A DNA stretch of 50,850 nt from Candidatus Gemmiger faecigallinarum (lineage in GTDB: Bacteria > Bacillota > Clostridia > Oscillospirales > Ruminococcaceae), in contig DWVD01000035.1 of assembly GCA_019120395.1 (NCBI GenBank), positions 1-50,850 on the forward strand. The letters run 5' to 3'. Each line of letters begins with the position of its first letter. The first letter of the stretch is position 1. Position numbers and translations under genes: made by a program. Shown in pieces: positions 1 through 50,850 of the stretch. Under the pieces are notes generated by a model. It saw only the letters and a list, made by a program, of their open reading frames with translations. It was not told the origin of the DNA and ran no database searches.

Positions 1-805
1 TCAGGGCATGATGTTCGGCTACGCCTGCGACGAGACCCCCGAGCTGATGCCCCTGCCCATCAGCCTGGCCCACAAGCTGGCCCGCCGCCTGGCCGAGGTG
101 CGCAAGAGCGGCGAGATGGACTATCTGCGCCCCGACGGCAAAAGCCAGGTGACGGTGGAGTACGAGGGCGACCGCCCCGTCCGGGTGGACACGGTGGTCA
201 TCTCCACCCAGCACCGGGAGGACGTCCAGATGGACCGGCTGCGGGCCGATGTGATGGACAAGGTGATCCGGGCCGTCATCCCCGCCGCCCTGCTGGACGA
301 GCACACCAAATACTTCATCAACCCCACCGGGCGGTTCGTCATCGGCGGGCCCCAGGGCGACAGCGGCCTGACCGGGCGCAAGATCATCGTGGACACCTAC
401 GGCGGCTACGCCCGCCACGGCGGCGGCGCATTCTCGGGCAAGGACCCCAGCAAGGTGGACCGCAGCGCCGCCTACGCCGCCCGCTGGGTGGCCAAGAACA
501 TCGTGGCCGCGGGCCTGGCCCGCCGGTGCGAGGTGCAGCTGGCCTATGCCATCGGCGTGGCGCACCCCGTGTCGATCATGGTGGACACCTTCGGCACCGG
601 CATCGCCGGCGACGACAAGATCGAGGCCGCGGTGGAAAAGGTCTTTGACCTGACCCCCGCCGCCATCATCCGGGACCTGGACCTGCGCAAGCCCATCTAC
701 CGCCGCCTGGCCGCCTACGGCCACATGGGCCGGGAGGACCTGGGCGTCCGCTGGGAGAACACCGACCGCACCCAGGCCCTGAAGGACGCCCTGGCCGGCT
801 TGTAA
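1..805 (+). CDS. metK: S-adenosylmethionine synthetase, C-terminal part (5' end outside window)
   Basis: The frame enters the window at base 2 with [12 protein letters not shown], which is the MetK signature ([14 protein letters not shown]) minus its first two residues, so the start codon lies upstream. The enzyme makes S-adenosylmethionine from methionine and ATP in the cytoplasm. Further family motifs follow: [13 protein letters not shown] (phosphate loop region) and [16 protein letters not shown], and the protein ends normally in ...ALAGL at TAA 803-805. About two thirds of the protein (267 residues) is present and shows no damage. Only a weak GC hairpin followed by six T lies downstream (about 815-839), and prs has its own candidate promoter. 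Confidence 0.97.
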
Positions 806-847
806 GCACAAGAAGGCGCAAAATGCGGCGCGGTTTTTTGTAAATAA

Positions 848-877
848 CTGACAGACCAGGGCGGATTTTGCTATAAC
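848..877 (+). promoter_or_regulatory. candidate promoter for prs
   Basis: CTGACA (848-853) and TATAAC (872-877) are separated by 18 bases and precede prs by 133 bases. An alternative is TTGAAA (899-904) with TAAAAT (924-929) at 19 bases. Both are only moderately close to sigma-A consensus. Confidence 0.35.
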
Positions 878-1010
878 TGCTGTGCAAGGCGCAGAAATTT
901 GAAAATCCTACTGGCGGCGAGGCTAAAATGTGATAAAATGAAAACGGCATGATCCTTTTCGTAAGAAAGAGGCATAACACTGGTAAAGAGGAATTAAAGG
1001 AGCCGTAAAA

Positions 1011-2180
1011 ATGTCCAATGTGATCGAAGCCAAGGATATCTTCGCGCAGGGCGGCAGCGTCGCAGATCTGCGCCTGCTGTGCTGCCCCGGTGCGGAGGAA
1101 CTGACCAACCTGATCGACCGCCACCTGATGCGGTGGGCTGCGCAAAGCGGCAAGGAGCAGGGCAGCTTTGTCATCCCCTGCGAGTGCCCCCGCTTCCAGA
1201 GCGGCGACGCCAAGGGCCTGGTCAAGGATTCGGTGCGGGGCGATGACATCTTCATCGTGGTGGACCCGGGCAACTACAGCGTGACCTACAAGCTGTTCGG
1301 GTACGAGAACCATATGTCCCCGGACGACCATTTTTCCAACCTCAAGCGCCTGATCCAGGCTGTGGCAGGCAAGGCACACCGCGTGTCGGTCATTATGCCC
1401 AGCCTGTACGGCGGCCGTCAGCACCGCCGCGAAGTGCGCGAGAGCCTTGACTGCGCTGTGGCTCTGCAGGAGCTGCAGAATATGGGCGTGAAGAACATCA
1501 TCACCTTCGACGCCCACGACCCCCGCGTTCAGAACGCCGTCCCCCTGCTCAGCTTTGACAACGCTATGCCCACCTACCAGGTGCTCAAGAGCCTGCTGCA
1601 GAAGATGCCCGACCTGTCGTTCGACAAGAAGGATTTCATGGTGGTCAGCCCCGACGAGGGCGCGATGAACCGCAATATGTACTTCTCCAGCGTGCTGGGC
1701 TGCAACCTGGGCATGTTCTACAAGCGCCGCGATTACAGCCGCGTGGTCAACGGCCGCAATCCCATCGTCGCCCACGAGTATCTGGGCGAGAGCGTGGAGG
1801 GCAAGGACGTGTTCATTGCCGACGACATCATCGCTTCCGGCGAGAGCATGCTGGACATTGCCTACGAGCTGAAGATGCGCGGCGCCCGCAAGATCTTTAC
1901 CTGCGCCACCTTCCCGCTGTTCACCTCCGGCCTGGAGAAGTTCGACAAGGCCTATGCCGACGGCATCATCGCCGCGGTGCTGGGCACCAACCTGACCTAT
2001 CGCACGCCGGAACTGCTGGAGCGTAAATGGTACTTTGACGTGGACGTTTCCAAGTATACCGCATACTTTATCGCCGCGATCAACCACGACAAGAGCGTCA
2101 GCAGCATCATCGACCCCATCGTCAAGATCCGCGCTCTGTTGGAAAAGCACGGCATCCCTATGGGCGGAGCTCAGGACTGA
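1011..2180 (+). CDS. prs: ribose-phosphate pyrophosphokinase (PRPP synthetase), long form
   Basis: Predicted to make PRPP from ribose 5-phosphate and ATP for nucleotide, histidine and tryptophan synthesis. The protein has 389 residues, longer than the usual ~315. It shows two PRTase-like folds, a GRQHRR stretch around residues 138-143 that resembles the ATP-binding loop of the family, a FDAHDPR motif, and an acidic PRPP loop (VFIADDIIASGES, about residues 265-277). The loop is atypical: canonical Prs has DDIIDTAGT, here DDIIASGES. The start at 1011 is set by AAAGGAG at 996-1002. A strong hairpin follows, so it is probably monocistronic. Assignment to Prs is firm; whether the variant loop changes regulation is unknown. 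Confidence 0.9.
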   Translation: MSNVIEAKDIFAQGGSVADLRLLCCPGAEELTNLIDRHLMRWAAQSGKEQGSFVIPCECPRFQSGDAKGLVKDSVRGDDIFIVVDPGNYSVTYKLFGYENHMSPDDHFSNLKRLIQAVAGKAHRVSVIMPSLYGGRQHRREVRESLDCAVALQELQNMGVKNIITFDAHDPRVQNAVPLLSFDNAMPTYQVLKSLLQKMPDLSFDKKDFMVVSPDEGAMNRNMYFSSVLGCNLGMFYKRRDYSRVVNGRNPIVAHEYLGESVEGKDVFIADDIIASGESMLDIAYELKMRGARKIFTCATFPLFTSGLEKFDKAYADGIIAAVLGTNLTYRTPELLERKWYFDVDVSKYTAYFIAAINHDKSVSSIIDPIVKIRALLEKHGIPMGGAQD

Positions 2181-2253
2181 GCCAGTCCCTTCCGGGCGGC
2201 AGGGCCCCGACCCGCGGGCCGCAGACGGAGCCTTTTGCCAAAAACAGAAATAC

Positions 2254-2285
2254 AAAGCGGCCTGTGGCGCCTCACAGGCCGCTTT
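2254..2285 (+). terminator. hairpin terminator after prs
   Basis: AAAGCGGCCTGTG (2254-2266) pairs perfectly with CACAGGCCGCTTT (2273-2285), giving 13 bp and a 6-base loop. The only T run is inside the right arm. Confidence 0.75.
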
Positions 2286-2317
2286 GCTGCGCCGGTCGCC
2301 GTTTCCCCGTTTTGCTG

Positions 2318-2346
2318 TTTACTTTGCGGGGGCGGACGTATATAAT
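2318..2346 (+). promoter_or_regulatory. murD promoter
   Basis: TTTACT (2318-2323), 17-base spacer, perfect TATAAT (2341-2346). It sits directly after the prs terminator and 86 bases before the murD start. Confidence 0.75.
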
Positions 2347-2432
2347 CTAGAGGGAGCGCGGATCCCCCGGCGGGGCATTGCCGGCTGCGGCCGGCAGCGC
2401 GGGGCGGGGGAAGTTTCAAAGGAGGAAATACC

Positions 2433-3839
<1,407 letters not shown>

Positions 3840-3866
3840 TCCGGCCAGAAGGGAGTCTCTGACAAA

Positions 3867-4661
3867 ATGATCCAAGCGGTATCCAACGATATGCAGAAGC
3901 AGTGTTTTCTGGACGCAGCCCGGCGGGAGCCGATGCTGCACGCCCTGCTGGGACGCGACCTGACCCTGTGGGCCGACAACCCGGGCGCGCCGGTCAAGCT
4001 GTTTGTGGCGGGGCAGGCGGCTCTGTCCCTGACCGACGATTACGCCTGGCTGGCCGGCAGGCCGGACGACCTGGAGGAGCTGGTCGGCTTCCTGCGGTTT
4101 GCGGGGGTGCACACCCTGCAGACCCCCAGCGAGCTGGGCGGCCAGCCGGGGCTGCGGGCGGCCGGGCAGGATGCCTTTTTGGTGCTGGAGCCCGGCGGCA
4201 GCCTGCCTCAGCCGCCGCTGCCCCAGGGCTTTGCGCCGGACACCGACGTGCCGGTGGGGGAGGCGGCCGGCCTGCTGTTCCCCACGGCGTCCGCTTACCG
4301 GGACGGGTTCTACTCCCGCACGGCCACGGCGGTCAACCATGGCCTGGCCCGGCTGTGGGGCCTGCGGGATGCCGGCGGCCGGCTGGCTGCCAGCATGGGG
4401 GCGGACGCCCTGTTTGAGCGGCAGGCCTATCTGTCGCTGCTGCACACCGACCCGGCCTTCCGCCGCCGCGGCCTGGGCGGCTGGCTGGTAACGGCGATGG
4501 CCAACGCCCTGGCCGCCGAAGGCTGGCGCTGCGCCTTTTTCAGCGAGCCGCACAACCTGCCGTTTTACCGGCAGCTGGGCTTTGCGCCCGCCGGCACCAT
4601 GAATTGCTGGCATGTGGAAGAACAAAACGTATCACCGGTAAGGAAAATAGAAAAAGGATAG
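3867..4661 (+). CDS. GNAT-family N-acetyltransferase
   Basis: 264 residues. The C-terminal third (about residues 190-250) is a GNAT fold: LSLLHTDPAFRRRGLGGWL carries the acetyl-CoA loop RRRGLGG, and PHNLPFYRQLGF is the usual beta5-alpha4 segment. The N-terminal ~120 residues have no clear family. The substrate cannot be told from sequence. It lies 27 bases after murD and 3 bases before the YnbB-type gene, so murD, this gene and the lyase probably form one transcript. GGGAG at 3851-3855 gives a rather long 11-base spacing to ATG 3867. Confidence 0.85.
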   Translation: MIQAVSNDMQKQCFLDAARREPMLHALLGRDLTLWADNPGAPVKLFVAGQAALSLTDDYAWLAGRPDDLEELVGFLRFAGVHTLQTPSELGGQPGLRAAGQDAFLVLEPGGSLPQPPLPQGFAPDTDVPVGEAAGLLFPTASAYRDGFYSRTATAVNHGLARLWGLRDAGGRLAASMGADALFERQAYLSLLHTDPAFRRRGLGGWLVTAMANALAAEGWRCAFFSEPHNLPFYRQLGFAPAGTMNCWHVEEQNVSPVRKIEKG

Positions 4662-4664
4662 TAA

Positions 4665-5942
4665 ATGCCCATGATCGAACAGTTTTACGACATCAAACCG
4701 GAGGTGCTGGCCCTGGACGAGAAGGCCATGCGCCTGTGCGCCGACCAGTTTGCCGCCACCGAGCGCATCCGGGATTACAACCAGCTGAAAATGCTGCGCG
4801 CCTTTACCGACTGCGGCGTGGAGGCGCGGCACTTTTGGGGGTCCTCCGGCTACGGCGTCTGGGACGACAGCCGCAACAAGCTGGAGGAGGTGTTCAGCCG
4901 GGCCATGGGGGCCGAGGACGCCCTGGTCCGCCCCCAGTTTATGAGCGGCACCCACACCATTGCGGTGGCGCTGTTCGGCCTGCTGCGCCCCGGCGACACG
5001 CTGCTGGCCGCCACCGGCCGCCCCTACGACACGCTGGAGGGCGTGATCGGCCTGGGCGAGGCGGGCAAGGGCTGCGGCACCCTGCGGGAGTTCGGCGTGC
5101 TGTACGACGAGGTCCCCCTGACCGACGCCATGCTGCCTGATTATGCGGGCATCGCCGCCAAGGCACCCGGTGCAAAGGTGCTGCACATCCAGCGCAGCCG
5201 CGGCTATACCCAGCGCAACGCCTTCTCGCTGGAGACCATCGAACGGGTCGTCCGCACCGCCAGGGCCGCCAACCCGGACATCATCGTCTTTGTGGACAAC
5301 TGCTACGGCGAGTTCACCCAAACGCGGGAGCCGCTAGCCGTGGGCGCGGACATCATGGCGGGCAGCTTTATCAAGAACCCCGGCGGCGGCATCACCCCCA
5401 CCGGCGGCTACATCGCCGGCCGGGCCGACCTGGTGGAAAAGATCAGCCACCGCTTCACCGCCCCCGGCATCGGCAAAGATCTGGGCTGCACCCAGGACTC
5501 GCTGCGGGACACCTTCCTGGGCTTTTACTACGCCCCCGGCGTCGTCTGCGAGGCGGTCAAGACCGCCATCTACGCCCAGTGCCTGCTGGAGCTGTGCGGC
5601 GTCCATCCGGTGCCCCGCTACACCGACGAGCACAACGACATCGTCACCTGCTTTGACTCCGGCAGCGCGGCGGCCCTGCAGGGCTTCTGCACCGGCATCC
5701 AGAAGGGCAGCCCCATCGACAGCTTTGTCACCCCCGAACCCGCCGACGAACCCGGCTACACCGACAAGGTCATCATGGCCTCCGGCAGCTTTACCGAGGG
5801 CAGCACCATCGAGATCAGCTGCGACGGCCCGCTGCGCCCGCCCTACACCTGTTACCTGCAGGGCGGCGTCAACTTTACCGCCGGCCGCGCCGCGGTGCTG
5901 TGCGCCGCGCAGAACGCCTTTTTCGGCGGCGCGCCGCAGTAA
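4665..5942 (+). CDS. PLP-dependent lyase of the YnbB / aluminium-resistance (methionine gamma-lyase-like) family
   Basis: 425 residues, matching the family often named aluminium resistance protein (YnbB). It is a fold-type I PLP enzyme related to cystathionine beta-lyase. HFWGSSGYGVWDD and QFMSGTHTIAVALFG are family hallmarks, and the PLP lysine is most likely K237 in GSFIKNPGGG. The real substrate is not settled for this family, and the aluminium name comes from old phenotypic screens. The start ATG 4665 is preceded by AAAAAGGATAG, whose TAG is the stop of the GNAT gene. A 19-bp terminator follows 11 bases after the stop. Confidence 0.9.
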   Translation: MPMIEQFYDIKPEVLALDEKAMRLCADQFAATERIRDYNQLKMLRAFTDCGVEARHFWGSSGYGVWDDSRNKLEEVFSRAMGAEDALVRPQFMSGTHTIAVALFGLLRPGDTLLAATGRPYDTLEGVIGLGEAGKGCGTLREFGVLYDEVPLTDAMLPDYAGIAAKAPGAKVLHIQRSRGYTQRNAFSLETIERVVRTARAANPDIIVFVDNCYGEFTQTREPLAVGADIMAGSFIKNPGGGITPTGGYIAGRADLVEKISHRFTAPGIGKDLGCTQDSLRDTFLGFYYAPGVVCEAVKTAIYAQCLLELCGVHPVPRYTDEHNDIVTCFDSGSAAALQGFCTGIQKGSPIDSFVTPEPADEPGYTDKVIMASGSFTEGSTIEISCDGPLRPPYTCYLQGGVNFTAGRAAVLCAAQNAFFGGAPQ

Positions 5943-5953
5943 CGGCAGCTGTA

Positions 5954-6010
5954 AAAAATTCCCGCTCCTGCGGCCCGGAGGTGACCGGACGCGCAGGAGC
6001 GGGAATTTTT
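5954..6010. terminator. strong bidirectional terminator
   Basis: A 19-bp perfect stem (5954-5972 with 5992-6010, 19-base loop) has five A on one side and five T on the other. It ends the murD-lyase transcript on plus. On minus it overlaps the stop codon (6009-6011) of the 53-residue ORF. Confidence 0.92.
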
Positions 6011-6170
6011 ATTGGTGTGTGCGGGCGGCGCGTTCGGACTGCAGGGCTGTGCGGTACAGCGCCCGGACCTCCGCGTGGTGGCGATTGACCATGGTCAGGA
6101 CATCCCGGGGGAAGTCCGCCCCGGCGCTGCCGCAGGCGGGGACGGGACGATCGGTTAAGCGTTGGGACAT
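6009..6170 (-). CDS. small hypothetical protein, 53 residues
   Basis: A short ORF starting at ATG 6168-6170 with a good AGGAGG eight bases upstream. It lies between two strong bidirectional terminators, so it forms its own transcription unit. A candidate promoter is TAGACA-18-TATTTT on the minus strand (about 6186-6220). The C-terminal half (DVLTMVNRHHAEVRALYRTALQ) looks helical and basic. No family is recognised. The longer frame reaching to 6305 has no ribosome site and runs through a terminator, so it was not used. Confidence 0.45.
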   Translation of the reverse strand: MSQRLTDRPVPACGSAGADFPRDVLTMVNRHHAEVRALYRTALQSERAARTHQ

Positions 6171-6286
6171 GGCGCGACCTCCTGATAAAATAGGCAAAGC
6201 GGCGGATACTTGTCTATTGTGCGGAAGGAAAGTGCGGCTTATACAAAGGGGCGCTATAAAACCTGCGCCGTCGAAGATGACGCCGA

Positions 6287-6325
6287 AAAAGGCCAGGCGC
6301 TGCAAAATGCAGCGCCTGGCCTTTT
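6287..6325. terminator. bidirectional terminator between the 53-residue ORF and ireB
   Basis: An 18-bp perfect stem (6287-6304 with 6308-6325) with a 3-base loop, flanked by A and T runs. It serves minus-strand ireB. Confidence 0.9.
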
Positions 6326-6339
6326 AAATCAGACGAAAT

Positions 6340-6591
6340 TTACTGGCGGACGTAATCACGCACCAGCGCCTGCAGCAGATCATCCCGGTCCACGCGGCGG
6401 ATCAGCGCACGGGCGTTTTTGTAGGTAGTGATATAGGTCGGGTCCTCCGACAGGATATAGCCGACAAGCTGGTTGATGGGGTTATAGCCCTTCTCCTCCA
6501 GTGCGCTGTACACCTGAAGGACGACCTTTTTGATCTCTTCGTCCTTTTCATCCCGAATGGAAAAAATTGCGGTCGGCTCGGAAATAGCCAT
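6340..6591 (-). CDS. ireB: IreB-family regulatory phosphoprotein (DUF965)
   Basis: 83 residues containing the IreB core: VYSALEEKGYNPINQLVGYI, SEDPTYI and NARALIRRVDRDDLL. In enterococci IreB is a small dimer phosphorylated by the Ser/Thr kinase IreK and acts as a negative factor in cephalosporin resistance; cell-wall signalling here is inferred from that. The start MAISEP at 6591 is chosen because GGGGG lies 8 bases upstream. The extended frame to 6639 lacks a site and conservation. It has its own promoter (6660-6688) and terminator. Confidence 0.93.
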   Translation of the reverse strand: MAISEPTAIFSIRDEKDEEIKKVVLQVYSALEEKGYNPINQLVGYILSEDPTYITTYKNARALIRRVDRDDLLQALVRDYVRQ

Positions 6592-6659
6592 GGCAATAAC
6601 CCCCTTTGATATCGGCGGCCGGGAAACAAACTGCCGCACAATCCTACTGTAACGAGTCT

Positions 6660-6688
6660 ATTATATACGAAACTGCAGCATTTCGCAA
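6660..6688 (-). promoter_or_regulatory. ireB promoter
   Basis: On the minus strand TTGCGA (6683-6688) and a perfect TATAAT (6660-6665) with a 17-base spacer, 69 bases before the start. Confidence 0.75.
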
Positions 6689-6753
6689 GTGGAAAGCGGA
6701 CTTTTTTGGGACGAATGTCAAAAGACCCGCCGCAATAAGCGCTTTTCCGCCCG

Positions 6754-7884
6754 TTACCCGGCGATGACCCGGCCTTTCTGGATGACCTTTTGGATGTTCA
6801 GTTCCCGGTCGGCCAAAATCACGTTGCCGTACCGCCCGGCGGCCAGAGAGCCGTAGTCGCTGTCCACGCCGATGCTGCGGGCCGGGTTCTCGCTGGCGGC
6901 GCGCACAGCGCTTTCCAGCGGCACGCCCATGTCCAGCACGGCGCGGCGCATGCAGTCATACAGGCAGGTGGCGCTGCCCGCGATCACGCCGGGATGCTCG
7001 GTCAGGGTGGCGCGGGGGCCTTTCACCGTCACGGCCTGTCCGCCCAGGCTGTACTGGCCGTCAGGCAGGCCGCAGGCCATCATGCTGTCGGCGATCAGCA
7101 CCACGCGGTCGGCGCCGAAGGTGTTGAAGGTGAAGCGCACCATGGCCGGGTGGATGTGCACGCCGTCGGTGATCAGCTCCACCTCGGCGTGGTCCTCCAG
7201 CGCGGCGATGATGGGCCCCGGCTCCCGGTGGGTGATGCCCGGCATGGCGTTGTACAGGTGGGTCATGTGGGACGCGCCGGCAGCGAACGCCTTTTTGGCG
7301 GTCTCGTAACTGGTGCAGGTGTGGGCGATGGAGATGCGCACCTCGCCGCGGCAGCGGGCGATAAAGTCCAGCGCACCGTCCTCCTCCGGGGCCATGTCCA
7401 CCAGCTTGATCAGCCCGCCGGCCCGCTCCTGCAGGCGGCGGAACATGTCCACGTCGGCCTTGTGCAGATACTTGGGGTTCTGCGCGCCGATCTTGTCCGG
7501 GCTGATGAAGGGGCCTTCCATGTTGATGCCCACCAGGTCGGCACCGCGGCCGTTTTTGTGGGCCGCCGCCGCGTCCATGATGCCGCCCAGGATCTCCTCG
7601 CTGTACGTCATGGTGGCGGGGCAGATGGCAAGCACGCCTTTGCTGGCTTCAAAGTCCGCCAGCGCCTGGATGGCCTCCTCGCTGGCGTCGCAGAAGTCGT
7701 GACCCACTGCGCCGTGGAAATGCAGGTCCAGCAGGCCCGGCAGAGCATACAGGCCCTCCGCGTCGATGATCTCCTCATCCAGCTGCGGCGCTGCGCCGAA
7801 CACGATCCGGCCGCCGCGGATGACGATGTCCCCCTTGGCAAACACGTGCTGCGGGGTGTAAACCATTGCGTTTTTGATAATCAT
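6754..7884 (-). CDS. nagA: N-acetylglucosamine-6-phosphate deacetylase
   Basis: Amidohydrolase that converts GlcNAc-6-P to glucosamine-6-P plus acetate in the cytoplasm. 376 residues, normal length. Metal and substrate motifs are visible: LLDLHFHGAVGHDF near residue 55, GINMEGPFIS, SIAHTCTSYE, HLYNAM, TDGVHIHP and LIADSMMACGLPDGQY with the catalytic Asp. It is the last gene of the minus-strand GlcNAc operon, 31 bases after nagB. GAGGCGA precedes ATG 7882-7884. Confidence 0.96.
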   Translation of the reverse strand: MIIKNAMVYTPQHVFAKGDIVIRGGRIVFGAAPQLDEEIIDAEGLYALPGLLDLHFHGAVGHDFCDASEEAIQALADFEASKGVLAICPATMTYSEEILGGIMDAAAAHKNGRGADLVGINMEGPFISPDKIGAQNPKYLHKADVDMFRRLQERAGGLIKLVDMAPEEDGALDFIARCRGEVRISIAHTCTSYETAKKAFAAGASHMTHLYNAMPGITHREPGPIIAALEDHAEVELITDGVHIHPAMVRFTFNTFGADRVVLIADSMMACGLPDGQYSLGGQAVTVKGPRATLTEHPGVIAGSATCLYDCMRRAVLDMGVPLESAVRAASENPARSIGVDSDYGSLAAGRYGNVILADRELNIQKVIQKGRVIAG

Positions 7885-7915
7885 GGCAAATCGCCTCGTT
7901 TCCTGGACGATGGGG

Positions 7916-8644
7916 TCAGATCAGGCTCAGGGCCTCGGCGTCGCCCACCAGCGTGAAGTCAGGGTGCATCTGCAGGATGGAAGCAGGCACCTCCGGCGTG
8001 ACCGGGCCAAAGAACGCCTTCTTGATGATCTCGGCCTTGCCGGCGCCGTTGGCCACCAGCAGCACCTTGCGGGCCTGCATAATGGTCTTGATGCCCATGG
8101 TGTAGGCCTGCTTGGGCACCAGGTCCACATTGCCGTCAAAGAAACGCTTGTTGGCCTCGATGGTTTCCTGGGTCAGGTCGACGCAGTGGGTGCCCAGCTC
8201 AAAGGCGGCGCCCGGCTCGTTGAAGCCGATGTGGCCGTCGTGGCCGATGCCCAGCAGCTGCAGGTCGATGCCGCCTACATTGTGGATGACCTCGTCGTAG
8301 CGCTTGCACTCGGCCTCGGCGTCCAGGTTGGTGCCGTCGGGCAGGTTGATGCGGGCAGGGTCGATGTTGACGTGGTCAAAGAAATTGTCGTGCATGAAGC
8401 TCCAGTAGCTCTGGGGATTCTCACGCGGTAGGCCGCGGTACTCGTCCAGGTTGACGGTGGTCACTTCCGAAAAGTCCACGTCGCCTTTGTTGTACCAGTC
8501 GATCAGCTGCTGATAGGTGCCCACGGGGGTGCCGCCGGTGGCCAGGCCCAGCACGCAGTTGGGCTTCATGATGACCTGGGCAGAGATGATGTTGGCCGCT
8601 TTGCGGGACATATCCTTGTAGTCTTTTGCGCGGATGATCTTCAT
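7916..8644 (-). CDS. nagB: glucosamine-6-phosphate deaminase
   Basis: Converts glucosamine-6-P to fructose-6-P and ammonia, the step after NagA. 242 residues from MKIIRAKDYK. The start at 8644 is fixed by AAAAGGAG, and the in-frame extension to 8752 would run through the promoter. Motifs: LGLATGGTPVGTY (phosphate loop), TVNLDEYRGL (catalytic Asp region), LGIGHDGHIGFNEPG (catalytic His and Glu). It is the short form, without the C-terminal segment that carries the allosteric site in some enterobacterial enzymes. It has its own promoter behind a hairpin, so it can be read with or without the PTS gene. Confidence 0.96.
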   Translation of the reverse strand: MKIIRAKDYKDMSRKAANIISAQVIMKPNCVLGLATGGTPVGTYQQLIDWYNKGDVDFSEVTTVNLDEYRGLPRENPQSYWSFMHDNFFDHVNIDPARINLPDGTNLDAEAECKRYDEVIHNVGGIDLQLLGIGHDGHIGFNEPGAAFELGTHCVDLTQETIEANKRFFDGNVDLVPKQAYTMGIKTIMQARKVLLVANGAGKAEIIKKAFFGPVTPEVPASILQMHPDFTLVGDAEALSLI

Positions 8645-8702
8645 AGAAAATGCAACTCCTTTTCCATTGCCGGTTTTGACAGAGAGCCGGTTTCTTCTTT
8701 CC

Positions 8703-8731
8703 AGTATAGCATTGTCTGCGAAAGGTGTACA
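8703..8731 (-). promoter_or_regulatory. nagBA promoter
   Basis: On the minus strand TGTACA (8726-8731) and TATACT (8703-8708) with a 17-base spacer, 59 bases before nagB. Confidence 0.6.
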
Positions 8732-8774
8732 GCCATAGATGAAAAATTCCACAGCGGGCAGGGAAACAAAGATG

Positions 8775-8802
8775 CCGCGGGCGGGCGTCAGCCCGCCCGC
8801 GG
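8775..8802 (-). terminator. GC-rich hairpin between the PTS gene and nagB
   Basis: CCGCGGGCGGGC (8775-8786) pairs perfectly with GCCCGCCCGCGG (8791-8802) around a 4-base loop. On minus it is followed only by CATCTTTGTTT, so termination is probably partial, with read-through into nagBA. Confidence 0.65.
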
Positions 8803-8860
8803 CGGAAGTCCAGAGGGAGGAACCAGAACTCCCAACAGGAATGTGCCGATCAGAGGCGCA

Positions 8861-10336
8861 TTACAGCATCTTCTTCAGCTCGTCGTAAACAAACTGGACG
8901 TTCATGCCAATGATGACCTGCACGGCGTTCTTGCTCGGCTTGATGATACCGGCGGCGCCGGCAGCCTTGACTGCCTTGTCGTCCACGACGGCGGAATCCT
9001 TCACGTCGAAGCGCAGGCGGGTAGCGCAGTAGTCCACATTGGAGATGTTCTCCTTGCCGCCCACAGCAGCCAGCACGCCGGAAGCGATGGCGGTAAAGTC
9101 GTTGTTGGCCAGCTGGGCGGGGGCGGCGGCATCGCTGTCGTCATCCTCGCGGCCGGGGGTCTTCAGGTCAAAGATCTTGATGGCGAAGTAGAACACCACA
9201 AAGAAGACAAGCGCAGCCGCGATGCCCAGAGGAATGATCATCCAGGTATTGTTGGCGGCGGGCAGGCTGGCCGAGAAGAACAGGTCGGTGAAGCCGGCCG
9301 AGAAGCTGAAGCCGGCGCGGAAGCCGGAGTAGTAGGTGATAACGGTGAAGATGCCGTACAGCAGGGCATAGACCACGTACAGCGGGAACGCCAGGAACAT
9401 GAAGCCGAACTCGAAGGGCTCGGTAACACCGCAGACGAAAGCGCAGATAGCGGCGGAGCCGACCAGGCCAAAAGCGACCTTGCGCTTTTCAGGCTTGGCA
9501 GTGGCGATCATGGCGGCAGCAGCGCCGGGAACACCGAACATCATGCAGGGGAAGAAGCCGGACATATACATACCCAGGCTCCAGGTGATCTCGTTGCCAT
9601 TGGTGCCGATGTCGCCGGTGACCAGGCCGGCCCAGAAGTTTTTCAGGTCGCCGATGCCGACGGTATCGAACCAGAAAATGTTGTTGACCGCATGGTGCAG
9701 GCCGAACGGGATGAGCAGGCGGTTGAGGAAGGCGTACAGGCCGGCGCCGATGGCACCCATGTTCAGGATGCCGTTGCCGATGGCCATCAGGCCGCCGTAA
9801 ACAACAGGCCAGATGAACAGCAGGATGGCTGCAACGATGATCGAGAACACGGCGGTGACGATGGCGACGCAGCGTTTGCCGCTGAAGAAAGCCAGCCAGT
9901 CAGGCAGCTTGGTGCTCTTGAACTTGTTGTAGCAGACAGCGCCGATAATGCCGGCGATGATGCCGATGAACTGGTTCTGGATGTTGTTGAACGCAATGTT
10001 CGCCTCGGCGCCGGTGATGGTGGCGACGACGGTGGGGTCCAGCAGCTTGGTGATCATCAGCCAGGAAACCAGGCCGGACAAACCAGCAGTGCCGTCCTTA
10101 TCGTCGGCCAGGCCAACGGCAACACCGACGGCAAACAGCCAGGACATGTTGTCGATCAGGGCGCCGCCGGCCTTCACCAGGAAGAAACCGATGATCTGAA
10201 TGATGCCGGTAACGTCGCCGCCCTGCATGGTAGCCGGGCACATCAGGTAACCGATGCCCATCAGAATACCGCATATGGGAAGTGCGGCGACGGGCAGCAT
10301 CAGGGCTTTGCCCAGTCTTTGCAATTGTTTCATCAT
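8861..10336 (-). CDS. nagE: PTS transporter subunit IICB, N-acetylglucosamine/glucose type
   Basis: Membrane permease that takes up and phosphorylates an amino sugar or hexose. From MMKQLQRLGKALMLPVAALP it has 491 residues. The EIIC membrane domain contains the GLHHAVNN and GVTEPFEFGFMF motifs of the glucose/GlcNAc family. It is followed by an acidic linker (DDDSDAAAP) and a C-terminal EIIB domain with the phosphocysteine in NVDYCATRLRFDVKD. There is no EIIA domain, so a separate EIIA must supply phosphate. GlcNAc specificity is inferred from its place just upstream of nagB and nagA. GGAGG at about 10345-10350 selects 10336 (or 10333) over the upstream in-frame ATG at 10405. Confidence 0.92.
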   Translation of the reverse strand: MMKQLQRLGKALMLPVAALPICGILMGIGYLMCPATMQGGDVTGIIQIIGFFLVKAGGALIDNMSWLFAVGVAVGLADDKDGTAGLSGLVSWLMITKLLDPTVVATITGAEANIAFNNIQNQFIGIIAGIIGAVCYNKFKSTKLPDWLAFFSGKRCVAIVTAVFSIIVAAILLFIWPVVYGGLMAIGNGILNMGAIGAGLYAFLNRLLIPFGLHHAVNNIFWFDTVGIGDLKNFWAGLVTGDIGTNGNEITWSLGMYMSGFFPCMMFGVPGAAAAMIATAKPEKRKVAFGLVGSAAICAFVCGVTEPFEFGFMFLAFPLYVVYALLYGIFTVITYYSGFRAGFSFSAGFTDLFFSASLPAANNTWMIIPLGIAAALVFFVVFYFAIKIFDLKTPGREDDDSDAAAPAQLANNDFTAIASGVLAAVGGKENISNVDYCATRLRFDVKDSAVVDDKAVKAAGAAGIIKPSKNAVQVIIGMNVQFVYDELKKML

Positions 10337-10665
10337 AGAAGCATTCCTCCAAAATTCTCTCGCGTAATCGCACACAATGCCCGGCGCACACTGGTTCCTG
10401 CACACTGGACACTTTGTTAAACAAATATTAACACATTCGTAACAAAAAAGAAAGAGAATTTTCGCAAGATTGGGTAAAAGTACAAAAAATCATCGGCGAG
10501 ATTGGCGATAATTTCGTGCGAATTTATAGAATTGTCTCTTGCGGATGAAGAAAACGCTCATTTTGAAAAAAGGGGACGGCAACAAAGGAAAAATGTTGCG
10601 GGCAAATCATTCGGAAATCGCTTTATAATATGCGGCGGATATGCAAAGCCGCTGCGGGAAGGCGC
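10337..10665. other. 329-bp intergenic region, nagE leader and cutC 3' flank
   Basis: AT-rich by local standards. It holds the nagE ribosome site, a direct repeat (10386-10408) and an AT-rich block (10420-10500) where the nagE promoter must lie. No clearly spaced -35/-10 pair could be chosen there. A TATAAT at 10624-10629 has no matching -35. No gene is seen. Confidence 0.6.
10386..10408. repeat. direct repeat in nagE leader, possible operator
   Basis: GCACACTGG occurs at 10386-10394 and 10400-10408, a 14-bp period. CACTGGTT resembles a half-site of GntR-type GlcNAc regulators (NagR/DasR class, core TGGTCTAGACCA). The link is inferred only. Confidence 0.35.
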
Positions 10666-11433
10666 TCAAAGCGCGGCGTGCAGCGCCAGGGACGCGGCGC
10701 GGACGGCGGCCTCGTCCGTCTGCTGAATGTGCCATTCATCCAGGCCGGGCAGCCCCATGGGGACGCCCTCGCGCCGGAAGCGCATGCGGCTTTCCCGCTC
10801 GGTTTTGCCGCTCATGTGGAAAGCCGCCGCCCCCGGCAGTCCGGCGCGCAGCCGGCGGATGGCCTCGGCGTTTACGCCCGCGCCGATCAGCACCTGCGGG
10901 CCGTTGATCTTGTCCCGCAGGGCAAGCAGCTGTTCCAGCGTTTTTTCGCCTGCCAGGCAGCTGGCTGCGGCGCCGCTGGTCAGCACGGTGTCGATGCCCA
11001 GGGCGGCGGCGTCCCGGTAGGTCTGCAGCGGGTCGCGGCTGACGTCGATGGCCCGGTGCAGGGTCAGGCCGGCGCCCTGGGCGGCGCTGCACAGCCGCTG
11101 CGTGGCGGGGCGGTCAAGATCGCCGTCCGGCGTCAGAACGCCGATGACAAAGCCGTCCGCGCCGGCTTGAAGCAGGGGGGGCATTTGACTGCAGAGAAGG
11201 GCGATCTCTTCATCGCTATAAAGAAAATCGCCCGGACGCGGACGCATCAGACAGCGGACGGGGATCTTGCTTTCCGCGCGGATCCGGGCCAGCAGTTCAG
11301 GCCAGGGGGTCAGGCCGCCCAAAGCCAGGGCGCTGCAAAGTTCCAGGCGGTCGGCTCCGCCGCGCACAGCGGCCATGGCGGAAGCAAAGCTGTCGACGCA
11401 GACTTCCAATAACGGATGGGAAGGGACCTGCAT
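10666..11433 (-). CDS. cutC: CutC-family protein (copper homeostasis protein CutC)
   Basis: 255 residues, TIM-barrel CutC family. Typical motifs: LLEVCVDSFASAMAA at the start, GADRLELCSALALGGLTP, VRCLMRPRPGDFLYS, GADGFVIGVLTPDGDLD, LTLHRAIDV and LTSGAAASCLAG. Its role in copper handling is disputed and the molecular activity is not known. It stands alone on the minus strand. ATG 11431-11433 follows GAAAGAGG. Confidence 0.93.
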   Translation of the reverse strand: MQVPSHPLLEVCVDSFASAMAAVRGGADRLELCSALALGGLTPWPELLARIRAESKIPVRCLMRPRPGDFLYSDEEIALLCSQMPPLLQAGADGFVIGVLTPDGDLDRPATQRLCSAAQGAGLTLHRAIDVSRDPLQTYRDAAALGIDTVLTSGAAASCLAGEKTLEQLLALRDKINGPQVLIGAGVNAEAIRRLRAGLPGAAAFHMSGKTERESRMRFRREGVPMGLPGLDEWHIQQTDEAAVRAASLALHAAL

Positions 11434-11477
11434 AATACACCTCTTTCCGACCGGGCGCTGTCGGCGTCCGGTCCTAT

Positions 11478-11519
11478 ACGATATGGTCTTACTATATCAT
11501 ATAAGGGAAGCTGCGTCGA
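11478..11519 (-). promoter_or_regulatory. cutC promoter with overlapping palindrome
   Basis: On minus TCGACG (11514-11519), 17 bases, TATAGT (11491-11496). An imperfect inverted repeat, ACGATAT (11478-11484) and ATATCAT (11494-11500), overlaps the -10, as a repressor site would. Confidence 0.45.
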
Positions 11520-11670
11520 CAGGGGATGGACGCAAAAGCACAAAACCCCCGCCGCGCCTGGGCCGACGCGGGAGCATGGCCGAAAATCGGGAAACAGGTG
11601 CGAAGGGAGTTTTGTGCCGTATATGTAAAATCCAAAAGGGGAAGGGCGGCTTTGCCGGGCAAAGCGTCCG

Positions 11671-11940
11671 TTATGCGGCGTGCCGGTTGGCGGAAAGCAA
11701 GCGAAGCGGCACCGGGGAACGGCCGGCGCTGCGGCCGCGCGGGGCCGTTTTCCGCCTGGGGCTGGCAAGCAGCAGGCCGGCCAACAGATTGACGGCCACA
11801 AGGGAGCCTGCCCCGTACCCAAGGGCGGCCAGCAGGCCCACGCTGCCCTGAATAACGGCGCTGGCAAGGAAGAACAGCAAAATGGCTTCGGCCAAAAGAA
11901 GGAAATTGCTGACCACTTTTTTGATGCTGGATAATTTCAT
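11671..11940 (-). CDS. small membrane protein, 89 residues
   Basis: Starts MKLSSIKKVVSNFLLL at 11940 with AGGAGG 9 bases upstream. Two hydrophobic segments (about residues 10-31 and 34-58) are followed by an Arg-rich tail of ~30 residues (PRRKTAPRGRSAGRSP), predicted cytoplasmic. No family is recognised. It is transcribed away from the LexA/CI-like repressor from a near-consensus promoter covered by the same type of palindrome. It is therefore a likely target of that repressor, perhaps a stress or damage response protein. A holin-like or toxin role is conceivable but unsupported. Confidence 0.6.
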   Translation of the reverse strand: MKLSSIKKVVSNFLLLAEAILLFFLASAVIQGSVGLLAALGYGAGSLVAVNLLAGLLLASPRRKTAPRGRSAGRSPVPLRLLSANRHAA

Positions 11941-12000
11941 GTGTGACGCCTCCTGAACAAATATATGGAACAGAATGAAAAACCAGAACCACAGCGGAAT

Positions 12001-12047
12001 GCTGCACACCTGGGGCCGGCCATCGGGGCTGGCCCCAGGTGTGCAGC
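12001..12047. other. 21-bp hairpin in the leader of the small membrane protein
   Basis: 12001-12021 pairs with 12027-12047 (one G:T) around a 5-base loop. Neither side has a T tract, so it is not a typical terminator. It could stabilise or attenuate the minus-strand mRNA. Confidence 0.6.
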
Positions 12048-12080
12048 AGACTTTGCCGCAACCATGCTGCACAACGGATG

Positions 12081-12192
12081 GTTGTTTTGTAACTCTATCA
12101 TAAAACAACAAAAGGTTGTTGTCAAGCGGAAAATACAACAAATTTTTGTAAAATCAAAAAGATTGGCCTTTACAACAACCACTTTTGGTTGT
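12081..12192. promoter_or_regulatory. cluster of ACAAC/GTTGT palindromic operators
   Basis: Three inverted repeats are seen: GTTGTTTTGT/ATAAAACAAC (12081-12090 and 12100-12109); AACAAC-5-GTTGTT (12104-12109 and 12115-12120); and ACAACC-6-GGTTGT (12175-12192). Read on one strand, the last two share ACAACC..TTTTG..TTGT. The second lies in the spacer of the minus promoter and the third in the spacer of the plus promoter. Confidence 0.7.
12097..12125 (-). promoter_or_regulatory. promoter of the small membrane protein
   Basis: On minus a perfect TTGACA (12120-12125), 17-base spacer, TATGAT (12097-12102). An AACAAC/GTTGTT palindrome lies in the spacer. Confidence 0.8.
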
Positions 12193-12197
12193 ATAAT
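12169..12197 (+). promoter_or_regulatory. promoter of the LexA/CI-like repressor
   Basis: TTTACA (12169-12174), 17 bases, TATAAT (12192-12197). The 18-bp palindrome ACAACC-6-GGTTGT fills the spacer, which suggests autorepression. Confidence 0.8.
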
Positions 12198-12252
12198 GAA
12201 CACAAATGATTTGGCACTTTTCTGTGCCCGGGCAGAAAGGCTGGAATTTGGA

Positions 12253-12876
12253 ATGTTTTCAGATCGTTTGAAGCAGGCGCGAAAGAGCAAGAAAATCAGC
12301 CAGGCGGAACTTTCCCGCCAGCTGGGTGTCACGCAGCAGGCGGTGGGCAAATGGGAGACCGGCCGCTCCACGCCGGACCCTGTAACGGTCGCGCGCCTGG
12401 CGGAGCTGCTGGGGACGACGACGGATATGCTGCTTGGCTTGCAGCAGCCGGATTTTGCGGCGCCCGCAGGCGGGAATCTTTCCGGCTATGCGGAAAGTCC
12501 CATCCCCGTGGTGGGCACGGTAAAAGCCGGCTACGGCGCGCTGGCTTTTGAGGAGGACTACGGCACGGAGTATGCCTGCGTGAAAGACCCGGCCAGTTAC
12601 TTTTATCTTGTGGTCAAGGGCGACAGCATGGAGCCGCGTATTTCGGACGGGGACCTGGCGCTGGTGCACCGGCAGTCGACGCTGGAAAACGGGGAACTGG
12701 GCGTTATGGTCTACGGTACCGACGGGGAAGGAACGCTGAAAAAATACATCCGCCGCGGCAACGCCGTGGTGCTGCACCCCTTTAACCCCGAGTACGAGGA
12801 CCTGATCATCAAGGGCGAGGATTTGAACCACCTGTATATTGCCGGCAAGGTGGTCGAGACCAAGACCAAATGGTGA
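12253..12876 (+). CDS. XRE-family repressor with S24 (LexA/CI-like) self-cleavage domain
   Basis: 207 residues. Residues 1-65 form an XRE helix-turn-helix (SQAELSRQLGVTQQAVGKWE). Residues ~80-207 are an S24 peptidase domain with an Ala-Gly scissile bond at A92-G93 (VKAGYG), nucleophile S125 in KGDSMEP and general-base lysine K163 or K164 in GTLKKYIR. This is the layout of phage CI and HdiR-type repressors that cleave themselves on RecA activation; SOS response is inferred. The start at 12253 is chosen because an upstream in-frame ATG at 12196 lies inside the -10. It is divergent from the small membrane protein, and operator-like palindromes cover both promoters. Confidence 0.9.
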   Translation: MFSDRLKQARKSKKISQAELSRQLGVTQQAVGKWETGRSTPDPVTVARLAELLGTTTDMLLGLQQPDFAAPAGGNLSGYAESPIPVVGTVKAGYGALAFEEDYGTEYACVKDPASYFYLVVKGDSMEPRISDGDLALVHRQSTLENGELGVMVYGTDGEGTLKKYIRRGNAVVLHPFNPEYEDLIIKGEDLNHLYIAGKVVETKTKW

Positions 12877-13261
12877 CGGCCGCATGGCCCGCCCGTGAGG
12901 CGCTTTCCGCCTGCAAGATCAAGTATAGCAGACGGCAGGTCCGTTAATTTGGACAACGGACCGCAGGGAGCGCATGCGGGACAGGGGAAAATGGATACAG
13001 GGAAATAAAACGGACTGACAAGCGACGCTTGCAGGTCCGGGACCAGCCCGCCGGAAGCGGAAAACCGGCTGTGACGACGGGCTTTCTTTTTTGTACCTTT
13101 TTGACGGTGGCTTTCCGCTTTGCAGCACTAAAAAACACGATAGAACGCAAAACGGACGCCCTGAAAAGAAAAAGGGACCGGCCGCCGCTGACGGAGTGAA
13201 GCGGCAGGCCGGCGCGCGAAACGGGAACGGGCGAGGATTTGAGCGGGAAGAAGGCGGGACG
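12877..13261. other. 385-bp gap between the repressor and the radical SAM gene
   Basis: No gene is supported. It contains a small hairpin, GGTCCGTT/AACGGACC (12938-12945 and 12955-12962). A terminator-like structure, AGCCCG..CGGGCT (13045-13050 and 13078-13083) with inner CCGG pairs, is followed by a T-rich run to ~13102. The latter may end the repressor transcript. No well-spaced promoter for the next gene was found. Confidence 0.5.
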
Positions 13262-14629
13262 ATGATCGGACTGGCGGAAAAACTGGAGATACTGGCGGAC
13301 AGCGCAAAATATGACGTGGCCTGCACTTCCAGCGGCGTCGAGCGCGGGGGGCGCCATGGCAGCCTGGGCAGCTGCAGTGCGGCAGGCATCTGCCACTCCT
13401 TTACGCCCGACGGCCGCTGCGTTTCCCTTTTGAAGGTGCTGTATTCCAACGCATGCAGCTACGATTGCAGCTATTGCGTGAACCGCCGGTCCAACGATGT
13501 GTCCCGCGCGACCTTTACGCCGAGGGAACTGGCAGAACTTACGATCGGCTTTTACCGGCGCAATTATATCGAGGGGCTTTTTTTATCCAGCGCCGTGCTG
13601 GGCAGCCCGGATGTGACGATGGAACGCATGATCGCGGCTTTGCGCATCCTGCGGGAGGAATACCGGTTCCGCGGGTATATCCACGCGAAGGCGATCCCCG
13701 GGGCGGACCCGGTACTGGTGCATGAACTGGGCATGCTGGCGGACAGGCTGTCAGTCAATATCGAGCTGCCCAGCGCGGACAGCCTGCAGCGCCTGGCGCC
13801 GGACAAACAGCGCGCCGCGGTGCTTGCCCCCATGCGGCAGATCGCGGCGGAGCGGGCGCAGAATTGCCGGGATCTGCAGTGCTATCGTTCGGCGCAGGAG
13901 TTCGCTCCGGCCGGGCAAAGCACGCAGATGATCATCGGCGCGTCGCCGGAAAGCGACCGGCATATCTTGAACCTGACGGAAGCGCTGTATCGGAAATATT
14001 CGCTCAAACGCGTGTTTTATTCGGCCTATCTGCCTGTGGTACCGGACCCGCGCCTGCCGGCGGTGACGACCCGCCCGCCGCTTTTGCGGGAACATCGCCT
14101 GTATCAGGCGGATTGGCTGCTGCGGTTTTATCATTTTTCGGCACAGGAACTTTTGAGCGAGTCAGAGCCGAACTTTGACCCTTATCTGGACCCGAAGTGC
14201 AACTGGGCGCTGCGGCATCCGGAATTTTTCCCGGTGGAAGTGAACCGGGCGTCCCGGGAAGAACTGCTGCGCGTACCGGGCATCGGGCCCAAAAGCGCGC
14301 TGCGGATCGTCAGGGCGCGCCGCATGCAGCGGCTTGGGCTGGCGGAGCTGAAGCGGATCGGCGTGGTGCTGAAACGGGCGCAGTATTTCATCACCTGCAG
14401 CGGATACCTGGGCGCCCGCGGCAGCAGGGCGGAGATCGCAGGGGCGCTGGTCGACCCCAAGGCTTTCGGCGTGGGGATGCAGCAGCTGAGTTTGGACGAT
14501 TTTGTGCCCAAAGTGCTGCCGGACGCCGCGCCGGAGCTGCACCGGCTGGCGGAGCAGGGCATGCAGGCGCAGGAAGCGGCGGAACTGCTGCGGAGGGAGG
14601 CGGTCACATGCATTACCAGGCGGATGTGA
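13262..14629 (+). CDS. radical SAM protein of the putative DNA modification/repair family (TIGR03916 type)
   Basis: 455 residues from MIGLAEKLEILADSAKYDVACTSS. The [4Fe-4S] cluster motif is C65-x3-C69-x2-C72 in CSYDCSYC. A TIM-barrel body follows, and a C-terminal helix-hairpin-helix (REELLRVPGIGPKSALRIV, about residues 330-348) suggests DNA binding. The family is nearly always paired with a DUF4130 protein, as here, where the next gene overlaps by 22 bases. The name DNA modification/repair is a prediction from that pairing and the HhH; the reaction is not established. Start 13262 follows GAAGAAGGCGGGA. The longer frame from 13091 lacks conserved residues. Confidence 0.9.
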   Translation: MIGLAEKLEILADSAKYDVACTSSGVERGGRHGSLGSCSAAGICHSFTPDGRCVSLLKVLYSNACSYDCSYCVNRRSNDVSRATFTPRELAELTIGFYRRNYIEGLFLSSAVLGSPDVTMERMIAALRILREEYRFRGYIHAKAIPGADPVLVHELGMLADRLSVNIELPSADSLQRLAPDKQRAAVLAPMRQIAAERAQNCRDLQCYRSAQEFAPAGQSTQMIIGASPESDRHILNLTEALYRKYSLKRVFYSAYLPVVPDPRLPAVTTRPPLLREHRLYQADWLLRFYHFSAQELLSESEPNFDPYLDPKCNWALRHPEFFPVEVNRASREELLRVPGIGPKSALRIVRARRMQRLGLAELKRIGVVLKRAQYFITCSGYLGARGSRAEIAGALVDPKAFGVGMQQLSLDDFVPKVLPDAAPELHRLAEQGMQAQEAAELLRREAVTCITRRM

Positions 14630-15447
14630 GCGATACGGTGTACCGGTACGACGGGAGCTTCCCGGGCTTTTTGTGCTGCGTGTTCGAGAGCTTTGCGCGC
14701 CGGGAGCTGCCCAGCGCCGTCTGCACGCCGCAAAACGAGCAGTTGACTCTGTTCGCGCCGCATGACGTCCCCACCGATGAGCGGCGTGCGCGGCGGGTGT
14801 TTGCCGGGGTGGAACGCCTGGGCGGGCAGATCAGCTACCGCCTCGCGACTGCGTTTTTGAATACGACGCCGGAAAAAGACCTGATTTTGCTGCGGTTTGT
14901 CCGCCGTGCGTTTGAGGTGGGGCCGGGCGTGGCCCAAATGCTGGGCGACGCGGAGATCGCCCGGGCATGGGAGCTGGAACGGGCGGTCAACAACGAGGCG
15001 CACCTTTTTCTTGAATTTTTGCGGTTTGAGCAGCGCGGCAACATGCTGGGCGCTGTGATCCATCCCAAGCATCTGGTGCTTCCGCTTCTGCGCGCGCATT
15101 TCTGCAGCCGCCTGCCGGATGAGGATTTCCTGATTTACGACGCCAGCCATGGGATGGCCATGCTGCGGCGGGGCGACGAAGTGCGGTACCTGGAAATGCA
15201 GGAATATGACCCGGAGCCGGACGCGGCCGAGGAGCAGTGGCAGCAGATGTGGCGGCGGTTTTTCAACGCGCTGACCATAGAGGAACGCCGTAACGAGCGC
15301 TGCCAGCGGACCCATTGCCCCAAACGGTTCTGGCCCGACAGGTGCGAGATGCCCGCGCGGAAAAACGGCGGCCGGCGGCCTGCGGGCGCAGGGAAGTCGC
15401 TGCCCGGCACGGAACAGCCGGCCGCCCCGGAGTATCCCCAAAAATAA
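14608..15447 (+). CDS. DUF4130 DNA-metabolism protein, partner of the radical SAM gene
   Basis: 279 residues. It belongs to the family (TIGR03915/DUF4130) that accompanies the upstream radical SAM protein and is related to uracil-DNA glycosylase-like proteins. Recognisable segments: YRYDGSFPGFLCCVFESF at the start, GRxxNEAHLFLEFLRFEQ-like helix, HPKHLVLPLLRAHFCSR and the C-terminal MWRRFFNALTIEERRNERCQ. The start at 14608 has GGAGGGAGG 7 bases upstream and overlaps the previous gene by 22 bases, so they are translationally coupled. The last ~40 residues are basic and low in complexity. Confidence 0.88.
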   Translation: MHYQADVSDTVYRYDGSFPGFLCCVFESFARRELPSAVCTPQNEQLTLFAPHDVPTDERRARRVFAGVERLGGQISYRLATAFLNTTPEKDLILLRFVRRAFEVGPGVAQMLGDAEIARAWELERAVNNEAHLFLEFLRFEQRGNMLGAVIHPKHLVLPLLRAHFCSRLPDEDFLIYDASHGMAMLRRGDEVRYLEMQEYDPEPDAAEEQWQQMWRRFFNALTIEERRNERCQRTHCPKRFWPDRCEMPARKNGGRRPAGAGKSLPGTEQPAAPEYPQK

Positions 15448-15450
15448 AAG

Positions 15451-15472
15451 CCCGCCGGCAGATACCGGCGGG
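15451..15472 (-). terminator. terminator of flavodoxin gene
   Basis: CCCGCCGG (15451-15458) pairs with CCGGCGGG (15465-15472). On minus it is followed by CTTTTATTTTTGG. On plus it has no T tract. Confidence 0.7.
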
Positions 15473-15535
15473 TCAGGAGGAAGAAAACGGACAAACAGGC
15501 TGGAATCATAACAGGGGATAAAAGCAGGAAAAGGC

Positions 15536-15958
15536 TCAGGCGAGGGACCGGCCCAGCGCCCTGCATTCCGCCTCGGCGTTTTCGTCGGGAGCGCCGTTGC
15601 AGATGACGCCTTCCCCAATCACATTGGCGCCGGCGTTCCGGCAGCTGTCGGCCCAGTTGCGCATCCATTCGCCGTCTCCCCATCCGTAACTGCCGAACAG
15701 GCCGACCTTTTTTCCGCCTAACTTGGCCAGGCAGGGGGTGAACATCGGTTCGAACTCGCTTTCCTCCAGCTGCTCGGAACCCATCGAGGGACAGCCGAAG
15801 GCGATCGCGTCAAACGAATCGACCATGTCGGATGAAAATTCGGCGGCGGTGCAGCAGCTGACCTCGGCGCCGGCTTCCTTTGCGCCAGCCTCGACCATGC
15901 CGGCCATCTGCTCCGTGTTGCCGGTGCCGCTCCAATAAACCACAGCAATCTTGCTCAT
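15536..15958 (-). CDS. flavodoxin
   Basis: 140-residue short-chain flavodoxin, an FMN electron carrier that can replace ferredoxin when iron is short. The FMN phosphate loop is WSGTGNTEQMA (residues 9-19), followed by FGCPSMGSEQLEE and the second FMN loop GSYGWGDGEWM. The start ATG 15956-15958 follows GAAAGGCAGG. It is a single-gene unit with its own terminator. A TTAGC/GCTAA palindrome lies 36 bases upstream (15991-16008), which fits iron-responsive control. Confidence 0.94.
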   Translation of the reverse strand: MSKIAVVYWSGTGNTEQMAGMVEAGAKEAGAEVSCCTAAEFSSDMVDSFDAIAFGCPSMGSEQLEESEFEPMFTPCLAKLGGKKVGLFGSYGWGDGEWMRNWADSCRNAGANVIGEGVICNGAPDENAEAECRALGRSLA

Positions 15959-15990
15959 AATACGTACCTGCCTTTCGGAAAATGTGTTTG

Positions 15991-16008
15991 AAATTAGCTG
16001 ATGCTAAC
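15991..16008. promoter_or_regulatory. TTAGC-GCTAA palindrome 1 (possible iron box)
   Basis: AAATTAGCTGATGCTAAC, core TTAGC-4-GCTAA at 15994-16007, is placed to control flavodoxin on minus. It resembles DtxR/IdeR-type operators (TTAGG..CCTAA). The assignment is inferred. Confidence 0.55.
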
Positions 16009-16047
16009 TGTGGGCAAAAAATATTCCCCACGACACCGCGGCGGTAG

Positions 16048-16071
16048 CCGGGCAGCCAGGCGGCTGCCCGG
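16048..16071. other. hairpin between the two palindromes
   Basis: CCGGGCAGCC (16048-16057) pairs with GGCTGCCCGG (16062-16071) around a 4-base loop. No T tract. Function unknown. Confidence 0.5.
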
Positions 16072-16113
16072 GACCGGAGATGCGGCGGAAGCGTGGGAGA
16101 AACAACGCTCACG

Positions 16114-16131
16114 AAATTAGCTTATGCTAAC
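16114..16131. promoter_or_regulatory. TTAGC-GCTAA palindrome 2
   Basis: AAATTAGCTTATGCTAAC matches palindrome 1 in 17 of 18 bases and lies 123 bp from it. No gene starts close by on plus, so either a gene was lost or both sites act on flavodoxin. Confidence 0.55.
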
Positions 16132-16439
16132 CGACGGGATGAGCATACCATGAAAAGTTGGTTTTGTCAAGCATCCTGCACCGGAAAACAGTGGGAGTTT
16201 TGCCAAAGCGGAGCAAGCGCAAGAAAGCGTTGGCTTTGCTGCGCAAGCAAAAAATGCGATGTGCCGAAAAAATGGCGAAAGCGGGCCGGTGGCGGGGCTC
16301 CGGAACGCCGGCGTCCTTTGGGGACACCAAGCGACGGCAGCGCAGCCACCGGCCTGCTCGGATTGGATTTTACGGCAAAGTTTCCCCGGGCGCACTACGC
16401 GAAGGGCGGCGGGCTGGGACAAACTTCCCGGCGCGGTGA
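16132..16439. other. 308-bp non-coding stretch
   Basis: Frames here lack ribosome sites and have random composition. Short imperfect inverted repeats occur, for example around GCCAAAGCGGAGC and GCTTTGCTGCGC. It may be decayed sequence. No feature can be supported. Confidence 0.5.
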
Positions 16440-16468
16440 TTGTACTTTGCCTGTGAGTGTGATATACT
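16440..16468 (+). promoter_or_regulatory. candidate promoter of the 45-residue membrane protein
   Basis: TTGTAC (16440-16445), 17 bases, TATACT (16463-16468). The -35 matches consensus weakly. Confidence 0.5.
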
Positions 16469-16613
16469 AAACCATATTCGATTGCCGCCGGTACGGTATT
16501 GCCCGGCAGAAAGCCCGGGGCGGGGCGGACCTGCCGTCTGCGCCGCGGGCGGATGCCCGGCCCGGTATTCAAACTGTCAACAGGCCCGCGCCGCGGGCAG
16601 GGAGGTATTGTGT

Positions 16614-16751
16614 ATGAAATCGCTGTTGAAGCTGCTGGTCGTTGTCGCCGCGTTGGCGGGGGTCTGCTATCTTGTCCTGTCCTGGCTGGACGACGACAGG
16701 GATGCGGGGTACATTTCGATTTATGGCGGCCCCGAGGATGCCGCCGACTGA
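16614..16751 (+). CDS. small single-span membrane protein, 45 residues
   Basis: Starts MKSLLKLLVVVAALAGVCYL. One hydrophobic helix (residues 4-24) is followed by an acidic tail (WLDDDRDAGYIS, GGPEDAAD). GGGAGG stands 9 bases before ATG 16614, and a strong terminator follows 35 bases after the stop, so it is a complete small gene. No family is recognised. The hydrophobic N-terminus could also be an uncleaved signal anchor. Confidence 0.6.
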   Translation: MKSLLKLLVVVAALAGVCYLVLSWLDDDRDAGYISIYGGPEDAAD

Positions 16752-16786
16752 GTCCGGCGGCCCGGCTCTGTTTCCAAACCAAAAAG

Positions 16787-16830
16787 AAAGGTCGCGCCTG
16801 CGGGAAACTTTCCGCAGGCGCGACCTTTTT
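16787..16830. terminator. bidirectional terminator
   Basis: A 17-bp perfect stem (16787-16803 with 16812-16828, 8-base loop) with five A before and five T at the end. It serves the 45-residue gene on plus and the dipeptidase on minus. Confidence 0.9.
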
Positions 16831-16901
16831 GCGTCGTCCGCAGCCATCCGGCAGGCGGAGCGGAAACAGCGTCCCGGCGCAGGAGATGCCGGGGACGGCG
16901 T

Positions 16902-18311
16902 TTACAGCTCCAGCTCCTGCAGGCGCAGCAGAGCCAGAATATAGATTTTCAGCGCTTCGATCAATTTATCAAAGCTGGCGCCTTCGTTAGCGCCGTGCAT
17001 CGGACCGGCAAAATCGGGCAGGGGCAGGTCGGTGTGTTCCGGGCCAAAGCTGACGGCGAAGGGGAAATGCCGCGCGTAGGTGCCGCCGCCCATGGTAAAG
17101 GGCTGCTTGTCCTCGCCGGTGACCTCGTTGTAGGTGCGGATCAGAGTCTGGATGGCGGGGCTGTCCGCGGGGATATAGAACGGCACCCGGCTGCTGACTT
17201 CCTCCAGATGAGCCGCGCTGCCGCAAACGGCGGTCATGGCGGCGGTCATGGCGGCGGTCAGTCGGTCGGCGTCGGTGTTAGTGGGGTAACGGCAGTCAAA
17301 GCTCTGCCGCAGCGCGCCGTCCCGCAGTTCGATGGTGCCGCCGATGATGGTCAGCGGATCAAACAACCCGTCGTCCGCGGCAATGCCCAGCGCGCTGCCG
17401 TCGGAAGCGGCGTGCAGCTTCTGCAGGACGTTCAGATAGGCGGTCTCGGCGGGGGAGCAGATGCCGCTGTCCAGCAGACAGCCGACCAGCAGGCCGATGG
17501 CGTTGACGGTGCCTTCCGGCATGGCGGCGTGACCGCTTTTGCCCCAGCCGCGCAGCGTGACGGTGCCGTCGCCGTTGTCCTCCAGCGTCACGCCTTCGCC
17601 CGGATGGAAAGCGTCCGCCGCCGCGCGCACCACGCAATACGCGCGGTCGGGCACGGCGTTGTGGGCGACGCCGCCGGCAAAATCGACGATGGCGCCGCCA
17701 GTCAGCACGGGGCTGACGATCTCGCCGTTAAAGCCGCCCTTTTCACCGTTGCAGACGGGAAATTCGGCGTCGGGGGTAAAGCAGAAAGCGGGCATCTCAA
17801 AATGCTCGGCATAGTAATCCACGTCCAGCATGCCGGTCTCCTCGTTGGCGCCAAGCAGGGCGCGCACCGGATAGCGCAGGGCGGCGCCGCTGTCCTTCAG
17901 GTACTTCAGCGCGTACAGGCACAGGATGGAAGGACCCTTGTCGTCCGCCACGCCGCGTCCCAGCAGCCAGCCGTCCCGCAGGCGGACGGTGTAGGGATCC
18001 GCGTCCCAGCCGTTGCCCTCGGGCACCACGTCGGTGTGGGTGATGGTGGCAAGGAATTTCTGCCCGCCGGCGATGGGGCCGGTCTCGGCCCAGCCGATGT
18101 AGTTGTCGGCATTGTGGGTGTCCAGCCCAAGCTCAGCGGCGATCTCCAGCGCCTTGGCCAGCGCGTCGCGGGGGCCGGGGCCAAAGGGAGCGCCGGGTTC
18201 CGGCTTGCCCTCCACGCTGGGGACGGCGCACAGGCGGGAGATGTCGCGCAGAATATTGTCGCGGTTGGTTTCGGCAAAGGCGTCGATGGACGCCCAACGC
18301 GGATCGTTCAT
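16902..18311 (-). CDS. M20-family dipeptidase (PepV/Sapep type)
   Basis: 469 residues, cytoplasmic metallopeptidase that probably cleaves dipeptides. Metal-binding motifs: THTDVVPEG (His/Asp), RGVADDKGPS (bridging Asp), GANEETGMLD (catalytic Glu-Glu), TPDAEFPV, and the C-terminal MHGANEGASF histidine. The lid-domain insertion is as in PepV (residues ~190-390). The start MNDPRW at 18311 is set by GGAGGAA. The upstream ATG at 18326 lies in that ribosome site. A hairpin separates it from gtrA upstream. Confidence 0.92.
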   Translation of the reverse strand: MNDPRWASIDAFAETNRDNILRDISRLCAVPSVEGKPEPGAPFGPGPRDALAKALEIAAELGLDTHNADNYIGWAETGPIAGGQKFLATITHTDVVPEGNGWDADPYTVRLRDGWLLGRGVADDKGPSILCLYALKYLKDSGAALRYPVRALLGANEETGMLDVDYYAEHFEMPAFCFTPDAEFPVCNGEKGGFNGEIVSPVLTGGAIVDFAGGVAHNAVPDRAYCVVRAAADAFHPGEGVTLEDNGDGTVTLRGWGKSGHAAMPEGTVNAIGLLVGCLLDSGICSPAETAYLNVLQKLHAASDGSALGIAADDGLFDPLTIIGGTIELRDGALRQSFDCRYPTNTDADRLTAAMTAAMTAVCGSAAHLEEVSSRVPFYIPADSPAIQTLIRTYNEVTGEDKQPFTMGGGTYARHFPFAVSFGPEHTDLPLPDFAGPMHGANEGASFDKLIEALKIYILALLRLQELEL

Positions 18312-18348
18312 GGGAAGTTCCTCCATCCGTTAAAATGTGATTGCAAAA

Positions 18349-18386
18349 GCCGCCGGCAGGACGCGCAAAGCAGGCCAGCCGGCGGC
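18349..18386 (-). terminator. terminator after gtrA
   Basis: GCCGCCGGC (18349-18357) pairs with GCCGGCGGC (18378-18386) around a 20-base loop. On minus the run TTTTGC follows. Confidence 0.55.
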
Positions 18387-18399
18387 CGGGGCGACAGAG

Positions 18400-18816
18400 T
18401 CAGTAGACAAACTTTTTCTGCAGCAGATAGTTGAAAAAGAACAGCAGCACGTCCACCGGGATCTTGACGGCAAGTTCGGGGACCTGCGCCGGCAGCCAGC
18501 CCGCAATGGCGGATACCAGCACGCCGCTGAGCAGCGTTTTCAACACGGTGATGGTGGTGTACAGCGTGGCGGAGCGGGTATGCTGGGCGCGGCTGTGGAA
18601 CACCAGAAAGTAATTGAGTAGGTAATTGACCAGTGACGACAGCACCCGTGCGGCGATGGTGGCGGCCATGATGTAGACGGCGTCGCCCAGCCAGGCCTGA
18701 AACGGGATGCACAGCAGCTGAAACGCTGCCAGATCCACCACGCTGGAGGACAGCGACGACACCATGAACCGCCAGAACGGCTGCCGTTCGCCCGGGTTTT
18801 GGGCGGTGTGATGCAT
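18400..18816 (-). CDS. GtrA-family membrane protein
   Basis: 138 residues with four predicted membrane helices. It matches GtrA/DUF, the flippase-like family that moves undecaprenyl-linked sugars for wall polysaccharide decoration. FMVSSLSSSVVDLAAFQLL, AARVLSSLVNYLLNYFLVF and DVLLFFFNYLLQKKFVY are characteristic. AAAGAAAGG precedes ATG. No glycosyltransferase is adjacent, so the sugar is unknown. Confidence 0.88.
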   Translation of the reverse strand: MHHTAQNPGERQPFWRFMVSSLSSSVVDLAAFQLLCIPFQAWLGDAVYIMAATIAARVLSSLVNYLLNYFLVFHSRAQHTRSATLYTTITVLKTLLSGVLVSAIAGWLPAQVPELAVKIPVDVLLFFFNYLLQKKFVY

Positions 18817-18887
18817 AGGATACCTTTCTTTTTGTACAAAGGGGCGGAAACAAAATGCAGCGGCATGCCCTGGCCGGCCGCCCTTTT

Positions 18888-18916
18888 ACTTTACCACGCG
18901 GGGCGGGTAAATTCAA
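18888..18916 (-). promoter_or_regulatory. gtrA promoter
   Basis: On minus TTGAAT (18911-18916), 17 bases, TAAAGT (18888-18893). Confidence 0.55.
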
Positions 18917-19083
18917 GGGGCGGCGCGCCAGGCATGCCGCTGCGGGGGGAGGGGAAAGGCAAAGGGAAGAGACTGCGCCGCATCAAATTTCCCGTTCAAA
19001 CACAGGGTCTGCGTCAGCGGCGTGCGCCCGGGAAACCTTTGGGCGCGTTGGACGGCCCGGCGGCCGCCGGAAGGGCGGCGCGG

Positions 19084-19746
19084 TCAATACTCCTTTTTCC
19101 GGTAGATCGCGGTGCTTACGCCCCAGCTGACCAGGAACAGCACCAGGCTGACCCCGGCCAGCGCAGCGGATGCCAGCAGGGAAAGCACTTCGTCGGAAAG
19201 GCCGCTGGCATCCGCCGCGGCGTTCAGGCCGTCAAGCGCACCGTCCGGCAGGCGGGTGAACACCAGCATGACCAGGCAGAAGATGCCCGCCAGCACCAGC
19301 AGGACGGCGGTGCGCGCCCGGTCGCAGCCGAACTTGTAGCTCAGCGGTACGCTCAGGGAAAAATAAAACGTCGAGGTGGTAGCCGCCGAGAGGATGCCCA
19401 GCAGGATCTCGGCCGAATCGCCCTTGCTGGCCACGGGCGAGAGCATAAACGCCGCGGCGGCCAGCAGGCACCCGGCCAGGATGGCGCTGCCGCCCAAAAT
19501 ATACTTGCTGCCCACCAGCGCCGCCGGCCGCACCGGCAGCGTGTGGCCGTACATGTCCCAGTGGCTGTACTCGTCAAAGCTGATGGCGCTTTGCACGTAC
19601 ATGCCCAGCACAAACACCAGCGCATAGAGCATGAACGGCATATCGAACAAAATGGCCCAGACGATGTACAGCACAAACACCACCAGAAAGTTTTTCTTGT
19701 ACCGGGATGTCAGGGTACACAGGTCTTTGTAAAGCAAACCTTTCAT
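19084..19746 (-). CDS. ABC-2 type permease, copy 2
   Basis: 220 residues with six predicted membrane helices, starting MKGLLYKDLCTLTSRYKKNF. It is a paralogue of the gene just upstream (19782-20522): shared MKGLLYKDLC start, FMLYALVFVLG, FDEYSHWD/FDEQSRWD, GSKYILGG/GSKFILGG and the C-terminal STAIYRKKE(Y). GGAGGGAACATTCC precedes ATG 19746, 35 bases after the other permease. It is the last gene of the operon and is probably one half of a heterodimeric permease with its paralogue. Downstream lie GC-rich inverted repeats (19024-19046 and 19057-19070) without a T run. Confidence 0.85.
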   Translation of the reverse strand: MKGLLYKDLCTLTSRYKKNFLVVFVLYIVWAILFDMPFMLYALVFVLGMYVQSAISFDEYSHWDMYGHTLPVRPAALVGSKYILGGSAILAGCLLAAAAFMLSPVASKGDSAEILLGILSAATTSTFYFSLSVPLSYKFGCDRARTAVLLVLAGIFCLVMLVFTRLPDGALDGLNAAADASGLSDEVLSLLASAALAGVSLVLFLVSWGVSTAIYRKKEY

Positions 19747-19781
19747 GGAATGTTCCCTCCTTGTCAGGCGGTTTCCCTCTG

Positions 19782-20522
19782 TCAAAACTCTTTTTTCTTG
19801 TAAATCGCGGTGCTCAGCGCCCAGCTGGCGGCGTACAGCGCCGCACTGGCCAGCAGCATGACCAGGATCGTCCACTGGATGCGCCCGCCCTCCTGGATCG
19901 CAACGGTCAGGTTGCCGTACCAGACCTCCGTGCCGGGGGCCAGCCCGGCCGCCAGGTCCTGGGCCGCGCCCATCGGGCCGCGCAGGCCGAGAAAGCGCCC
20001 CAGGCTTTCCTGCATCCCCTGGGGCAGGGCAAATGCCGCGGCGGCCAGGCCGCCCACCAGCATAAAAATGGCAAGGATCACCACGGTGCGCGCCCGGTCG
20101 CTGCCAAACTTGTAGCCCAGCGGCATGCTGAGCGAAAAGTAAAAGCAGGTCAGGCAGGCCGCCGCCAGCAGCCCCAGCAGGACCTCCTCCGGCGAGCCCT
20201 TCGTCTCGCTGGGATCAAACACGAATGCCAGAAAGGCGATCAGGCAGCCGGCCAGGATGGCGCATCCGCCCAGGATGAACTTGCTGCCCACCATGGCGGC
20301 GGGGGTCACCGGCAGCGTGCGGCCGTAGACATCCCAGCGGCTCTGCTCGTCAAAGCTGAGAGAAGTCTGCACATACAGCCCCAGCACAAACACCAGCGCA
20401 TACAGCATAAACGACAGATCCAAAAGGATCGCCATGCCCAGATACAGCACAAGCAGCAGGATAAAGTTATTTTTGTACCGGGCCGTCATGGTGCACAGGT
20501 CCTTGTAAAGCAGGCCTTTCAT
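19782..20522 (-). CDS. ABC-2 type permease, copy 1
   Basis: 246 residues, six predicted membrane helices, starting MKGLLYKDLCTMTARYKNNF. It overlaps the ATPase by 4 bases (ATGA) and has GGGAGG 8 bases upstream. It carries a loop of ~25 residues before the last helix that copy 2 lacks. With the ATPase it forms an ABC transporter of the YtrB/C-like class; the substrate is unknown. A bacitracin or lantibiotic stress role is known for YtrA-controlled systems in Bacillus and can only be inferred here. Confidence 0.87.
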   Translation of the reverse strand: MKGLLYKDLCTMTARYKNNFILLLVLYLGMAILLDLSFMLYALVFVLGLYVQTSLSFDEQSRWDVYGRTLPVTPAAMVGSKFILGGCAILAGCLIAFLAFVFDPSETKGSPEEVLLGLLAAACLTCFYFSLSMPLGYKFGSDRARTVVILAIFMLVGGLAAAAFALPQGMQESLGRFLGLRGPMGAAQDLAAGLAPGTEVWYGNLTVAIQEGGRIQWTILVMLLASAALYAASWALSTAIYKKKEF

Positions 20523-21385
20523 TGCTTTTCCCTCCCGGAATAAAACCGCATGATGTCGTCGATGCCGGCGTGGTCCAGCACCGTGCCGGGCAGCAGGCGG
20601 GATACCTGCGCGCGGTCTTTTACCAGCGTTTCGCAGCCGAAATCGGTGCGGCGGGTGTGGATGATGCAGCGTTCCGGCAAAGCGGCCAGCTGCTCCTGCC
20701 GGCAGCGCAGGATGCCGTACTCGGCCAGCAGGGCGTCCTTGTCCTCCTGGAACAGCAGCCTGCCGCGGTGCAGGTAGGCGATGCTGTCGGCCACCTGCTC
20801 CAGGTCGCTGGTGATGTGGCTGCTGATCAGGATGCTGCGGCTCTCGTCCTGGATAAAGTCCAAAAACAGGTCCAGCATCTCGCCGCGGACTACGGGGTCC
20901 AGGCCGGCGGTGGCCTCGTCCAGCACCAGCAGATGGGGATGGTGGGCCAGCGCGGTGGCCAGGCTCAGCTTCATGCGCATGCCGCGGCTGTAAGTCTTGA
21001 CCGTCTTGGCGGCGTCCAGCCCAAACCGCGCCAGCATGCCGCGGTAGGCTTCGCCGTCCCACCGGCCGCCAAAGATGCCGGCCAGGCTTTTGCCGATCTG
21101 TTTGGCGGTCATCGACTCGTAAAAGTAGGCGTCCTCAAACACCACGCCCAGGTCTGCGCGGCTGGCAAGGTCGCCGGGGGCGCCGCCCAGCAGGGTGATC
21201 TCGCCGGCGTCGGCGGGGTTGATGCCGGTCAGCAGCTTTAAGAGCGTGGTTTTGCCCGCGCCGTTTTCGCCCACCAGGCCGACGATGCTGCCGGCGGGCA
21301 CGGTCAAATCAACAGGGCCAAGGGTGAAACCGGGATAACGCTTCTCGACGCCGCGCAAAACGGCATTGCAGGCTGCGGTTTCCAT
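20519..21385 (-). CDS. ABC transporter ATP-binding protein
   Basis: 288 residues. Walker A GENGAGKTT (about residues 40-48), Q-loop replaced by the VVFED type, signature YSRGMRMKLS (degenerate, usual in this subfamily), Walker B LLVLDEATAGLD, and H-loop ISSHITSD. The ~70-residue C-terminal tail is family-specific. GGGAGGATTGACT fixes the start at 21385, and the frame extension upstream overlaps the ribosome site. It is the second gene of the gntR-ATPase-permease-permease operon. Confidence 0.93.
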   Translation of the reverse strand: METAACNAVLRGVEKRYPGFTLGPVDLTVPAGSIVGLVGENGAGKTTLLKLLTGINPADAGEITLLGGAPGDLASRADLGVVFEDAYFYESMTAKQIGKSLAGIFGGRWDGEAYRGMLARFGLDAAKTVKTYSRGMRMKLSLATALAHHPHLLVLDEATAGLDPVVRGEMLDLFLDFIQDESRSILISSHITSDLEQVADSIAYLHRGRLLFQEDKDALLAEYGILRCRQEQLAALPERCIIHTRRTDFGCETLVKDRAQVSRLLPGTVLDHAGIDDIMRFYSGREKQ

Positions 21386-21387
21386 AG

Positions 21388-21759
21388 TCAATCCTCCCAT
21401 AATACATTCAGGGTATCCAGGACCTCGTCGTAGCTGACGCCGCCTGTTTTCGCCGCGTTGACGGCGTTCTGCAGGTGGGTCTCGACCTGCTTGAGCATCT
21501 CCTCGCGGCGCAGTTCGGGGTTCTGCGCCGCCACAAAGCTGCCCTTGCCGGGGGCGGTGACGATAAAACCGTCCGCCTCCAGGTCCTCATAAGCTCGTTT
21601 GGTGGTGATGACGCTGATGCGCAGCTCCTTGGCCAAAAGCCGGATGCTGGGCAGGGCGTCGCCCTCTTTTAATGTGCCGGACAGGATCTGCTCCTTAATC
21701 TGCCGCGTGATCTGCGCGTAGATGGGCTCCTGCCCGGTGTTGGAGATGTACAGCTCCAT
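21388..21759 (-). CDS. GntR-family regulator, YtrA subfamily
   Basis: 123 residues: an N-terminal winged helix (PIYAQITRQIKEQILSG, LPSIRLLAKELRISVITTKRAYEDLEADGFI) with a short C-terminal dimer helix only, as in YtrA. It is first in its operon, 2 bases before the ATPase. The promoter carries a 17-bp palindrome (21866-21882), so it probably represses its own operon until an envelope signal arrives. The start at 21759 has GGGAG upstream. Confidence 0.92.
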   Translation of the reverse strand: MELYISNTGQEPIYAQITRQIKEQILSGTLKEGDALPSIRLLAKELRISVITTKRAYEDLEADGFIVTAPGKGSFVAAQNPELRREEMLKQVETHLQNAVNAAKTGGVSYDEVLDTLNVLWED

Positions 21760-21864
21760 GGCGCTGCTCCCTTCGCTGGGTTTGGATGCCGCCGGCAAAG
21801 CCCTGCGCATTGGCCCTGCGGGCGGCATCCGGTAAGATTTGAACTGTTCATATCTTATATACAC

Positions 21865-21893
21865 AGTATATACGATATATACACGGCTGTCAA
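21865..21893 (-). promoter_or_regulatory. promoter and operator of the gntR-ABC operon
   Basis: On minus a perfect TTGACA (21888-21893), 17 bases, TATACT (21865-21870). The palindrome GTATATA-CGA-TATATAC (21866-21882) covers the -10 and spacer, a likely GntR site. A further GTGTATATA half-site follows toward 21855. Confidence 0.85.
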
Positions 21894-21943
21894 TAGGGAA
21901 GATCCACTTTTTACAACTGGAAGTTTGGGGCGGAAAAAGGGAA

Positions 21944-21977
21944 CCCCCTGGCTTTCGCCGATGCGAAAGCCAGGGGG
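21944..21977 (-). terminator. terminator after the ABC exporter
   Basis: A 14-bp perfect stem (21944-21957 with 21964-21977, 6-base loop). On minus TTCCCTTTTTCC follows. A second hairpin, CCCGGCAG/CTGCCGGG (21981-21988 and 22000-22007), sits between it and the stop codon. Confidence 0.8.
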
Positions 21978-22014
21978 CGGCCCGGCAGGAAACGATCATC
22001 TGCCGGGAAAAATT

Positions 22015-23625
22015 TTACCGCAGCCGGGTCAGGCGGCCGCCCTCCATGCGGCAGTGGGCGTCATACCGCCCGGCCAGCTCAGGGCTGGGGCGGTGGCTGA
22101 CGTGGATCACCGCGGCGGGGCAGTCCAAAAGCAGCGTCTCGATGGCGCGGGCGGTGTCCGGGTCCTGGGCGCTGGTGGGCTCGTCCAGCAAAAGAACATC
22201 CGGCTGCCCCACCAATGCGCGGGCCAGTGCCACGCGCTGCCGTTCGCCGCCGGAAAGGTTTTGGACGCGCTCCGGCGTCAAGGTCTGGCCATGGTACCGG
22301 GTCAGCAGTTCGTCCAGGCGCAGCGCCTGCACCACGCGGCGGTAGAGCTCCGGGGCAATGTCCCGCCCCAGGCAGATGTTCTCCTCCAGCGTGGCGTAGA
22401 ACAAAAACGGCTGCTGCGGCACCAGGCAAAGGCTCCGCCGCCAGCCCTCGGCACTGCAGGCACGCGCCGGCATGCCGTTGTACCGCATCGCCCCGCCGCA
22501 GGACTCGGCCCCGGAGCGGGCGATCAGGTTCAAAAGCGTGGACTTGCCGCTGCCGCTGCCGCCGGTCACCAGAAGTTTTTCCCCGGCGCCAAGCGTCAGG
22601 GAAATGTCCTGCAAAAGCTGCTCTTTGCCGGCGCGGCAGCCGACCTGGCAAAGCTCCAGCCGCTGAAAGGGCGGCAGGGGAGAGAAGGCCGGGTCGGCTT
22701 TCTGCGTCAGCTGCCGATACTTCTCTGCCAGCGGCCGCGCCTCATTGCGGCGGTGCAGCGAGACGGCCAGCACCTCCAGCGGCGTGCTCATCAGCTGGTC
22801 CAGCTGGATGGCGGCCACCAGCCCGCCTGCCGGGATAACGCCGGCGGCGATCAGCCCCACCCCGGCCAGCAGGATGCCGGCCGTCTTGCCCGTCTGCAGC
22901 AGGACAGTCGCGCTTTGGGTGGTCAGCTGCCAGCGGAACAGCCGCTGTTCGGCCCGGGCAGCCCGGTCGTTCTGCGCTTCCACCGTATGGATGGCATACG
23001 GCCGGCAGCCCAGCGCCTGGATCACGCCCAGGCCCTCCAGCATCGAGTGCAGCACGGTATTGTAGCCGCCCAGCGCCTGGGAATACCCGCTGCGCGCCGC
23101 GCTGCCGCAGCGGCGCAGCATGGCGGGCGCAAGCATCAGCAGCCCGCTGAATCCCAGGCTGAGGACCGCCAGCGACCAGTGCAGCGAGAACAGCGTCCCG
23201 GCTGACAGCAAGATCAGTACGCTGCACTTGACCAGGTCGATCCCGGCGGAAAAATACTGCTGCGCGACGGTGGGGATATCGTTGTTGACAAAGGAGACAA
23301 AGCCGTCGCGCTTTTGGGGCGGGACGGGGCCGCCGGACAGCAAGGCGGCCGCAGCCTTGCTGCGCATCTGCTGCTTGAGCAGCGTCAAAAAGCGGCAGCC
23401 GGCCGCCTGGTCGGCGATGGCCAGCACCGCCTGCGCCAGGCTGACGCAGGCAAAGGCCGCCAGCGCCGGCAGCCCCTGTGCGGGGGAGGCTGACAGCACG
23501 GTATCGATCAGCCGGCCGGACAGGGTGGGCAGAACGGTGCAAACGGCACAGTAAACGGCGCCGACGGACAGCGCCACAGCAAACATGCCGCGGCACTGCC
23601 CCGGCATGATACGGATCGTTTTCAC
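22015..23625 (-). CDS. fused ABC exporter (membrane domain plus ATPase)
   Basis: 536 residues. The N-terminal ~300 residues have six membrane helices of the type I exporter fold. The C-terminal ATPase has Walker A TGGSGSGKST, Q-loop LVPQQPFLFYATLEENI, signature LSGGERQRVALARAL, Walker B DVLLLDEPTSAQD and H-loop VIHVSHR. The start is GTG 23625, with AAGGAGG 7 bases upstream. It is a half-transporter and should act as a homodimer. It is preceded by an 18-codon ORF and by a hairpin that masks its ribosome site, a layout known for drug-inducible transporters. Peptide export is an alternative. Confidence 0.9.
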   Translation of the reverse strand: MKTIRIMPGQCRGMFAVALSVGAVYCAVCTVLPTLSGRLIDTVLSASPAQGLPALAAFACVSLAQAVLAIADQAAGCRFLTLLKQQMRSKAAAALLSGGPVPPQKRDGFVSFVNNDIPTVAQQYFSAGIDLVKCSVLILLSAGTLFSLHWSLAVLSLGFSGLLMLAPAMLRRCGSAARSGYSQALGGYNTVLHSMLEGLGVIQALGCRPYAIHTVEAQNDRAARAEQRLFRWQLTTQSATVLLQTGKTAGILLAGVGLIAAGVIPAGGLVAAIQLDQLMSTPLEVLAVSLHRRNEARPLAEKYRQLTQKADPAFSPLPPFQRLELCQVGCRAGKEQLLQDISLTLGAGEKLLVTGGSGSGKSTLLNLIARSGAESCGGAMRYNGMPARACSAEGWRRSLCLVPQQPFLFYATLEENICLGRDIAPELYRRVVQALRLDELLTRYHGQTLTPERVQNLSGGERQRVALARALVGQPDVLLLDEPTSAQDPDTARAIETLLLDCPAAVIHVSHRPSPELAGRYDAHCRMEGGRLTRLR

Positions 23626-23632
23626 GGAAAAA

Positions 23633-23671
23633 CCTCCTTCTCTGAACGAAAGCAAGACGATTCAGAAAAGG
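23633..23671 (-). promoter_or_regulatory. hairpin masking the exporter's ribosome site
   Basis: In the minus-strand RNA CCTTTTCTGAA (23671-23661) pairs with TTCAGAGAAGG (23646-23636), 11 bp with one G:U, and takes up AAGG of the ribosome site AAGGAGG (23639-23633). Upstream GCCCTCC (about 23683-23677) could compete for the same site. Confidence 0.6.
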
Positions 23672-23727
23672 CTGCCGGAGGGCAGTGCGGTCCCGGAAAC
23701 GGATGTGGAAAAACGGGAAAGCGCGCC

Positions 23728-23784
23728 TCAGGCAGCCTTCCCCATGGTCAGATAAAATACACGCTGGATACGATAGATGTGCAT
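23728..23784 (-). CDS. 18-residue leader peptide or small peptide gene
   Basis: Reads MHIYRIQRVFYLTMGKAA and stops at TGA 23728-23730. AAAGGA stands 7-8 bases before the ATG, a good ribosome site. It lies 102 bases before the exporter. It could be a regulatory leader whose translation opens the exporter's masked ribosome site, or an exported signal/RiPP-type peptide. No modifying enzyme is adjacent, which favours the leader role. Confidence 0.5.
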   Translation of the reverse strand: MHIYRIQRVFYLTMGKAA

Positions 23785-23875
23785 GACAGGGTCCTTTCTG
23801 TAAACAGGAGACGGATAAAACAGCCGATGCGGCAAAACGGCAGGGGGCGGCGGCCGGAAAGCTCCGCGCGGCGTT

Positions 23876-24301
23876 TCAGCCGCGCCGCCACACCATGGTC
23901 AGCTCCGGCTGGCCGGTGTCCGGGTCGACGCCCTCGGCGGCGACGGCAAAGCCCTCCCGCCGGTAAAAGGCTGCCGCGCGGGGGTTCTGCCGGTAGACGT
24001 GCAGCGTCAGCACAGGGTGCAGCGCCTTGCACCGGTCCAGCAGCTGCCGGCCGACGCCCCGGCCGCGGGCGGGACCGTCCACAAAAATGCCGGCCAGATA
24101 ATCCCCCTGCAGGCCGGCAAAGCCCAGCACGGCGCCGCCGGCCTCGTACACGTGCAGTTCGGCCTGCGGCAGCTGCCGCCGCACCTGCGGGGCATTGCCG
24201 GTCCAGTATTCGGCCGGCACAAAGCAGTGGGCCTGCAGGTTGGCGGCCAGCCAGATCTCCATGACCCGGTCCAGGTCGGCGGGGGAAAAGGGTCGCACCA
24301 T
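23876..24301 (-). CDS. GNAT-family N-acetyltransferase
   Basis: 141 residues from MVRPFSPADLDRVMEIW. The acetyl-CoA loop is DGPARGRGVGRQLLD, and HVYRQNPRAAAFYRREGF is the usual C-terminal segment, so a complete compact GNAT domain. ATG 24301 has GGAGG at 7 bases; another ATG at 24307 overlaps the stop of the Lrp gene (ATGA) but is too near the ribosome site. It resembles YjaB/YhfO-type acetyltransferases. Substrate unknown. Cotranscribed with the Lrp regulator. Confidence 0.87.
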   Translation of the reverse strand: MVRPFSPADLDRVMEIWLAANLQAHCFVPAEYWTGNAPQVRRQLPQAELHVYEAGGAVLGFAGLQGDYLAGIFVDGPARGRGVGRQLLDRCKALHPVLTLHVYRQNPRAAAFYRREGFAVAAEGVDPDTGQPELTMVWRRG

Positions 24302-24303
24302 GG

Positions 24304-24753
24304 TCATTCCTCCTCCGGGCGGCTTACCGGCACGCCGCGGTGCTCCACGCAGGTGGAAAAGACGATCTGGGTGTGGGTGCGGCCAAACTGCTGCAGCCGG
24401 TTGATAAAGTGGTCCAGTTCCTGGGTGGAGGCAAACAGCACCTCGATCAGCATGCTGTAATCGCCGGTGACGCAGTTGCACTCCACCACGTTGGGGCAGC
24501 TTTCGATATAGGGGTAAAACTCCGGCTTGCGCTGGGGGTCCAGCTCCAGGTTGATGAACGCCTTGACGCCGTAGCCCAGCGCCGGCGCGTCCACCTGCGC
24601 CTGATACCCCCGCAGCAGGCCCGCCTGCTCCAGACGGGCAATGCGCGCCGACACCGCCGGGGAGGACAGAAACACCTGCTCGGCGATCTCCTTCAGCGGC
24701 GCGCGGGCGTCGGCCTGTAAAATGTCGATGATCCTGCGGTCGATGCGGTCCAT
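24304..24753 (-). CDS. Lrp/AsnC-family transcriptional regulator
   Basis: 149 residues. The N-terminal helix-turn-helix (DRRIIDILQADARAPLKEIA, SSPAVSARIARLEQAGLL) is followed by a RAM/ACT-like ligand domain (about residues 65-140). Proteins of this family sense amino acids. It is first in a two-gene unit with the GNAT enzyme. A start with GAAAGGGG upstream and a promoter 30 bases before complete the picture. Confidence 0.93.
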   Translation of the reverse strand: MDRIDRRIIDILQADARAPLKEIAEQVFLSSPAVSARIARLEQAGLLRGYQAQVDAPALGYGVKAFINLELDPQRKPEFYPYIESCPNVVECNCVTGDYSMLIEVLFASTQELDHFINRLQQFGRTHTQIVFSTCVEHRGVPVSRPEEE

Positions 24754-24782
24754 GCCGAGGCCCCTTTCTCTGTAATAAGGTC

Positions 24783-24811
24783 AGTATAGCACAGCGGCGC
24801 CGCGGGGTAAA
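24783..24811 (-). promoter_or_regulatory. promoter of the lrp-GNAT unit
   Basis: On minus TTTACC (24806-24811), 17 bases, TATACT (24783-24788). Confidence 0.65.
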
Positions 24812-25077
24812 GCGGCGGCTTTGTCCCGGGCGCTGTGGAAAAGTGGAAAATTGCCGGCCGGTTCAAGCCGGGGCGGCCCGGGCAGGCTGCCCCGCAGCGG
24901 AAAGGACGAGCCGCCGTGCAGCCCGCCGGGCGGTTGCGGGAGGCGCGGATCTCCCCGCCCCGGCGGGCCGAAACCGAAAAACGGCGGCCGGGCAGCACGG
25001 CATAGCCGCCGCAGCCCCCGCATACCCATGCAAGAGGATATTTTTTGTCACATCCCGGCAGGGGAGGGGGAGCGTCC
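24812..25077. other. intergenic region before the PBP gene
   Basis: GC-rich with small inverted repeats (GGGCAG/CTGCCC near 24880-24891). It ends in the PBP ribosome site GGGGAGGGGG (25061-25070). No convincing promoter for the PBP gene could be chosen. Confidence 0.4.
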
Positions 25078-26427
25078 ATGAAACCACGTCGAACAAGCCA
25101 GCCCGCGCCGCGGCATATCACGCCGGAGCAGGACCGCCACATGCGCCGCCGTACCAGAGCTTTCTGCCTGGCCATGGCGGCCGTCTGTTTTGGCGTGCTG
25201 CTGGTCCGGCTGTTTGTCCTGCAGGTGCTGGACCCGGAGAGATACGCGGAGCGCGCCGCCGACCAGCAGCTGCGGGATACTGTGATCCCGGCCGCGCGGG
25301 GCGAGATCTACTCTGCCGACGGCACCCTGCTTGCCGCCAGCGAGACCCGCTGGACCATCCGGGCTTCGCCCCGGGACCTGGCCGACGACCTGGTGCAGCC
25401 CGCCGCCCGGGCGCTGAGCGAGATCCTGGAGATCGACTACGAGAAGACTTTGGCGGCTTTTTCCAACCGCACCTCCAACGACTGTCTGCTCAAGCGCCGG
25501 GTGGACAAAGAGACCGCCGACGCGGTGCGCGCCTGGTGCGTGGAGAACGGCGCCGAGGGCATCCAGATCCGCCAGGACACCAAGCGCATCTACCCGGAAG
25601 GCGATTTTATGGGGGTGCTGTTGGGCTTTACCGACGTGGACAACGCCGGTCTGTGGGGGCTAGAGCTGGAGTACGACGACATCCTTACCGGTCAGAACGG
25701 CCGCGTGCTGACCGCCAAGGATGCCTGGGGCTACGACATGCCCCAAAGTTACAGCACGCTGGTGGAAGCCACCCCCGGCGCAACGCTGACCCTGACCATT
25801 GACGCCAATATCCAGCGGTATCTGGAAAGCGCGCTGGCCGCCGCGGTGCAGGAGCACCATGTGGAGTCCCGCGCGGTGGGCATTGTGATGGATGTGGATA
25901 CGGGGGCCATCCTGGCCATGAGCGTCAAGCCGGACTACGACCCCAACGACCCCCGCACCATTGTGGACGAGGAGACCCGCAATACGGTCGACGCGCTGGA
26001 AGGCGAGGCGCGCAGCGAAGCCCTGCAGGCCGCCCAGCAGGCCCAGTGGCGCAACAAGGCGATCAGCGACCTGTACGAGCCGGGCAGCGTGTTCAAGCTG
26101 ATCACCGCAGCGGCGGCGCTGGATACCGGCGCCTGCACGGCGGACAGCCAGTTTGTCTGTTCCGGCTCCATCAATGTGGCGGGGACCCGCTTCCGCTGCG
26201 CCAACGGGCACATCCATGGGCTGGAGACCTTCGCCCAGGGGCTGGCGGTCAGCTGCAACCCCTGCTTTATCCAGATCGGCGCGCGGCTGGGCAAGGAGGC
26301 GTTCTGCGATTATTTCGCCGCCTTCGGTCTGCGGGAGGCCACCGGCATCGACCTGCCCGGCGAGATCGCCAGGAGCGAATATTATACCGCCGATAAGATG
26401 GGCCTGGCACAGGATTTTGGACCATAA
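25078..26427 (+). pseudogene. class B penicillin-binding protein (SpoVD/FtsI type), N-terminal fragment split by a mobile element
   Basis: Residues 1-441 are native, followed by nine foreign codons (residues 442-449 and a stop) read from the element. One membrane anchor (about residues 25-47), the dimerisation/pedestal domain (RGEIYSADGTLLA), and the start of the transpeptidase domain with S337-V-F-K340 in YEPGSVFKLI and S392-C-N394 in LAVSCNPCF are present. The KSGT motif is missing; it lies in the fragment at 36367-37094. Normally such proteins cross-link peptidoglycan in septum or spore cortex. As it stands the product should be inactive. Excision of the element would restore a 683-residue protein. 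The start at 25078 has a strong purine-rich site. Confidence 0.93.
26400..26423. other. left attachment site (attL)
   Basis: GG (26400-26401), seven bases GCCTGGC, then ACAGGATTTTGGACC (26409-26423). The 15-mer is the exact inverse of 36343-36357 at the right end. GGGCC (26400-26404) recurs at 36365-36369. Confidence 0.85.
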
Positions 26428-26627
26428 AAATCAAATGAAGATACGCCGTATTTTTGCGATTTTTCTCGCCGGCCGGCGATCCGGAGCGAAAAAGCGGAAA
26501 AATGTGGCCGCAGCGCCGCTTTCCCGGCGATTGAAATACCCCGGCCAAAGCCCGCATAGTATTTTATGAATGAAGCAGGCCGGCGGGGATGGGCTGCAAA
26601 ACCTGCAAAGGGGGCGTTACGCTGATT

Positions 26628-26741
26628 ATGGGAACACAGTCTGTTACGATCCGTTTCTCCACCGATGACGACGCGCAGTCCCTGACCGCCTGCCTGGAGC
26701 AGCTGCTGAGCCATTTGAACTGGGACCCTGCGGAGGAGTGA
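26628..26741 (+). CDS. 37-residue protein upstream of the recombinase
   Basis: MGTQSVTIRFSTDD... ending WDPAEE, acidic, with a helical centre (LTACLEQLLSHL). It ends 3 bases before the recombinase start and so is cotranscribed. AAAGGGGG lies 14 bases upstream. An in-frame ATG at 26589 would add MGCKTCKGGVTLI, including a CxxC. A weak promoter, TTGAAA (26531) with CATAGT at 18 bases, precedes it. It could be an accessory or directionality factor, but no family is recognised. Confidence 0.5.
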   Translation: MGTQSVTIRFSTDDDAQSLTACLEQLLSHLNWDPAEE

Positions 26742-26744
26742 ACC

Positions 26745-28298
26745 ATGAAGAAAAGCGGGAGCGCCGGCGCGCAGGCCCCGGCGGAGGCGGCCGTCTATCT
26801 GCGCCTTTCCAACGCCGACGGCCCGGCGGCCGAATCCGATTCCATTCAAAATCAGCGCGCCTTTCTCACCGAATGGGCGGCGCGCAATCGCTTCCGGATC
26901 ACGCGGGAGTTTGTGGACGACGGTCATACCGGAACGGATTTCGAGCGCCCCGGGTTTCAGGAACTTGCCGCCTGCCTGATGGACGGCAGCGTGCGGTGCA
27001 TCATCGTCAAAGATCTGTCCCGGCTGGGGCGAAACTATACCGAGACGGGCCGCTATCTGGAACAGATCTTCCCGCGGATGGGCGTGCGGTTCATCGCGGT
27101 GAACGATCAGTACGACTCGGCAAAGAATACCGACAGCGCCCAGCAGATGGCGGTATTCAAAAACGTATTCAATGATTTTTATGCCGCGGACGCCAGTTCC
27201 AAGGTCCGCGCTTCACTGAACATCCTCAAGCGGCAGGGCAAGTTCCTGGCCGGCCGGGCGCCTTACGGGTACCGCATCGACCCGCAGGACAAATACCATC
27301 TGCTGCCGGATGAGGAGACCGCCCCCATCGTCCGGCGGATCTTCGCGCTGTTTCTGGGCGGGGCCAGCCGGACCAGGATCGCCGGGGTCCTCAACCGGGA
27401 AGCCGTTCCGTCCCCGGCGGCCAGCAAAGGACTGACGGACAAAAGCCGGCAGTTTACCGGCCTGTGGAACGCCGAGGCCATCCGCCGCATCCTGTCGCAT
27501 CCGGCGTACCAGGGCGATATGGCGCAGCAGTTTACCCGCACGGTCAACTACAAGGTACACGAACGCCGCCGCGTCGATCCCGGCGAATGGATCGTCGTGC
27601 CGGATACCCACCAGCCGATCGTCAGCAGGGCGGACTTCGCGCTGGCCCAGAAGATGCAGAGCGTCCGTACATATCAAACCACGGACCATCCGCATCTTTT
27701 GACCGGCATTGCCTTTTGCGCGGACTGCGGCAGCCCGCTGTATGCCAAAAAGCGGGGCGGATACTGGTATCTGAACTGTTACGGATACTACCGCGACCCG
27801 ACCATGCATCGCTGCACGTCCCACAGCATCCGGGAGGATGTGGTGGTCCGGGCGGTTCTGGACGCGCTGCGCAGCCTGACAAAAGACAGGGTGGACCCGG
27901 GGGGGCTGGCCCGCGCCAGACTGGGGGCGCAGCAGCAGAAAACGGCCGCAAAAACGATCCGGCACAAGCTGGAGCAACGGCTGGAAAAAGCCCGCCGGAC
28001 CCGCCTGTCCGCCTATAAAGACAAGGCGGCCGGGGTCCTGAGCGAGCGGGAGTTCACCGAAATATCGCAAGCGCTTCGCCAGGAGGAGGAGCAGTGCCGG
28101 AAGCAGCTGGACCGGCTCCGGACGGCGGAGGAGGAAAGCGGGCAGGAACAACTGCTGCAGAAAAAGATACAGGAGTTTTTGCGGTTTGACCATCTGGAAA
28201 AGGCGCAGCTGCAGCAGCTGGTGCGCCGTGTGACCGTGGACAGCCGGAAGCATATCACCATTACGTTTGCCTTTGCAGACCCGGAAAAGACCGGCTGA
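26745..28298 (+). CDS. large serine recombinase
   Basis: 517 residues. The N-terminal resolvase domain (residues ~14-160) has catalytic S22 in YLRLSN, and VKDLSRLGRNYTETGRYLE with the conserved arginines. It is followed by the recombinase domain (PYGYRID, about 170-290) and a zinc ribbon (FCADCGSPLYAKK with a second CTSH pair, about 323-365). A coiled coil rich in Lys/Arg/Glu (about 395-480) comes next. It should integrate and excise the element between short att sites with a 2-bp core. GGAGGAG stands 8 bases before ATG 26745. The strongest hits by eye are the Tn4451 TnpX/Clostridial site-specific recombinases. Confidence 0.95.
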   Translation: MKKSGSAGAQAPAEAAVYLRLSNADGPAAESDSIQNQRAFLTEWAARNRFRITREFVDDGHTGTDFERPGFQELAACLMDGSVRCIIVKDLSRLGRNYTETGRYLEQIFPRMGVRFIAVNDQYDSAKNTDSAQQMAVFKNVFNDFYAADASSKVRASLNILKRQGKFLAGRAPYGYRIDPQDKYHLLPDEETAPIVRRIFALFLGGASRTRIAGVLNREAVPSPAASKGLTDKSRQFTGLWNAEAIRRILSHPAYQGDMAQQFTRTVNYKVHERRRVDPGEWIVVPDTHQPIVSRADFALAQKMQSVRTYQTTDHPHLLTGIAFCADCGSPLYAKKRGGYWYLNCYGYYRDPTMHRCTSHSIREDVVVRAVLDALRSLTKDRVDPGGLARARLGAQQQKTAAKTIRHKLEQRLEKARRTRLSAYKDKAAGVLSEREFTEISQALRQEEEQCRKQLDRLRTAEEESGQEQLLQKKIQEFLRFDHLEKAQLQQLVRRVTVDSRKHITITFAFADPEKTG

Positions 28299-28340
28299 AA
28301 CCCGACGCCATTCTGGCGTGCAGGGCTTCAGCCGGTCTTT
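28286..28340 (+). terminator. terminator overlapping the recombinase 3' end
   Basis: AAAGACCGGCTGAA (28286-28299) pairs with TTCAGCCGGTCTTT (28327-28340), with an inner ACGCCA/TGGCGT hairpin (28305-28319). CCCTTTTTG follows. Confidence 0.8.
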
Positions 28341-28531
28341 CCCTTTTTGCGGGGCGGCAGGGGAGAGCCCCGAAAAGAAAAGTGCCGGAAATACGCAATT
28401 GGGAAGAAATCGATTTTTGGACGCCGGCCCCGCTGTGCCGCAGCTTTGCCGCGGGGGAAGGGGACGGCTGCGGCCGTTACCGCGTTTCCAGGACCCGGCC
28501 GTCGATGGACAGGGTCGTCACCTGCCAGGGA

Positions 28532-28732
28532 ATGCGCTTCCCGCTGGAAATTGTTATTCCTGACGATGCAGATGCGGACAATGTTGTGCACGTCGAATTT
28601 GACAATACTTCCATTCCGTCCACCGGCGGCAGCGGCACCCTGATGTACACCATCGGCGGCGCGGCCATCGTCGTGCTGGCGGGCGTGCTGCTGTTCATTT
28701 CCCGCAAATCCCGTAAGAAGCAGGATCGCTGA
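28532..28732 (+). pseudogene. truncated LPXTG-type pilin, C-terminal remnant
   Basis: The frame preserves only the end of a sortase-assembled pilin: VVHVEFDNTSIPSTGGSGT with the sorting motif IPSTG, a hydrophobic helix (TIGGAAIVVLAGVLLFI) and a basic tail (SRKSRKKQDR). The signal peptide, pilin motif and isopeptide domains are absent. Upstream in all three plus frames nothing pilin-like is seen. The piece starts at about 28545 after unrelated sequence. The ATG at 28532 lacks proper spacing to a ribosome site. Probably the remains of the major pilin of the sortase cassette downstream. Confidence 0.7.
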
Positions 28733-28739
28733 TTCATAG

Positions 28740-28983
28740 CGAGAGCTGCTTGCTCATTTTCTTTCTTTCTATCCTGCCCCGAAGCGGCGGGGACGCCTGG
28801 CGTCTCCGCTGTTTCGGCGGCAGGGGCTTCGCCACAGGCGTACCGCGCCTGCGGCGTTGCTCGTGCCGCCGAACCCCGCTCCCGGCGGGGCCCGGAAGGA
28901 TACCGGGCCGCGGCCGCCGCCAGCCGTGCGGCGCCCGGCCCCCCAACCCATGCTTTGGCGTTTACGCCCAATTTCCACTGCCT
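28740..28983. other. GC-rich gap between pilin remnant and sortase
   Basis: Inverted repeats such as GGGGACGCC/GGCGTCTCC (about 28789-28807) and several GCGCCTGCGG runs occur. The sortase has no visible ribosome site at its end, which suggests sequence loss here too. Confidence 0.4.
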
Positions 28984-29961
28984 ATGCAAAACAACGCTCC
29001 GCAAAACCCGAACCGGCCGGCCAAAAAATCCCGGCGGCCCAGCCTGATCACCGTCGCCATCGTCCTGCTGATGCTGGCGGGACTGGGGATCATGCTGTAC
29101 CCAACCCTCAGCGACCAGTTTGCCCGCTGGCAGGCCGTGCAGGAGATCGCCCAGTACAATCAGGTCGCCGAGGCTGAACAGGCCGATTACTCGGACCTGT
29201 GGGCCGCCGCCGAGGAATACAACCGCCGTCTGGCCGAGACCGGCGCCTTTGCCGGCGCGGTGACCGACGACGGCCAGCCGCAGGACCTGATGGATGTTTC
29301 GCAATACCTCAACCCGCTGGGCACGGGGATGATGGGGTATATCGACATTCCCAAGATCAACGTCCATCTGCCCATCTATCAGGGCACCGAGGAAAAGGCC
29401 CTGCAGGCCGGCGCAGGCTTCTGGATCGGCACCAGCCTGCCCACCGGCGGCCCCGGCACCCACTGCGTGCTGACCGCGCACAACGGTCTGGTGCGCGCCA
29501 AAATGTTCACAGACCTGGACCAGCTGGAAGAGGGGGATACCTTTTCGCTGTCCATCCTGGACCGTGTGCTGACCTATAAGGTCGACCAGATCCTGGTCAC
29601 CCTGCCCGAGGAGCTGGAACCGCTGCAGATCGTCCCCGGCGAGGACTTGGTCACGCTTTACACCTGTACCCCCTACGGCGTGAATACCCACCGCCTGCTG
29701 GTGCGCGGCCGACGCGTCGAGACCCCCGCCACCGCCGAGACGGCCGCCGGCGGCGCTGCCGCAGGGCTGTCGGCGGCTGAGCGCGGCATTTTGCTGGCGC
29801 TGCTGCTGGCCGCGCTGATCCTGCTGGTCTGCGGCGTTGCTGGCGTCATCCGCCGCCTGCGCCGGGCCCGCGGCCGGAAAGACCGGCCCAGGAAACAGAC
29901 GAATCCAACCCGGGAGGAAACGATCGAACAACATGAGGAACGCAAAGACGATAACGCTTAG
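28984..29961 (+). CDS. class C (pilus) sortase
   Basis: 325 residues. An N-terminal membrane helix (LITVAIVLLMLAGLGIMLYP, about residues 19-38), lid-like region, sortase barrel with H166 (LTAHNGL), catalytic C228 (TLYTCTPYG) and R241 (RLLVRG), and a second C-terminal membrane helix (about 265-287), typical of pilus-polymerising sortases. It should join pilin subunits by their LPXTG-like motif. ATG 28984 has no Shine-Dalgarno, unlike its neighbours, so translation may be poor or the start displaced. The gene overlaps the next by 29 bases. Confidence 0.9.
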   Translation: MQNNAPQNPNRPAKKSRRPSLITVAIVLLMLAGLGIMLYPTLSDQFARWQAVQEIAQYNQVAEAEQADYSDLWAAAEEYNRRLAETGAFAGAVTDDGQPQDLMDVSQYLNPLGTGMMGYIDIPKINVHLPIYQGTEEKALQAGAGFWIGTSLPTGGPGTHCVLTAHNGLVRAKMFTDLDQLEEGDTFSLSILDRVLTYKVDQILVTLPEELEPLQIVPGEDLVTLYTCTPYGVNTHRLLVRGRRVETPATAETAAGGAAAGLSAAERGILLALLLAALILLVCGVAGVIRRLRRARGRKDRPRKQTNPTREETIEQHEERKDDNA

Positions 29962-30877
29962 CGGCCTGCTGGCCCTGGCGCTGGCCCTGATGCTGGCCCT
30001 GATGCTGGCCCTGCCGGCCGCGGCCGCGGGCGGCGCAAGCCTGACCCTGTACCACGAGCGGGAAAACGTCCGCTTTGACCTGTACCATGTGGCCGCCGAG
30101 GCGGACGCCGGGTGGCAGCCCACCGACGACTTTGCAGCCTACCCGGTGGAGCTGCCCGGCGAGGACAGCACCGCCGCCGAGTGGCGCGCCGCCGCCGAGA
30201 CGCTGGCCGCGTACGCCATGCGCGACAGCCTGGAGACGGCCGCCTCCGACCGGGTGGCGGGCGGCAGCGTGCGCTTTTCGGCGCTGGAAGAGGGGCTGTA
30301 TCTGGCTGTGGGCGAGACGGTGCGGCAGGACGACATGATGTATCTGCCGGTGCCTGTCCTGATCCACGTGCAGGGCGACACGGTGGTGACGGTCAAGGCC
30401 GAGGAGGCCGCCGTGGAACCGGAACCGGTGGAGTACCGCGCCGTAAAGGTCTGGCAGGGCGGCGACTCCCGCCGGCCGCTGAGCATTACGCTGCAGCTGC
30501 TGTGCGACGGCAGGCCGGACCGCACCGTGACCTTGAGCGCCCTGAACGGCTGGAGCTGCACTTGGACCTCTGAGCCTGGCCACCTGTGGCAGGTGACGGA
30601 GGAAAACTGCCCCGAAGGGTTTGCCGTGTCGGTGGAGCAGGAAGGGCAGATCTTTACCGTGACCAACACCTGGCAGGAAAGCCCGCCGCCGGCAGGGACG
30701 GAGCAGCCCGGCCAGCCGGGCGGGACGCCCGCCCCGGGCGCGCCGGCAGGCGGGAGCCTTCCCCAGACGGGCCAGCTCTGGTGGCCGGTGCCGCTGCTGC
30801 TGGCGCTTGGCGTGATCTTTGTGGGCGTCGGCTGGCTCCGCACCCGCCGCAAGCGCAAAAACGACCATGAAAGCTAA
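29933..30877 (+). CDS. LPQTG-anchored Cna-type surface protein (minor pilin/adhesin)
   Basis: 314 residues. Signal peptide (MRNAKTITLSGLLALALALM..., cleaved near PAAAAG) with an unusually repetitive Leu-Ala core, two Cna_B-like domains (about 35-155 and 160-250, the second with VKVWQGGDSRRPLSITLQL and VTNTW at its end), a Pro/Gly spacer, then the sorting signal L276-P-Q-T-G280, hydrophobic helix and RTRRKRKN tail. GGGAGG is 15 bases upstream of ATG. It sits between two sortases and is probably a substrate of one of them. Confidence 0.88.
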   Translation: MRNAKTITLSGLLALALALMLALMLALPAAAAGGASLTLYHERENVRFDLYHVAAEADAGWQPTDDFAAYPVELPGEDSTAAEWRAAAETLAAYAMRDSLETAASDRVAGGSVRFSALEEGLYLAVGETVRQDDMMYLPVPVLIHVQGDTVVTVKAEEAAVEPEPVEYRAVKVWQGGDSRRPLSITLQLLCDGRPDRTVTLSALNGWSCTWTSEPGHLWQVTEENCPEGFAVSVEQEGQIFTVTNTWQESPPPAGTEQPGQPGGTPAPGAPAGGSLPQTGQLWWPVPLLLALGVIFVGVGWLRTRRKRKNDHES

Positions 30878-31442
30878 CGCAAAACATACCAGCGTATGGA
30901 CGTCCGTCGGGCTGCTGCTGATCGCGGCGGCCCTGCTGCTGTGCGCCTATAACATCTGGGACAACGGCCGGGCGGCGGCCGGCACACAGAAGATCCTGTC
31001 CGCCATGCCCGGGGCAGAAACGCCGGCCGGGGAGGCGCCCGCCGATGAAATGCCCACCGTCTGGATCGACGGCAACGAGTATATCGGGACGTTGGATTTC
31101 CCCGCGCTGGGGCTGACCCTGCCGGTCATGGCCGACTGGGACTACGACAAGCTGCGGATCGCTCCCTGCCGGTACGCCGGGACCACGGCGGGAAATCTGG
31201 TGATCGCCGGGCACAACTACCGCAGTCATTTTGGCCAGCTGGATACCCTGCAGCCCGGCGACGAGGTGCGCTTTACCGACGCGGAGGGCAGCGTCCTGAC
31301 TTACCGGGTGGCGGAAACCGAAGTCCTGTCGCCCACGGCCATTGAGGAGATGACCGGCGGCGACTGGGACCTGACGCTGTTCACCTGCACCCTGAGCGGC
31401 CAGACCCGCCTGACGGTGCGATGCTCCAGACAAACAGAATGA
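30867..31442 (+). CDS. second sortase
   Basis: 191 residues with one N-terminal membrane helix (about 11-30) and the sortase triad H116 (AGHNYRSHF), C174 (LFTCTLSG) and R185 (LTVR). It lacks the second membrane helix of pilus sortases, so it is closer to class B/D housekeeping or anchoring enzymes. It overlaps the previous gene by 11 bases (ATGAAAGCTAA) and is followed by a terminator. A division of labour with the class C enzyme (polymerise, then anchor) is likely but inferred. Confidence 0.87.
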   Translation: MKANAKHTSVWTSVGLLLIAAALLLCAYNIWDNGRAAAGTQKILSAMPGAETPAGEAPADEMPTVWIDGNEYIGTLDFPALGLTLPVMADWDYDKLRIAPCRYAGTTAGNLVIAGHNYRSHFGQLDTLQPGDEVRFTDAEGSVLTYRVAETEVLSPTAIEEMTGGDWDLTLFTCTLSGQTRLTVRCSRQTE

Positions 31443-31446
31443 CCTG

Positions 31447-31484
31447 CAGCGCAGGCGGCCGAAAAGCTGCCTGCGCTGATTTTT
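31447..31484 (+). terminator. terminator of the sortase operon
   Basis: CAGCGCAGGC (31447-31456) pairs with GCCTGCGCTG (31469-31478), with extra GC pairs inside. ATTTTTG follows. Confidence 0.85.
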
Positions 31485-31819
31485 GTTGAGCAAATAGTCG
31501 AAAATATATTCCACAAATGCAGTGCGGCGATTGGGCGATCTCGGCAGGGGGGTTCAACGCTTTATCTATCGAGAGTAACAATACAACGCGTTTCACACCC
31601 TGCCGCCTGCCGCCGCAGGTTCACCATATTTATATCCCCGCCGCAGCGGGCGGCGCGCTCCGACAGAATATACCAAAGTTTTACGCAGATATGACCGCGG
31701 CATGGTTTCGCGCCGGGCAAATCCCCGGTATCATAGTTTTTAGATGGCGGTCCATGCCCGCGGCTGATACCGGAGCGCCCGGGCCCTGACCGCCCCGCAA
31801 CAGTAAAGGAGTGGATTTT
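31485..31819. other. 335-bp upstream region of the giant surface protein
   Basis: Holds a candidate promoter, TTTCGC (31706-31711), 17 bases, TATCAT (31729-31734), and the ribosome site AAAGGAG (31805-31811). The rest is non-coding. No operator is evident. Confidence 0.5.
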
Positions 31820-34800
31820 GTGAAACGCAAACCCGGTTTGACCAGACCGATGGCGCTGCTGCTGTCGCTTTCGATGGCGGCGGGCGTTTTGCCGACGCCG
31901 GCCCTGGCCGCGCAGGCGGACCAGCCCGCCGCGGTCCAGGCCGCGACGCCGGAGCGGGCGGCCCCCGCGGCGGCTGCGCCGGAAACGCCGACCGAACAGG
32001 AAACCGCAGAGACCGCTGCGACGCCTGCCCCTGTGCAGGAACCCGCCGCCCCGCAGGCCCTTGCGCTGCAGCCGCAGACGGCCGAGACGCAGCAGCAGAC
32101 CGCCCCGCAGGAAGGAGATACCATCACCATTGACGGCGTCCAGTACGAGGTGACCGGCCTGCCCGCCGAGAATGCCAGCGGCGAGCTGACGCTGACCGAC
32201 GGCACGGCTTACAGCGGTGCGCTGGTGCTGGCGGACGGTGTCGAGTATGCCGGCGGCAGGTACAATGTGACCGAGCTGGCAGACGGGGCGTTCAGCGGCA
32301 ACACGGCGCTGACTTCCGTCGATATGACCGACAGCAGCGTCAAGTCCATTGGAAGAAACTGCTTCCGGGACTGCACCGCGCTGACCAGCGTGCAGTTTGC
32401 GGCGGATACGGTCACCAACATGCAGAAAGCGGGCGTCTTTTCGGGATGCACCAGCCTGACCCGGCTGAGCATCCCGGCGGTGAACCTGTCCAGCCGGTAC
32501 AACAACAGCCCCTTTGCCGGTTCCAGCATCCAGGAACTGACGATTTATAACGTCAGCGGCACGGGCATCCAGGCGAACCTGCTGAACAACATGCCGGACG
32601 GCTTTACGCTGAACCTGCCGGGCGACATCAGCAGCACCGCGCTGGCGGCTGCCACCTTTGGCAGCACCAAAAATGTTACCCTTAACCTGGGCGTCCAGGA
32701 GGATGTGGAGCATTACGCCGCAGTGTTTGACGGCAGGGACGTGAAAGTCCAGCTGCTTGGCGGCGAGGAGGGCGCGTTGGCCACCGTTACGGACAGCACC
32801 GGCGCCATGACCGGCTATGCCACGCTGAACGACGCGATCGCGGCCATCAATGAGTCCGAGGACGCGGGGCCGTTCCAGATCCGCACCGCCAGCAGCGGCA
32901 GCACGCTAATCGAGTGGGCGGGCGACGTGGCGCCCAACAAGGCCACCGTCATCAACTTTGCCGGCGCCAGCGTGGATCTGCCCGATACCCTGACGCTGCA
33001 AGCGCCGCTGACCATTGAGAACATCACCAACATCAACCCGGACGAGGATACGCTGACCACCCTGGTCGCCGGCGACTACGCCTTTGCTATGGTGGACGGC
33101 GGCAGCTTTGGCTTTGCCGAGATCCGCGGCAGCGACCTGACTTTTGACGAGCAGCTGCCCGGCGGCAGCTTCGGCGGCGGCCGGCAGGTACAACTGACCG
33201 GCGTCGGCGACGGGGCGACCGTCACCTTTGCCAATGTGGGCCGCAGCGACTATTATTACGACCTGCCCAATCTGTCCGGCTTTGAGACGGTGGTGCTGGA
33301 CGGGGCCTATCTGGAAGCGGACGGCGGCGAGGCCTTTCAGGGACAGTTGGGCGATGCGGCCGAAGTGGTGCTGCAGGATGGCGGCCTGACGGTGAACCGG
33401 GCCGCTGAGATCGAGACGCTGTCCGGCAGCGGCGAACTGCGCATTGCCGACGGCGCGGCGCTGAAAGTCACCGGCAGCGCCTTTGGCAGCTTCCGGCTGG
33501 CCGGGTTTGAGGGCACGGAACTGACCGGTTCCGGCCTGAGCCTGCCCGCAGACAGCGAAGTGTCGCTGACCAATGCGAACGGCGAGCCGGTCGCCATCCC
33601 GGAACCCGCCGTCCGCGTGGAGGGCCTGGGCGAATACGTGTCCATGGCGGACGCCTTTGCCGCGATCGCCGCAGGCGCTGCGGACAGCTATACCGTCACG
33701 CTGCTGGACGATGTGGCGCTGGAAGCCAACGCCGTTTCCGGCGCGTATGACGTGGTGGAACTGCCTGCAAAGGCGCTGACCATCCAGGGCGGCGGCCACA
33801 CGCTTGCTGCCGGCGACAGCCGAACCCGCAACTACGTGTATGCGGCGGCCGACCTGACGCTGGACAACGTGGAACTGAACATGCCCAAAACCTATCTGCG
33901 CATCACCGGCGAGGGGGCCGCGGTCACGGTGGAGGGCACGGTGACCGGCACGCTGGAGAAGATCGACGCCAGCGTTTCCACCGGCTGCACGGTGCGGGTC
34001 AAGGCGCCGGTGAGCGACGATGTGATCGACGGCATTGCCGGAACCAGCAAAAACAAGATGACTGTGATCCTGCAGGGCTACGGCAGCCTGGAGGCGCCCG
34101 CCGGCAGGACCGCTTTCCCCGCGGTCAGCAACAGCAGCGGAGCGCTGGTGCTGGAAAACTCCTGGCTGGTGGCCGACAACGCCGCCAGCTGGGGCGCCAT
34201 TGAGGTGCGCCAGGGCGGCGGCCTGTCGCTGACCGGCAGCATGCCCAACGCCAGCGTGAAGGGCTGGCAGGTGGCCGAGGGCGTCACCGCGGATCTGACC
34301 GTCAAGAGCGGCAGGCTGACCATCAACGGCCAGGTCTCCGGCAGGACGCAGATCCATTTCTCCGGCAGCCAGATGGCGGCCGAGGGCGCGGTGCTGGTCA
34401 AGGCCGCCAAAGGCGCTTTGGACTCCTTTGTCCTGGCACAGCCGCTGGAGGGGCTGGCGCTTTTGCCTGACGCGGACGGCAATTACACCCTGATGCCGGT
34501 GACGGTGGAAAACCCGGTCGTTACCCTGAGCGGCGGCAGCTTCGGCAGCGGCATCCAGTTTGCCAGCTGGCAGGAGGCTGCGGCGGCGCTGGAAAAGGCG
34601 GACGGCAGCGCCGAAACCTGCACCGTTACGCTGAACGCCGACCTGACCCTGCCCGCAGCCACCGCTCTGCCCGACGTGGCGCTGGTGTTTGACGGCGGCG
34701 GCCACACGCTGGCGCTGGCCGAGGGCGATACCCTGAGCGTTCGGAACTCGCTTACCCTGCAAAACGTCGCGCTGGATATGGGCGGCGCCACACTGAAATA

Positions 34801-36175
34801 CATTCGCAGCGGAAGCGGGGAGAAGGCCATCACCTTCGCGGAGACTGCCAGCGGCAGCGTTGGCAGCATTGCGGATGTTTCCGGGTCCCGCTGGCTGGAT
34901 ATTGTCTTTATGAGCGACGGGGTGTCGTTTGGCAAAGTCACCGGCACCACCAGCAGCATCGGCACACGGCTGACCGACCTGATCCTGACCGGCTTTGGCA
35001 GCCGGGAGGAACCGGTCGACCTGGCCGGAAAGGTGGAAAACATTGCTGGCCTGGAACTGAACGGCAGCTGGGTCGCCGCATCGGGCGACGCCACATACCT
35101 GGGCACCATCCGCACCGATTCCGACAGGACCGGCGGCCTGGTGCTGACCGGCGACGCGACGGTGTCGCGGCTCTCGGTTACGACAAACGACGCCTTTGAA
35201 GTCTGGGTGCCCGCCGACGCCACGCTGACCGTGGAGGAACGGTACAGCCATTCGAACCAGCAGGTCCCGGTCTATGCGGACGGGCAGCTGACGGACGGCC
35301 ATGCGCTGGTGGCTGCGCCCCGCAACAGCAACCGGAATATGACCGATTACCTCCTGGTCAATGCGCCCGAGGGCGTTGAGCTGTACTGGGATGCGGACAC
35401 GCTGACCTACCGGGTCAACTGCCCGCCTGTGGTCGCCATGTCCGCGGATGCGGAGCAGTATGGCGATGCGTACACAAAAGTGCTGCTGGACCTGAGCGAC
35501 GCCCAGGGGATCGCCTCGGTGACGGTGAACGGCCGGCAGGACGCTGCCTGGCAGCCCGGCGAGACCGCCGGTGTCTATGCGCCGGATGTGAGCCTGCTGG
35601 TCCAGGGCGATAACGCGGTCACCGTCACAGACGCCGCCGGCAAGTCCACCACGTTTGCCTTCCGCTATGACGCCCCCGCCGATTACAGCAAGGTGGAGGA
35701 AGCCCTGGCCCGGGTCCCCGCCGACCTGACCGGTTACACCCCGGAGAGCGTCCGGGCGCTGCAGCAGGCCGTGGATGCGGTGCAGTACGGCTTTGGCCGG
35801 TCCGGGCAGGAAAAGGTGGACGCCATGGCGCAGGCTATCCTGGACGCCATTGCGGCGCTGGAGCCTGTTGAACCGGGCACCGACCCCAACCAGCCGACCG
35901 ACCCCGACCAGCCGGGCGGCGGTTCGGAGCAGACGCAGCAGCCGGCTGCCACGCCGGGCAGCGAGCATCCCGAGATCGCGGAGGCCATTGCAAACGGAAC
36001 CTGGGGCCAACCCCAGTCCACACCCGCGCCTACCGCTGCGCCCGGGACGCAGGCCGTAACGCCGGCTGTGCCCCAGACGGCGGACGCCGCCGACCTTGCG
36101 TTGTGGGCGGTGCTTGCGGCGCTCTCGCTGGGCGGCCTGGCCGGACTGGTCCTTCTGCGCCGCCGCGGCAGATAA
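31820..36175 (+). CDS. giant cell-wall-anchored surface protein (1,451 residues)
   Basis: The start is GTG 31820, 8 bases after AAAGGAG; the GTG at 31811 overlaps that site. Signal peptide (RPMALLLSLSMAAGVLPTPALA, about residues 9-31), a Pro/Ala/Gln-rich linker, then a BspA-like leucine-rich part (about 110-260: VTELADGAFSGNTALTSVD, SIGRNCFRDCTALTSV). Long beta-helix-like repeats (about 330-1190) with recurring GGGHTLA and LTLQNV/LTLDNV segments follow, then an Ig-like segment and a FIVAR domain (about 1285-1355). A Thr/Pro/Gln spacer and the variant sorting signal V1417-P-Q-T-A1421, membrane helix and RRRGR end it. Likely adhesin or glycan binder; substrate of the local sortases. Confidence 0.88.
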   Translation: MKRKPGLTRPMALLLSLSMAAGVLPTPALAAQADQPAAVQAATPERAAPAAAAPETPTEQETAETAATPAPVQEPAAPQALALQPQTAETQQQTAPQEGDTITIDGVQYEVTGLPAENASGELTLTDGTAYSGALVLADGVEYAGGRYNVTELADGAFSGNTALTSVDMTDSSVKSIGRNCFRDCTALTSVQFAADTVTNMQKAGVFSGCTSLTRLSIPAVNLSSRYNNSPFAGSSIQELTIYNVSGTGIQANLLNNMPDGFTLNLPGDISSTALAAATFGSTKNVTLNLGVQEDVEHYAAVFDGRDVKVQLLGGEEGALATVTDSTGAMTGYATLNDAIAAINESEDAGPFQIRTASSGSTLIEWAGDVAPNKATVINFAGASVDLPDTLTLQAPLTIENITNINPDEDTLTTLVAGDYAFAMVDGGSFGFAEIRGSDLTFDEQLPGGSFGGGRQVQLTGVGDGATVTFANVGRSDYYYDLPNLSGFETVVLDGAYLEADGGEAFQGQLGDAAEVVLQDGGLTVNRAAEIETLSGSGELRIADGAALKVTGSAFGSFRLAGFEGTELTGSGLSLPADSEVSLTNANGEPVAIPEPAVRVEGLGEYVSMADAFAAIAAGAADSYTVTLLDDVALEANAVSGAYDVVELPAKALTIQGGGHTLAAGDSRTRNYVYAAADLTLDNVELNMPKTYLRITGEGAAVTVEGTVTGTLEKIDASVSTGCTVRVKAPVSDDVIDGIAGTSKNKMTVILQGYGSLEAPAGRTAFPAVSNSSGALVLENSWLVADNAASWGAIEVRQGGGLSLTGSMPNASVKGWQVAEGVTADLTVKSGRLTINGQVSGRTQIHFSGSQMAAEGAVLVKAAKGALDSFVLAQPLEGLALLPDADGNYTLMPVTVENPVVTLSGGSFGSGIQFASWQEAAAALEKADGSAETCTVTLNADLTLPAATALPDVALVFDGGGHTLALAEGDTLSVRNSLTLQNVALDMGGATLKYIRSGSGEKAITFAETASGSVGSIADVSGSRWLDIVFMSDGVSFGKVTGTTSSIGTRLTDLILTGFGSREEPVDLAGKVENIAGLELNGSWVAASGDATYLGTIRTDSDRTGGLVLTGDATVSRLSVTTNDAFEVWVPADATLTVEERYSHSNQQVPVYADGQLTDGHALVAAPRNSNRNMTDYLLVNAPEGVELYWDADTLTYRVNCPPVVAMSADAEQYGDAYTKVLLDLSDAQGIASVTVNGRQDAAWQPGETAGVYAPDVSLLVQGDNAVTVTDAAGKSTTFAFRYDAPADYSKVEEALARVPADLTGYTPESVRALQQAVDAVQYGFGRSGQEKVDAMAQAILDAIAALEPVEPGTDPNQPTDPDQPGGGSEQTQQPAATPGSEHPEIAEAIANGTWGQPQSTPAPTAAPGTQAVTPAVPQTADAADLALWAVLAALSLGGLAGLVLLRRRGR

Positions 36176-36201
36176 AATGACCGTATAAGCGGATACCATA
36201 C

Positions 36202-36242
36202 AAAAGCCGCCGTACCGGAAATCCCGGTGCGGCGGCTTTTTT
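36202..36242 (+). terminator. terminator of the surface protein gene
   Basis: AAAAGCCGCCGTACCGG (36202-36218) pairs with 36224-36240 (one G:T), 5-base loop, ending in TTTTTT. Confidence 0.9.
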
Positions 36243-36342
36243 GGATCAGTGCGGGGGCGGCCTGCGGGGGCACTGGCAAATCCGGGCCTGCCGCAGGGGC
36301 AATGGGCCAAACCGGCGAATACCGGCTGCGCCTGAGCGGCGC

Positions 36343-36369
36343 GGTCCAAAATCCTGTATCAGGCGGGCC
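36343..36369. other. right attachment site (attR)
   Basis: GGTCCAAAATCCTGT (36343-36357), seven bases ATCAGGC, then GG (36365-36366) and GCC of the PBP gene. A mirror image of the left end. Confidence 0.85.
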
Positions 36370-37094
36370 CGGTGGAGCTGGCCAGCTGTTCTTTCGGGCA
36401 GAGCAGCAAGGTCAGCTATCTGCAGATGCTGACGGCGGTGTCGGCCATCGTGAACGGCGGCAGGCTGATGCAGCCCTATGTGGTGGCCGGGGCGGAGGAC
36501 GCCGACGGCGTGACGCTGTGGGAGACTGCGCCCACTGTGAAAGCGCAGGTCATCTCGGAGGAGACCTCCGCCACCATGCGCACGCTGATGGAGGGCGTTG
36601 TCACCGACGGCACCGGCAAAAATGCGGCGGTGTCGGGCTACCGGGTGGGCGGCAAGTCGGGGACCAGCCAAAAACTGGACAGCGAGGACGCCAGCGCCCG
36701 CATCGCCAGCTTTGTGGCGGTGGCGCCCATCGACGACCCAAAGCTGGCGGTGCTGGTCTGCCTGGACGAACCCCACAGCTGGACCACCTCCGGCGGCGCG
36801 CTGTCCGCCCCGGTCTGCGCCGAGGTGCTGGAAAAAGCGCTGCCGTACCTGGGGATCGAACCGCATTATACCGAGGCGGAGATGGAGAAGCTGTTTGCCC
36901 AGGTCCCCGACGTGACAGGCTGGCGCACCGGGGCCGCCGCGCTCAAACTGAAGGAGTACGGGCTGGAAGCCCATATCGACGGCGACGCCGAGCGGGTGGT
37001 GGCCCAGTATCCGCTGGCCGGCGTACAGGTGCGCAAAGGCTCGGTGGTGTTCCTGGACACGACGGGGCAAAACGACCCGACGCTGGACGAGTGA
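36367..37094 (+). pseudogene. class B penicillin-binding protein, C-terminal fragment
   Basis: Continues the gene begun at 25078. It reads PVELASCSFGQSSKVSYLQM straight after the crossover, then the transpeptidase remainder with KSGT (residues 538-541 of the restored protein) and one PASTA domain (VPDVTGWRTGAAALKL to VRKGSVVFL) at the C-terminus. It has no ribosome site or start of its own; a GTG at 36372 is only the native valine codon. No stops or frameshifts have built up, so the split is recent or the gene is still used after excision. Confidence 0.93.
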
Positions 37095-37101
37095 GACGGG
37101 G

Positions 37102-38781
37102 TCAGCCGGCGGGGTAGCAGGGGGCCTCGGCGGCCTTTGTCTCGCCGGCAACCAGGCGGTAAAAGCGGTAGCCGCCGGTCAGGTTATAGCAGGTAAAGCC
37201 GTGCCCGGCCAGGATGCGGCAGGCCAGGTAGCTGCGCAGGCCGCTGTGGCAGTGCAGGCAGACCGGTTTGGCCGGGTCCAGCCGGCCGATATGCTGCCGC
37301 AGCTCGTCCAGCGGGAGGTTTGCAAAGCCGTCGATGTGGCCGGCGGCGTACTCGGCGGGGGTGCGCACGTCCAAAAGCGTCACGCTGCCGTCGCGGGGCA
37401 GGGCGGCCACGTCGTGCCAGTGGAGGGTGCGCACCAGCCCGGCGCGGGCGTTCTCGATGGCGTAGCCGGCGTAGTTCACCGGGTCCTTGGCCGAGCCGTA
37501 GGGCGGCGCGTAGCACAGCTCCAGCTCGGTCAGGTCGGCGGCGGTCATGCCGGCGCGGATGGCCGTGGCCAGCACGTCGCACCGCTTGTCCACCCCCTCA
37601 AAGCCTGCCAGCTGGGCGCCCAGGATGCGGCCGGTGGCTTTCTCGTACAACACCTTCATCGAGATGCCGCTGGCGCCGGGGTAGTAGGCGGCGTGGGAGT
37701 TGTTGAAGGTGTACATCTTGTCGTAATCCAGCCCGGCGGCCTTGGCGGCGCGCTCGTTGACGCCGGTCATGGCCACCGTCATGCCGAACACCTTCAGCAC
37801 CGAGGACCCCTGCGTGCCCTTGTACTCACTGGCAATGCCGCAGATGTTGTCCGCCGCGATGCGTCCCTGCTTGTTGGCGGGGCCGGCCAGCGGCACAAAG
37901 CCCGGCTGCCCGGTGACAAGATCCGTCACCTGCACCGCGTCGCCCACCGCGTAGACGCCGGGGGAGCTGGTGCGCATATGGCTGTCCACCACGATGCAGC
38001 CTTTGGCAGTCAGTTCCAGCCCGGCGGCTTTGGCCAGCGCGGTGTCCGGCCGCACGCCCACCGACAAAATGACCAGGTCGGCGTCCAGCGCGCCGTTGTT
38101 CAGCCGCACCCGCAGGCTGCCGTCCGGGGCAGGCTCCACCGCCTGCACGCCGTTTTTCAGGATCAGGTCCAGCCCCTGGCTGCGGGCGTACTGATGCACC
38201 TCGCAGGCCATGTCGTAGTCCAGCGGGGCGATCAGGTGGTCGCTCAGCTCCACAATGGCGGTTTTGACGCCTGCGTGGACCAGGTTCTCGGCCATCTCGA
38301 CGCCGATGTACCCGCCGCCGATCACCACCGCCCGCTTGGGGCGGTTTGCGTCGATATACTCCCGGATGCGCACCGCGTCGGGGATGGTGCGCAGCGTAAA
38401 CACCCGCGGGTCGTCCAGCCCAGGCAGCGGCGGCACCACCGGCGCTGCGCCGGGGGAGAGGATCAGGCTGTCGTAAGCCTCGGTATAGCTGCCGTCGGGG
38501 CCCTGCACCGTCACGGTTTTGGCGGCGGTGTCGATGGCGACGGCCTCGCTGTTCACCCGCACGTCGATGCCGAACCGCCGGCGGAAGCTTTCCGGCGTTT
38601 GCAGCGTCAGCGCCGCGCGGTCGGTGATGACGCCGCCCACATAGTAGGGCAGGCCGCAGTTGGCAAAGGAGATGTGGGGGCCGCGTTCCAGCAGAACGAT
38701 CTCGGCCTGCTCGTCCAGCCGGCGCAGCCGCGCCGCGGCCGACGCGCCGCCCGCCACACCGCCGATGATGATGACTTTCAT
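37102..38781 (-). CDS. CoA-disulfide reductase-like flavoprotein with C-terminal rhodanese domain
   Basis: 559 residues. FAD-binding GGVAGGASAAARLRRL (residues 7-22), the redox cysteine C42 in SFANCGLPYY, NAD(P) loop VVIGGGYIGVEMAENL (about 153-168), FAD site GVYAVGDAVQV, dimerisation domain, then a rhodanese domain (about 465-550) with C511 in CLHCHSGLRS. Single-cysteine enzymes of this type reduce CoA disulfide or persulfide/polysulfide, and the rhodanese can pass sulfane sulfur. The exact substrate is not fixed by sequence. Start 38781 with AGGAGG. Convergent with the PBP fragment (7-bp gap). Confidence 0.93.
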   Translation of the reverse strand: MKVIIIGGVAGGASAAARLRRLDEQAEIVLLERGPHISFANCGLPYYVGGVITDRAALTLQTPESFRRRFGIDVRVNSEAVAIDTAAKTVTVQGPDGSYTEAYDSLILSPGAAPVVPPLPGLDDPRVFTLRTIPDAVRIREYIDANRPKRAVVIGGGYIGVEMAENLVHAGVKTAIVELSDHLIAPLDYDMACEVHQYARSQGLDLILKNGVQAVEPAPDGSLRVRLNNGALDADLVILSVGVRPDTALAKAAGLELTAKGCIVVDSHMRTSSPGVYAVGDAVQVTDLVTGQPGFVPLAGPANKQGRIAADNICGIASEYKGTQGSSVLKVFGMTVAMTGVNERAAKAAGLDYDKMYTFNNSHAAYYPGASGISMKVLYEKATGRILGAQLAGFEGVDKRCDVLATAIRAGMTAADLTELELCYAPPYGSAKDPVNYAGYAIENARAGLVRTLHWHDVAALPRDGSVTLLDVRTPAEYAAGHIDGFANLPLDELRQHIGRLDPAKPVCLHCHSGLRSYLACRILAGHGFTCYNLTGGYRFYRLVAGETKAAEAPCYPAG

Positions 38782-38822
38782 GGAAAAAACCTCCTGTTCA
38801 AAAAATGTCCGGACTGCGGCTG

Positions 38823-39305
38823 TCACTCCTGCTCGGTGCGGAGCGTGAGGCAGTCCGGCAGGTGAAAAACGGCCTCCTTCAAAAATGCGGGGTAAAAATA
38901 GGCGTCCTTCAGGCTGGCAAGCTCCAGCCATTCAAAGGTCAAAACTGCGCCGTGGATCCCCTCCCGCCGGGTAAACGTCCCGGCGGCCGGCAGACCGGAA
39001 CCGGACCCGTCGATCAAAAAGTAAAGGCACAGTTCGTGGTAGTTTGTCCGGGTGGCGTCCTCGGTGAAAAACGCCTGGTTCAACCACAGCGGGCGGACGA
39101 TGCGCGGCGCGATCTGCAGTTCCTCCTGCAGTTCCCGCAGGATGGCGGCTTCCGCGGTCTCGCCCACGTGCACCCTGCCGCCGGGCAGATAGTAATAGGG
39201 GGAATGCTCGTCCCGCATGGCCAGGATCTTGCCGCCGGACAGGAGGACGCCGCAGACACGGTAGTTGAAGCATCCGTCCGCTGTGGGGAAGGTGATATCT
39301 CTCAT
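38823..39305 (-). CDS. NUDIX hydrolase
   Basis: 160 residues. A complete NUDIX box GRVHVGETAEAAILRELQEEL (residues ~44-64; G-x5-E-x7-REL-x-EE) sits after YYYLPG. It would hydrolyse a nucleoside diphosphate linked to another moiety. Substrate unknown. AAGGAGG is 10 bases before ATG 39305. It lies 41 bases upstream of the CoA-disulfide reductase on the same strand, so the two are probably cotranscribed. Confidence 0.92.
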   Translation of the reverse strand: MRDITFPTADGCFNYRVCGVLLSGGKILAMRDEHSPYYYLPGGRVHVGETAEAAILRELQEELQIAPRIVRPLWLNQAFFTEDATRTNYHELCLYFLIDGSGSGLPAAGTFTRREGIHGAVLTFEWLELASLKDAYFYPAFLKEAVFHLPDCLTLRTEQE

Positions 39306-39460
39306 TGCATGCAGCCCTCCTTGGAATTTGCCGTGCATAAAACGACAGCGTGATTTTAACATTTCTCAAACAATGCCACTGTATCATGGCAATTGCCGCC
39401 GGGCAGTTGCGGCGGCAACGGTTTGACGGGCGGCATTGCGGCGGATGGAAGCATACGCCC

Positions 39461-40024
39461 TCAGTGGATGCCCTCCAGCGCCAGGCGCTCGATCAGGGCG
39501 GCCAGGTCGCGGGCGCTTTTCTGCATGCCGCCCTGCACCCAGACCTTGAACACCTCGATGGTGCCGGAGACGATAAAAGCGTTGATGTAGGGGTAATCCT
39601 CCGGCTTCTGGTCGCTGTGCATGGGCAGCCATTCGGTGTTCAGCATCTCGCCGATCAGTTCCTTCAGCTTGTCCAGCAGCTCCGGGTTGCCGTTGGCCTG
39701 CAAAAAAGGCAGGAAATCCGCGTGCCGGGCAAAGGCGGAAAAGGCTTCGTAGATGACGGGGAAGGGATTGTCCTTCAGCTGCTGGGGCGGATATTTGCGG
39801 ATGACCGCGGCCAGTTCCTCCACCAGGTCCCGGACGATGGAATCCAGCAGGTCCTGGGTATCCCGGTAATGCAGGTAAAAGGTGCCCCGGTTGATGCGCG
39901 CCCGCCGGCACAGCTGCGCCACCGTGATCTCCTTGGCGCTGTGGTCCCGCAGCAGTTCCAGATAAGCGCGGCGGATGCTCTCCTGCGTTTTCAGCACCCG
40001 CAGGTCGGTTTTTGGTTCGGCCAT
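39461..40024 (-). CDS. TetR-family transcriptional regulator
   Basis: 187 residues. N-terminal helix-turn-helix (KTQESIRRAYLELL, ITVAQLCRRARINRGTFYLHYRDTQDLLDSI) and a divergent C-terminal ligand domain with the TetR_C_7-like GGMQKSARDLAALI end. It is divergent from an ABC transporter and separated from it by three AACAGCTGTT-type palindromes, one on its own -35, so it probably represses itself and the transporter. AAGGGGGA precedes ATG 40024. Confidence 0.92.
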   Translation of the reverse strand: MAEPKTDLRVLKTQESIRRAYLELLRDHSAKEITVAQLCRRARINRGTFYLHYRDTQDLLDSIVRDLVEELAAVIRKYPPQQLKDNPFPVIYEAFSAFARHADFLPFLQANGNPELLDKLKELIGEMLNTEWLPMHSDQKPEDYPYINAFIVSGTIEVFKVWVQGGMQKSARDLAALIERLALEGIH

Positions 40025-40116
40025 GGTATCCCCCTTCCAACGGTTCTCCGGCCGTGCAGGCGGCCCGGCGGCCGGCCGCATTTGTGAATTTTTTACGAGT
40101 TACTCAACAGAAAATA

Positions 40117-40319
40117 AACAACTGTTCATTATTCGACGTTCCGCTGAGGTTTAACGATTGAGATTGCTTTTTCCTTTCATTATAATAAAACCAGTAAGAA
40201 AATCAACAGCTGTTCATAGTGTGTGCCCGCCAAAAATGCGGGCGCAAAATAAGCAGATTTCACAAATTTTTGACGGTATCGCCGTCCGAAAATTCAAAAA
40301 TTGTTCAGAAACAGCTGTT
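40117..40319. promoter_or_regulatory. three TetR-type palindromes
   Basis: AACAACTGTT (40117-40126), AACAGCTGTT (40205-40214) and AACAGCTGTT (40310-40319). The second overlaps the -35 of tetR. The third overlaps a TATACT (40319-40324) upstream of the ABC genes. The rest of the 364-bp region (40025-40388) is AT-rich and holds no gene. Confidence 0.7.
40179..40206 (-). promoter_or_regulatory. tetR promoter
   Basis: On minus TTGATT (40201-40206), 16 bases, perfect TATAAT (40179-40184). Confidence 0.65.
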
Positions 40320-40388
40320 ATACTCAAAATATCCTGTAAAATTTTCGACACCCGTTCATTTCTCGCTGACGCGGAAAAGGAGCCTGCC

Positions 40389-41102
40389 ATGCCAGAGCAA
40401 ACCGCCTTTGTCACCTTTGACAATGTCTGCAAATATTACCAGATGGGCGACACCCGCATCGCCGCCGCCGACCATGTCTGTTTCACCATCGAGAAAGGCG
40501 AGTTCTGCGTCATTCTCGGTCCTTCCGGCGCGGGCAAGACCACCGTGCTGAACATGCTGGGCGGCATGGATACCTGCGACGAGGGCACCATCCTGCTGGA
40601 CGGCGCCTGCGTCAGCAAATTCAACGACCGCCAGCTGACCGAGTACCGCCGCTATGACGTGGGGTTTGTGTTCCAGTTTTACAACCTGGTGCAGAACCTG
40701 ACCGCGCGGGAAAACGTCGAGCTGGCCAGCGAGATCTGCCGCGACCCGCTGGACGCCGACCTGGTGCTGGACGAGGTGGGCCTTGCCCACCGCAAGGACA
40801 ATTTCCCCGCCCAGCTTTCCGGCGGCGAGCAGCAGCGGGTGGCCATCGCCCGTGCGCTGGCCAAAAACCCCAAGATCCTGCTGTGCGACGAGCCTACCGG
40901 CGCGCTGGACTACAAGACCGGCAAGCAGGTGTTGGAGCTTTTGCAGAACACCTGCCGGCAAAAGGGCCGCACCGTCATCGTCATCACCCACAACAGCGCC
41001 CTGGCGGCCATGGCCGACCGGGTCATCCGCATCAACAGCGGCCGGGTCATCGAGATCAGGACAAACCCTGACCCGACGCCGGTGGAAAGGATCGAATGGT
41101 AA
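40389..41102 (+). CDS. ABC transporter ATP-binding protein (LolD/MacB-like)
   Basis: 237 residues. Walker [10 protein letters not shown] (about 45-53), Q-loop [15 protein letters not shown], signature [15 protein letters not shown], Walker [14 protein letters not shown]-loop VIVITHNSA. This is the MacB/LolD subclass that serves FtsX-type permeases. AAAAGGAG is 7 bases before ATG 40389. The stop overlaps the permease start, so they form one transporter, probably TetR-controlled. Confidence 0.95.
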
Positions 41103-44100
41103 TGGCAAACAGTTACCAAAAAAATATCCTGCGCACCTTTAAGGGCAGCAAAAGCCGGTTCATCGCCATTTTTGCCATCGTGGCGCTGGGCGTGGGCTTT
41201 CTGGCGGGGCTGTTGTCCACCACCCCGGACATGGAGGATTCCATGGAGGAGTACCTGGACGGCGGCAATCTGTTCGACCTGCGGGTGGTGTCCACCCTGG
41301 GCCTGACCGAGGATGACGTGGCGGCGCTGGAGCAGGTGGACGGCGTGGCAAAGGCGCAGGGCGGCAAGTCCGCCGACCTGCTGGTGGACCAGGACGGCAG
41401 CGAGCTGGTCTGCCGCGTGCACAGCCTGCCCGCCGACCCGGAGGGGGAGGACGTCATCAACCGGCTGACCCTGGCCGACGGCCGCTGGCCGGAAAACCCC
41501 AACGAGTGCGTGGTGGAGGCCGGCGTGGACACGCTGAACCGCAGCTACGACATCGGCGACACGCTGACGCTGGACCCGGACAACGAAAATCTGAGCGACA
41601 CCATGAACGAGACCACCTTCACTGTGGTGGGCATCGTGCATGATACCTACTATTTTTCGTTTGAGCGGGAGCCGGCCAGCGTGGGCAGCGGCGCCGTGCA
41701 GGTGATTTTGTACGTGCCGGACGCGGCGTTTGCCACCGACTATTACACCGAAGCCTACCTGACGGTGGACGGCGCCGCCGGCCTGCACAGCTTTGACGAC
41801 GAGTACAGCGCGCTGGTGGATACGGTGGCCGACCGGGTGGAGGCCATCGAGGAGGTGCGCTGCCAGGCCCGCTACGACGAGGTGGTGGGCGAGGCCCAGG
41901 CCGAGATCGACGACGGCTGGCAGGAATACTACGACGGCAAGGCCGAGGCGGACCAGGAGCTGGCCGACGCCGCCCAGGAGCTGGCGGAAGGCCGGCAGGA
42001 GCTGGCCGACGGCGAGCAGGAGTACCTGGACGGCGAGCAGGACTACGCCGACGGGCTGGCCGAGGTACAGGACAACGAACAGCTGATCACCGACGGCGAA
42101 GCCCAGATGGCGGAAGGCCGGCAGGCGCTGATCGACGCGCAGGCGGAATACGAATCCGGCGCCGCGCAGCTGGCCGACACCGAGAAACAACTCAACGAGG
42201 GCCAGCAGCGGCTGGAGGACGCCCAGAAGCAGTACGACGACGGCCTGAAACAGTACGAGGACGGCCTGGCTCAGTATGAGGACGGGAAAAAGCAGTACGA
42301 GGACGGTCTGGCCCAGTATCAGGAGGGCAAAAAGGCTTACGACGACGGCCTGGCCCAGTACGAGGCCGGCGAGGAGCAGTATGCCCAGCTGGAACTGCTG
42401 AACCAGGCGGACAACGCCGTTACGGCGGGGATACAGGCCATCATCGACAGCGGCGCCGCGGCGGACGAGGCGGCGGCGCGGGCGCTGTTCTCGGACGAAG
42501 GCATCGCCGAAACGCAGGCCATGCTGGACGAGCTGGCCCGGCTGAAGGAACTGCATGACGCCGAGCAGGCCGCAAAAGCCGCCTACGAAGAAGCGCTGGC
42601 GCAGCAGCCGGAACCGACCCCGACACCCGAACCTTCCGCCGCCCCGGAGCCGCTGGCGGTTTCCACCAGCGAGACCGCAGCGTATGCGGCCGGTTCCGAT
42701 GCGTCCGGCGAGGGGGAGGCGGCGCCGCCCGCACAGGAGGAAACCGGCGGCGCCGGGCAGGCGGAGGCCAGAGTTTCGGACGAGGAACTTGACCGTCTGA
42801 AGCAGGCCTATGAGGAAGCGCGCCATGCATGGCTGCTGGGATTGCAGGCGGCTGCGGCCGAACTGGGATTTGACCTGGACATCGAAAACGAGACGCTGGT
42901 CGCGCTGGCGGAAAGCCTGATCCTGCCCCGGCTGGAGCAGCTGGACGAGGACCGGGCGCAACTGGAGCAGCTGAAGCTGCTGAACACCGCCCAGAAGGGC
43001 CTTGACGCCGGCGTGCAGGCCATCATCGACTCCGGCGCGGCCGAAACGAAGGAGGAAGCCAGGGCGCTGTTCTCGGATGCCGCCCTGCAGGCCACCCGCG
43101 CCCGGCTGGACGCCGCCAAGGCGGAGCTGGACGCCAACGCCCCCGTGCTGGAGGCCAGCCGCATCCAGCTGGAAGAAACGGCCAGGCTGCTGGAGCAGAC
43201 CGAGCAGCAGCTGGCGGACGCCAAGGCGCAGCTGGACGCCGGCAAGGCGGAACTGGACGCCGGATGGGCGACCTTCCACGAGCAGGCAACGGCTTTTTAT
43301 GACGCCAAACGTCAGCTGGAGGACGGCAAGCGCCAGCTGGACGAGGGCTGGGCCACCCTGACCGACCGGCAGGTGCAGCTGGACGATGCAAAACGGCAGA
43401 TCGCCGACGCCTACGCCCAGCTGGCGGACGCCCGCGCCGAGCTGGACAACGCCCGCGCCACCATTGAGGAAAACCGCCAGAAGCTGGCCGACGGCGAGAT
43501 CGAGTACGCCGACGCCAAAGCCGACGCAGAGCAGGAGCTGGCCGACGCCCGCGCCGAGCTGGAGGACGCCCAGGCCGACCTGGACGCCATCGAGTTCCCC
43601 AACTGGTACGTCTGGGACCGGGACAACAACGTCAGCTACAACTCCTTTGCCGGCAACGTCACCAAGGTGGAGGCGCTGGCCGGGGTGTTCCCGCTGTTCT
43701 TCTTCCTGGTGGCGGCGCTGGTGGTCTCCACCACCATGACCCGCATGATCGAGGAGGAACGCCTGCAGATCGGCACCATGAAGGCCCTGGGCTACGCAAA
43801 CGGCGCCATTATGCGCAAGTACATCCTGTACGCCATGACGGCCGCCGTGCTGGGCGCTTTGTTCGGGCTGGCGTTCGGCTTTACGGTGTTCCCGTCGGTC
43901 ATCTGGTACGCCTACGCCATGATGTATTATGTGCCGGCGTTCCACCCGGTCTGGCGGTGGGGCTACGCGCTGTTTGCCGGCGGTTCGCTGATCTTGTGCA
44001 CGCTGGCGGTCACCATCGCCACCTGCCGCTCCTCGCTGAAGGAAAGCCCCGCGGACCTGATGCGCCCCCGCGCCCCCAAGGCGGGCAAGCGTATCTTGCT

Positions 44101-45283
44101 GGAGCGCATCCGCCCGCTGTGGCGGCGGCTCAGTTTTACCTACAAGGTCACCTGCCGCAACCTGTTCCGCTACAAGCGGCGGTTCTGGATGACCGTCATC
44201 GGCGTGGCGGGCTGCACGGCGCTGCTGGTCACCGGCTTCGGCATCTCGGACTCCATCAACGGCATCATGGTCAAACAGTACACCGACGTCAGCCAGTACG
44301 ACCTGATGACGGCGGTGACCCATGGCGAGGACACCCAGTCCGGCCCGGTGTACGACTATCTGTTTGACGGCGGCAGCAATGGCGCGGTGACCAACTCTCT
44401 GGCCACCATGACCGAAGCCACCACCCAGGAAGTGTCCGACGGTTCCACCGCCGACGTCTATCTGATGGTGCCCCAGGACGCCGCCGCCCTGAACGAGTAT
44501 ATCGACATGCACGAGCGCACCAGCCGCCAGCCCACCCCGCTGGGCGAGACCGGCGTGGTGCTGACCGAAAAGCTGGCCGAGCTGCTGGACGTGAAAGCAG
44601 GGGACACCGTCACGCTGGTCAACGGCGACGAGGTGGAGGGCAGCTTTACCGTCAGCGGCGTCTGCGAGAACTACGTCTCCAACTATGTGTACATGAGCGC
44701 CGCCACCTATGCGGACGCCTTTGGCCAGGAGCCGGAGTGGAACAACATCCTGTCCCAGCTGTCCGACGACTCGCAGCAGGCCCGCGACGCGATCTCGTCC
44801 GAACTTTTGGCCATGGACGAGGTGGCCAGCCTGACTTTTACCGAGGATATGATGACCCAGGTGCTCAACATGCTCAACTCCATCAACGCGGTGGTGGTCA
44901 TGATCGTTGTTTGCGCGGCGGTGCTGGCGCTGGTGGTATTGTACAACCTGACCAACATCAACGTGGCCGAGCGCGTCAAGGAGATCGCCACCATCAAGGT
45001 GCTGGGCTTCTACGACCGGGAGGTCAGCGCCTACGTCATGCGCGAGACGGTGGCCCTGACCATCATCGGCGCGCTGTTCGGCCTGGTGGGCGGCATTGCG
45101 CTGCACCGGTTTGTCATCTACACCGTCGAGGTGGACGCGGTCATGTTCGGCCGCACCATCGACCCGTCCAGTTTTGTCTATTCGCTGGCATTGACCATGC
45201 TGTTCAGCCTGATCGTCAACCTGATGATGAGCCGCAAGCTCAAGCGCATTTCCATGGTGGAAAGCATGAAGGCTCCGGAATGA
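41096..45283 (+). CDS. giant FtsX/MacB-type ABC permease with long periplasm-side coiled coil
   Basis: 1,395 residues (ATG 41096; ATG 41102, overlapping the ATPase stop as TAATG, is equally possible). One N-terminal helix (about 20-42), an MacB-type extracellular domain (to ~260), then ~590 residues of heptad-like repeats: LADAAQELAEGRQELADGE, several QYEDGLAQYEDG-type units near 380-425, a Pro/Ala linker (about 503-560), and a second block to ~835. FtsX domains follow with helices near 863, 915, 955, 1032, 1264, 1321 and 1362. The hydrophilic arm outside the membrane is unusually long. Related systems confer peptide resistance or move lipids; no substrate can be named. Confidence 0.92.
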   Translation: MVMANSYQKNILRTFKGSKSRFIAIFAIVALGVGFLAGLLSTTPDMEDSMEEYLDGGNLFDLRVVSTLGLTEDDVAALEQVDGVAKAQGGKSADLLVDQDGSELVCRVHSLPADPEGEDVINRLTLADGRWPENPNECVVEAGVDTLNRSYDIGDTLTLDPDNENLSDTMNETTFTVVGIVHDTYYFSFEREPASVGSGAVQVILYVPDAAFATDYYTEAYLTVDGAAGLHSFDDEYSALVDTVADRVEAIEEVRCQARYDEVVGEAQAEIDDGWQEYYDGKAEADQELADAAQELAEGRQELADGEQEYLDGEQDYADGLAEVQDNEQLITDGEAQMAEGRQALIDAQAEYESGAAQLADTEKQLNEGQQRLEDAQKQYDDGLKQYEDGLAQYEDGKKQYEDGLAQYQEGKKAYDDGLAQYEAGEEQYAQLELLNQADNAVTAGIQAIIDSGAAADEAAARALFSDEGIAETQAMLDELARLKELHDAEQAAKAAYEEALAQQPEPTPTPEPSAAPEPLAVSTSETAAYAAGSDASGEGEAAPPAQEETGGAGQAEARVSDEELDRLKQAYEEARHAWLLGLQAAAAELGFDLDIENETLVALAESLILPRLEQLDEDRAQLEQLKLLNTAQKGLDAGVQAIIDSGAAETKEEARALFSDAALQATRARLDAAKAELDANAPVLEASRIQLEETARLLEQTEQQLADAKAQLDAGKAELDAGWATFHEQATAFYDAKRQLEDGKRQLDEGWATLTDRQVQLDDAKRQIADAYAQLADARAELDNARATIEENRQKLADGEIEYADAKADAEQELADARAELEDAQADLDAIEFPNWYVWDRDNNVSYNSFAGNVTKVEALAGVFPLFFFLVAALVVSTTMTRMIEEERLQIGTMKALGYANGAIMRKYILYAMTAAVLGALFGLAFGFTVFPSVIWYAYAMMYYVPAFHPVWRWGYALFAGGSLILCTLAVTIATCRSSLKESPADLMRPRAPKAGKRILLERIRPLWRRLSFTYKVTCRNLFRYKRRFWMTVIGVAGCTALLVTGFGISDSINGIMVKQYTDVSQYDLMTAVTHGEDTQSGPVYDYLFDGGSNGAVTNSLATMTEATTQEVSDGSTADVYLMVPQDAAALNEYIDMHERTSRQPTPLGETGVVLTEKLAELLDVKAGDTVTLVNGDEVEGSFTVSGVCENYVSNYVYMSAATYADAFGQEPEWNNILSQLSDDSQQARDAISSELLAMDEVASLTFTEDMMTQVLNMLNSINAVVVMIVVCAAVLALVVLYNLTNINVAERVKEIATIKVLGFYDREVSAYVMRETVALTIIGALFGLVGGIALHRFVIYTVEVDAVMFGRTIDPSSFVYSLALTMLFSLIVNLMMSRKLKRISMVESMKAPE

Positions 45284-45336
45284 TCGGCACAGCGCCGTTT
45301 CCGCCGCGGCGGACGGATTTCTGCCAGAAATACCTG

Positions 45337-45375
45337 AAAATTGCCGGGAGCGCAGGCCGCGTTCCCGGCAATTTT
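45337..45375 (+). terminator. terminator of the ABC operon
   Basis: AAAATTGCCGGGA (45337-45349) pairs perfectly with TCCCGGCAATTTT (45363-45375). 13-base loop. Confidence 0.88.
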
Positions 45376-45404
45376 GTGCAAAACGCCGTCAAAACGTCTA
45401 AAAC

Positions 45405-45433
45405 TTGACGGTCATGAAAAATTTGGCTATAAT
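45405..45433 (+). promoter_or_regulatory. promoter of the lectin/H1-like gene
   Basis: TTGACG (45405-45410), 17 bases, perfect TATAAT (45428-45433). One of the best promoters in the window, so expression should be high. Confidence 0.85.
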
Positions 45434-45554
45434 ACCACTGTACGGACGGCTAACTGCCGCCGACAGAAGGGATGCGCCGCACAGGCCCGGACAGCCTGCC
45501 GGGCGGCGGCGCAGGAGAAATTGAACACGTATACCTTTTAGGAGGGAAACAGCA

Positions 45555-46418
45555 ATGGCTGTCAAGAAAACTACCAAGAAAGTGGCCCAGACTGTGATCG
45601 CTGAAGATAAGTTCTACACCATCACCGCCGCGAACGGCAAGGTCGTTGAGGTCGCCGACTATAATACCGACAACGGCGCCAAGATCCAGCTGTGGGACAA
45701 CGTCAACGCCGAGTGGCAGCAGTGGGGCTTCGTCCGCGCGGGCGAGGGCGTCTACCGCATCAAGAACCGCTTTACCGGCAAGATGATGGACCTGGACTGC
45801 AGCGGCGTCACCGACGGCACCCGCGTCCATCAGTGGGAGGGCGCCAGCGCCAGCAGCCAGCTTTGGGTCGTGGAGCCGGTCAACGACGGCCGCTCCAAGA
45901 TCAAGTCCAACCTGGCCGGCAAGTGCCTGGACGTGGTCGGCATGAACAATGACAACGGCGCCGCCCTGCAGATTTGGAGCGATGTGGGCGGCGACAACCA
46001 GCTGTGGACGATCACCGAGGTCACCCGCAAGCCCAAGACCAGTGCCAAGGCAAAGGCCGCCAAGGCAAAGGCTGACCTGGAGGCCGCTGCCGAGAACATC
46101 ACCGACGCCGCCAAGGCTGCCGCCGGCGCTGTGGCCGATGTGGCCGCCGACGCCGCCAAGGTCGCTGCCGACGTGGCCAGCGATGCGGTCAACACCGCTT
46201 CCGATGTGGCTGACGCTGCCGCCAAGGTCGCCGCCGATGCGGTCGAGGCCGTGAAGAAGCCCGCCCGCCGCGCCTGCAAGCCCAAGACTGCCGCCGCCAA
46301 GCCGGCTGCCAAGAAGGCCCCCGCCAAAAAGGAAGCCCCCGCCGCCGCTGAGGCCGCCCCGGCCAAGAAGGCCCCTGCCAAGCGCACCGCCAAGAAGGCT
46401 GCCAAGACCGAGGAGTAA
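45555..46418 (+). CDS. ricin-type lectin domain fused to a histone H1-like Lys/Ala-rich tail
   Basis: 287 residues, no signal peptide. Short basic N-terminus (MAVKKTTKKVAQ), then a ricin B beta-trefoil (about 15-157) with three Q-x-W repeats: IQLWDNVNAEWQQWGF, VHQWEGASASSQLWVV, LQIWSDVGGDNQLWTI. After that an Ala-rich amphipathic helix stretch (about 165-232, DAAKAAAGAVADVAADAAK) and a Lys/Ala/Pro tail (about 233-287, PAAKKAPAKKEAPA) like bacterial H1 proteins. AGGAGGG lies 9 bases upstream and a very good promoter precedes. It may bind nucleic acid by its tail and a glycan or other ligand by the trefoil. Function unknown. Confidence 0.85.
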   Translation: MAVKKTTKKVAQTVIAEDKFYTITAANGKVVEVADYNTDNGAKIQLWDNVNAEWQQWGFVRAGEGVYRIKNRFTGKMMDLDCSGVTDGTRVHQWEGASASSQLWVVEPVNDGRSKIKSNLAGKCLDVVGMNNDNGAALQIWSDVGGDNQLWTITEVTRKPKTSAKAKAAKAKADLEAAAENITDAAKAAAGAVADVAADAAKVAADVASDAVNTASDVADAAAKVAADAVEAVKKPARRACKPKTAAAKPAAKKAPAKKEAPAAAEAAPAKKAPAKRTAKKAAKTEE

Positions 46419-46477
46419 CCCCTCTTTCGCCGGGCGCTGACCCGGCTTTTCCCCCGCAATTTTGTGCTGTAACGAGT

Positions 46478-46521
46478 ACCGCCCCGCACAGGAAAGCATT
46501 TTCCCGTGCGGGGCGGTTTTT
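46478..46521. terminator. terminator between the lectin/H1 gene and citrate synthase
   Basis: ACCGCCCCGCAC (46478-46489) pairs with GTGCGGGGCGGT (46506-46517), extended inside by GGAA/TTCC. TTTT follows. Confidence 0.88.
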
Positions 46522-46563
46522 GTTTGGGCAGAGCGGCCGGGACTTTTTGCCCTGCCGCCCGCG

Positions 46564-47943
46564 TTACGTTGCCGTGCGCTCTTCCAGCGTCTGGTACACC
46601 TGAGCGCGGCCAAGGTACTTGTAGGCCGGGCGGATGATGCGGTTGGCGAACAGGACCTCCTCCACCCGGTGGGCGCACCAGCCAGGCACGCGGGCGATGG
46701 CAAACAGCGGCGTGTACAGGTCCTCGCTGATGCCCAGCATGCGGTAGATCAGCCCGCTGAACAGGTCCACGTTGGCGCAGACCTTTTTGGGGCCGCGGCG
46801 CTCCTCGGCAAACACCTGCGGGGCCAGCCGCTCAATGGCGCAAAGGGTCTCGTACTCTTTGGCGAAGCCCTTTTCGTAGGCCAGCAGGCGGGCGTGTTCC
46901 TTTAAGATCTGCGCCCGCGGGTCGCTGAGGGTGTACACCGCGTGGCCGATGCCGTAGATCAGTCCGCTGCCGTCACCGGCCTGCCTGCGCAAAATCTTGC
47001 GCAGATACTCGCGCAGCTCATCCTCGTTTTCCGGGTCGGCCACATTCTGCAAAATGGTATCCAGCTGGCGCATGACCTTCAGGTTTGCGCCGCCGTGCTT
47101 GGGGCCTTTCAGCGCGCCGATGGCCGCCGAGATGGCCGCGTAGGTGTCGGTGCCGGAGGAGGACAGCACCCGGCAGGTGAAGGTGGAGCAGTTGCCGCCG
47201 CCGTGGTCGGCGTGCACCAGCAGGCACAGATCCAGCAGGCGGGCTTCCTCGCGGGTGAACTTCTGGTCGGGGCGGTAGGTGGACAGGATGTGTTCGGCGG
47301 TGCTTTGGCCCGGCGTGGGCAGGTGGAAGTACATGCTGCTGCGGTCGTACACTCGCCGCTTGATCTGGTAGGCGTTGACCATCATAGTGGGCAGCTCGGC
47401 GATCAGGTTGATGCTCTGCCGCAGGATGTTGGGCAGCGAAAGGTCCTCGGCATGCTCGTCATAGCTGTACATGGCCAGCACGCTGCGGGCCATCTTGTTC
47501 ATGATGTTGGGGGAGGGGGAGTTCAGGATCATGTCGTCGGCAAAGCCGCGGGGCAGTTCCCGGTGGCTTTCCAGCATGGCGCCGAACCGCTCCAGCATGG
47601 CTTTGTCCGGCAGGCTGCCGAACAAAAGCAGCCACACCGCCTCCTCAAACACAAAGCGGTCGTGGGTGTCGGCCTCCTGCACCAGGCTGTCAATGTCGAT
47701 GCCGCGGTAGATCAGCCGCCCCGGCACCGGCACCACCCGGCCGTCGGGCTGTTTTTCGTAGCCCACAACGTCGGACACGTTGGTCAGCCCGGCCAGCACG
47801 CCGGTGCCGTCGGCGTTGCGCAGCCCGCGCTTGACGCCCAGCCGCTCGCAGTCCGACGGGTCAATGTAGTTGTTGCGCAGGTACTCCTGGCACAGCAGGT
47901 CGATCTCTTCCGGCGCAAAGGCCGCAACGTCGGGGTATACCAT
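46564..47943 (-). CDS. citrate synthase
   Basis: 459 residues, condensing acetyl-CoA and oxaloacetate to citrate. Active-site segments: LLVHADHGGGNCSTFTCRVLSSSGTD (first His), LKGPKHGGAN (second His), GIGHAVYTLSDPRA, and FSGLIYRMLGI near the end. The start MVYPDVAAF at 47943 follows GGGAG. The upstream frame to 48012 is not conserved. It is divergent from isocitrate dehydrogenase and aconitase, so the three enzymes form the route to 2-oxoglutarate and glutamate. No other TCA gene is in the window. Confidence 0.95.
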   Translation of the reverse strand: MVYPDVAAFAPEEIDLLCQEYLRNNYIDPSDCERLGVKRGLRNADGTGVLAGLTNVSDVVGYEKQPDGRVVPVPGRLIYRGIDIDSLVQEADTHDRFVFEEAVWLLLFGSLPDKAMLERFGAMLESHRELPRGFADDMILNSPSPNIMNKMARSVLAMYSYDEHAEDLSLPNILRQSINLIAELPTMMVNAYQIKRRVYDRSSMYFHLPTPGQSTAEHILSTYRPDQKFTREEARLLDLCLLVHADHGGGNCSTFTCRVLSSSGTDTYAAISAAIGALKGPKHGGANLKVMRQLDTILQNVADPENEDELREYLRKILRRQAGDGSGLIYGIGHAVYTLSDPRAQILKEHARLLAYEKGFAKEYETLCAIERLAPQVFAEERRGPKKVCANVDLFSGLIYRMLGISEDLYTPLFAIARVPGWCAHRVEEVLFANRIIRPAYKYLGRAQVYQTLEERTAT

Positions 47944-48113
47944 GGCAGAACGCTCCCTTCCCTTGGCGGAGTGCGCACAAGGCAACTTGCCGCCCGCGCA
48001 GCAAAACGGCAAAATGCCGTGCCAAAAGGCGTTGCGGCGACCGCGTCCCTGCGTGCGCTCCGCGATGGCCGGGCGGGACGCCCCTCTGCGCGTCTGCCCG
48101 GCGGAATGGTTTT

Positions 48114-48142
48114 ATTTTATCAAGTGACGGCGGCGCGGTCAA
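48114..48142 (-). promoter_or_regulatory. citrate synthase promoter
   Basis: On minus TTGACC (48137-48142), 17 bases, TAAAAT (48114-48119). Confidence 0.7.
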
Positions 48143-48274
48143 GCGATAAAATTAAATTTGAAAAAATATTTTTGTGTATACACTTTAAAAAATAAAGATT
48201 CTCGCGGGCGGCCGAGAGCGGCGGGACCCGGCTGCACGTCCCGGGCGGTCCCGGGCCAAAGCCCCCGCTTTGCG

Positions 48275-48303
48275 TTGACAATACCACGCCAAGCCGATAT
48301 ACT
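48275..48303 (+). promoter_or_regulatory. isocitrate dehydrogenase promoter
   Basis: Perfect TTGACA (48275-48280), 17 bases, TATACT (48298-48303). Confidence 0.85.
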
Positions 48304-48417
48304 CTATTATAGTCTGTATAAAAAATCAGGGGACGCCTGCCAAGCAGGCCCCCGGTGTGGAAGTGCCCGCCGCTGCGGCGGGCGGCGGGGCAGGACCCCC
48401 GCGGAAAGGGGCAGTTT

Positions 48418-49410
48418 ATGAAAGCAGTTTTGATCCCGGGCGACGGCATCGGCCGCGAGATCGCCGAGAGCGTCAAGGCCGTCAGCCAGGCACTGGATAC
48501 CGGTATCGAGTGGCAGGAATATGCGGCGGGGGCCGAGTACGCCGCCGAACACGGCGAGCTGCTGCAGCCCGGCGTGCTGGACGCCATCGAGCAGTGCGGC
48601 TGGGCGCTGAAAGGCCCCACCGCCACCCCCATCGGCAAGGGGTTCCGCAGCATCAACGTGCAGCTGCGCCAGCGGTTCAACACCTACGCCAACCTGCGCC
48701 CGGTGCGCACGCTGCCCGGCGTGGCCGCCCGCTTTGAAAACGTGGATCTGGTCATTGTGCGCGAGAACACCGAGGACCTGTACAAGGGCATCGAGTATAT
48801 GCTCACCGACGACATCGCCAACGGCGTCAAGCTCATCACCCGCGACGCCAGCCTGCGCATCTGCCGGTTTGCCTTCGACTATGCCCGCCGCCACGGTCGC
48901 AGAAAGGTCACCGCCGTGCACAAGGCCAACATCATGAAGCTGACAGACGGCCTGTTTTTGAACTGCTTCCGCCAGGTGGCCGCCGACTACCCGGAGATCG
49001 AGGCCGACGACGTCATCATCGACGCGCTGTGCATGAAGCTGGTGCAGAAGCCGGAGCAGTTCGACGTGATGGTGGCCCCCAACCTGTACGGCGATATCAT
49101 CAGCGACCTGTGTGCCGGCCTGGTGGGCGGCCTGGGCTTTGCGCCGTCCGCCAACATCGGCGATAAAGTGCGCATCTACGAGGCCGTCCACGGTTCCGCG
49201 CCTGACATTGCAGGCAAAAACCTGGCCAACCCGTCGGCCATCCTGATGGCCTTTGCCATGATGCTGAAAGACCTGGGCCAGGCCGGCGCCGCCGACCGGC
49301 TGAACAGCGCCATTCAGGCCCAGGTGGCCGAGGGCAAGGTGGTCACCGCCGACATCGGCGGCACCGCCGCCACCACCGAGTTCACCCAGGCGGTCATTGC
49401 CCGGCTGTGA
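48418..49410 (+). CDS. isocitrate dehydrogenase (NAD type, isocitrate/isopropylmalate family)
   Basis: 330 residues from MKAVLIPGDGIGREIAES. LKGPTATPIGKGFRSIN, NLRPVRTLPG, VIVRENTEDLYKGIEY (substrate Ser/Asn-type loop of isocitrate enzymes), VHKANIMKLTDGLF, and the metal Asp region NLYGDIISDLCAGLVGGLG are intact. The C-terminal HGSAPDIAGKNLANP is the nucleotide loop of NAD-dependent members. It oxidises isocitrate to 2-oxoglutarate; isopropylmalate dehydrogenase is less likely given citrate synthase and aconitase on either side. AAAGGGG precedes ATG 48418. Confidence 0.92.
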   Translation: MKAVLIPGDGIGREIAESVKAVSQALDTGIEWQEYAAGAEYAAEHGELLQPGVLDAIEQCGWALKGPTATPIGKGFRSINVQLRQRFNTYANLRPVRTLPGVAARFENVDLVIVRENTEDLYKGIEYMLTDDIANGVKLITRDASLRICRFAFDYARRHGRRKVTAVHKANIMKLTDGLFLNCFRQVAADYPEIEADDVIIDALCMKLVQKPEQFDVMVAPNLYGDIISDLCAGLVGGLGFAPSANIGDKVRIYEAVHGSAPDIAGKNLANPSAILMAFAMMLKDLGQAGAADRLNSAIQAQVAEGKVVTADIGGTAATTEFTQAVIARL

Positions 49411-49835
49411 GCAGCGTGTCGAGTCCCTCGACACGCTGCAAAGAGGGCAACGCTTCGACTGGCTGATGCCAGCTCGGCGCGTTTCCCCCTTTGGAATATC
49501 CGGGTTGCGGTGCCCGCATCGCGCGGCGCGCGCTTTGAGCGGCGCTTGCACTCTGCGACCGCTGCCCCTGCTCCGCCTCGCTGCATCCGCCGCAGGCGGC
49601 GCTCGGCTCCGCAGCCTTCGACAAAATTTTATGGCAAATCGCGCACTCGTCACTTTGTTCCTCGCGCACAATTTGCCGTAAAATTTCCCTGTCGGTGTCG
49701 CCTTCGGCGGCGCACTGCGCCCGCAGGCGCGTTTCGGAGGCCAACCGGGCCGCAAGGCCCGGCTCTTAGGCCGGAGATTGTCCGCCGAAGGCGACGGATC
49801 ATAATTTGTTTGAAAGGTATCGCCCGGCTGTGAGC
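49411..49835. repeat. hairpin-rich non-coding insertion between icd and aconitase
   Basis: About 0.42 kb with no supported gene, bounded by the direct repeat GCCCGGCTGTGAGC (49399-49412 and 49822-49835), whose left copy is the end of icd. Inside: a 13-bp perfect stem with 3-base loop (49411-49439), a 16-bp near-perfect stem (49624-49639 with 49671-49686), and CCGGGCC-GCAA-GGCCCGG (49745-49762). Composition and CTTCGGCGG-type runs look like an interspersed repeat unit. Confidence 0.6.
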
Positions 49836-49874
49836 CTGGCCTGAAGCCTTTACCCAGGAAAGGAGAGACCTCCC

Positions 49875-50850
49875 ATGAAGCTGCATGACAAGGGTGTGTA
49901 TCTGGTCAACGGCCAGCTCTGCGACGCCGCGCCCGTCCCGCCGGCGGAAGCCCGCAAGGGCACCATCGCCTACGGCATTTTGCAGGCGCACAACACCGTG
50001 CCCGATATGGACAACCTGCGCCTGAAATTCGACTCGATGACCAGCCATGACATCACCTACGTGGGCATCATCCAGACCGCCCGCGCCTCCGGCATGGACA
50101 AGTTCCCCATGCCCTACGTGCTGACCAACTGCCACAACACGCTGTGCGCGGTGGGCGGCACCATTAACGAGGACGATCACCAGTTCGCCCTCTCGGCGGC
50201 GCACAAGTACGGCGGCATCTATGTGCCGCCCAACATGGCCGTCATCCACAGCTACAACCGCGAGATGATGTCCGGCTGCGGCCGCATGATTTTGGGGTCC
50301 GACTCCCACACCCGCTACGGCGCATTGGGCACCATGGCGGTGGGCGAGGGCGGCGGCGAGCTGGCCAAGCAGCTGGTGGGCCGCACCTACGACATGGCCT
50401 ACCCCGGCGTGGTGGCCATCTACCTGACCGGCAAGCCCAACCCCGGCGTCGGCCCGCAGGACGTGGCGCTGGCTCTGGTGGGGGCCACCTACGCAAACGG
50501 CTATGTCAAAAACAAGGTCATGGAGTTTGTCGGCCCCGGCGTGGCCGGCCTGTCCGCCGACTTCCGCAACGGCATCGACGTTATGACCACCGAGACCACC
50601 TGCTGGTCCAGCATCTGGCAGACCGACGCCGTGACCGAGGAATATCTGGCCGGCCACGGCCGGCCGGAGGCTTACCGGCCGCTGGCCCCCGCCGACGTGG
50701 CCTACTATGACGGATGCATCGAGCTGGATCTGTCCAGCGTGGAGTGCATGATCGCCCTGCCGATGCACCCGAGCTACGCCTACCCGATCCACGCCCTGCA
50801 GCAGGACCCCTACACCATCCTGAAAGAAGCCGAGGACCGGGCCAACGAGC
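49875..50850 (+). CDS. aconitate hydratase, N-terminal part (3' end outside window)
   Basis: Open from ATG 49875 (AAAGGAGAG upstream) to the window edge, 325 codons. [27 protein letters not shown] (cluster cysteine region), [22 protein letters not shown] and [32 protein letters not shown] mark the aconitase/hydratase superfamily. It would interconvert citrate and isocitrate, linking the divergent citrate synthase with the upstream dehydrogenase. It belongs to the long, clostridial 'hydratase' branch, so another hydratase substrate cannot be fully excluded, but the context supports aconitase. Confidence 0.9.

Follow-up and report, generated by a model that had tools for sequence, protein, structure and literature searches.

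A recombinase-bearing segment within a SpoVD-type penicillin-binding protein gene suggests gene rebuilding at spore formation in Gemmiger-like gut bacteria

The window, by which we mean the entire 50,850-nucleotide stretch of DNA that was analysed, comes from a Gemmiger-like Oscillospiraceae genome. It contains a class B penicillin-binding protein (PBP) gene into which, at codon 442, a segment of 9,965 bp encoding a large serine recombinase is inserted. The features of the locus are as follows.

25000..25029, + strand: sigma-E-like promoter motif of the split PBP gene (GCATAGC, 13-nt gap, GCATACCCAT)
25078..26400, + strand: 5' part of the SpoVD-type class B PBP gene, 441 aa, with PBP_dimer, the start of the transpeptidase domain, SxxK and SxN
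26400..26423, no strand: attL, comprising the core GGGCC (26400-26404) and the left inverted-repeat arm (26402-26423)
26534..26563, + strand: sigma-E-like promoter motif of the small ORF/recombinase operon (AAATACC, 13-nt gap, GCATAGTATT)
26628..26741, + strand: small ORF of 37 codons immediately 5' of the recombinase, a candidate recombination directionality factor
26745..28298, + strand: large serine recombinase, 517 aa, with Resolvase, Recombinase and Zn-ribbon domains
28382..28732, + strand: cargo, short LPXTG-anchor ORF, 116 aa
28984..29961, + strand: cargo, class C sortase, start provisional (250.7 bits against a cut-off of 160, frame read from 28930)
29933..30877, + strand: cargo, Cna_B-domain surface protein
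30867..31442, + strand: cargo, second sortase
31811..36175, + strand: cargo, BspA-type leucine-rich-repeat surface protein, 1454 aa
36343..36369, no strand: attR, comprising the right inverted-repeat arm (36343-36364) and the core GGGCC (36365-36369)
36372..37094, + strand: 3' part of the SpoVD-type PBP gene, 240 aa, with the remaining transpeptidase domain, KSGT and then PASTA

Neither PBP piece (25078-26400, 36372-37094) contains a frame break, and between them the two halves hold the PBP_dimer domain, the transpeptidase motifs and the PASTA part of a class B transpeptidase. The PBP of several relatives stops short of the PASTA part. The predicted empty site codes for M-G-P-V-E-L, and intact relatives are continuous at the cut: the match to the left half stops at residue 441, six bases follow, and the match to the right half then begins. 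The closest sister, L070, is unsplit and encodes an intact protein of 683 aa, its left half being 95% identical to that of the window. The window's own assembly contains neither the rebuilt PBP junction nor the circle junction.

The arrangement is shared by 14 genomes, which have in common the cut codon and the att design, each with the same recombinase subfamily and with both halves open. Because 14 genomes are split at one and the same codon, the position of the cut goes beyond chance. As in sporulation gene-intervening elements, the split in all 14 is in frame, with exact restoration of the frame at the join and homologues intact across it. The split genomes include two single-contig assemblies (G243 and G341) and the named isolates Gemmiger gallinarum DSM 109015 and Fournierella massiliensis DSM 100451. 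One scan of the clade found the gene intact across the join at 35 of 46 distinct loci, and the distribution of the element is patchy. The recombinase subfamily (>700 bits) was found in at least 12 of 396 family genomes, a lower bound since few recombinase candidates were scored per genome, and always adjoining a split-gene half; all 12 of these carriers are assembled in the split state. The next-best recombinase scored 477 bits, and the 17 kb of surrounding sequence that was retrieved contains no PBP half. Four relatives (G137, G025, G230 and G329) share a colinear segment of 12 kb with DNA identities of 75-86%, which makes the split older than their divergence. The recombinase and PBP trees are congruent at the genus level, and in the tree of 10 we saw no recombinase transfer between genus-level groups. 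In G341 a further insertion, about 66 kb long, interrupts the recombinase, and the two PBP halves remain intact there. At four further loci (L072, L073, L087 and L120) the gene is intact and element-type genes lie downstream. Simple excision was considered for these loci and rejected when the mapping did not fit. Neither TTTTGGAC as an exact motif nor its complement occurs in them, and their gene order reflects a rearrangement for which simple excision gives no account.

Like their intact relatives, the two halves evolve under purifying selection. By dN/dS, calculated with NG86 throughout, the four colinear genomes give 0.035-0.085 for the left half and 0.069-0.139 for the right half. Nine split pairs span 0.027-0.113 (left) and 0.043-0.164 (right), and nine intact pairs 0.043-0.172 and 0.041-0.254, respectively; more distant split pairs reach 0.344. 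SxxK, SxN and K[S/T]GT are retained in all 14 split genomes. The original prediction had fared well as far as the locus itself is concerned: a recombinase segment does lie within a PBP gene, separating SxxK and SxN from KSGT, the domain and motif reading of the halves agrees with that placement, the predicted empty site restores the frame exactly, the intact homologues that it proposed to look for were found and align across the join, the fragments have not decayed, and the likeness to the layout of skin and SPbeta is supported.

Which PBP the gene encodes can be judged from several directions. The window genome has a second PASTA-type PBP (L159) in its dcw cluster. SpoVD (TIGR02214) is the best family of the intact homologue L070, which scores 533.6 bits against this model, compared with 430.1 for the dcw paralogue. 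Since 533.6 bits falls short of the NCBIfam equivalog cut-off of 688, we use the label "SpoVD-type" and do not file the protein under the equivalog; the dcw homologue L117 of Clostridium sporosphaeroides, at 618.8 bits, also stays under the cut-off. The scores obtained with the SpoVD, SpoVE and sigma-E models are each under the curated cut-off of the respective model. The best match among solved structures is SpoVD (7rcz), and a SEDS-family gene lies 3' of the right half in G137, G025, G012 and G130 (the family was tested for G137). Beyond the group, the closest homologues, at 33 loci (L115, L117-L119 and L121-L149), adjoin other dcw-type genes. Names assigned provisionally in the analysis are MraZ, RsmH, FtsL, MurE, MurA and FtsZ. 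Given the dcw setting, SpoVD and division PBPs are not separable by descent alone. On balance the split gene looks SpoVD-type, and we infer that it acts in sporulation.

The genera Gemmiger and Fournierella are described as non-spore-forming. Spo0A and SpoIVA are present in all 30 genomes, and a sigma-E-type protein, under the curated cut-off, in 28 of the 30. The sigma-E consensus is kmATATT-N14-CATACAnT; counting as a motif any score of at least 5, we found a sigma-E-like motif before the PBP gene at 31 of 43 clade loci. Shuffling gave a mean of 0.46, and of 450 other genes 3 had the motif. No PBP upstream region of the six on the Fournierella side reaches the threshold. Before the recombinase operon the motif occurs in 7 of 10 cases (shuffle mean 0.15) and in all four genomes fetched once the scoring rule had been fixed, giving 11 of 14; the three without it are G197, G012 and G130. 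In the window genome and numerous relatives, motifs of this type stand before both the PBP gene and the recombinase operon, a pattern pointing to the mother-cell compartment during sporulation.

At its two ends (26402-26423 and 36343-36364) the element has the arms of a 22-nt inverted repeat with 91% complementarity, which sits around the core as in the attP of a serine integrase; the symmetry of such attP sites is described in PMC5595907. As in sporulation gene-intervening elements, a serine recombinase is combined with att sites whose inverted repeats surround a short common core. The small ORF adjoins the recombinase in all 14 elements examined, and its product is a candidate directionality factor. 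The CcrB model gives the recombinase 90.5 bits against a cut-off of 900, below the threshold for the SCC/Ccr elements. An Rfam scan of the window returned nothing at gathering score.

The cargo differs from lineage to lineage. Across the split genomes the segment is 10 to 81 kb long and, depending on the lineage, includes ptsHI, glycogen synthase, CRISPR, capsule or adhesin genes, the cargo of the other lineages having been scanned in part and with Pfam only; gene coordinates in relatives derive from gene calling and are approximate. This lineage-specific content rules out conserved cargo as the function of the element. The adhesion cargo on which the original prediction had remarked is present in the window, but among the cargos examined it is found in this genome only, and it has no part in the mechanism because other lineages hold quite different genes. 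Essential cargo was also considered as proof of terminal excision; this argument was dropped, as G137 and G025 each have two further PTS enzyme I homologues (42% and 37%).

Taken together, these sequences suggest that the block may be excised precisely at spore formation, in bacteria rarely considered spore formers. The best explanation, to which we assign a probability of about 70%, is a skin-like sporulation gene-intervening segment that is excised in the mother cell, rebuilding spoVD. During growth, the spoVD-type gene would be split and silent, and the separate dcw-cluster PBP would serve division. After commitment to sporulation, mother-cell sigma-E would transcribe both the 5' part of the gene and the operon of small ORF and recombinase. 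Probably aided by the product of the small ORF as directionality factor, the recombinase would then recombine attL with attR at the GG core, the segment would leave as a circle, and the full SpoVD reading frame would be restored for cortex synthesis. As the mother cell dies, the germ line would retain the segment. Chromosomal genes could accumulate in the segment without harm, since it would be lost in the mother cell only.

The most serious alternative, although a clearly less probable one, is a plain serine-integrase genomic island that attaches at a conserved codon within a PBP gene the cell can do without. The gene would then be merely inactivated, excision would be rare and unregulated, and relatives without the island would represent empty or cured sites. 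The patchy distribution with intact close relatives, the lineage-dependent cargo and att sites canonical for an integrase are all what such an island would produce. However, dN/dS of the split gene resembles that of intact genes, including in the group that was split before diverging, the recombinase operon has a sigma-E-like motif in most genomes, and the recombinase tree of 10 gives no sign of transfer between genus-level groups. No conjugation gene and no phage structural or replication gene occurs among the six element proteins of the window, which sets it apart from prophages; in PHROGs the recombinase falls into an integrase family and the others match nothing or families of unknown function. 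Phage or plasmid origin was rejected, as the best matches in phage and plasmid collections are below 60% identity; in the viral contigs a query able to find close relatives only detected no relative.

The original prediction had suggested that the cell might run a reversible PBP-on and PBP-off switch; this would be phase switching during growth, with the circle re-integrating. Serine integrases are able to re-integrate a circle at attB, and accessory cargo could be under selection, but we consider such a switch improbable. The presence of the dcw PBP, the better SpoVD match of the split gene and the type of motif point to sporulation rather than vegetative growth; moreover, circle and empty junction are both missing from the window's assembly, and the carriers in the survey are split without exception. 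Purifying selection on both halves would also be expected if they functioned as separate polypeptides without any excision. Yet the cut falls within the transpeptidase domain, and the strict association with the recombinase would be left unaccounted for, which makes this reading more improbable still. An assembly artefact or binning chimera might be suspected from the draft state of the window genome (82.9% complete, 5.3% contamination), but one junction in 14 genomes, single-contig assemblies and named isolates among them, contradicts it, and its probability is close to nil.

Mother-cell excision of a skin-like segment, the reading we prefer, would matter for a gut lineage in which spore formation is in doubt. 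That the gene, split in the assembled carriers, is under purifying selection and that most of their recombinase operons have a sigma-E-like motif argues for a mother-cell programme still in use, and the element accordingly bears on the between-host spread of such anaerobes. A further point of interest is the accumulation of chromosomal genes in a segment that may be lost in development. A bolder and more tentative proposal, which we regard as possible, is that supposedly asporogenous gut bacteria (Gemmiger, Fournierella) keep a mother-cell programme requiring chromosome rearrangement for the cortex, and that the split serves as a germ-line gene vault, lineages storing growth genes in the segment because it is discarded in the dying mother cell alone. 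Were this true, gene content would differ between mother cell and spore.

No title or abstract among the literature matches listed, whose coverage mostly excludes subscription literature, reports a spoVD element. The best-known system is skin, which splits sigK in B. subtilis and C. difficile, encodes its own recombinase and is excised in the mother cell only; the directionality factor of the C. difficile element, CD1234, is under sigma-E and SpoIIID (PMC5025042, PMC517825). In B. subtilis, spoIVCA belongs to the sigma-E regulon, and spoVD, spoVE and spoIVCA are listed together under sigma-E in PMC517825, which states that it presents sigma-E logos. Skin is present in some strains only (PMC10747680). 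Our element likewise encodes its site-specific recombinase and is found in part of the genomes, but its target is spoVD-type and not sigK, the sole recognised phage gene in the window is the integrase, and the directionality factor is a candidate. Similarly, the SPbeta prophage in spsM (PMC4191935), vfbin in spoVFB and yin in yabG (PMC10747680) are recombinase-bearing DNAs that split a sporulation gene which excision rebuilds. These are prophages or prophage-like and have other targets, and yin is reported from one strain, as opposed to 14 genomes for the spoVD-type element. The gin element, which splits the 225-bp regulator gene gerE in Bacillus cereus ATCC10987, is not a phage and has three recombinases (PMC5595907). 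With it our element shares a non-phage character, a serine recombinase with an added factor (here a candidate) and the precise rebuilding (here predicted) of a sporulation gene; the gin recombinase is expressed in sporulation, and here the recombinase operon has a sigma-E-like motif. Unlike gin, it relies on one recombinase subfamily, resides in a cell-wall synthase gene, occurs in several gut genera and carries lineage-specific chromosomal cargo. The named elements of this kind, as far as these sources describe them, split a sigma factor, regulator, protease, polysaccharide or dipicolinate gene, whereas here the gene is that of a peptidoglycan synthase.

Contig C13, which is the window, comes from a draft genome of 2.58 Mb (completeness 82.9%) with Gemmiger as its closest named relatives. 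Its class B penicillin-binding protein (PBP) gene is split by a recombinase-bearing segment, laid out as follows:

25078–26400, left half of the PBP gene (start at 25078, SxxK and SxN), interrupted after codon 441
between the halves, from left to right: a sigma-E-like motif, an ORF of 37 codons, the gene of a serine recombinase (517 aa), and genes for sortases and surface proteins
28382–28732, a 116-aa ORF recognised in its sorting-signal end only, which may be a remnant of a larger surface protein
36372–37094, right half of the PBP gene (remaining 240 codons, KSGT)

GGGCC is present at both segment ends, which make up an inverted repeat of 22 nt with 91% complementarity; counting this core a single time gives a segment length of 9,965 bp. 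Two more serine recombinases, 32–34% identical to that of the window, are found in tandem on contig 78 of the same genome (44313–47361).

This interruption recurs at one and the same codon. A protein search with a strict limit detected the recombinase in 7 of 197 family genomes, and in all seven it adjoins the same PBP, interrupted at the same residue. In an alignment search of 396 family genomes (G297 being counted there as G200, since contig number and length coincide), at least 12 genomes scored above 700 bits, and in all 12 one half of the split gene adjoins the recombinase; the next score was 477 bits, and no PBP half was seen within the 17 kb fetched around that recombinase. Since a few candidates at most were scored per genome, these recombinase counts are lower bounds. 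Left half, recombinase and right half are present in 14 genomes (G000, the window's own, and G054, G151, G137, G025, G197, G198, G012, G130, G200, G243, G230, G329 and G341), with the halves on separate contigs in G012, G130 and G200; these are not necessarily 14 species, as left-half dS between G198 and G243 is only 0.075. In a fifteenth genome, G199 (locus L077), the left half is interrupted at the same place and the contig runs 2.4 kb beyond; no recombinase was found up to the contig end, and no right half of the split PBP in the genome. When public genomes were scanned with the left half and the best 80 of 198 loci retained, these included 46 distinct loci of the Gemmiger-Faecalibacterium-Anaerofilum-Fournierella group at an identity of at least 58% (duplicate contig L095 left out). 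The gene runs through the join uninterrupted in 35 of these 46 and is cut in 10; in the remaining one (L092) the contig ends within it. The cut loci among the best 80 belong to Gemmiger, Fournierella and one Oscillospiraceae, and no group locus with a Faecalibacterium or Anaerofilum label has the cut.

Junction DNA was compared for 14 of 15 left ends (G341 left out) and all 14 right ends, and at every right end the bases restoring G-P-V-E-L after the methionine come from the right side. SxxK, SxN and K[S/T]GT are kept in 14/14, and in 14/14 no stop interrupts the compared stretches of either half, the right-half comparison covering only the first 165 codons in G198, G243 and G341. A longer match to the G198 right half crosses a TAG near residue 175, close to which intact Gemmiger formicilis genes also end. 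In G341 the recombinase is interrupted by an insertion at about residue 90, and both PBP halves are nonetheless sound, an observation that counts against the excision reading. Estimates of dN/dS (NG86) were 0.027–0.113 (left) and 0.043–0.164 (right) in nine split pairs versus 0.043–0.172 and 0.041–0.254 in nine intact pairs, a comparison that reveals no relaxed selection on the split gene; values up to 0.344 occur in more distant split pairs, where dS is near saturation. Moreover, G137, G025, G230 and G329 share a colinear 12-kb segment (DNA identity to G137 84–85% over 12 kb for G230 and G329, 75% and 86% in two blocks for G025), and therefore the split is older than the divergence of these four relatives. 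For the time after that divergence, four pairs from this group gave dN/dS (NG86) of 0.035–0.085 for the left half and 0.069–0.139 for the right. The recombinase and PBP trees agree at genus level, so that no recombinase transfer is seen between genus-level groups in a recombinase tree of 10 rows, with 3/7 inner branches open and a long-branch warning at the deepest join. Within Gemmiger, split and intact states are intermingled, the 41-row PBP tree requiring seven changes or more, which implies frequent loss, gain or both.

Judging by sequence, we call the split gene SpoVD-type. The other PASTA-type class B PBP of the window's genome (C118) lies in the dcw cluster, behind what we take to be MraZ-, RsmH- and FtsL-like genes, and probably serves division. 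With the SpoVD model, an intact homologue of the split gene reaches 533.6 bits and the dcw copy 430.1, neither attaining the curated cut-off of 688. With this homologue as the only query, the best solved structure was SpoVD 7rcz (405 bits; next, 183). A SEDS-family gene is located 3′ of the right half in G137, G025, G012 and G130 (Pfam PF01098 shown for G137); its protein is a near tie between spoVE (338.2) and ftsW (332.0), and two dcw SEDS proteins score better for ftsW, all below cut-off. Presumed murA- and ftsZ-like genes come next after the SEDS gene in G025 and G130, and in G012 and G130 a presumed murE-like gene lies 5′ of the PBP. The best homologues outside the group (33 loci) also adjoin dcw-type genes, which counts against a simple SpoVD call.

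According to PMC8340488, Ruminococcaceae comprise spore formers and former spore formers; its main text lacks the word Gemmiger. Spo0A and SpoIVA domains exceeded their cut-offs in 30/30 genomes, split and intact alike, and each did so in 1/14 controls. The 30 genomes include four of Faecalibacterium, a genus usually called non-spore-forming. A sigma-E-type protein scored 306–343 bits in 28/30, the curated cut-off of 348.6 being surpassed in none and the model also scoring, below cut-off, in non-spore-forming controls; by these profile scores it was not found in G199 and G217.

Aligned PBP upstream regions contain two CATA boxes with a spacing of roughly 20 bp, corresponding to the sigma-E consensus. 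The motif score is at least 5 in 31 of 43 clade loci (140-nt window; dinucleotide shuffles, mean 0.46, maximum 3) and in 3 of 450 other genes at the same loci; on the Fournierella side, 0/6 PBP upstream regions reach 5 (G137, G025, G230, G329, G012, G130). For the recombinase operon the first count was 7/10 (shuffle mean 0.15, maximum 1), not fully blind because the scoring rule was fixed after seeing the PBP regions and some recombinase regions. All four later-fetched genomes have the operon motif (score 5.5) in a longer, 270-nt stretch, these not being independent lineages (two close to G025, two to G198). The operon motif is absent in G197, G012 and G130. In the latter two the operon starts about 50 bp inside attL, the left element end; transcription from the PBP promoter could extend into it, the best site of that promoter being weak in both genomes. 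In B. subtilis, spoVD, spoVE and spoIVCA are under sigma-E, as stated in PMC517825.

In 14/14 elements a short ORF of some 37 to 60 codons, with unsettled start codons, terminates close to the recombinase start or overlaps it, and ten aligned copies have a leucine-rich centre in common. It is a candidate for the recombination directionality factor, which in the C. difficile skin element is also small, at 53 aa (PMC10747680). The cargo, scanned in sets of ten proteins (some of them non-cargo), differs between lineages.

Distance between PBP halves, and cargo where listed
Window: 10 kb; sortases, Cna_B, BspA-type proteins
G137: 12 kb; PTS EIIA, EIIBC, enzyme I, HPr, CutC
G025: 12 kb; close copies of the G137 cargo
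G230, G329: 12 kb
G151: 21 kb; starch/glycogen-synthase-type enzyme, SfsA, HypA, CobW/HypB-type, sulfatase, GH3
G198: 21 kb
G197: 25 kb; PTS, M16 peptidase, UDP-glucose/GDP-mannose dehydrogenase
G054: 27 kb; CRISPR CT1975-type protein
G243: 29 kb
G341: about 81 kb, nested insertion of about 66 kb included

The CT1975-type Cas protein of the G054 element is encoded at L150 15648–16541, minus strand; a CRISPR system may thus lie within a segment whose loss in the mother cell is predicted. The nested insertion that splits the G341 recombinase gene (contig 1, ~2613377–2679820; L205, L215–L217) spans about 66 kb and brings additional serine recombinases.

Six loci are by appearance plain empty sites (L081, L082, L085, L086, L093, L076). 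Other loci do not fit simple excision: in L072, L073, L087 and L120 the PBP is intact and genes known from the G151, G200 or G197 segment lie directly downstream, largely in the same order as in the segments, with no recombinase seen among them. The 3′ half and cargo have exchanged places there relative to split relatives. This order would follow if the circle had re-entered immediately 3′ of the gene, but the att motif searched for was not seen in these four loci. In L070, the closest sister, the PBP gene is intact, but its orientation is reversed with respect to the adjacent block of transporter and regulator genes (L070 9903–16011 versus window 19036–26407). Left half and recombinase occur in two inverted copies on the 17.9-kb contig of L055 (G012 contig 19), which may be an assembly effect.

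Excision junctions were not found in the window's own assembly, as expected both if the segment is excised in the mother cell and if it is a passive island. The latter is the main rival, and we consider it unlikely; the favoured reading is removal of the segment in the mother cell, with a probability of about 0.7. The layout matches that of sporulation gene-intervening elements, and what is new relative to these is the target, the host group and the non-phage, lineage-specific cargo.
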